Assembly: GCA_903970305.1 (NCBI GenBank)
Contig: CAJCID010000005.1
Span: 1 to 32,288 of the forward strand
Direction: 5' to 3'
Source of the DNA: Rhodospirillales bacterium
GTDB lineage: Bacteria; Pseudomonadota; Gammaproteobacteria; Burkholderiales; Burkholderiaceae_D
Length of the DNA stretch: 32,288 nt
Shown here: piece by piece, positions 1 to 32,288 of the stretch
Layout of the letters: every line of letters starts with the position of its first letter
How positions within the stretch are numbered: the first letter of the stretch is position 1
Notes under the pieces: generated by a model
Databases searched by the model: none
The model's input: only the letters and a program-made list of their open reading frames with translations
Told to the model about the DNA's origin: nothing
Translations under genes and position numbers: made by a program

Positions 1-439
1 ATCGCAGTAGTTCACGATTGAGTGCCATGACGTCCTCTATACTCAGTCCCGCGGCCGGCAGCGTCATGAGGCTCGAGCCACCCCCCGAGATCAGGACAAT
101 GAGGAGATCCTTCGCGGTCAATTTCGCCACCTCTGCAAGGATGCGTCGCGCCGCGCTCTCGCCCGCGGCGTCGGGTACCGGATGACCTGCCAGAACGACC
201 TCGATGGAGGCCGTCGGAACTCCGTGGCCGTAGCGCGTGATCACAATCCCTTCCAGCGGCTGATCGGCCCAGGCCTGCTCGACCGCGTAGGCCATGGCCG
301 CGGCCGCCTTTCCCGCCCCCACGACCAAGACGCGACGGGGCCGTTCCGGCGGTAGATGGGCGCCCAGGATCCGACGGGCATCGGCCGCGCCGACGGCCGC
401 CTCGAAGCTCTCCACCAGGAGTGCCCGATGGCGGTTCAA
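1..439 (-). CDS. Glycerate 2-kinase (GckA/TtuD family), N-terminal part
   Basis: Probable glycerate 2-kinase, which phosphorylates D-glycerate to 2-phosphoglycerate in the cytoplasm. The reading frame is cut by the left edge, so only about 146 N-terminal residues are visible. They include the N-terminal glycine-rich segment VVGAGKAAAAMA, the stretch GHPVPDAAGE and the hallmark LISGGGSSL followed by LPAAGLSIED, all typical of the DUF4147/MOFRL-type glycerate kinases. An in-frame TGA lies about 30 bases upstream of the chosen start and no ATG lies between, so the start must be a rare codon; TTG at 439 gives MNRHRALLVESF, which fits the family N-terminus. The gene begins 51 bases after the gltL stop on the same strand and may be co-transcribed with the transporter. 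Family assignment is firm, exact start less so. Confidence 0.8.
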   Translation of the reverse strand, partial: MNRHRALLVESFEAAVGAADARRILGAHLPPERPRRVLVVGAGKAAAAMAYAVEQAWADQPLEGIVITRYGHGVPTASIEVVLAGHPVPDAAGESAARRILAEVAKLTAKDLLIVLISGGGSSLMTLPAAGLSIEDVMALNRELLR

Positions 440-490
440 CGCAGCCGTCCCGCAGAGCAGGTCGATTCAAGCAACACGGGCCTCTTCGCT

Positions 491-1219
491 TCAGTGAGTA
501 AGGATTTTTGACAGGAACGCATGAGCGCGCTCTGAGCGGGGGGCGCCGAAGAATTCCTCCTTTTCACAGTCCTCGACGATCACCCCCTTGTCCATGAAGA
601 CTACGCGGTGCGCGACCTTCTTGGCAAATCCCATCTCGTGGGTCACGACCATCATCGTCATCCCCTCGCGCGCCAATTGGACCATCACGTCGAGGACCTC
701 GTTGATCATCTCCGGATCGAGCGCAGAGGTGGGCTCATCGAAGAGCATGGCAATCGGGTCCATCGCCAGAGCGCGCGCGATGGCAACCCGCTGCTGCTGG
801 CCGCCCGAGAGTTCGCCCGGAAACTTGTCCCGGTGTGCCGCAAGCCCGACACGGTCCAGATACAACAAACCCTTCTGCGTGGCCTCCTCGCGCGAGCGGC
901 CCAGAACCTTGATCTGTCCCAGATTCAGGTTTTGGCTGACCGACAGATGAGGAAACAGTTCGAAGTGCTGAAAGACCATGCCAACTCGAGCCCGCAAGCG
1001 CGGAAGATCGGTGCCTTTGGCCCCGACGGAGATGCCATCGACCCAGATCTCGCCCTTCTGGAAAGGTTCGAGGCCGTTGACGGTCTTGATCAGGGTCGAC
1101 TTGCCTGAGCCAGACGGGCCGCACACAACCACGACTTCACCTCGTTGAACGCTGGTGCTGCAATCATCGAGCACCTGAAACGATCCGTACCACTTGCTCA
1201 CATTCTTCAGCTCGATCAT
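491..1219 (-). CDS. gltL: Glutamate/aspartate ABC transporter, ATP-binding protein
   Basis: ATPase subunit (242 residues) of a polar amino-acid importer; it sits on the inner face of the cytoplasmic membrane and energises the two permeases encoded upstream. Visible motifs are Walker [10 protein letters not shown] (about residues 34-42), the Q-loop in [11 protein letters not shown], the signature [16 protein letters not shown], Walker [15 protein letters not shown], and the H-loop in VVTHEMGFA. Length matches the GltL/GlnQ/AatP family. The ATG start has a GGGGAA Shine-Dalgarno sequence 7 bases upstream. It is the last transporter gene of the gltIJKL set, 33 bases after gltK. Glutamate/aspartate specificity is inferred from the binding protein and GltJ-like permease in the same operon. 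Confidence 0.93.
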
Positions 1220-1252
1220 CTTTCGTTCCCCGGTGGCAGACCGATCACGAGT

Positions 1253-1945
1253 TTAGCGAACGATCGCCACGCGCATCTGAAGCCGCTTGACGATCGCCGA
1301 GAGGGTAAAGCAGATCACAAAATAGACCAGCGCGACAAAGAGGTACATTTCGGTGAGCCGGCCGTCACGGTGCGCGACCTTGTCGGCCGCACCGACAAAG
1401 TCGGTCAGGGAGAGAACGTAGACCAGGGATACATCCTGGAACAAGACGATCGTCTGGGTGAGTAAGAGCGGGATCATGTTGCGAAACGCCTGGGGTAGCA
1501 CAACCTGTCCCATCATCTGCCAGTAGTTCATACCCAGCGCATAGGCTGCGTAGACCTGGCCGCGCGACACCGACTGAATGCCCGCGCGCATGATCTCACA
1601 ATAGTAGGCGGCCTCGAAGAGGATGAAGGTCACGAGTGCCGAGGTGTAGTCACCCACCTTGATCGGCTCGTGCGAGCCGATCAGCCACGCGCCAATATAG
1701 GGGACCAGGAAGTAGAACCAGAAGATGACCAGTACGAGAGGTACCGAGCGGATCAGATTGACATAGCCCCCCGCGAGGATCGAGATCACGCGCAGATGAG
1801 AGAGCCGGCCCATGGCGAGCAGGGTGCCCGCCAGGATCCCTCCAAGCATCGCCACGAGTGTAAGCTTGATCGTGAAAGCCATACCCACGTAGAACAGGTA
1901 AGGCCAGGTGCGCTCGATGATCTCGAAGTCGAAATTGCCGAACAC
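1253..1945 (-). CDS. gltK: Glutamate/aspartate ABC transporter permease GltK
   Basis: Inner-membrane permease (230 residues) of the His/Glu/Gln/Arg family, one half of the transmembrane channel. Several hydrophobic helices are visible (for example around residues 14-45 and 54-80), and the EAA loop reads YALGMNYWQMMGQVVLPQAFR, the site that docks on the ATPase. The start is GTG at 1945, preceded by GAGGGG 8 bases upstream; no better start lies nearby. It begins 10 bases after the end of gltJ and 33 bases before gltL, so co-transcription and probably translational linkage are likely. Which permease is J and which K follows from the E. coli gltIJKL order. Confidence 0.9.
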   Translation of the reverse strand: MFGNFDFEIIERTWPYLFYVGMAFTIKLTLVAMLGGILAGTLLAMGRLSHLRVISILAGGYVNLIRSVPLVLVIFWFYFLVPYIGAWLIGSHEPIKVGDYTSALVTFILFEAAYYCEIMRAGIQSVSRGQVYAAYALGMNYWQMMGQVVLPQAFRNMIPLLLTQTIVLFQDVSLVYVLSLTDFVGAADKVAHRDGRLTEMYLFVALVYFVICFTLSAIVKRLQMRVAIVR

Positions 1946-1955
1946 CCGCCACCCC

Positions 1956-2702
1956 TCAGTGTCCGCCGGGGGCGCTCGTGCTGATCAATCCAGGCACGCG
2001 GATCCGGTATTCGACCCAGCGCATCAGATTGACAATGATGACATTGATCACCGCGTAGATCACCGTCGCCGCGCTGAACGCCTCGAAGACCGCATAGGAA
2101 TTCTCGGCCATCGTATGGGTCGCCGAGGTCAGTTCGGGAAGGTTGATCACGAGCGCGACGGCGCTGTTCTTGAAGATATTGAGAAACTCCGAGGTCAGGG
2201 GCGGCAGAAGTATCCTAAACGCCTGCGGGAGGAGCACATAGCGGTAGGTCTGTGGCAGCGAAAGCCCCAGTGCGGTGCCAGCCAGACGCTGTCCCTTGGG
2301 GAGCGCTTCGATGCCCGCGCGCGTCTGTTCGGCCACGCGCGCCGAGGTGAAAAACCCCAGGCACACGACGGCCGTGAAGAAGGAGGCGTTGGGCAGGGCC
2401 TTCAGCCAGGACCCGAGAGACGGGGGCAGCAACTCCGGCAGCACGAAGAACCACAGGAACATCTGCACAAGAAGCGGAATGTTTCGAAACAGCTCGACAT
2501 ACGCATTGCCCAGCCAGACCACCTTGGGCCGGGGCGTTGTGCGCAAGGTCCCCACAAGGCTTCCAAGGAGCAGCGCGAGGATCCACGCGCATAGCGCTGT
2601 CGCGAGCGTCCAGTACAGTCCGACCAAGAGGGTATCGAAGTAACTCGATACACCGTCAGGTGCGTCCTCCCAGAAGATGCGCCAGTTCCAATGATAGTTC
2701 AC
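1956..2702 (-). CDS. gltJ: Glutamate/aspartate ABC transporter permease GltJ
   Basis: Second inner-membrane permease (248 residues from this start) of the glutamate/aspartate importer. The N-terminus NYHWNWRIFWE is the characteristic GltJ beginning, and this decides the start: the codon immediately before it is GTG at 2702. The same frame stays open upstream to another GTG at 2771, but that extension is arginine-rich and unlike the family. Hydrophobic segments and the EAA loop (ALGLSLPQTYRYVLLPQAFR) are present. It follows gltI after a 73-base gap that has no promoter I can recognise, and precedes gltK by 10 bases. The ribosome-binding site before GTG 2702 is weak. Confidence 0.9.
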   Translation of the reverse strand: MNYHWNWRIFWEDAPDGVSSYFDTLLVGLYWTLATALCAWILALLLGSLVGTLRTTPRPKVVWLGNAYVELFRNIPLLVQMFLWFFVLPELLPPSLGSWLKALPNASFFTAVVCLGFFTSARVAEQTRAGIEALPKGQRLAGTALGLSLPQTYRYVLLPQAFRILLPPLTSEFLNIFKNSAVALVINLPELTSATHTMAENSYAVFEAFSAATVIYAVINVIIVNLMRWVEYRIRVPGLISTSAPGGH

Positions 2703-2775
2703 AGCACGCCGCTCGCGTGGCCCGTGAACCCGGATCGCATCCGCCGCAGCCTGCCAACGCTTGCGCCGCACCCCA

Positions 2776-3735
2776 TTACTTCGTCTTCCGGCTATGCTTT
2801 AGCGTATCTTGTTGTGCCTGCGGAACCGCTGCATAGGCAGCCGGGTCCCCCGAGTCGGTCGGCTTGGCGATGACGGCCTTCAGTTGGTCGCTCATGGGCA
2901 CGTGCAGATTGACGCCGCGCGGCGGGATCGGCGAGAGAAACCACTTGTTGTAGATCGTGTTGATGTCGCCCGACTGGAACAGGTCCGTGATCGTCTTGTC
3001 GACGACCGCCTTGAATGCCGGGTCATCGCGCCTGAGCATGATGCCGTAAGGCTCCACCGACAGGGCCTCACTGCTCACTTCGAAGGCCTCCGGCGTTTTT
3101 GAGGTCGCCGCGAGCGATGCGAGGAGCACATCATCCATCGCGAAGGCGGCCGCCCGGTCGGTCTCGACCATCAGGAAGGCTTCGGGGTGATCCTTCGCCG
3201 AGAGAATCGTCATGTTCAGATTCCGGTCTGCGTTCAAGATCGTCACCTGCTTGATATTGGACGTCCCTGCCGTCGAGACCAGGGTCTTGCCCTTGAGATC
3301 GGCAAGGACTTTGATACCGGAGGATTTCTTGTAGAGAATCCGGTTCGCCGTCACGAAGGTCGTCGGAGCGAAGGCCACCTGCTTCTGGCGCTCTTCGTTA
3401 TTGGTCGTTGAGCCGCACTCGAGGTCGATCGTGCCGTTGGCCATGAGGGGTATGCGCGTGGCCGAGCTGACCGGCTGGTACTTGACCGAGAGCTGATCCA
3501 GGCCGAGCTTGCGGCGCACCGCCGCGGCGATCCGGTCGCACAGGTCGACCGAGTAGCCGATGTAGTTTTGTTTATCGTCGAGGTAGGAGAACGGAATCGA
3601 GGACTCTCGTACCCCCAAGGTGATCTCGCCGCTGTCCTTGACCTTTTTCAAGGTGCCCGTGAGCTCCTCGGCGGCCAGGGCATCCGTAACGAAAAAGCCC
3701 ACCACGACGGCGAGCACCAGAATCGAATGTTTCAT
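2776..3735 (-). CDS. gltI: Glutamate/aspartate-binding periplasmic protein
   Basis: Solute-binding protein (319 residues) that captures the amino acid in the periplasm and delivers it to GltJK. It has an N-terminal signal peptide with a hydrophobic core (VLAVVVGFFV) and a likely cleavage site near ALA-AEE at residues 21-22. The mature part starts LTGTLKKVKDSGEITLGVRESSIPFSY, the standard opening of the GltI/AatJ family, followed by SVDLCDRIAAAV and LECGSTTNN. The ATG at 3735 is preceded by GGGAGAGG. It is the first gene of the operon, as usual for gltIJKL. The C-terminus is about 20 residues longer than E. coli GltI and is rich in Q, K and A. Confidence 0.93.
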   Translation of the reverse strand: MKHSILVLAVVVGFFVTDALAAEELTGTLKKVKDSGEITLGVRESSIPFSYLDDKQNYIGYSVDLCDRIAAAVRRKLGLDQLSVKYQPVSSATRIPLMANGTIDLECGSTTNNEERQKQVAFAPTTFVTANRILYKKSSGIKVLADLKGKTLVSTAGTSNIKQVTILNADRNLNMTILSAKDHPEAFLMVETDRAAAFAMDDVLLASLAATSKTPEAFEVSSEALSVEPYGIMLRRDDPAFKAVVDKTITDLFQSGDINTIYNKWFLSPIPPRGVNLHVPMSDQLKAVIAKPTDSGDPAAYAAVPQAQQDTLKHSRKTK

Positions 3736-3781
3736 GAACCTCTCCCCAAGATCGTTCAGACCAGACGCAATATTCGTACCG

Positions 3782-3809
3782 AGTGTAGCAAAACAACCCA
3801 GCCGGTCGA
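3782..3809 (-). promoter_or_regulatory. Candidate sigma-70 promoter of gltI
   Basis: On the minus strand, TCGACC (3804-3809) and TACACT (3782-3787) are separated by 16 bases and match the -35 and -10 consensus at 4 of 6 positions each. They lie 46 bases upstream of the gltI ATG. This is the best pair I see in the 124-base gap to the exporter gene; it is prediction by eye only. Confidence 0.35.
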
Positions 3810-3859
3810 CTCAGCTCAGCCGAAAGACGCCCGGCCTGTAGCGGCGAGCTGTTGCCGGT

Positions 3860-5722
3860 TCAGCCTGGCCAGACCGCAAGGCCAGTCTCGCTCGCGACGG
3901 CCTCCCCGGCCAGGGGTTGCTGTTGCCTCTCCCACATGCGCGCGTAGGCGCCGTCTTCGGCGAGCAGATCAAGATGTGTGCCGCGCTCGCGGATCCGACC
4001 GTCTTCGAGCACGACGATCTCGTCGGCGTCAACAATTGTCGAGAGGCGATGCGCGATCACCAACGCAGTGTGATTGCGTGCGAGCGCGCGCAGTTCAGCC
4101 TGGATGGCCTGCTCGGCAAGGGAGTCGAGCGCAGAGGTGGCTTCGTCGAAGATCAGAATCGCCGGATTTTTCAGCAGGGTGCGGGCGATTGCCACACGCT
4201 GCTTCTCGCCTCCGGAAAGCTTCAAGCCGCGCTCGCCCACCATACTCTGGTAGCCATCAGGGAGCGACTCCACGAAATCGTGGATATAAGCCGCTCGCGC
4301 GGCATTCTCTACCTCGGCCACGGTCGCGCCGGGGCGACCGTAGGCGATGTTGTAGAAGATGGTGTCATTGAAGAGGACCGTATCCTGGGGCACGATCCCG
4401 ATCGCGCTGCGCAGGCTCGACTGAGTGACGTCGCGAATGTCCTGACCGTCGATGCTCACGCGCCCCGCGTTCACTTCATAGAAGCGAAACAAGAGGCGCG
4501 CAAGCGTCGACTTGCCCGATCCGCTCGGTCCGACTACGGCGACGGTCTTGCCTGCCGGCACCTCGAAATCGACATCGAACAGGATCTGGCGCTTGGGCTC
4601 GTAGGAGAAATCGACATGCTCGAAACGCACCGTGGCTCCACGCACTGCATCGCGCAGGACCAGCGGCCTTGCATCGGGTCGATCGGCAATCTCTCGCTCC
4701 TGTTCGAGCAGGGAGAACATGCGGTCCACATCAGCCAGGCTCTGCTTGATCTCCCGGTAGATGACCCCGAGAAAATTGAGCGGAACATAGAGCTGGATCA
4801 TGAATGCGTTGACGAGGACTAGGTCTCCAATCGTCATGCTTCCGGTCATCACGCCTTGTGTCGCACGCCAGATGATGAGACTGACGGCGCAGGCAATGAT
4901 GGCCGATTGTCCGACGTTCAGTAACGACAGGGAGACCTGGGACTTGACGGCTGCGCTCTCCCAGCGCGCGAGGCTCTCGTCGTAGCGGGCCGCTTCGAAA
5001 GCCTCGTTATTGAAATACTTGACGGTCTCGTAGTTCAAGAGGGAGTCGATTGCGCGCACGTTCGCTTTCGAGTCCAGCTCGTTCATACTCCGTCGAAATT
5101 CGGTTCTCCACTCGGTGACCGAAATAGTGAAGACAATATAGGTCACGAGCGCAGCCAGTGCGATGAGCGTGAAGGAGACGTCGTAGCGCACGACGAGGAT
5201 CCCCAGGACCATGCCGACCTCGACGAGCGTGGGAAGTATGCTGTAGAGGGTGTAGCCCACAAGGCTCGAGATGGCGCGGCTGCCCCTTTCGATATCGCGT
5301 GTCACACCGCCCGTCTGGCGCCCCAGATGAAAGCGCAATGACAGCGCGTGCAGGTGCTGAAAAACCTGGAGCGCGATGTTGCGTACGGCGCGCTGAGTCA
5401 CGCGCGCGAACAGGATCTCGCGCAGTTCGGTAAAGACTGCCGTGCTCAGACGCAAGGCTCCGTATGCGACGAGCAAGGCGACCGGCAGCACCAGGGTGCT
5501 GCGTACCGCTGCCGGCACGGTCAGATGGTCGATGATCTTCTTCAGTACCAGCGGCACACCGACATTTCCCGCCTTGGCGAGAACGAGGCAAGCCAGCGCC
5601 ACCACGACGCGTGTCTTGTACTGCCACAGATAGGGTAGCAGGGTCTTGAGGGCACCCCAGTCGGAGCGCTGGCGGCGGCCGGATGGCATGGGGATCGGGG
5701 CGGGGGAACGTTCGGAGCGCAT
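3860..5722 (-). CDS. Atm1/HMT1-type ABC exporter (fused permease-ATPase)
   Basis: Homodimeric half-transporter (about 620 residues) in the inner membrane. The family (Atm1, ABCB7, HMT1, NaAtm1) exports glutathione-linked or sulfur/metal species. The membrane domain fills roughly residues 30-320 and contains the family-specific stretch SLLNYETVKYFNNE. The ATPase domain has Walker [10 protein letters not shown], signature LSGGEKQRVAIART, Walker B ILIFDEATSALD and H-loop VIAHRLST. The frame is open from a GTG at 5746, with ATG codons at 5722 and 5689; none has a strong ribosome-binding site, so 5722 is a compromise. It lies upstream of gltI on the same strand, 124 bases away, and diverges from the thioesterase gene. 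The substrate cannot be told from sequence. Confidence 0.88.
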   Translation of the reverse strand: MRSERSPAPIPMPSGRRQRSDWGALKTLLPYLWQYKTRVVVALACLVLAKAGNVGVPLVLKKIIDHLTVPAAVRSTLVLPVALLVAYGALRLSTAVFTELREILFARVTQRAVRNIALQVFQHLHALSLRFHLGRQTGGVTRDIERGSRAISSLVGYTLYSILPTLVEVGMVLGILVVRYDVSFTLIALAALVTYIVFTISVTEWRTEFRRSMNELDSKANVRAIDSLLNYETVKYFNNEAFEAARYDESLARWESAAVKSQVSLSLLNVGQSAIIACAVSLIIWRATQGVMTGSMTIGDLVLVNAFMIQLYVPLNFLGVIYREIKQSLADVDRMFSLLEQEREIADRPDARPLVLRDAVRGATVRFEHVDFSYEPKRQILFDVDFEVPAGKTVAVVGPSGSGKSTLARLLFRFYEVNAGRVSIDGQDIRDVTQSSLRSAIGIVPQDTVLFNDTIFYNIAYGRPGATVAEVENAARAAYIHDFVESLPDGYQSMVGERGLKLSGGEKQRVAIARTLLKNPAILIFDEATSALDSLAEQAIQAELRALARNHTALVIAHRLSTIVDADEIVVLEDGRIRERGTHLDLLAEDGAYARMWERQQQPLAGEAVASETGLAVWPG

Positions 5723-5823
5723 CGGCAAAGCCAGAGAATGACACACTGATGGCTACGCCATCCAACGCGGCATGATAGCAAGCCAGCGGACATTTCGGGC
5801 GGCCGATCGTTCATTCTCCGCCC

Positions 5824-5851
5824 GGCATTCAAAGCTCTCCCCGGTTAGAAT
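5824..5851 (+). promoter_or_regulatory. Candidate promoter of the thioesterase gene
   Basis: TAGAAT (5846-5851) matches the -10 consensus at 5 of 6 positions and is preceded, 16 bases upstream, by a poor -35 (GGCATT, 5824-5829). Initiation here would leave a leader of about 30 bases before the ATG at 5887. Confidence 0.35.
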
Positions 5852-5886
5852 CGCAGCACAGAATGCGCACACGGAGTCCGCCCGCC

Positions 5887-6321
5887 ATGACCCAAAACGC
5901 TCCACCCCGGGACGAATCGGGGCTTGCCCTTCCTGAGAATCAGATGCCGGTCTTGCGCGTCATGCCGATGCCTTCGGATGCCAATGTGCACGGCGACGTC
6001 TTCGGTGGTTGGATCATGGCCCAAGTCGACATCGCCGGCTCCTTGCCTGCAGTGAGGCGCGCCAATGGGCGGGTCGCAACGATCGCGGTCAATTCGTTCG
6101 TCTTCAAGCAGCCCGTATTCGTGGGAGATCTCTTGTCCTTCTACGCCCAGATCGTGCGGGTCGGCACAACCTCAGTCACTGTGCAAGTCGAAGTCTATGC
6201 CGAACGCAACCGCCTGAACGCCGAGGTGGTCAAGGTAACCGATGCAACGCTGACCTATGTCGCGACCGATGAATTTCGCAAACCGCGGCCCTTGCCGGAG
6301 TTGCCGCCACCGGCGAGCTGA
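5887..6321 (+). CDS. Acyl-CoA thioesterase, YciA-like hotdog protein
   Basis: Small cytoplasmic hotdog-fold thioesterase (144 residues) that hydrolyses acyl-CoA to free acid and CoA. The diagnostic segments are PSDANVHGDVFGGWIMAQVD (start of the fold, with the catalytic Asp region), VATIAVNSFVFKQPV and VGDLLSFYAQIV, as in YciA and the long-chain acyl-CoA thioesterases. An upstream in-frame ATG at 5863 exists, but the ATG at 5887 has GGAG 10 bases ahead and gives the more usual length. The gene converges on the beta-oxidation operon, its stop lying 65 bases from the last stop of that operon; a role in relieving CoA trapping is inference from that neighbourhood. Confidence 0.88.
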   Translation: MTQNAPPRDESGLALPENQMPVLRVMPMPSDANVHGDVFGGWIMAQVDIAGSLPAVRRANGRVATIAVNSFVFKQPVFVGDLLSFYAQIVRVGTTSVTVQVEVYAERNRLNAEVVKVTDATLTYVATDEFRKPRPLPELPPPAS

Positions 6322-6386
6322 ACAGCGTCCCGGGGTCGCTGAGAGAGGATACGTGCGCGGCAGTCCTTCAGGCGCTTTAGCGCAGG

Positions 6387-7151
6387 CTAATTCTTGGTGC
6401 CGAAGTCGGGTTTGCGGCGCTCGAAGAAGGCGGTGAATGCCTCGCGCGCTTCGGGGGACTTCAGTCTGGAGCGAAATTCCTCCCCTTCGAGGGCCATCTG
6501 GGCATCGAGCGCATCCGCCTGACCCTGCTTGAGCAGGTGCTTGGTCGCCCGAATCGCGCCGGGCGGCAGGGCGACGAGCTTCGCTGCACACGCCAGGGCG
6601 TGTTCGAGGACCGACTCGGCAGGCAAGACGCGATTCACGAGTCCCATCTTCTCGGCTTCGATCGCATCGAATTCTTCACCCAAAAGCAAGAGTTCAGCGG
6701 CCTTCTGATAGCCCACCAGACGGGGCAGGAGCAGGCTCGAAGCGGCTTCGGGCACGAGACCGAGCCGGGTGAAGGGCAGCCTGAATCGGGCGTTCTGCCC
6801 CGCAAAAACCAGATCGCAGTGCAACAGCAAGGTCGTCCCCACACCGACAGCAGGTCCGCACACCGCAGCGATCAGGGGCTTGTCCATATGGCTGATCGCA
6901 TGAAGAAACTGGAACACCGGACTATCCCTACCTTCGGGCGGATGCTTCAGGAAGTCTTCCAGGTCGTTGCCGGCGGTAAAGATCTCGGGCTTGCCGGAGA
7001 TCACGATCGCGCGCACCGTAGGGTCATCGCGGCCGGCCTTCAAGGCATCGGCGAGAGCCTGATACATCGCCGCCGTGATCGCGTTCTTCTTTTCGGGACG
7101 GTTGAACTCGATCTGCGAGATGCCCGCTGCTGTTTTTGCGACGATGTCCAT
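6387..7151 (-). CDS. Enoyl-CoA hydratase/isomerase family protein, isomerase-like
   Basis: Crotonase-fold protein of 254 residues, last gene of the beta-oxidation operon. The oxyanion-hole segments are visible (FTAGNDLEDF at about 58-67, and CGPAVGVGTTLLLHCD at 98-113). In hydratases the second segment reads GGGCEL with a catalytic Glu; here that position is Thr107. Instead PEAASSLLLPR (from Pro134) carries a Glu in the place used by delta3,delta2-enoyl-CoA isomerases of the ECI2 type. I therefore infer isomerase activity, useful for unsaturated fatty acids, rather than hydratase activity. The ATG start has GGAG 9 bases upstream. It follows fadA after a 58-base gap. Confidence 0.85.
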   Translation of the reverse strand: MDIVAKTAAGISQIEFNRPEKKNAITAAMYQALADALKAGRDDPTVRAIVISGKPEIFTAGNDLEDFLKHPPEGRDSPVFQFLHAISHMDKPLIAAVCGPAVGVGTTLLLHCDLVFAGQNARFRLPFTRLGLVPEAASSLLLPRLVGYQKAAELLLLGEEFDAIEAEKMGLVNRVLPAESVLEHALACAAKLVALPPGAIRATKHLLKQGQADALDAQMALEGEEFRSRLKSPEAREAFTAFFERRKPDFGTKN

Positions 7152-7209
7152 GATGTTGCTCTCCGTGGATACTCAGTCAGGCGAGCCGCGGCATGGGCGG
7201 CTGTCTGGA

Positions 7210-8406
7210 CTACACCCGCTCGAAAATGCCCGCCGCACCCATGCCGGTACCCACGCACATCGTGACCATGCCATAGCGCAGGTCGCGGCGCCGTAACGCA
7301 TGCACGACCGTGGCCGAACGGATCGCCCCGGTCGCGCCCAGCGGATGTCCTAGCGCGATCGCGCCGCCGATTGGATTGACCCGCTGCGGATCGAGCTCAA
7401 GATCACGCATCACCGCGAGAGACTGGGCGGCGAAGGCTTCGTTCAGTTCGATCCAGTCGATCTGATTCAAGCTCAGCCCGGCCGATTTCAGGGCAGCGGG
7501 GATGGCTTCCTTCGGTCCGATACCCATGATCTCCGGTGGCACGCCGCGCACGGCAAACGAGACGAAGCGGGCCAGAGGCGTCAGTCCAAATCTCTTCACG
7601 ATGTCTTCCGAGGCGAGGATCAGCGCTCCGGCACCGTCCGAGGTCTGCGAACTGTTACCCGCGGTCACGCTCCCCTTGGCGGCGAAGACTGGCCGTAGCT
7701 GGGCCAGGGCCTCAAGACTGCTGTCCGAGCGCGCACCCTCGTCTTGCGCGACCCATCGTCGCTTCTCGCTGACCTCCCCACTCGTCAGATCCGCACTTCG
7801 CTCCACGATTTCGATTGGCGTCGTCTCCGCGACGAACTCCCCGGCAAGCTGGCCCGCGATCGCCTTCTGGTGCGAGGCCCAGGCGAAGCGATCCTGATCT
7901 TCGCGCGATACCTTCCACTGTTCTGCGACCTTCTCAGCGGTCAAACCCATGCCATAGGCCATGCCGATATTCTCATCGGCGACGGCGATCGGATTGATGG
8001 ACGGCCAATGCCCCATCATCGGCACGAGACTCATCGATTCGGTCCCTGCGGCGATCATGCACTGGGCCTCGCCCGTGCGGATGCGGTCAGCCGCCATGGC
8101 CACGGCCGTCAGGCCGCTCGCGCAGTAGCGATTCACCGTGGCACCGCCCACACTCTTGGGAAGGCCTGCGAGCAGGACCGCCATCCTGGCGACGTTCAGG
8201 CCCTGCTCGGCCTCGGGAAAGGAACAGCCCACAATCGCATCCTCGATCACTCGCGGATCCAGACCGGGAACCTGACCGAGCGCCGCCTGCAGAACGCGCA
8301 CCAACAGGTCATCGGGGCGGGTGTTACGAAACATGCCGCGCGGCGCCTTGCCGATCGGAGTGCGTGTCGCCGCGACGATGTAGGCTTCCTGGAGTTGTTT
8401 ACTCAT
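7210..8406 (-). CDS. fadA: Acetyl-CoA acyltransferase (3-ketoacyl-CoA thiolase)
   Basis: Thiolase of 398 residues catalysing the last step of beta-oxidation: 3-ketoacyl-CoA plus CoA gives acetyl-CoA and a shortened acyl-CoA. The acyl-accepting Cys95 lies in VNRYCASGL, the His in [11 protein letters not shown], and the second active-site Cys in [11 protein letters not shown] near the C-terminus. Length is normal for the family. The ATG start has a near-perfect AAGGAG 7 bases upstream. It starts 11 bases after the end of the FadN-type gene, so the two are co-transcribed, and the partner gene supplies its substrate. Confidence 0.92.
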
Positions 8407-8417
8407 GTTCGCGCTCC

Positions 8418-10796
8418 TTAGTTTCGGACCGGTTTGCCGGTCTGCATCATGCCCATGATGCGTTCCTGGCTCTTCGGATGATTCAAGAGACTCATGAACG
8501 CACGGCGTTCGTGATCAAGCAGCCATTGCTCGTCGACGAGACTGCCGGGATCGACGTCTCCCCCGCACATCACCTCGGCGATCGTGCGGCCCAGGTGAAA
8601 GTCATGGCCGGATATGAAACCGCCATCGCGCATGTTCACCAGCTGTGCGGTGATCGTCGCCAGCCCCGATCGGCCGGCGACCCGGATCGCATTGGATTTC
8701 AGAGGTGGTCTGTAGCCCGCGGCCGAGAGCGCGCGCGCCGCACCGATGGCGCGACCAAGCAGTTCGTAGCCGTTCATGACGATCTCGTCGCCTGGCAAGA
8801 GGTAGCCCATCTGCCGCGCCTCGAGGGCCGACTTGGAGACGGCGGCGGTGGCTGCATTGAAGAAATATCGCTTCAGGAAGTCGAGCAGGTACGCCTCAGG
8901 CACGCGCTCTTGTTCTTCCGAGGCGCGCCGTGCGCCGTAGGCCAGACCGCCGCCCCCCGGCACCAGCCCGACGCCGACCTCGACCAAGCCCATGTACGTC
9001 TCGAGACCGGCGACCCTTCGGGCGCAGGCGAGCGCGAGTTCACATCCTCCTCCAAGGGCCATGCCCGATACGGCCGCCACGGTTGGAACCTGGGCGTAAC
9101 GCAGCGCGAGCATGACATCCTGGAGCTTCTTCTCCTCCGGCTCGATCGCCTTGATGCCTCCGGACATGAACAGCGGAAGCATCGCCTGCAGGTCAGCCCC
9201 GACCGAGAAGGGCTCCTCCGGACTCCAAATGACGAGGCCCTGGAAGTCGCTCTCGGCCCGCTCGATGGCCTGGTTCAGGCCGGCAATGACCCCGGGTCCG
9301 ATCGCATGCATCTTGGTCTTGAGCGAGGCGATCAGTACGTCGTCCGAATGGGTCCAGAGCCGGATCGACTCGTTCTCGAAAAGGGTCGATCCGGCTTCGG
9401 GGGCGGGCTCGCCCACCAGGCGCGCGGGATAGAGCTGGCGTGCGTAGACGGGCAGCGTCGTGCGCGGTATGTCACGCCCGGCCGAGGCCGAATAGGATCC
9501 CTGGGCACTGTGCACACCCTCTCGGCCGTCGAACACCCAGGACGGCAGCGCAGCGCGAGACAGGGTACGCCCCGCGTCGATGTCCTCCTTGATCCACTGG
9601 GCAACGCCTGACCAGCCGGCTGCCTGCCAGGTCTCGAATGGACCGCTCTGTTGCCCGAATCCCCAGCGCAGGGCGCAATCGACGTCGCGCGCGCTCGGGG
9701 CGATATCGGCCAGATGCACTGCGACATAGTGAAACGTATCGCGCAAGATCGCCCAGACGAACTGGGCCTGTGGATGACTCGACTCGCGCAGCAGCTTCAG
9801 TCGCTCGGCCGGGTCCTTCTTCTTCAAGATGCGTGCGACCAGTTCATCGGCCTTCTTGCCTGACTGGACATAGTCCCCGCTGGCCGGATCGAGCTGCTGG
9901 ATCTCTTTGCCGACCTTCTTGTAAAAGCCTGCCCCTGACTTCTGACCGAGGGCGCCCTTTTCAAGCAGGCCTGCGAGCACGGGGGGCGTCGAGTAGACCG
10001 AATAGAAGGGATCTCCCTGGAGATTGTTCTGCATCGTCGCGATGACGTGATTCAAGGTGTCGAGTCCGACCACGTCAGCCGTCCGGAAAGTCCCCGACTT
10101 GGCGCGCCCCAGTTTGGCGCCCGTCAGATCGTCGACGACATCGAAGCTCAGACCATACTTCTGTGCCTCGATGAAGGTGGCGAGGATGCTGAAGATACCC
10201 ACCCGGTTGGCGATAAAATTCGGGGTGTCCAGAGCGCGCACAACGCCCTTGCCCAGCGCCGTCGTCAGGAATGTCTCGAGCTGATCAAGGATCAACGGCG
10301 CGGTCGTAGTGGTCGGAATCAACTCGACCAGATGCATGTACCGCGGTGGGTTAAAGAAGTGAATCCCACAAAAACGCGCCTTCAGGTCGGCACCGAAGCC
10401 CTCCGAGAGGGCATTGATCGACAGTCCGGACGTGTTGGACGCAAAGATGGCCTCTGGCGCGAGGTGAGGCGCAACCTGACGATACAAGTCGTGCTTCCAG
10501 TCGAGACGCTCGGCGATGGCCTCGATGACCAGATCGCACTCCGTAAGAAGCGCAAGGTCGTCTTCATAGTTCGCAATGCCGATGTGGCGCGCCTCGTTGG
10601 GATCGCCGAGGGGCGCGGGCGAAAGCTTCTTGAGGTTCTCGATCGCCCGCAGCACGATCCCGTTCTTCGGCCCTTCCTTGGCTGGCAGATCATAGAGGAC
10701 GACCGGGATCCGGGCGTTGATGCAATGCGCGGCGATCTGGGCACCCATCACGCCGGCGCCCAGGACCGCCACTTTCTTCACTAGAAAATTGCTCAT
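8418..10796 (-). CDS. fadN: 3-Hydroxyacyl-CoA dehydrogenase / enoyl-CoA hydratase, FadN-type
   Basis: Bifunctional beta-oxidation enzyme of 792 residues. The NAD-binding dehydrogenase domain comes first, with VAVLGAGVMGAQIAAH at residues 9-24, then SNTSGLSIN and GIHFFNPPRYMHLVE. The crotonase (hydratase) domain is C-terminal, with GMALGGGCELALACARR containing the oxyanion Gly and a catalytic Glu, and GVGLVPGGGGLAYG. This order is opposite to E. coli FadB/FadJ and matches Bacillus FadN and the homologous proteins of Ralstonia/Cupriavidus beta-oxidation operons. The ATG start has GGGAG 6 bases upstream. It sits between acyl-CoA dehydrogenase and thiolase genes, as expected for a complete spiral; the symbol is by architecture. 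Confidence 0.9.
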   Translation of the reverse strand: MSNFLVKKVAVLGAGVMGAQIAAHCINARIPVVLYDLPAKEGPKNGIVLRAIENLKKLSPAPLGDPNEARHIGIANYEDDLALLTECDLVIEAIAERLDWKHDLYRQVAPHLAPEAIFASNTSGLSINALSEGFGADLKARFCGIHFFNPPRYMHLVELIPTTTTAPLILDQLETFLTTALGKGVVRALDTPNFIANRVGIFSILATFIEAQKYGLSFDVVDDLTGAKLGRAKSGTFRTADVVGLDTLNHVIATMQNNLQGDPFYSVYSTPPVLAGLLEKGALGQKSGAGFYKKVGKEIQQLDPASGDYVQSGKKADELVARILKKKDPAERLKLLRESSHPQAQFVWAILRDTFHYVAVHLADIAPSARDVDCALRWGFGQQSGPFETWQAAGWSGVAQWIKEDIDAGRTLSRAALPSWVFDGREGVHSAQGSYSASAGRDIPRTTLPVYARQLYPARLVGEPAPEAGSTLFENESIRLWTHSDDVLIASLKTKMHAIGPGVIAGLNQAIERAESDFQGLVIWSPEEPFSVGADLQAMLPLFMSGGIKAIEPEEKKLQDVMLALRYAQVPTVAAVSGMALGGGCELALACARRVAGLETYMGLVEVGVGLVPGGGGLAYGARRASEEQERVPEAYLLDFLKRYFFNAATAAVSKSALEARQMGYLLPGDEIVMNGYELLGRAIGAARALSAAGYRPPLKSNAIRVAGRSGLATITAQLVNMRDGGFISGHDFHLGRTIAEVMCGGDVDPGSLVDEQWLLDHERRAFMSLLNHPKSQERIMGMMQTGKPVRN

Positions 10797-10844
10797 GAAT
10801 GCTCCCTACTCGATTGGCCCCATCGGGCCAGAGCATAGTGGTGG

Positions 10845-12635
10845 TCAGAACAGTTCGGCCGGCAGGGCCAAAAGGTTAGCCGAGCCGGAACGCGCTTGCC
10901 GAATCAGCATGGCCGTCTCGGGGTAGAGGCGCGCGAAATAAAAGCGCGCCGTGGCGAGCTTGCTCGTGTAGAAGCCGTCCCCAGAATCCGCCTTGGCCAG
11001 GGCCAGCTTGGCCATGCGTGCGAAAAGATAGGAATAGACCAGGTGTCCGATGACGCGCAGATACGGAACTGCCGCAGCACCCGCCTCGTCCTGGTTCTGG
11101 AACGCCTTCATGCCGATCTCCATCGTCAGTTTCGTCACCTTCTCGCCAAGCTCGGCAAGCGGATTGACGAATTCCTGGAGCGCTTCGGTGGTTCCATTCT
11201 CCTCGACAAACTGCTGCACCAAAGCGCCGAATCTCTTGAGCTTGGCGCCGTTATCGGAGAGCACCTTGCGCCCCAGAAGGTCGAGCGATTGGATGGTGTT
11301 GGTGCCCTCGTAGATCATATTGATGCGCGAATCACGCACAAATTGCTCCATGCCCCACTCGGCGATAAAGCCGTGGCCGCCAAACACCTGCATGGCTTCC
11401 GAAGTGGCCTGCCAGCCGTTGTCGGTGATGAAGGCCTTGACCACCGGCGTTAACAGCGTGACGAGTTCAGCCGCTTCCTTGCGAATCATCTCATCGGGAT
11501 GGTTCAACTCGCGATCGATCTGCAGCGCGACGAAGAACGTGAGGGCCCGGCCACCCTCTGCCCACGCCTTGGCCGTGAGTAGCATGCGGCGCACATCGGG
11601 ATGGACGATGATCGGATCAGCCGGTTTGTCCGGAGCTTTGGGACCTGAGAGGCTGCGGGACTGCAGCCGATCGTTGGCGTAGACGACCGCGTTCTGATAG
11701 GCCACTTCAGTCAAGCCCAAGGACTGCATGCCCACGCCCAGGCGGGCTGCATTCATCATCACGAACATCGCGTTTAGACCCTTGTTGGGCTGGCCCAGGA
11801 GCCATCCTTTGGCACCGTCGAGATTCATTTGCGCGGTGGCGTTGCCGTGGATACCCATCTTGTGCTCGATCGCTCCACAGTAGATCGTGTTGCGCTCCCC
11901 GGGATTGCCCTTCGCGTCGGGGATGAACTTGGGCACGATGAACAGTGAGATCCCCTTGGTGCCGGCCGGCGCGTCGGGCAGACGGGCGAGCACCAGGTGG
12001 ATGATGTTCTCGGTCAGATCATGCTCGCCGCTCGAGATGAAGATCTTGCTCCCGGTGATCCGGAAACTCCCGTCAGGCTGGGGCTCGGCCTTCGAGCGCA
12101 GCAAACCCAGATCGGTGCCGCAATGGGACTCGGTCAGACACATGGTGCCGGTCCATTCCCCCGAGACCAGTTTGGGCAGATAGACGGACTGCTGCTCTGG
12201 CGTGCCATGCGCATGCAGACACTCATAGGCGCCATGGGTGAGTCCGGGATACATCGACCATGCCTGATTGCAGGCGTTGAGCATCTCGTAGAACGCATTG
12301 TTCAAGATGATCGGCAATCCCTGGCCGCCATACTGGGGATCACAAGCCAGCGCCGCCCAGCCGCCCTCGACGAACTTGTCGTAGGCGGCCTTGAATCCCT
12401 TCGGGGTCGTCACCGTGTGAGTGGTGGTGTCAAGATGACAGCCTTCCAGATCGCCGCTCTGGTTCAGCGGGAACACGATCTCCGTGGTGAACCGTGCACC
12501 CTCTTCCAAGACCTGGTCGATCAGTTCGCGATTGGTCTCCGCGTGCGCCGGCATCACCGCCAGTTCGGCCTCGACATCGAGCAATTCGTAAAGGACAAAC
12601 TGCATATCGCGAAGCGGGGCCTTGTAGACAGCCAT
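10845..12635 (-). CDS. Acyl-CoA dehydrogenase with C-terminal extension
   Basis: FAD-dependent acyl-CoA dehydrogenase (596 residues), introducing the 2,3-double bond in acyl-CoA. It belongs to the long type with an extra C-terminal domain that also contains the DmdC (3-methylthiopropionyl-CoA dehydrogenase) group. Visible motifs are MCLTESHCGTDLG (flavin-binding region, residues 165-177), ITGSKIFISSGEHD (193-206), MQVFGGHGFIAEWGMEQ and the catalytic Glu443 in YEGTNTIQ. The start has a strong AAAGGAGG ribosome-binding site. It is the first structural gene after the TetR regulator (37-base gap) and feeds the FadN-type enzyme. General fatty-acid use is likelier than DMSP breakdown, given the neighbours. 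Confidence 0.9.
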   Translation of the reverse strand: MAVYKAPLRDMQFVLYELLDVEAELAVMPAHAETNRELIDQVLEEGARFTTEIVFPLNQSGDLEGCHLDTTTHTVTTPKGFKAAYDKFVEGGWAALACDPQYGGQGLPIILNNAFYEMLNACNQAWSMYPGLTHGAYECLHAHGTPEQQSVYLPKLVSGEWTGTMCLTESHCGTDLGLLRSKAEPQPDGSFRITGSKIFISSGEHDLTENIIHLVLARLPDAPAGTKGISLFIVPKFIPDAKGNPGERNTIYCGAIEHKMGIHGNATAQMNLDGAKGWLLGQPNKGLNAMFVMMNAARLGVGMQSLGLTEVAYQNAVVYANDRLQSRSLSGPKAPDKPADPIIVHPDVRRMLLTAKAWAEGGRALTFFVALQIDRELNHPDEMIRKEAAELVTLLTPVVKAFITDNGWQATSEAMQVFGGHGFIAEWGMEQFVRDSRINMIYEGTNTIQSLDLLGRKVLSDNGAKLKRFGALVQQFVEENGTTEALQEFVNPLAELGEKVTKLTMEIGMKAFQNQDEAGAAAVPYLRVIGHLVYSYLFARMAKLALAKADSGDGFYTSKLATARFYFARLYPETAMLIRQARSGSANLLALPAELF

Positions 12636-12672
12636 GGAGAACTCCTCCTTTAAGTTTGGGTATGGGGCGGAT

Positions 12673-13281
12673 CTAGGCCGCGTGTGCCAGGGGCGGCACG
12701 GTGTGGTTGGCGATCAGCCGCAGGAAGGCCCGTTCGGTACGCTCGATCGCATCGTGAGCCTGCAGAAACCGGGCGTCGTGGTGTAGGGCGAAGATCAGCG
12801 CCCGGACCTCGTAGATGAGCTGTTCGCAATCCGTGTCAGCGCGTAGGTGCCCCGCCTCCACGGCCTGGCGGGCGGCGCGGGTGAGGGCCATCTTCCAGGC
12901 GGACACCATCTGCAAGAGTTCATCGCGAATCGGGCCCGGACGATCGTCGTACTCGACGGCCCCGCTGATATAGATGCAGCCGCTCGTGATCTCGCGGGAA
13001 TGCCTTGTCACCCAGCGGTGGAACATCGCGCGCAGCCGGGGCAGACCGCGCGGTTCGCGGATGCTGGGATAGAACACCTCTTCCTCGAAGCGGCGATGAT
13101 ATTCCTGGATGACCGCGATCTGGAGGTCTTCGCGTGAGCCGAAATGGGCGAACACGCCGCTCTTACTCATCTGCATGCGATCGGCCAAAAGTCCGATGGT
13201 CAGTCCCTCAAGACCGTCCCGACTTGCCAATTCGAGGGCCGCATCGAGAATGGCCACTCGCGTCTGTTCACCTTTGCGCAT
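12673..13281 (-). CDS. TetR/AcrR family regulator of the beta-oxidation operon
   Basis: Transcriptional regulator of 202 residues. The N-terminal TetR helix-turn-helix covers about residues 9-55 (LTIGLLADRMQMSKSGVFAHFGSREDL, with the typical KSGVFAHFGS recognition helix). The C-terminal ligand-binding half is not assignable to a ligand by eye. It is the first gene of the operon, 37 bases ahead of the acyl-CoA dehydrogenase gene, so it most likely represses its own operon and is released by an acyl-CoA, as do FadR/PsrA-type TetR proteins; that is inference. The ATG at 13281 has only a weak ribosome-binding site. A promoter and inverted repeat lie in the upstream gap. Confidence 0.88.
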   Translation of the reverse strand: MRKGEQTRVAILDAALELASRDGLEGLTIGLLADRMQMSKSGVFAHFGSREDLQIAVIQEYHRRFEEEVFYPSIREPRGLPRLRAMFHRWVTRHSREITSGCIYISGAVEYDDRPGPIRDELLQMVSAWKMALTRAARQAVEAGHLRADTDCEQLIYEVRALIFALHHDARFLQAHDAIERTERAFLRLIANHTVPPLAHAA

Positions 13282-13314
13282 GAGTCTCAGTCAAATAGTC
13301 TATCCGGCTCAATT

Positions 13315-13339
13315 ACCGAACGCTCGTACTATTCTCGGT
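13315..13339. promoter_or_regulatory. Candidate operator overlapping the tetR promoter
   Basis: ACCGA (13315-13319) and TCGGT (13335-13339) form a 5-base inverted repeat whose 15-base spacer contains the proposed -10 box. Size and placement suit a TetR-family operator, but five paired bases occur often by chance. Confidence 0.3.
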
Positions 13340-13357
13340 CTGAGGCCCCCTTGTCAA
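13328..13357 (-). promoter_or_regulatory. Sigma-70 promoter of the tetR/beta-oxidation operon
   Basis: On the minus strand a perfect -35 box TTGACA (13352-13357) is followed, after 18 bases, by AATAGT (13328-13333), 4 of 6 to the -10 consensus. It lies 46 bases upstream of the regulator ATG in a 128-base gap after the hslR stop, which is where the operon promoter should be. Confidence 0.55.
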
Positions 13358-13409
13358 TCCAATCCGCTGGGAATTAGTAAATACCCTCTATTTTCGCGGC
13401 GTAACGACG

Positions 13410-13808
13410 CTATTCGTCGCCCAGGCGGCTCAACTGGCGCCGGGCGCGCTTGTCGGGGCGGCCCTTCATGCCCAGGGCGGGCTCACGGTAAAGCCGCCTG
13501 CGCTCCTGGGCTTCGGCCCGGGCGATGCGGCTTTCGTCGGTCTCGGCATAGCGGGTCTGGGCGATTCCGGCTGACTCGCGAACTTCCGAGACGAGCCTGA
13601 CGCGCAGGGTCTGGCTTACCCCGTCGAGGTCGATCTTGATGACATCGTCGATCCGGACATCCTTGGCTGGCTTGGCACGTGCGCCGTTGAGCAGCACATG
13701 GCCGGCGCCGATCGCTCGGGCTGCAAGACTGCGGGTCTTGAAGAAGCGGGCTGCCCAAAGCCACTTGTCGAGCCTGACGCGGGCCCCGAAATCCACGACG
13801 GAACTCAT
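13410..13808 (-). CDS. hslR: Heat-shock protein 15 (S4-domain RNA-binding protein)
   Basis: Hsp15 homologue of 132 residues (E. coli Hsp15 has 133). In that family it binds stalled 50S subunits carrying a nascent chain with tRNA and helps recycle them. The S4 domain opens with VRLDKWLWAARFFKTRSLAA at residues 11-30 and continues GHVLLNGARAKPAKDV. The C-terminal tail is basic (GRPDKRARRQL). Its ATG overlaps the pdeM stop by four bases (ATGA, 13805-13808), so translation is probably coupled to pdeM. It is the last gene of the ligase-associated cluster; no functional link with DNA repair is known to me. Confidence 0.9.
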   Translation of the reverse strand: MSSVVDFGARVRLDKWLWAARFFKTRSLAARAIGAGHVLLNGARAKPAKDVRIDDVIKIDLDGVSQTLRVRLVSEVRESAGIAQTRYAETDESRIARAEAQERRRLYREPALGMKGRPDKRARRQLSRLGDE

Positions 13809-14473
13809 CGCCGGAATCCTTCGAGAGGCAGGGCGTGGACGCGCTCGGGACCGGCAAGGTAGATACGCTCACCCCGAGAGGCCCGGATCGTCAGCGCGCC
13901 GGTAAAGGCGCCAAATGCGGGCAGCACCCCGCTGCGGTCGCGAAACCAGAAGCAGGGCAGCCGGGCGGTCTCATTGGCACGGCCCGCAAGCCGGTAGGCT
14001 GGATGCAGATGGCCCGCCAGTACGTACAGCTCTTCATGATCCTGTGGGTGGTGACACAGTGCAAGACGCCCCACAGGCCAAGGTTCCTCCTCGACATCAA
14101 TTCCGAGGGCGGCGGGCAAGTCGCCCCCGGGGTCGTCGTGGTTGCCCCTGACGAGCGTGAGCCCAAGACCCGGATGCCGGCCCCTCCAGGCCGCCAGCTC
14201 GCCACGCGTGGGATCGGTGCTCGCTTCGCGGGCGTGCGCGAAGTCGCCCAGAAACACGACGCGCTTGGGCTTCCAGAGCGCGACCAGACGCGTGAGCCGC
14301 AGAAGATTCTCAGCGGTCGTTGCCTCCGGCACCGGCACGCCCCGCGCCCGAAAACTCGCCGCTTTTCCGAAATGCGCATCAGCCACCAGCAACATCTGTT
14401 GCTCGACCCAGAATACCGCGCGCTCGGGCAGGAGTTCGAGGCTCTGGCCTGAGACCTCCACGGATTGGTGCAT
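13805..14473 (-). CDS. pdeM: Ligase-associated DNA damage response endonuclease PdeM
   Basis: Calcineurin-like metallophosphoesterase (222 residues) of the PdeM family, named from clusters with an ATP-dependent ligase, a DEXH helicase and an MBL-fold exonuclease; all three are found nearby here. Metal-binding motifs appear in order: LLVADAHFGKA (Asp32, His34), FLGDFAHA, VRGNHDD, ALCHHPQ and LAGHLHPAY. The start at ATG 14473 has GAGAGG upstream; an in-frame GTG at 14485 would overlap the stop of the CoA-transferase gene (GTGA) and is an equally possible start. The gene is tightly coupled to hslR downstream. Nuclease activity is taken from the family, not shown here. Confidence 0.88.
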   Translation of the reverse strand: MHQSVEVSGQSLELLPERAVFWVEQQMLLVADAHFGKAASFRARGVPVPEATTAENLLRLTRLVALWKPKRVVFLGDFAHAREASTDPTRGELAAWRGRHPGLGLTLVRGNHDDPGGDLPAALGIDVEEEPWPVGRLALCHHPQDHEELYVLAGHLHPAYRLAGRANETARLPCFWFRDRSGVLPAFGAFTGALTIRASRGERIYLAGPERVHALPLEGFRR

Positions 14474-14481
14474 CGGCCCTC

Positions 14482-16101
14482 TCACTGCCCCGACGACCCG
14501 AGAGGGGGATAGGTGCGGTCCAGTCCCATCGGGCCCTCGCTAAAGAGGCGAGCGTCCATCAGGCACAGGTCAGGCGCAACCGCGATCTCTGTTGCGCACT
14601 GATCCAAAACATCGGTCTTAAGGTCGATGCCCGGCGCGATCTCGATCAAAGTCAGGCGTTTGTCGCGCATGGCAAAGACCGCCCGCTCGGTCACATAGAG
14701 TACCGGCCGCCCCAGACTGGCGACGTAGGGCCCGTTGAAGGTGAGATGGGATACCGATTCGACGATTTTCTTGGAGCGACCCTCCTGGACGATGCGCAGC
14801 CTCCCCGCGCGTGCCTCGACGACGAGACCGCCGGCCGTGAGCGTACCCATGAAGACGATCCTCTTGGCACTTTGGGTAATGTTGATGAAGCCTCCGACAC
14901 CGGCGATGATGGTCCCCGCGCCCTGGCCGAACTTGCTCACGTTGACATTGCCTCGTCTGTCGAGTTCGGCCAGTCCAAGAAATGCCATGTCAATGCCGCC
15001 TCCCTCGTAGAAATCGAACTGGGCAGGCTGATCGATGATGGCCTCCGGAAAGGCGCTCGCCCCGAAGGAGAGGCCCTCGGCGGGCACACCACCGATCGGA
15101 CCGGCTTCGACGGTCAGCGTGAACCCTCCGATTCCCTCCTCGTGAGCCACCACGCCGACGTTGGCGGGCATGCCCACCCCCAGGTTCACCACACGAGGCC
15201 TATGGCGACCGAGTTCGAGCGCCGCGCGTCTTTGCACGATCTTGCGTGCACTCAAGGGCTCGGCGGGGATCTGGAGCGTCTGCCGGCCATTACCTGCCAC
15301 CAGATAAGCCGGATTAAAGGCCTCGCCAAAGGTCATCGCATGGTCGCCAGCGTGCTCGCAGACCACGACGAGATCGACCAGGATGCCAGGAATCTTGACG
15401 GCGTGAAGATTGGCGTGGCGCTCCACGAGTCGCTTGACCTGCACGATGACGACTCCTCCCGAATTGCGGGTCGCCTGCGCGAGCGCGAGCAGCTCATGAT
15501 GAAAGGGCTCCTCTTCGGTGGCGATATTGCCCTGTCCATCGGACGTCGTACCCCGCAACAGAGCAACATCGATGGGGAAGGAGGGGTAGAACAGCTGCTC
15601 TTCGCCCTCGAACTCGACGTGCTTGACCCACACATTGTGGCGATTGGGAACGCGCAGGTGCGCAAAGTGCGCGTCGTTCAGGCGGGCTGCACCATAGCGC
15701 GGATCCACAAAAGTGTTCAGACCGATGCGCGTCAAAAGGCCGGGGCGTCCGGCGGCGATGGCCCGGTAGAGGTGGGTGATGACCCCTTGCGGGAGGTTGT
15801 AGGCTTCGGCCTCGCCGGCCAGCGCCAGGGCCGCAAGCTTCGGGGCCGAGCGCCAGTGGCCGCCCACGATGCGACGAGTCAGTCCGACGTGGCCGAAATG
15901 GTTGACGCCACGGCTCGCACGGTCTCCCTGACCGGCCGAAAACACGAGCGTCAGGTCCAAAGGTGATCCGGTCTCGAGAAAGCGCTCCTCGAGGGCGCGC
16001 GTCACCGCCTCGGCGTGCCCGACACCCACAAAACCTGCCGATCCGACAAACGAACCGTCCGCGATCGCATCGACCGCCGCGCGCGCCGAAACCACCCGCA
16101 T
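14482..16101 (-). CDS. Fused acyl-CoA:acetate/3-ketoacid CoA-transferase (YdiF/Pct type)
   Basis: Class I CoA-transferase of 539 residues with the alpha and beta halves fused, as in YdiF and propionate CoA-transferase. The N-terminal half begins with an Ala/Gly-rich turn (VGSAGFVGVGHAE). The second half carries MPANVGVV and the segment TVEAGPIGGVP, in which Glu332 is the expected covalent CoA-binding glutamate. The enzyme moves CoA between short carboxylic acids; the substrate pair is not predictable. The ATG has AGGA 8 bases upstream. It lies between helicase (33-base gap) and pdeM (8-base gap or overlap) on the same strand, so it appears to be in the repair operon although nothing in its chemistry explains this. 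Confidence 0.9.
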   Translation of the reverse strand: MRVVSARAAVDAIADGSFVGSAGFVGVGHAEAVTRALEERFLETGSPLDLTLVFSAGQGDRASRGVNHFGHVGLTRRIVGGHWRSAPKLAALALAGEAEAYNLPQGVITHLYRAIAAGRPGLLTRIGLNTFVDPRYGAARLNDAHFAHLRVPNRHNVWVKHVEFEGEEQLFYPSFPIDVALLRGTTSDGQGNIATEEEPFHHELLALAQATRNSGGVVIVQVKRLVERHANLHAVKIPGILVDLVVVCEHAGDHAMTFGEAFNPAYLVAGNGRQTLQIPAEPLSARKIVQRRAALELGRHRPRVVNLGVGMPANVGVVAHEEGIGGFTLTVEAGPIGGVPAEGLSFGASAFPEAIIDQPAQFDFYEGGGIDMAFLGLAELDRRGNVNVSKFGQGAGTIIAGVGGFINITQSAKRIVFMGTLTAGGLVVEARAGRLRIVQEGRSKKIVESVSHLTFNGPYVASLGRPVLYVTERAVFAMRDKRLTLIEIAPGIDLKTDVLDQCATEIAVAPDLCLMDARLFSEGPMGLDRTYPPLGSSGQ

Positions 16102-16134
16102 GTCAGCTTTCCTGTGCCTGTCTGAGCGTACATT

Positions 16135-18633
16135 CTAACGTCCCGGCACGAGCGGTCCTGAAGGACCGGGACCCGCCGCCTTCTCGAGTTGGGCCAGCAT
16201 GCGGGCAATCCGGTCCGACAGCTTTTCGGTTGAAACCGTCTCGCGCAGGCGCTCGACGAGAAGCGGAAATGCAAAGGGACTGGCGCGCTCGAGTTCACGA
16301 AAGGCGATCTGGCGCCGGCCAAGGTCAGTGAGCGTTTTCTCGAGCCGCCCCATCTCGAGTTCCTGCTCGAGGACCTCGCTTTGGGCCTGGCGGAGCAGGA
16401 GATTGTCAGCGTCGTGCTTGCGAAATACCTCGAAGAACAAGCTCGAAGATGCCTGGAGCTGCTTCATCGACTTCGGTGCTCCGGGAAAACCTTGAAAGAC
16501 GAGCCCGGCGATGCGCGCGATCTCGCGAAAACGCCGCTGCGACAGTTCAGCCGCGTTCAGGCTCGCCAGTGTCTCCTCCAAGAGATGTTCGCAGGACAAC
16601 AAACTCTTGTCGCGCAGTCCGGACCAATCGACGGGCACGGGGGAGAGCAATTCGAAGCCGTAATCGTTCACCGACACGGAGAAAGTAACCGGAGCGGTCT
16701 GGCCCACCCGCCAGGCCAGGAGCGCAGCCAAGCCGATATGGACCGCTCGGCCCGCATAGGGATAGACAAACAGGTGATGGCCCTCCCTGGAAACCAGAGA
16801 TTCGACGAGAAGCTGATCGGGCGTGGGCAGCTCCGACCAGCGCATCTGAATCGCCAGCAACGGGGCGAGCGCAGTCATTTCCGGCCCTTCGAGGATCCCC
16901 AACCGCGCCTGTTCGAGCCGACCGAGAACGGCTGCGGCCAGTTCAGAGGACAGGGGCATCTTGCCGCCGTTCCAGCGCGGCACCGCGGGTTTTCGCCCCG
17001 CTCCCTTGCGCACGTAGGCGGTCATGTCGTGCACCCTGACCAGTTCCAGGAGTCGGCCGCCAAACAAGAAATGGTCACCCCTGCGCAGTCGCGCAATGAA
17101 CGATTCCTCAACCGTGCCAATAGTGCCGCCACCCAGATACTTCACCTGGATCGACGCATCCGCGACGATCGTGCCGATTGAGAGCCGATGGCGTTTGGCG
17201 ACTTGCGCGTCAGGCACGCGATAGACCCCATCGTCGTCTCTGAGCACGCGCCGGTACTGCGGATAGGCCGTGAGCGAACTGCCACCCCGACCGACAAAGT
17301 CGAGCGCCCATTGCCACTGGCTTGCTTGCAGATCGCGGTAGGACCAGGTGCTGCGTATCTCACTGAAGAGCGCGTCCTCGCGGAATCCGCCTCCGAGAGC
17401 GATCGTGACCAGATGCTGCACCAGGACGTCGAGGCAATTGATCGGAGGTACGCGGGTCTCAATCCGAGCCCCTTGTGCGGCATCCCGTGCCGCGGCGGCC
17501 TCCACCAGTTCGAGGGCGTTGGTCGGGACCAGCGTGACCCGCGAGGCCAGACCCGGAGCATGCCCCGATCGTCCGGCGCGCTGCAACAGCCGCGCCACCC
17601 CCTTGGCCGAGCCGATTTGCAGGACACGCTCGACGGGCAGGAAGTCCACCCCAAGGTCCAGACTGGATGTGCACACGACCGCTTTCAAGCGCCCGTCCTT
17701 CAGATTGTTTTCGACCCAGGCGCGAACGCCCTTGTCCAGAGATCCATGGTGCAAGGCGATGACGCCCGCCCAGTCGGGCCGGGCATCAAGGATGCTTTGG
17801 TACCAGATCTCGGCCTGCGAGCGGGTGTTCAGAAACACCAGGCTCGTTCGCGAGCGCTCGAGCTCGGCGAGAACAGGTCCGAGCATGCGCAACCCAAGGT
17901 GGCCGCCCCAGGGAAAGCGCTCCATCGTCTCGGGCAGGAGCGTATCGATGATGAGGCGCCTGTCCAATGCACCCTGGATCAAGCGCCCTTGGCCGTTGGG
18001 CAGGAGCGCTGCCTGGGCGACGTCGAGGTCGCCCAGGGTGGCTGACAGACCCCATACAATCAGGCCCGGATTCCACGCCCGCAGGCGGGCCAGGGCAAGT
18101 TGGACCTGAACGCCACGCTTGTTGCCCAACAGTTCATGCCATTCGTCGACCACGATCATCTGGGTTGTGCCCAGGACAGAGCGGGCGTCGGGACGACTCA
18201 TGAGTAAGGATAGGCTTTCCGGCGTTGTGATGAGGGCGCTGGGCAGGCGGGCGGACTGACGGGCCCGTTCCGCCGAGCCCGTATCGCCTGAGCGCACACC
18301 GATCGTCCAAGGCAGACCCAGACCCTCCAAGGCCTCGGCGAGGGCACGCGCCGAGTCGGCTGCCAAGGCGCGCATGGGAGTGATCCATATAACAGTCAGT
18401 GGCGGCGCACTCCTGAGCATCCCCGGTTCGGCAAAACGGGCGAGCGCCCCAAGCCAGACTGCGTAGGTCTTTCCCGAGCCCGTTGTGGCATGCAGGAGCC
18501 CGGATTCACCCTCGGAAATTGCCTGCCAGACCTGGTGCTGAAAGGGAAACGGGCTCATGCCGTTTTGCCCGAGCCAATCCCGCACGCGCTGCAGCCGCTC
18601 GGGGTACCCTTCTGGCCCCATCATTGCTGCCAT
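16135..18633 (-). CDS. Ligase-associated DEXH-box helicase (Lhr-like)
   Basis: Superfamily 2 helicase of 832 residues, of the ligase-associated Lhr-like group. Motif I is ATTGSGKT (residues 49-56), motif Ia [14 protein letters not shown], motif II DEWH (163-166), motif [11 protein letters not shown], and the second RecA domain shows [15 protein letters not shown] and [12 protein letters not shown]. The remaining 400 residues are the Lhr core and ligase-associated C-terminal part. It starts at ATG 18633, overlapping the end of the ligase gene by 13 bases, so the two are translationally coupled. In this family helicase and ligase are thought to act together in DNA repair; the exact lesion is unknown. 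Confidence 0.93.
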
Positions 18634-20312
18634 GTGTCGTCCGCTCGAGCCTGGGTGCTGGCCAGCAGCGCCACCAGACTGGCGAGGGTGTCGGCCTCTT
18701 CGATCCCCTTGTCCAGACGCCAGCGCAACATGCGCGGGAAGCGCACCGCGATTCCCGACTTATGGCGCGGCGACGCGGCTATTCCTTCAAAACCCAGTTC
18801 GAAGACGAGGCTTGGCGTGACGCTGCGCACGGGACCGAACTTTTCGACCGTCGTCTTGCGCACGATCGCATCGACCTGCTTCATCTCCTCGTCGGTCAGC
18901 CCCGAGTAAGCCTTCGCGAAGGGTACAAGACTACGCCCTGGCTCGCCTGCGGGCTTATCCCAGACGGCAAAGGTAAAGTCCGTGTAGAGGGAGGCACGCC
19001 GGCCGTGCCCTCTTTGGGCGTAGAGGAGCACTGCATCGACGCAAAACGGCTCGACCTTCCATTTCCACCACAGCCCACTTTCCTTGGTGCGTCCCACGCC
19101 ATAACGCGAGGACCGTTGCTTGAGCATGAAGCCTTCGACGTGGCGCTCGCGGGAACGCTCGCGCAGGCTCTGGAGCTCCTGCCAGGACACTCCTTCTACC
19201 TCGGGCGACAGGCGCAGGGCCGGATGGGCCACTTGTGCTACCAGTTGCTCGAGGCGCGCACGGCGCGCGCTCAAAGGTTCGTCCCGGCAGTCTTGGTAGC
19301 CCCATTCAAGGACATCGTAGGCGATGAATGCGGCCGGCGCCTCCCGCAGCACTTTGGCCGTCACGTTCTTGCGGCCGATGCGTTGCTGCAAGAGCGCGAA
19401 CGATCCTGGCCGGTTCTCCTGCCAGACCACGATCTCGCCATCGAGCACGCATCCTTCGGGTAGACCAGCGCCGATGGCGATCAATTCCGGAAAGCGCTCA
19501 TTGACCAGTTCCTCACCCCTGGACCAGAGCCAGCTTGCGTTCGCGCGCTTGACGAACTGACCGCGGATGCCATCGTACTTCCACTCGACGAGCCAGTCCG
19601 TGACGGCCCCGAGAACCTCCTCCATCGCCGGCCCCGCCACAGGCAGGGCGTGGGCGAGGAAGAACGGGTAGGGCTGACCGGCCCGTCCTTCTGACGCGTC
19701 GACTGCGTCGGAACCGGGGCTTTCTGTGTCGATCAGGCGCAGGAAGGACTGTGCGCTCGGCGCCTGTCGGGCGTCGGTGTAGCCCATGAGCCGCTGGGCC
19801 ACCCGTTTCGGATCGATGCCGGCTGTCTCAGCGAGCGCCCGGGTAACCAGCAATTTTGAGACACCAACCCGAAATCCCCCTCCGATGAGCTTGATCAGCA
19901 GGAAACGCTGCGCGCGATCCAGTTCCCGCCAATAACCCGCGAGCGCCTCAAGAGCGGCCTCTGGACTCGCGCCGCGAAGGCCCATAAGGCGCGTCTCGAT
20001 CCAGAAAGCCAGCCCCTCGTCGCTGGCCCGAACGGCAGGCGGTAAGACGAGAGTGATGGTCTCGGCCAAGTCCCCCACCGCCTGATAGCACTCTTCGAAG
20101 AGCCATTCGGGTAGTCCAGACTCCCGCAGTGCGGCGCTGCGCAGCAGCCGGGTGGGGACCGTTTGCCGGGGTCGGCCCCCCGCGAGGAAGTAGACCGCCC
20201 AGGCCGAGTCGCTCGGCGCCGCGGTCGAAAAATAGGCCTTTAGGGCCTCGATCTTCGCATTCGTGGAGGTGCTTGCGTCCAGCTGGGAATACAACTGTGA
20301 AAATGCTCTCAT
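18621..20312 (-). CDS. ATP-dependent DNA ligase (ligase-associated cluster)
   Basis: ATP-dependent DNA ligase of about 563 residues. An N-terminal DNA-binding domain (residues 1-200, beginning [15 protein letters not shown] as in this family) precedes the nucleotidyltransferase domain with motif I EWKYDGIR (Lys245 is the AMP acceptor), motif III-like [17 protein letters not shown], motif IV EGFMLKQ and motif V LWWKWK. An OB-fold follows. The frame is open to a GTG at 20396, but the ATG at 20312 matches the family start. It is the first gene of the cluster, overlapping the helicase gene by 13 bases. A perfect 14-base palindrome lies 12 bases upstream. Confidence 0.93.
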
Positions 20313-20323
20313 ACGATTTGTAA

Positions 20324-20337
20324 TTTTCGCGCGAAAA
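20324..20337. promoter_or_regulatory. Perfect 14-base palindrome upstream of the ligase gene
   Basis: TTTTCGCGCGAAAA reads the same on both strands. It lies 11 bases from the ligase ATG (20312) and 116 bases from the GGDEF-protein ATG (20454), in the gap between these divergent genes. A repressor dimer bound here would block the ligase gene. It is not the LexA box of betaproteobacteria or another site I can name. Confidence 0.45.
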
Positions 20338-20453
20338 CCACACTTCCGCTCAAGAGAGTGCAATCGTCGCTCGCGAGGCGGGGTTTGCCGGTGCACAATC
20401 TACTGTCCGGCCAGTGTATTTGCCCAACGAGATCCACCCGAGCGATCTGGTGT

Positions 20454-21725
20454 ATGGCTAGACGAACACCCCTGCCCCGTACGACCCAAGCGCCCCCAGC
20501 CCGGGTGATCGAGCGCTGGCTGGGCTTTATCGCGCTTGTGGCAGCACTTGTTCTCGCGATCGCCGCCACGCTGGTCCATTACGTCGCGAATCAGTCGATT
20601 CTCGCCGCCCAAAAGGTCGCCCATTCGTTCGAGATCGTGGGCGAACTCGACCAACTCACCGTTGCGCTGGAAGCCGCCGAGGCGGGACAGCGTGGCTTCA
20701 TCCTGATCGGCAAGCCCAGTTATCTCGAGCCCTATCAACTCGCCCGTTTTCGCGCCAACCTGCACCTTGCGGCGTTGCGCCCCCTGACTTACGGTTCGAG
20801 TCGGCAGTATGACGATTTGTTACGTCTGGAGCAGCTTGTCACGCGCCGCTTCGACTATCTTGCGCGCTCCATCGACGTGCGACAAGAATCGGGCGTGGAC
20901 GCCGCGCGGCATATTCTGGAGTCGGATTCGGGCAAGAACACGATCGACCCGATTGAGGCGCTGGTCTCCTCGATGCAGGAAAGGGAACGCGGCTATCTAC
21001 AGGAGAACCTCGGCCAGCAGGGTCGCTCCTCCGACGAGGCTCTGATCGTCATGGTAGCCACCCTGATGCTGCTGACCATCCTGTCCCTGTTTTTCTGGAT
21101 CGTGCTCAAGCGCGAATTCGTCGTGCGCCACCGCCTGGAGGCCGCGATGCTCGAATCGGCCATCAGCGATGAACTCACAGGGGCGATCAACCGCAGTGAG
21201 TTCGAGCGGCTACTCGGCCAGGAATGGGCCTTCCGGATGCGCTACGGCACCCCGCTCTCGATGGTGCTGATCGACCTGGACAATTTTGACGAGATCAGTG
21301 GCACCTGGGGCCTGCACACGGGTGATGCGGTCTTGCGCGATGTGGTGCGACGCATCCGGGGTCGGCTGCGTACGACCGAGCGGCTCGCCCGCTATGGCGG
21401 CAACCAGTTCGCGCTCCTCATCCCCCAGCCACTGGGAGCGGCGATGCAGTTGGGCCGACATCTGGCAGAGTTGGTGTCGGGCAGTGCCTATCCGGTCCGG
21501 CATAGCCAGACCGGACAGAAGGACACACTCGAAGTGAGCGTGTGCATCGGGGTAGCCGATGCCAGCGACGTCGGGGATGAAGCCGAATTGGTCCAGGCCG
21601 CGGGCGATGCACTTTATGCGGCCAAGGGAAGCAAGGCCGTCACCCGCATCGAGGCCTATCACGCCGACCTGCAACGCACGACCCAGGGCCAGCACAGTCA
21701 CCACCACGACTCGCGCGCCGCCTAG
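20454..21725 (+). CDS. Membrane CHASE3-like sensor with degenerate GGDEF domain
   Basis: Inner-membrane protein of 423 residues. A first transmembrane helix (about 22-45) is followed by a periplasmic CHASE3-like helical domain with the typical ALEAAEAGQRGFILIG, a second helix (VATLMLLTILSLFFWIVL) and a C-terminal GGDEF fold. The GGDEF signature reads GGNQF (315-319), so both acidic residues are lost, and the guanine-binding stretch usually reading FKxIND..GH is FDEISGTWGL. Diguanylate cyclase activity is therefore unlikely; it may bind GTP or c-di-GMP, or act by dimerisation. The tail is His-rich (QHSHHH). The ATG at 20454 was chosen as the first residue before the first helix; a GTG at 20358 is also open. 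It lies opposite the surrounding repair genes. Confidence 0.85.
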   Translation: MARRTPLPRTTQAPPARVIERWLGFIALVAALVLAIAATLVHYVANQSILAAQKVAHSFEIVGELDQLTVALEAAEAGQRGFILIGKPSYLEPYQLARFRANLHLAALRPLTYGSSRQYDDLLRLEQLVTRRFDYLARSIDVRQESGVDAARHILESDSGKNTIDPIEALVSSMQERERGYLQENLGQQGRSSDEALIVMVATLMLLTILSLFFWIVLKREFVVRHRLEAAMLESAISDELTGAINRSEFERLLGQEWAFRMRYGTPLSMVLIDLDNFDEISGTWGLHTGDAVLRDVVRRIRGRLRTTERLARYGGNQFALLIPQPLGAAMQLGRHLAELVSGSAYPVRHSQTGQKDTLEVSVCIGVADASDVGDEAELVQAAGDALYAAKGSKAVTRIEAYHADLQRTTQGQHSHHHDSRAA

Positions 21726-22810
21726 CCCACTGACGTCGGTGCGGTTGCTGCGGGCGCCTCGACCACCTCAGCAGCCTCCTCGTCACCAAATTCCGTCTCA
21801 AATGCCTGCGCAGCGAGCCCCGCTTCACGCAGCCAGCGTACCAGGGGCGCGGACTGTCCATGCGTGACGATGACGCGCTGGGCCTGCGACTGCTCGATAG
21901 CCCACAGCAACCCTGGCCAATCCGCGTGATCGGACAAGACGAAACCCCGATCGAGCGCTTGGCGCCGGCGCGCCCCGCGCAGTTGCATCCATCCCGATGC
22001 AAAGCCGTCGCTGTAGCTCCCAAAGCGGCGTAACCACGGCGAACCCTGAGCCGACGGCGGGGCAAGAACCAGGGCCTGCGCCGCCTCGGGCACCTCTCGC
22101 GCGCCGCGTTGCTCTTCGTAGTGCAGCGTGTGCGGCAATATGACCCCAGCTTGCCGGTAGGTCCGGTTTATATTTTCGACCGCACCATGGCAGAGGATCG
22201 GTCCGATCGCCGGATCAAGCCCCGCGAGGATCCGCTGCGCTTTGCCGAAGGAATAGGCAAACAGCACCGACGCCCGTCGGTTCTGCGCATTTCCCGCCCA
22301 CCAGGCATTGATCTCCGCCAGAACCTCGGCTTGCGCCGGCCAACGGTAGATCGGTAAACCGAAGGTTGACTCCGTCACGAACACGTCGCAGAACACGGGC
22401 TCGAAAGCCGCACAGGTCGGGTCAGCCTCGCCGCTCCCCTCGCGAACGCCAGCGGTCTTGTAGTCTCCAGAGACGACCCATACCGAGCCGCCGTGCTCGA
22501 TTCGAACTTGCGCTGAGCCTAGCACGTGCCCTGCGGGATGCAGGGATACCTTGACCCCAGAGTGGGTGATCACTTCTCCATATTCTAAGGCCTGCGCGGA
22601 AACCGGCCCGAGGCGCGCGTGGAGCACACCCACACCAGACCGCGCCGCCAGATAGTGTCCGTGGCCGCCCCGCGCATGATCCGCGTGGGCGTGGGTGATG
22701 ACGGCCCGCTCGACGGCTCGCCAGGGGTCGATGAAAAAATCTCCGGCCGGACAGTACAGGCCCTGCGGCCGCAGGACCACGAGATCAGGATCAGACCGGC
22801 GTGCGGACAT
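21722..22810 (-). CDS. Ligase-associated MBL-fold DNA exonuclease
   Basis: Metallo-beta-lactamase-fold nuclease (362 residues) of the group named ligase-associated DNA damage response exonuclease. The metal-binding motif is ITHAHADHARGGH (about 38-50), followed by LHPAGHVLGSAQVRIEH, VVSGDYK and VLSDHADW, which mark the CPSF/SNM1-like beta-CASP nucleases. The ATG at 22810 gives the family N-terminus MSARRSDPDLVVLRPQGLYCP after a short lead; the frame is open to 22915 but that part belongs to the upstream gene. It overlaps the EEP gene by 20 bases. It normally adjoins the ligase gene; here a plus-strand GGDEF gene separates them, and the two stop codons overlap in CTAG (21722-21725). Confidence 0.9.
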   Translation of the reverse strand: MSARRSDPDLVVLRPQGLYCPAGDFFIDPWRAVERAVITHAHADHARGGHGHYLAARSGVGVLHARLGPVSAQALEYGEVITHSGVKVSLHPAGHVLGSAQVRIEHGGSVWVVSGDYKTAGVREGSGEADPTCAAFEPVFCDVFVTESTFGLPIYRWPAQAEVLAEINAWWAGNAQNRRASVLFAYSFGKAQRILAGLDPAIGPILCHGAVENINRTYRQAGVILPHTLHYEEQRGAREVPEAAQALVLAPPSAQGSPWLRRFGSYSDGFASGWMQLRGARRRQALDRGFVLSDHADWPGLLWAIEQSQAQRVIVTHGQSAPLVRWLREAGLAAQAFETEFGDEEAAEVVEAPAATAPTSVG

Positions 22811-23717
22811 GGTCCGGTATGCGCAGATCCGCGACGATCGGCGCGTGATCGGAGAGCCGCCGCCAGCCAGGACCGTGGACGACTCTTGCCGCCTCAATTT
22901 CCAGCCCGCGCACATAGATCCTGTCGAGTCGCAGAACCGGAAAGACCGCCGGGAAGGTCCGAGCTGGATGGGGGCTGCGCGTCATCCAGCGCATGCCAAG
23001 AGCACGGCCGGACTCGCCTGCACGGATCTCCTCCTCGCGCCGGGATTCGTCGCCAAAAACCTCCTGTACCCCAAGACCCGCGGCCAGGCGCTCGCCTAGA
23101 CGGTTGCGCCAGTCGTTGAAGTCGCCCGCGATGATGAGGGGCGCGCCATCGGGGACCGTCGCGCGGATACGGGCGATGAGGGCCTCGGCCTGGCGTTTTC
23201 GGCTCTCTTCGAACAGGCCGAAGTGTGCGCATAGGCAATGGACGATCAGACCGTTCACATCGAGTTCGCAGTGCAACAGTCCGCGGCTCTCGAATGCATG
23301 GTCGGAGACGTCGAGGTTTTCGGAAGAGACCAGGGCGAAACGCGACAAGAGCGCGTTGCCATGGTCGGCGTCTGCACGGACGGCATTGCGCCCGTAGACG
23401 ACGTGCTCCCAGACCGAGGCCGCCAGATAGTCGTGTTGCGCGGCCGCAGGCCAATTGCTAAAGCGCCGCGCGTGACGCTCGCTGCGGCCCTGCACTTCTT
23501 GGAGGAAGACGATGTCGGCGTGCAGCGAATGCAATGAGCGCCGGAGATCGTGAATCCGGTTGCGCCGGGACAGTGCTGAGACGCCCTTATGAATGTTGTA
23601 GGTGGCGATGCGCAGCGTGCCCGAAGGCTCCCTGCCAACACCTAACGCGGAGCGTGTGGGGATCGAACGCGCGTGGGCAATTCGAGTATCGCTTGGGAGT
23701 TGCTCGGGGAAAAGCAT
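22791..23717 (-). CDS. Endonuclease/exonuclease/phosphatase family hydrolase
   Basis: Metal-dependent phosphoesterase of about 308 residues. EEP motifs appear in order: ATYNIHKG (about 38-45), FLQEVQG, CAHFGL, GDFNDWR and the terminal LSDHAPI. In betaproteobacteria this protein usually stands next to a cardiolipin synthase and nudB; here it follows nudB but is followed by the ligase-associated exonuclease, with no synthase gene visible. The start is uncertain. ATG 23717 (GAGG 10 bases upstream) lies inside nudB, overlapping it by 76 bases, and earlier ATG or GTG codons lie deeper in nudB. No standard start codon is available between the nudB stop and the first motif. Substrate unknown. Confidence 0.82.
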   Translation of the reverse strand: MLFPEQLPSDTRIAHARSIPTRSALGVGREPSGTLRIATYNIHKGVSALSRRNRIHDLRRSLHSLHADIVFLQEVQGRSERHARRFSNWPAAAQHDYLAASVWEHVVYGRNAVRADADHGNALLSRFALVSSENLDVSDHAFESRGLLHCELDVNGLIVHCLCAHFGLFEESRKRQAEALIARIRATVPDGAPLIIAGDFNDWRNRLGERLAAGLGVQEVFGDESRREEEIRAGESGRALGMRWMTRSPHPARTFPAVFPVLRLDRIYVRGLEIEAARVVHGPGWRRLSDHAPIVADLRIPDHVRTPV

Positions 23718-24100
23718 CGTTGGGCCGCCTCGCGGAAATTCAGCCATGTGTAACTCAGGTGTTCGCGCGCCGCAAGTGTTACCGCAAGCCGAGCAGGTAA
23801 CTCCAGCCCGAACCACTGCTCCCGATTGCGCGTGACGCCCGGAGCATAGCGCTTGCGCCAGTATGGGTAGATGTCATATTCGATCGAATGGTTCCAGTCG
23901 GTTAAGGTGCCAAGGGCCGAATCGATTCCTGTTTCTTCGAGAACTTCACGATGCGCCGTCGTCGAGAGCGCCTCCTCGGGTGAGTCCTTACTGCCCGTGA
24001 CAGATTGCCAGAAGCCTGCTCGATCGGCCCTCTCAAGGAGGAGCACGTCAAGATCATGGGTATGGATCACCACCAGGACCGACTCGGGAATCTTGTACAT
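23642..24100 (-). CDS. nudB: Dihydroneopterin triphosphate diphosphatase
   Basis: Nudix hydrolase of 152 residues (E. coli NudB has 150) that removes pyrophosphate from dihydroneopterin triphosphate in folate synthesis. Typical NudB segments are PESVLVVIHTHDLDVLLLERAD, FWQSVTGS, the Nudix helix REVLEETGID (51-60) and RYAPGVTRNREQWF. The spacing between the Nudix Gly and the REV helix seems one residue longer than the standard pattern. The start is ATG 24100, with GGA 9 bases upstream; an upstream extension is open but unlike the family. It follows aspS after a terminator, so it may have its own promoter in the 73-base stretch between. Confidence 0.9.
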   Translation of the reverse strand: MYKIPESVLVVIHTHDLDVLLLERADRAGFWQSVTGSKDSPEEALSTTAHREVLEETGIDSALGTLTDWNHSIEYDIYPYWRKRYAPGVTRNREQWFGLELPARLAVTLAAREHLSYTWLNFREAAQRCFSPSNSQAILELPTRVRSPHAPR

Positions 24101-24173
24101 GGGCGGTTTCCGACAAAGTGTAACCTTCCCGAGTGTACCGGTAATGCCCCGCTTGAGTCGGCCACTACCCCGG

Positions 24174-24232
24174 CAAACAAAGACCGGCTGGCGCACGGCG
24201 ACCTGTCTCAGCAGGCGGCCGTGCGCCCGGTC
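24174..24232 (-). terminator. Intrinsic terminator after aspS
   Basis: On the minus strand a hairpin starts right at the aspS stop codon. It has a 5-base stem (24228-24232 with 24182-24186) and a perfect 10-base stem (24218-24227 with 24190-24199), plus CCTG/CAGG inside the loop. It is followed directly by TTTGTTTG. GC-rich stem plus U-tract is the textbook arrangement. Confidence 0.7.
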
Positions 24233-26028
24233 TAGTGGGCGGGCTTGGGTTCGACGCTACGCAGCCGGATGTGCAGTTCACGCAGTTGCCGCTCGTCGAC
24301 CGGACTTGGCGCCTGGGTCAGTAGATCCTGTGCCCTTTGCGTCTTCGGGAAAGCAATGACGTCCCGGATCGATTCAGCCCCGGTCATCATCGTGACAATC
24401 CGGTCCAGGCCGAAGGCAATGCCGCCATGGGGCGGCGCGCCGTACTGCAGCGCATCAAGCAGGAAACCGAACTTCAGTCGCGCCTCCTCTGCATCGATCT
24501 TCAGTGCACGGAAGACCTTGCTCTGCACTTCTTCGCGGTGAATCCGGACCGAACCGCCACCGATCTCCCAACCGTTTAGGACCAAATCGTAGGCCTTGGC
24601 AACGCAGCGGGAGGGATCCGTCTCCAGCCAGTCCTCGTGTCCGTCCTTTGGACTCGTGAATGGATGGTGCGCGGCCACGAACCGCTGGTCCTCCTCGTCA
24701 TACTCAAACATCGGAAAGTCGATCACCCACAGGGGCTTCCAGCCCACTTCGAAGAGCCCCGTGCGCTTACCGAATTCGGAGTGGCCGATTTTCACGCGAA
24801 GTGCACCGATCGCGTCGTTGACCACCTTGGCCTTGTCCGCACCAAAGAAAATCAGATCCCCTGCCGCCGCGCCCGTGCGCTCGATCAGGTCTGCGATGGC
24901 GCGGTCGTGCAGGTTCTTGACGATCGGGGACTGCAGGCCCTCACGGCCTCGCGTCGGATCATTCACCTTGATGTAGGCGAGGCCCTTGGCTCCGTAGATG
25001 CTCACAAACTGAGTATAGGTATCGATTTCAGAACGCGACATTTCCGCACCTTGGGGCACGCGCAAACCGACCACCCTCCCACCGCTCATCTTGGCGGCGC
25101 TCGCGAACACCTTGAACTCGACGTCTCCCATCACATCGGTCAGGTCGGTGAACTGCAAAGCGACCCGCAGATCGGGCTTGTCCGAGCCATAGCGGGCCAT
25201 CGCCTCCGAATAGGTCATGACAGGAAAATTCGGCAGCTCAAGTGCCATGACCTTGTGAAACACATGTCGGATCATGGTCTCAAAGATCGCGCGGATCTGG
25301 ACCTCATCTAAGAACGACGTTTCACAATCGATCTGCGTGAATTCCGGCTGACGGTCCGCGCGCAGATCCTCGTCGCGAAAGCACTTGGTGATCTGGTAGT
25401 AGCGGTCGAAGCCGGCCACCATCAGCAACTGCTTGAACAGTTGCGGCGATTGCGGCAGCGCGAAAAACATCCCTGGGTTGACCCGCGAGGGGACGAGGTA
25501 ATCGCGCGCGCCTTCCGGAGTCGACTTGGTCAGCATCGGGGTTTCGATATCGATGAAACCGTGCTCATCGAGGTATTTGCGCACCTCGATGGCGACCCGA
25601 TAGCGCAGCATCAGGTTCTGCTGCATCTGGGGGCGACGCAGATCCAAGACGCGATGGGTCAGACGCGTGGTCTCCGAGAGGTTGTCGTCATCGAGTTGAA
25701 AAGGAGGAGTGACCGAGGGATTGAGGATCTCAATTTCGTGGCACAGCACTTCGATCTCACCACTGCGAATGGACTCGTTCACTGTGCCCGCTGGACGGCG
25801 CCGCACGAGGCCTGCGATGCGCACGCAGAACTCGTTACGCAGCTTTTCGGCGATGGCGAACATGTGCGCGCGGTCTGGATCGCAGACGACTTGGACAAGA
25901 CCTTCGCGATCGCGCAGGTCGATGAAAATCACCCCGCCATGGTCGCGACGGCGGTGGACCCAACCGCACAACTGCACGGTCAGATCGAGTTCCTGGACGG
26001 TCACCAGACCGCAATAGTGGGTACGCAT
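24232..26028 (-). CDS. aspS: Aspartyl-tRNA synthetase, probably non-discriminating
   Basis: Class II bacterial AspRS of 598 residues. The N-terminal anticodon-binding domain contains [23 protein letters not shown] without a break (21-43, given here in parts: [12 protein letters not shown], then [11 protein letters not shown]). Motif 2 is [18 protein letters not shown] and motif 3 [13 protein letters not shown]. The large bacterial insertion domain lies between. His30, in RRRDHGG, corresponds to the residue that in non-discriminating AspRS relaxes anticodon recognition, so the enzyme may also charge tRNA-Asn for GatCAB to amidate. ATG 26028 has GAGGAG 5 bases upstream and fits the family start. 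A 264-base leader with two hairpins precedes it. Confidence 0.95.
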
Positions 26029-26292
26029 TGCTACTCCTCGCTGGGGTTTCGGGTCGTCACCCCGCACCGGGCGGCGGGGTGGGCGCGCGGATTTTCGGCG
26101 CTGGAATGACGAGAAGGGTTGGGCAGGTGCCTGCTGACCAACCCTATCGATTTCGGGTCAGCGGGCCGCCCGTGCCGGCTGTGCGACGCACGCAGGCTAA
26201 ATCGGAGCCCGCGCTGCGGCGCGTACTCAATTGGGGGAGATGGGAGATGGGCGACATCATGCATTGAAGGTAGCACGCGCTGCGCGTGACGG
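26029..26292. other. aspS 5' region with inverted repeats
   Basis: The 264 bases between the DUF502 stop and the aspS start hold no gene. Two clear inverted repeats are present: CACCCCGC/GCGGGGTG (26058-26065 with 26074-26081, 8-base loop), only 29 bases from the aspS ATG, and a longer one at 26115-26145. A smaller one, CACGC/GCGTG, lies at 26274-26288. No convincing promoter was found by eye, though aspS presumably has one here. Confidence 0.6.
26115..26145 (-). terminator. Candidate terminator of fmdB-DUF502, or aspS leader hairpin
   Basis: AGGGTTGG (26115-26122) pairs with CCAACCCT (26138-26145), and GCAG/CTGC pair inside. On the minus strand it is followed by TCTCGTCATT, which is only moderately U-rich. 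It stands 148 bases behind the DUF502 stop and 87 bases ahead of aspS, so either termination or a role in the aspS leader is possible. Confidence 0.4.
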
Positions 26293-26937
26293 TCAATTTG
26301 GGGACTCTGCCGCCGACAGCGCCGGGGAAGCCGCTGTCGTGTTTTTTCCATTGGGTGTCACGACCCCCATGGACACGACAAATTTAAGGGCATCGTCGAC
26401 TGAGATGTCGAGATCGATGATCTGCTCGATCGGCAAGATAAGAATATAGCCCGAGGTCGGGTTCGGCGCGGTCGGTACGTAGACCGTCTGCAGATCGCCG
26501 CCCAGCGGTCGTTTCAGCGCAGCGCCCGGGTCTCCCACCACGAAGGCCACCGACCAGGCACCGTCTCGAGGGAACTCCACCAGGACCGCCTTTCGAAACG
26601 CCTGGCCTGAAGGCGAGAAGAGCGTGTCGGAGACCTGCTTGACGCTGGTATAGATGGAACTGACGACCGGGATGCGTCGCAAGAGCGCCTCCCACCAGAG
26701 AACGAGTCGGCGGCCTATAAAATTGTGGGCGAGCACGCCGACACCCAGCACGATCGCCAAGGTCAGGATCACGCCGGTTCCCGGAATCGAGAAGGGAAAT
26801 TCGCTGCGCACCGAAGGGGGCAGGAGCCGCAGTGTCTGATCCATCGTCGAGACGATCAGATTCAGGACCCAGACAGTGATGCCCAGCGGGACGAGGATCA
26901 GAAGACCCGTGACAAAGTATTTTTTGAGATTCGGCAC
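26293..26937 (-). CDS. DUF502 family inner-membrane protein
   Basis: Membrane protein of 214 residues with two hydrophobic helices: LLILVPLGITVWVLNLIV (about 12-29) and GVILTLAIVLGVGVLAHNFIG (about 55-75). The family core follows (IPVVSSIYTSVKQVSDTL, VEFPRDGAWSVAFVVGD, VYVPTAPNPTSGY). The start is GTG at 26937; the sequence from there, PNLKKYFVTGLL, is the usual DUF502 beginning. The gene is 15 bases after fmdB and, as in many betaproteobacteria, upstream of aspS. Molecular function is unknown for the family. The C-terminus is a short Ala/Ser-rich tail. Confidence 0.9.
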   Translation of the reverse strand: MPNLKKYFVTGLLILVPLGITVWVLNLIVSTMDQTLRLLPPSVRSEFPFSIPGTGVILTLAIVLGVGVLAHNFIGRRLVLWWEALLRRIPVVSSIYTSVKQVSDTLFSPSGQAFRKAVLVEFPRDGAWSVAFVVGDPGAALKRPLGGDLQTVYVPTAPNPTSGYILILPIEQIIDLDISVDDALKFVVSMGVVTPNGKNTTAASPALSAAESPN

Positions 26938-26952
26938 GACGGGGGCGAAGCC

Positions 26953-27324
26953 TCAGGAGGCAGGGCTGCTGGGATTAGGGGTCGGGGTCGGTGCCGCATC
27001 GCTCTTGGCCGCCGTTCCGGTCGTGCCCGCGGACTCGCTGGAGCCACCGCCTTTGCCCTCGCTCTTGGTCTCGCCAGCCGCGGGCGAGGCTGCCGTAGGC
27101 GCAGCGGGGTCGGCCGCCGCCCCTGCCTTCGCAGGTGCAGGAGGATTACGAAAATCCGTCGCGTACCATCCCGAGCCCTTCAACTGGAAGCCGGCAGCAG
27201 TCACCTGCTTCTGAAAGGTCTCGGCATGACAGGACGGACACTGGGTGAGGATCGGGTCCGAGAGTTTTTGCAACACATCCTTCTCGAATCCACAGCTTGC
27301 GCAGCGATATGCATAGATGGGCAA
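26953..27324 (-). CDS. FmdB-family zinc ribbon protein
   Basis: Small protein of 123 residues with an N-terminal FmdB zinc ribbon: PIYAYRCASCGFEKDVLQKL followed by CPSCHAETFQKQVTAAGF and LKGSGWYATDF. Four Cys (CASC, CPSC) form the metal site. The rest (from about residue 65) is a low-complexity Ala/Pro/Gly/Ser/Thr tail, probably disordered. The start is TTG at 27324: the family begins MPIYxYRC, the TTG stands exactly at that Met, and GGAG lies 9 bases upstream. A longer frame to 27378 lacks family resemblance. Biochemical role of the family is poorly known; some act as regulators. Confidence 0.88.
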   Translation of the reverse strand: MPIYAYRCASCGFEKDVLQKLSDPILTQCPSCHAETFQKQVTAAGFQLKGSGWYATDFRNPPAPAKAGAAADPAAPTAASPAAGETKSEGKGGGSSESAGTTGTAAKSDAAPTPTPNPSSPAS

Positions 27325-27386
27325 GATTGTTCTCCGCAGAATCGAATCCGCCTTGAAGCCAAGACGGGGTAGTGACAAAGCCTTGA

Positions 27387-27392
27387 ATTATA
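27387..27392 (-). promoter_or_regulatory. Candidate -10 box of fmdB
   Basis: A perfect TATAAT on the minus strand lies 62 bases upstream of the fmdB TTG start in an otherwise GC-rich gap. The matching -35 region is poor (TTCGGC about 17 bases upstream). Confidence 0.45.
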
Positions 27393-27794
27393 AACGATTT
27401 CGATGCAGCGCCGAAAGTAGTGGTGGCGGGGCCCGCGCGGCGCCGGGCTCGGCTGGGTAGACACAGAGGGTTTCCGGTACACTGAATTTCGTGCAGTGCA
27501 TCATAGCGGTCCGGGCGACTCAGCTTGGGAGTCGTTCGCAGCAGCTTGCTCACCGAGCGGCCTGAGCATGCCGCGCCGGTGCCAAGGCAGGCCTGGCCCC
27601 TCCCCTTGGCCGATGGTGCTACGCCGTGGACAAGGTGAGGCTATCGAAGCAAGGCCATCGATGGACTGTCACAAAAGGATCCGTACGCCGCGCGCAAGGT
27701 AGAACGTCTTGGGCTCGGATCGAGCCGCCGCAGTCCGCTTTTGCGTTCCCGTCGTCGGTCCACACTGAAAACGAAAAGAAAGGTACCAGACACG
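27393..27794. other. Hairpin-rich intergenic region between fmdB and patatin genes
   Basis: Roughly 400 bases between divergent genes, with no convincing protein gene. Three perfect inverted repeats follow each other: CGACTC/GAGTCG (27516-27521, 27529-27534), TGCTCA/TGAGCA (27547-27552, 27563-27568, with CCG/CGG inside) and GCCAAGG/CCTTGGC (27581-27587, 27604-27610). This could be a small RNA or the leader of the patatin operon. A TTG-started 68-codon frame runs through it but resembles nothing known. No tRNA features were found. Confidence 0.45.
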
Positions 27795-28925
27795 ATGGCA
27801 ACAAGAAAGAAGTCCAGCCCCATCCCGACCCACGCGAAGACCGCCCTCGTTCTCCAAGGCGGCGGGGCACTCGGGGCCTACCAAGCAGGTGTCTACGAAG
27901 AACTGTTCAGCACACCCTATCAGCCCAACTGGGTCGCCGGGGTCTCCATCGGCGCGATCAACTCCGCGATCATCGTTGGCAATCCCCCCGAGCGACGTAT
28001 CGAGCGCCTGCGAGACTTCTGGCATCTGGTCTCTTCCGGGGTGAGTTATCCTGCGCCCACCGGAGAAGAGACGCGCGCTGCCTTTAACCGGGGCTCGGCC
28101 ATGTACGCGGCAACCGTGGGGGTCCCTGGCTTCTACAAGCCCCGCACACCGCCGGCCTTCATGGATCTTTCCGGTGGCAGTGCCGCCCTGAGCGTCTATG
28201 ACACGACGCCCCTGCGCGAGACTCTCTTACGGCTCGTCGATTTCGACCTGATCAATTCGAAGCGGGTGCGCCTGTCGGTCGGGGCCGTAAATGTCACGAC
28301 CGGGAACTCGATCTATTTTGATAATTTCGAGCGCGAGATCGGGCCCGAGCATGTGATGGCCAGCGGCGCGCTCCCGCCCGCATTTGCGCCGGTCATGATC
28401 GATGGTCAAGCCTACTGGGATGGGGGCATCGTATCGAACACACCACTGCAGTATGTGCTCGACAACCGGGACGGCGAGGGATTGCTGGTCCTGCAGGTGG
28501 ACCTGTTCTCCGCTCGAGGAGGAATGCCCACGGATCTTGGCACGGTGCTCTCCAGGCAGAAGGACATACAGTATTCCAGTCGCACTCGCTATAACACGGA
28601 CATGGCCGCTAAGGTTCAAAACACACGTCAGGCCGCGCGCGATCTACTCCTGGCTCTGCCGGAGCGGATCCAGAAGGAATCAGGCATCCAGGAACTGCAG
28701 AAACTGCTGAATACCTCACCCGTCGATATTGTTCATTTGATTTTCCGCCAAAAGCCCTACGAGCACGAATCGCGGGACTACGAGTTTTCCCGAGCTTCGG
28801 TACTCGAACACTGGCAGGCCGGCATGCGCGACATGGCCGACACGATCAAGCATCCCGACTGGCTGCGCCGCGCAGGCCTCGATGACGGCGTGGCCACCTA
28901 CGATCTCACCAGACCTCACAGCTAA
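27795..28925 (+). CDS. Patatin-like phospholipase/hydrolase (DUF3734 type)
   Basis: Serine hydrolase of 376 residues. The oxyanion-hole motif is QGGGALGAYQAGVYEE (21-36), the nucleophile Ser51 lies in GVSIGAIN, and the catalytic Asp in YWDGGIVSNTPL. The C-terminal third is of the type annotated DUF3734. The ATG at 27795 is used because the conserved part starts soon after; an in-frame TTG at 27741 is possible. It stands 18 bases ahead of the acetoacetate decarboxylase gene, and with bdhA forms a three-gene set known in betaproteobacteria that make polyhydroxybutyrate. A role as polyester or lipid hydrolase supplying hydroxybutyrate is inference. Confidence 0.9.
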   Translation: MATRKKSSPIPTHAKTALVLQGGGALGAYQAGVYEELFSTPYQPNWVAGVSIGAINSAIIVGNPPERRIERLRDFWHLVSSGVSYPAPTGEETRAAFNRGSAMYAATVGVPGFYKPRTPPAFMDLSGGSAALSVYDTTPLRETLLRLVDFDLINSKRVRLSVGAVNVTTGNSIYFDNFEREIGPEHVMASGALPPAFAPVMIDGQAYWDGGIVSNTPLQYVLDNRDGEGLLVLQVDLFSARGGMPTDLGTVLSRQKDIQYSSRTRYNTDMAAKVQNTRQAARDLLLALPERIQKESGIQELQKLLNTSPVDIVHLIFRQKPYEHESRDYEFSRASVLEHWQAGMRDMADTIKHPDWLRRAGLDDGVATYDLTRPHS

Positions 28926-28943
28926 CCCTCTCCTGGAGCCAAC

Positions 28944-29693
28944 ATGAAAATAGACGAAGTTCTCAGTACCGCATTTGCGATGCCGCTGACGAGCCCGGCG
29001 TTTCCTCCAGGGCCCTATCGATTCGTGAACCGCGAGTTCATGGTGATCACCTATCGCACCGACCTCGACGCGCTGCGTGCGGTCGTCCCGGAGCCTTTGC
29101 AGATCACCGATCCGCTGGTCAAATACGAGTTCATCCGGATGCCCGATTCGACCGGATTTGGCGACTACACCGAGTCCGGGCAGGTCATCCCAGTGACCTT
29201 CGAGGGGGTGCACGGCGGCTATGTGCACTCCATGTACCTCAATGACCACCCGCCAATTGCCGGGGGCCGGGAATTGTGGGGATTTCCGAAGAAGCTCGCA
29301 TCGCCCGTCTTCGATGTCGAGACCGACACGCTCGTGGGAACCTTGGACTACGGCAAGGTACGTATCGCCAAGGCCACCATGGGCTTTAAACACCGTAGCG
29401 TCGACGCAGCGGGGATTCTCGCGGCCTTGAGCACTCCGAACTACCTTTTGAAGATCATCCCGCACGTCGACGGCTCGCCGCGTATCTGCGAGCTGGTGCG
29501 CTATTTCACGACGAACGTGACCGTGAAAGGTGCCTGGGCGGGTCCAGCATCGCTCGAGTTGCACCCCCATGCCCTCGCCCCGGTAGCCGACCTGCCGGTG
29601 CTCAAGATCGAATCGGCCCTGCATTTCATCGCCGACCTGACGCTTGATCTGGGAACCGTCGTGTATGACTATCTTTCACCCACAAAGAGGTAA
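28944..29693 (+). CDS. adc: Acetoacetate decarboxylase
   Basis: Enzyme of 249 residues turning acetoacetate into acetone and CO2. The Schiff-base lysine lies in [12 protein letters not shown] (Lys116 and Lys117), aligned with Lys115/Lys116 of the clostridial enzyme. Other family parts are [14 protein letters not shown] at 27-40 and [18 protein letters not shown]. Length is typical. The ATG has GGAG 5 bases upstream. It lies 18 bases after the patatin gene and 4 bases before bdhA, so the three are one transcription unit. Sharing acetoacetate with BdhA suggests a ketone-body branch point. Confidence 0.93.
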
Positions 29694-29697
29694 TCCT

Positions 29698-30480
29698 ATG
29701 CAGCTTCAAGACAAAGTCGCCTTCGTCACCGGATCAGCCAGTGGCATCGGCAAGGAAATCGCATTGGTGTATGCGCGCGAAGGCGCGAAAATAGCCATCG
29801 CCGACCTGAACAAGGAGGCGGCGGACGCCGCTGCCGCGGAAATCAATGCCGCAGGTGGCAAGGCCATCGGCGTTGCGGTGGACGTCACCAACGAGGCACA
29901 GGTCGATGCCGCAGTTGAGACGACCGTCTCGGCCCTGGGCAGCGTCGACATCCTGGTCAGCAATGCCGGCATCCAGATCGTGCATCCGATTGAGGAGTTC
30001 AGCTTTGCCGAGTGGAAGAAGATGCTCGCCATCCACCTCGATGGGGCGTTTCTCACCACGCGCGCCTGCATGAGGCACATGATTTCGAGTAAGCGTGGTG
30101 GCAGCATCATCTACATGGGCTCGGTCCACTCCAAAGAGGCCTCGGTGCTCAAGGCGCCGTACGTCACCGCCAAACATGGACTGATCGGCCTGGCCAAGAC
30201 CGTCGCGAAGGAGGGGGCCAAGAACAACATCCGTGCCAACGTGATCTGTCCAGGATTCGTCCGGACCCCTCTTGTTGAGAAGCAGATTCCCGAGCAAGCC
30301 AAGTCGCTCGGTATCAGCGAGGCCGACGTGATCAAGAACGTGATGCTGAAAGAAACGGTCGACGGCGAGTTCACCACCACCGACGACGTTGCCCAGATCG
30401 CCCTGCTCTTCGCCGCATTTCCGACCAATGCACTCACCGGCCAGTCCCTGGTCGTCAGCCATGGTTGGTTCATGCAGTAA
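29698..30480 (+). CDS. bdhA: 3-Hydroxybutyrate dehydrogenase
   Basis: Short-chain dehydrogenase of 260 residues interconverting D-3-hydroxybutyrate and acetoacetate with NAD. The cofactor loop TGSASGIG is at 11-18, SNAG at 88-91, and the catalytic residues Ser142, Tyr155 and Lys159 lie in [21 protein letters not shown] read in parts ([13 protein letters not shown]). VKETVDGEF-like and [10 protein letters not shown] ends are typical of BdhA, the latter as VSHGWFMQ. The start at ATG 29698 has GAGG upstream and follows adc after four bases. It completes the patatin-adc-bdhA operon for polyhydroxybutyrate or ketone-body turnover. Confidence 0.92.
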
Positions 30481-30490
30481 GCCCGGATCA

Positions 30491-30518
30491 AGCTGCGGGC
30501 GCAGATGCACCCGCAGCT
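30491..30518 (+). terminator. Candidate terminator hairpin after bdhA
   Basis: AGCTGCGGG (30491-30499) pairs perfectly with CCCGCAGCT (30510-30518) across a 10-base loop, starting 10 bases after the bdhA stop. There is no U-tract, so termination would be weak or need Rho. Confidence 0.45.
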
Positions 30519-30720
30519 CAAGTCCATCTTCATCCGGCAGAGCCCGCGCGCCCCGACCGGCGCGCTGATCGGATCAACCTTCCCTCTCACAAGAGCGTCA
30601 AGGATCGGTCAGTCGAAGGTCAAGACTCGCCCACCGCCTAGCCCTAGGCTTCTCCTCAAGCCGTCGCGCGCGTTCGCCGCGCGAACGTGCCTTGGCCCCG
30701 TGGATCGACCGCGGGAATGA

Positions 30721-30780
30721 GGATGCGCCTGGCACAGCCAAGCTCAAAGAGAACCGCCTGAGGCGACTCCCGGCGCATCC
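30721..30780 (+). ncRNA. Candidate structured 5' leader of the autotransporter-like gene
   Basis: GGATGCGCC (30721-30729) pairs perfectly with GGCGCATCC (30772-30780). Inside are two small hairpins, TGGC-ACA-GCCA (30730-30740) and CGCC-TGA-GGCG (30755-30765), joined by a 14-base A-rich linker. The whole has the shape of a three-way junction and ends 16 bases before the Shine-Dalgarno GGAG of the next gene. It fits no riboswitch class I can recall. Confidence 0.4.
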
Positions 30781-30807
30781 CGTGATCCCTATCACTGGAG
30801 AAGCGCT

Positions 30808-32288
30808 TTGAACGCCCATCGAACCCTGTGCGAGTCCTTGCGAGGAAATACTCGGAGCCGAACGCTCAACCGTCCCTGTATCCGTTCGTGCACTAAGCCA
30901 CTTTCACTCGGGCTCGTGCTCGTGCTCGGGGCGCTAGGCCTGGCAGCGGCCCACGCCGATCCCCTGTGGACCGGTAGCGCCGATACGAACTTCAGCAACC
31001 CCGCGAATTGGATCCAAGGCATTCCCGGCGCAGGCACTGTAGTCCAGTTCGGCGCGAGCAATGTGACCCAGTTGAGCATCTCCAGCCCGTCGGCGGCCGT
31101 CCAGGGCATCGTCTTCGGTGCCCAGGCACCCGCCTATTCGCTCAGCTTGCAAAGCAACGGGGCTCCCGCGCAATCCTTGACGATCGGGGCCGCAGGGATT
31201 GTGAACCAGTCGGCCGCGCTCCAGACCTTCGTCGCAGGCACCCTCAATTCGGCAATCGTTCTGACCGGCGCGGGTGCTCAGATCGTGGGCAATGTAGCGA
31301 TCAACAATGTGGGTCTTCTGGCGAACACCACCTTCAATTCCGGCGCCAGCGCCGGGAGTGCCGCGATTCAGAATCAAGCAGGAGGTACGAGCGTATTCAA
31401 CGCGGCGAGTGCCGGAAGTGCCCGCATCACTGTCGGAGCCGCCTCAGGCCTGTCCTTCTTGGCGGGTTCAACGGGCGCAAGTTCGCAGATCACCAATCTG
31501 ACAGGGGGCACGACAAGCTTTAACGATAGCTCGGGTGCGGGTAGTGCTACCTTGACGAATCAGGGCAGCTTGGTCTTCGCGGGCACGTCTTCTGCAGGTC
31601 TTTCCCAGATCTCCAATAGCGCCACATTGCTGTTTGGCAATCAGGCCACGGCTGGTGCATCCCGCATCTCCAATGCCGCCCAAGGGGTGCTCCAGTTCAC
31701 CGACCAGAGCCAAGGCGGCCAGGCGGTGATTGCGAACTTGCCGGGGGGCTCGATTCTCTTCACGGGCAGTGCAGGCGCGCCCGCCGCACGCATCACCAAC
31801 TCTGCAGGAGCGAGCGTTGACGTGTCCGGTTCGGCCGTCGGCACGGTGTCAATCGGCTCACTTTCGGGCGCGGGGCTCATTCTGCTCGGACCGACCAGTC
31901 TGACGTTAGGAGCGGCCAATCTGAACGACACCATTTCTGGTGTCATTTCGGGAACCTCGGGCCAGCTGGTAAAGGTGGGCAGCGCAAACCTGGTTCTGAC
32001 TGGAGCCAACACTTACGGGGGTACGACCTCGGTGACAGGCGGCGGACTCGAAATCGACGGCAGTATTGCAGGGGATCTCGGGATTGCCAGTGGAGCACAG
32101 GCAAGCGGCACCGGACTGGTCGGGGGCACCCTAACCGTCGGGACAGGGGGTACGGTTCGTTCTGCCGTACCAGGCGCCGGCCTGAACGTCAAAGGCAGCG
32201 TGTTGTTCGAGCCGCAGTCCACCTTCGCTACAACCATCACTGCGGCGGGCGCGGCCGGAAGTCTCTCGAGCACAGGTTCGCTCCGACT
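30808..32288 (+). CDS. Autotransporter-like repeat protein, N-terminal part
   Basis: Large secreted or surface protein, cut by the right edge after about 493 residues. The start is TTG at 30808, with GGAG 7 bases upstream; no ATG lies in frame. A long signal peptide of about 50 residues has a basic n-region, the core LGLVLVLGALGLAAA and a cleavage site AHA-D. The mature part begins PLWTGSADTNFSNPANW, common in beta-helical passenger proteins. Residues 172-351 are 19-21-residue repeats. Around residues 385-418 KVGSANLVLTGANTYGGTT and the following glycine-rich strand match the autotransporter-associated beta-strand repeat. Composition is rich in Gly, Ala, Ser and Thr with few charges. The beta-barrel or other anchor, if any, is outside the window. 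Confidence 0.8.
   Translation, partial: MNAHRTLCESLRGNTRSRTLNRPCIRSCTKPLSLGLVLVLGALGLAAAHADPLWTGSADTNFSNPANWIQGIPGAGTVVQFGASNVTQLSISSPSAAVQGIVFGAQAPAYSLSLQSNGAPAQSLTIGAAGIVNQSAALQTFVAGTLNSAIVLTGAGAQIVGNVAINNVGLLANTTFNSGASAGSAAIQNQAGGTSVFNAASAGSARITVGAASGLSFLAGSTGASSQITNLTGGTTSFNDSSGAGSATLTNQGSLVFAGTSSAGLSQISNSATLLFGNQATAGASRISNAAQGVLQFTDQSQGGQAVIANLPGGSILFTGSAGAPAARITNSAGASVDVSGSAVGTVSIGSLSGAGLILLGPTSLTLGAANLNDTISGVISGTSGQLVKVGSANLVLTGANTYGGTTSVTGGGLEIDGSIAGDLGIASGAQASGTGLVGGTLTVGTGGTVRSAVPGAGLNVKGSVLFEPQSTFATTITAAGAAGSLSSTGSLR
31321..31860 (+). repeat. About nine tandem 20-residue beta-solenoid repeats
   Basis: In the translated protein, units of 19-21 residues follow the loose pattern GGxxxFxxxSAGSAxIxN. 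The hydrophobic anchor (mostly Phe) falls at residues 176, 197, 217, 238, 257, 276, 297, 318 and about 338. DNA copies have drifted: the period is near 60 bases but the bases are not conserved. One unit per coil of a beta-solenoid is the likely meaning. Confidence 0.7.

Follow-up and report, generated by a model that had tools for sequence, protein, structure and literature searches.

Four proteins share the work of the LigB-type repair set: the helicase unwinds, PdeM and the exonuclease trim, and the ligase seals. In the stretch of DNA analysed here (32,288 nucleotides, the window), their genes are mixed with others that have no obvious part in these tasks, which raises the question of whether the neighbours were recruited into DNA repair or only share its location. 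The known operon of LigB, Lhr-core helicase, MPE (PdeM) and MBL-fold exonuclease (Ejaz and Shuman 2018, as cited in PMC10140301) offers the standard for comparison. All four families are present in the window, each exceeding its curated cut-off in a profile search of the window proteins, and PdeM also matches Nuclease MPE (PDB 6nvp, E 8.1e-59). Ligase, helicase and pdeM keep the order and strand of the known operon, but a CHASE3-GGDEF gene on the opposite strand stands between exonuclease and ligase, a CoA-transferase gene lies between helicase and pdeM, and hslR overlaps the end of pdeM. Gene coordinates and profile matches thus bear out the layout of the original prediction, including an exonuclease cut off by an opposite-strand gene (Table 1).

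Table 1. Features of the window, in order of position, with the matches that identify them
Feature	Positions	Strand	Evidence or remark
Thiolase (acetyl-CoA C-acyltransferase), fatty-acid block	7210..8406	-	NF006553, 714.3 bits (cut-off 567)
fadB-like 3-hydroxyacyl-CoA dehydrogenase, fatty-acid block	8418..10796	-	NF052272, 580.8 bits (below cut-off 999)
acad, acyl-CoA dehydrogenase, fatty-acid block	10845..12635	-	PF00441 and others
tetR, fatty-acid block	12673..13281	-	PF00440, PF16925
tetR promoter/operator	13317..13357	-	TTGACA 13357-13352; AATAGT ending 13328; TACGAGCGTTCG 13328-13317
hslR, Hsp15-like S4-domain protein, resident	13410..13808	-	PF01479; PDB 5z81 and 1dm9 (Hsp15)
pdeM (MPE-type nuclease)	13805..14485	-	TIGR04123, 224.7 bits (cut-off 150)
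YdiF/FadX-like single-chain CoA-transferase, resident of fatty-acid block	14482..16101	-	PF01144
TAGAAT element, putative -10 box of CoA-transferase	16132..16137	-	no good -35 box
Lhr-core-type DEXH helicase	16135..18633	-	TIGR04121, 1107.9 bits (cut-off 850); WH_Lhr and DEAD_assoc domains
ATP-dependent DNA ligase, LigB type	18621..20312	-	TIGR04120, 675 bits (cut-off 400)
CHASE3-GGDEF diguanylate cyclase	20358..21725	+	PF05227, PF00990; alternative ATG at 20454
Ligase-associated MBL-fold exonuclease	21722..22810	-	TIGR04122, 468.8 bits (cut-off 325)
EEP, endonuclease/exonuclease/phosphatase fold, resident	22791..23816	-	PF03372; start uncertain; syntenic in relatives
nudB, dihydroneopterin triphosphate diphosphatase	23642..24196	-	NF006961, 216.8 bits (cut-off 103)
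aspS, aspartate-tRNA ligase, opens resident block	24232..26067	-	NF001750, 879.2 bits (cut-off 443); syntenic in relatives

The genes are closely packed. Ligase and helicase overlap by 13 nt, the convergent exonuclease and GGDEF genes by 4 nt, and pdeM and hslR share the predicted ATGA overlap (13805-13808). The CoA-transferase gene had been placed within a few bases of both neighbours. This holds on the pdeM side, where a GTG start gives a 4-nt overlap (GTGA) and an ATG 12 nt further on, compatible with the match to MPE that begins at residue 6, gives an 8-bp gap; the helicase side has a gap of 33 bp (16102-16134), in which the proposed junction at 16110 falls. Two starts in Table 1 lie inside longer reading frames: the exonuclease frame opens at 22915 with its family match beginning at residue 45 (likely ATG at 22810), and the ligase frame at 20396 with profile matches from residues 29-30 (likely ATG at 20312). 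The series of close junctions starts with aspS (26067) and not with the exonuclease gene, because aspS, nudB and EEP are packed about as closely (a 35-bp gap or overlaps).

A block with the order aspS-nudB-EEP-(cls)-(CoA-transferase)-hslR-tetR-acad-fadB-thiolase is found free of repair genes in Ralstonia, G166 and the majority of family genomes examined; the CoA-transferase is seen there in Ralstonia and G166, hslR in most of the family genomes. The genes that flank the repair set in the window match this block in order and orientation; the window differs by the inserted repair genes and GGDEF gene and by cls, which was not found in the window's genome, G150, G180 or G166. Since CoA-transferase and hslR both occur in the block where repair genes are absent, they appear to be the older residents, and the history implied by the original prediction, a repair set interrupted by foreign genes, seems backwards. 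We consider it highly probable that the repair set was intercalated, in one small clade, within this older block, with split transcription and with the odd neighbours as bystanders rather than recruits. The repair set is likely the newcomer. G166, a 94% complete draft, has pgl-zwf-eda-edd in the place expected for ligase-helicase, and in it we found neither pdeM nor a helicase match better than 3.6e-4. It carries a GGDEF gene without repair genes, and the GGDEF gene may be a resident or an early arrival.

The neighbours themselves resemble proteins with other tasks. The CoA-transferase aligns as a single chain with YdiF over nearly its full length (PDB 2ahu, 402.9 bits, residues 3-527) and conserves the E-x-GPIGG stretch, which holds the catalytic Glu; against the profile of Staphylococcus FadX (NF052271) it scores 323.1 bits, below the cut-off of 750. 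Among the best 80 named loci of 375 relatives of this gene (flanks up to 10 kb, counting only the best match per gene above 50 bits), EEP is present in 12, namely Ralstonia-type records, L071 and L072 (the latter being G166), and a repair gene lies nearby in L071 only. The hslR product shares the S4 domain and, near its start, RLDKWLW with E. coli Hsp15 (HslR); it reaches 81.2 bits with the Hsp15 profile NF007673, whose cut-off of 148 is attained in none of the 145 family genomes. By the rule given in PMC11317155, two traits tell Hsp15 from RqcP: an Arg and an Asp are conserved close to the start, and either a KRR motif is lacking or that Arg is more than 110 residues away from the end. The window protein fits by eye, with RLDKWLWAARFFKTRS and about 120 residues to the end. 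There is one hslR match per genome, and none in G166. With G166 therefore left out of the count, a codirectional acad lies no more than 5 kb downstream of hslR in 35 of the 42 genomes examined (32 of 38 genera), the seven others being G157, G195, G152 (contig ends), G174, G183, G188 and G268.

How the repair genes came to this site appears less simple than a single event. G166 groups with the window's genus (support 75/81) in a genome tree from which 9 of 48 genomes were dropped, and a tree with the repair-bearing genomes as a clade is not rejected (AU 0.186 and 0.23); G166 may have lost the set or may never have had it. For the individual repair genes we used a chosen subset of genomes and dropped short fragments. 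In the ligase and pdeM trees the five genomes with an intervening gene form a group, though not a strongly supported one (77 and 89). Grouping the helicases of G157 and G195 with that of the window is rejected (AU 0.0004). The repair genes therefore did not simply arrive as one unit in a single step, a scenario for which the helicase tree gives no support.

The gene between helicase and pdeM also varies. In a panel of 145 family genomes, taking split helicase matches (G154, G056, G176) as the piece nearest pdeM, the helicase-pdeM match gap does not exceed 107 bp in 48 of the 53 genomes with pdeM and is above 1.5 kb in five (1679 bp in the window). These five have CoA-transferase (the window's genome, G150 and G180), a DRL-type oxidoreductase (G157) or a PMT_2 membrane protein (G195) in between. 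Conservation of the order beyond one genome had been set beforehand as a test, and the order does recur in G150, the only other member of the genus examined, as well as in G180, a member of another genus, where extra genes are present; it was seen nowhere else among the genomes compared. Across the phylum, we examined 90 of 129 genomes with pdeM, detecting the helicase in 75, and found neither CoA-transferase nor hslR beside pdeM in any of the 90 loci, 30 of which had only about 1.5 kb of flank. Seven helicase-pdeM gaps exceeded 690 bp, five with a Pfam-matched protein and two with none named. In G150 the helicase frame appeared continuous with that of CoA-transferase, but a TAA terminates the helicase and we rejected a fusion. 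Among the matches listed in the open PMC literature for the terms used, we found no paper describing this gene order.

The window looks like several transcription units. The element TAGAAT precedes the CoA-transferase start by 36, 38, 45 and 68 nt in the window's genome, G150, G180 and G166, that is, in all four clade genomes, which suggests a promoter of its own for this gene. The element was selected post hoc, after viewing the sequences; our promoter scan did not flag it and no -35 box is recognisable. It occurs at 0 of 35 other starts, in 0.4-1.3% of random 110-nt stretches, and before 3 of 143 crude gene calls in a 255-kb sample of the genome, one of the three being CoA-transferase itself. 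Outside the clade it was absent upstream of CoA-transferase in all 18 loci examined, four of which lack a start codon at the position assumed for it. These points slightly lower our confidence in the overall reading. The tetR operator is present without mismatch in 14 of 21 upstream regions. Control of CoA-transferase by this TetR is not supported: the operator TACGANCGTTCG has a single exact copy in the window, the one upstream of tetR, and allowing up to two mismatches gives 9 matches against 9.65 expected. Terminators were no guide to unit boundaries, with 6 found and 8.9 expected in shuffles.

From these data we infer four units. The first comprises aspS, nudB, EEP and the exonuclease gene. 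Ligase and helicase would be transcribed together from the spacer that separates them from the divergent GGDEF gene. CoA-transferase, pdeM and hslR would depend on a TAGAAT-type promoter located where the helicase gene ends, possibly with read-through from the ligase-helicase unit. The last unit would start with tetR, which has a promoter/operator of its own. The repair proteins would keep the roles they have in the known set; the CoA-transferase would belong to acyl-CoA metabolism, and the Hsp15-like protein would act on 50S subunits that have stalled. Because the set settled in an older housekeeping and fatty-acid run, the odd neighbours look long-standing rather than new partners in repair. 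Intercalation would then be a by-product of the landing site of the repair genes, and neither fat metabolism nor Hsp15 would have been drawn into repair.

A partial link is the best of the alternatives, although we regard it as improbable: pdeM and hslR alone might form a functional pair, a nuclease and a ribosome-rescue protein translated together, with CoA-transferase as bystander. The two genes adjoin in 5 of the 42 genomes, always tightly (about -8 to +13 nt, according to the start codon chosen), across three genera that differ in what precedes pdeM, and also where no CoA-transferase intervenes. This is a modest hint of a real link, and because the spacing is kept in all five, selection for co-expression remains conceivable. 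G166 lacks both genes, but it is an incomplete draft. However, the pair does not recur in the 90 phylum loci examined, and since hslR already occupies this site in repair-free relatives, landing beside it and compact packing explain the arrangement.

It is quite unlikely that all these genes form a true operon, with CoA-transferase and Hsp15 expressed alongside the repair genes and working for DNA repair. The genes are codirectional, and junctions that range between an overlap of 13 nt and a gap of 33 bp make some co-transcription plausible; the order is the same in G150 and G180. Yet spacing is looser in G180, where another reading frame lies in the 578 bp between CoA-transferase and pdeM, and linkage is found in only 3 of the 24 family genomes, among the 145, that have both genes (CoA-transferase at E up to 1e-40), all three from the window's clade. 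Given the older block, the gap in G180, the TAGAAT element and the phylum loci, a single operon is therefore not the best reading; of the tight junctions offered in its favour we retain only that of pdeM and hslR (5 of 5 genomes). Slightly less probable still is a clade-specific translational coupling of pdeM with the single-copy Hsp15 gene that co-tunes ribosome rescue and Lhr/PdeM repair and links both to fatty-acid use through the CoA-transferase promoter. An example of what such co-tuning might address is damage that stalls transcription-coupled ribosomes or leaves RNA:DNA hybrids. An assembly artefact or chimeric contig is hardly credible: the window's genome is a draft of 329 contigs, but two separately assembled genomes share the order at 46-94% protein identity.

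Intercalation into an older block makes this locus an example in which tight spacing and start-stop overlaps hint at an operon, and comparative genomics instead gives a cassette packed into a pre-existing block. It also provides a natural test bed, with the same backbone present with or without repair genes and the gene between helicase and pdeM varying among relatives. If the coupling of pdeM and hslR proved true and functional, it would give a concrete lead on the lesion that the repair set handles.

Our results suggest that the arrangement in the window is best explained by the packing of a known DNA repair set into an older block of housekeeping and fatty-acid genes. Gene calling and family profile searches recovered all the genes of the original prediction, and sequence inspection bore out the layout of their junctions. 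The four repair proteins exceed the curated cut-offs of their families: ligase (TIGR04120, 675 bits, cut-off 400), helicase (TIGR04121, 1107.9 bits, cut-off 850), PdeM (TIGR04123, 224.7 bits, cut-off 150) and exonuclease (TIGR04122, 468.8 bits, cut-off 325). PdeM matches the solved structure of Nuclease MPE (PDB 6nvp), and the Lhr-core group of the helicase is described in part of PMC8301817. The CoA-transferase is a single-chain, YdiF-like protein (PDB 2ahu, 402.9 bits, residues 3-527), only distantly akin to FadX (323 bits, below the FadX cut-off of 750). The Staphylococcus fadXDEBA operon, described in PMC12369327, offers a parallel for such a gene inside a fatty-acid block; the Staphylococcus FadB model scores best for the window's fadB, yet below its own cut-off. 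The hslR product is Hsp15-like, with matches to PDB 5z81 and 1dm9, and the cut-off of the Hsp15 model NF007673 was reached neither by it nor in any of the 145 family genomes searched. The rule distinguishing Hsp15 from RqcP that we applied to it comes from passages of PMC11317155, where Hsp15 is described as acting on stalled 50S subunits.

Helicase and pdeM usually lie close together in the family. Among 145 family genomes, pdeM was found in 53, each of which has a helicase in the same orientation on that contig, and the gap between the two matches was at most 107 bp in 48. The five with 1515-2278 bp are the window's own genome, the other member of its genus examined (G150), a member of a second genus (G180), and two relatives in which another gene takes the place of the CoA-transferase, encoding a DRL-type oxidoreductase in G157 and a PMT_2 membrane protein in G195. 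The order in G150 (locus L071) is that of the window, complete from aspS to the enoyl-CoA hydratase. G180 keeps it with additions: ligase and helicase are separated by a HAD hydrolase gene and an opposite-strand lipocalin gene, while CoA-transferase and pdeM have between them an ORF of some 190 residues without Pfam match. When the best 80 of 375 named CoA-transferase loci were mapped with the window proteins (flanks up to 10 kb), repair genes or hslR appeared only in L071, and in a 150-genome sample of the order a helicase above cut-off was linked to a CoA-transferase only in the window's own genome. Across the phylum, pdeM occurred in 129 of 398 genomes; the helicase was present at 75 of the 90 loci examined, within 300 bp in 62 of them. 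Neither CoA-transferase nor hslR was found at these 90 loci, although divergent CoA-transferases could be missed; the hslR search also used an HMM built from 41 sequences and the window's. Where helicase and pdeM are separated by another gene there, its identity again varies: two encode aspartyl proteases, the others an alpha-amylase, a DUF1016 protein and a methyltransferase. The arrangement is real and present in more than one genome, but was seen only in one small clade in the data examined.

The surrounding block is more widespread. Ralstonia-type records (L086 and others) have aspS-nudB-EEP-cls-CoA-transferase-tetR-acad-fadB-thiolase, with the enoyl-CoA hydratase farther along, and neither repair genes nor hslR were found in that run. 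Of 42 family genomes with hslR, window included, 35 (32 of 38 genera) have a codirectional acad no more than 5 kb 3' of it, and in 32 of the 35 tetR was detected in between; cls lies within 4 kb upstream in 26. The seven without acad there are G157 and G195, which have the repair set, G152, whose contig ends, and G174, G183, G188 and G268. In the relative G166 the block reads aspS-nudB-EEP-GGDEF (opposite strand)-pgl/zwf/eda/edd-CoA-transferase-tetR-acad-fadB without repair genes, its Entner-Doudoroff genes occupying the position of ligase and helicase. This draft genome yielded no pdeM, no hslR and no helicase match better than 3.6e-4. Its record (L072, CAJCHO010000064.1) is titled Mycobacteriaceae, though genes and synteny fit the window's family, and is probably mislabelled or misbinned. 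Because they are found in these relatives' blocks, gene order indicates that the CoA-transferase and hslR are native to the site, as the GGDEF gene probably is, with the repair set as the apparent newcomer.

Coordinates of the features discussed
Feature	Record	Position	Strand
tetR promoter/operator, TTGACA..AATAGTACGANCGTTCG	window	13317-13357	-
TAGAAT, putative -10 box before the CoA-transferase gene	window	16132-16137	-
6-phosphogluconolactonase, zwf, eda, edd (G166)	L072	5030-9826	
Deviant helicase (G157)	L159	9567-12119	
Deviant helicase (G195)	L161	9445-12018	

A tree of eight block proteins unites G000 (the window's genome), G150, G180, G166, G179, G157 and G195 (100/98), but supports no particular branching inside the group. 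A clade of repair bearers only was not rejected (AU 0.186 and 0.23), and the trees are compatible with G166 having either lost the repair set or never gained it. With long branches in play, ligase and pdeM trees group the five repair-bearing genomes with modest support (77 and 89), whereas the helicase of G157 and G195 groups with helicases from another family of the order (85-87), its common clade with the window's being rejected (AU 0.0004). These deviant helicases sit in the slot of the window's helicase. Exchange of the gene in place is possible, and the set may be a mosaic, built or swapped gene by gene.

Transcription signals bear on the predicted operon. The exonuclease follows aspS-nudB-EEP, and a convergent GGDEF gene separates it from the ligase, which makes a shared transcript unlikely. 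The spacer between the divergent ligase and GGDEF genes is 141 bp if they start at the ATGs at 20312 and 20454. Helicase and CoA-transferase are 33 bp apart. TAGAAT precedes the CoA-transferase by 36 (G000), 38 (G150), 45 (G180) and 68 nt (G166) and none of the 35 other gene starts of these stretches (110 nt upstream searched); its frequency in random stretches is 0.4-1.3%, for a motif chosen post hoc and lacking a -35 box. In a 255-kb genome sample (143 crude genes), it lies 12-70 nt upstream of three genes, the CoA-transferase among them, against 0.3 expected. Since it is absent upstream of all 18 CoA-transferase loci examined outside the clade (at four of them the codon taken as the start is not a start codon), it cannot be demonstrated to be older than the repair set. 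Palindromic GAACATTTGTTC / GAACAAATGTTC sites about 40-85 bp upstream of CoA-transferase genes of Cupriavidus, Simplicispira and Acidovorax (L073, L075, L099, L104) suggest another regulator there. Downstream, the tetR promoter (TTGACA-18-AATAGT) overlaps the operator TACGANCGTTCG. Of 21 upstream regions, 14 carry this operator unchanged and four with at most two mismatches, and it was not found in three, all Ralstonia; it bounds the run after hslR.

The original prediction was right about genes and arrangement. Its proposed co-expression of the CoA-transferase with DNA repair is unlikely, this gene being resident in repair-free blocks. The spacing between CoA-transferase and pdeM is tight in G000 and G150 and 578 bp in G180. 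That between pdeM and hslR, about -8 to +13 nt, is tight in all five genomes of the clade (the values for G180, G157 and G195 rest on TTG starts), and pdeM may start at an ATG 12 bases past the GTG. A possible coupling of pdeM with hslR is the sole element of the proposal that merits a test at the bench.
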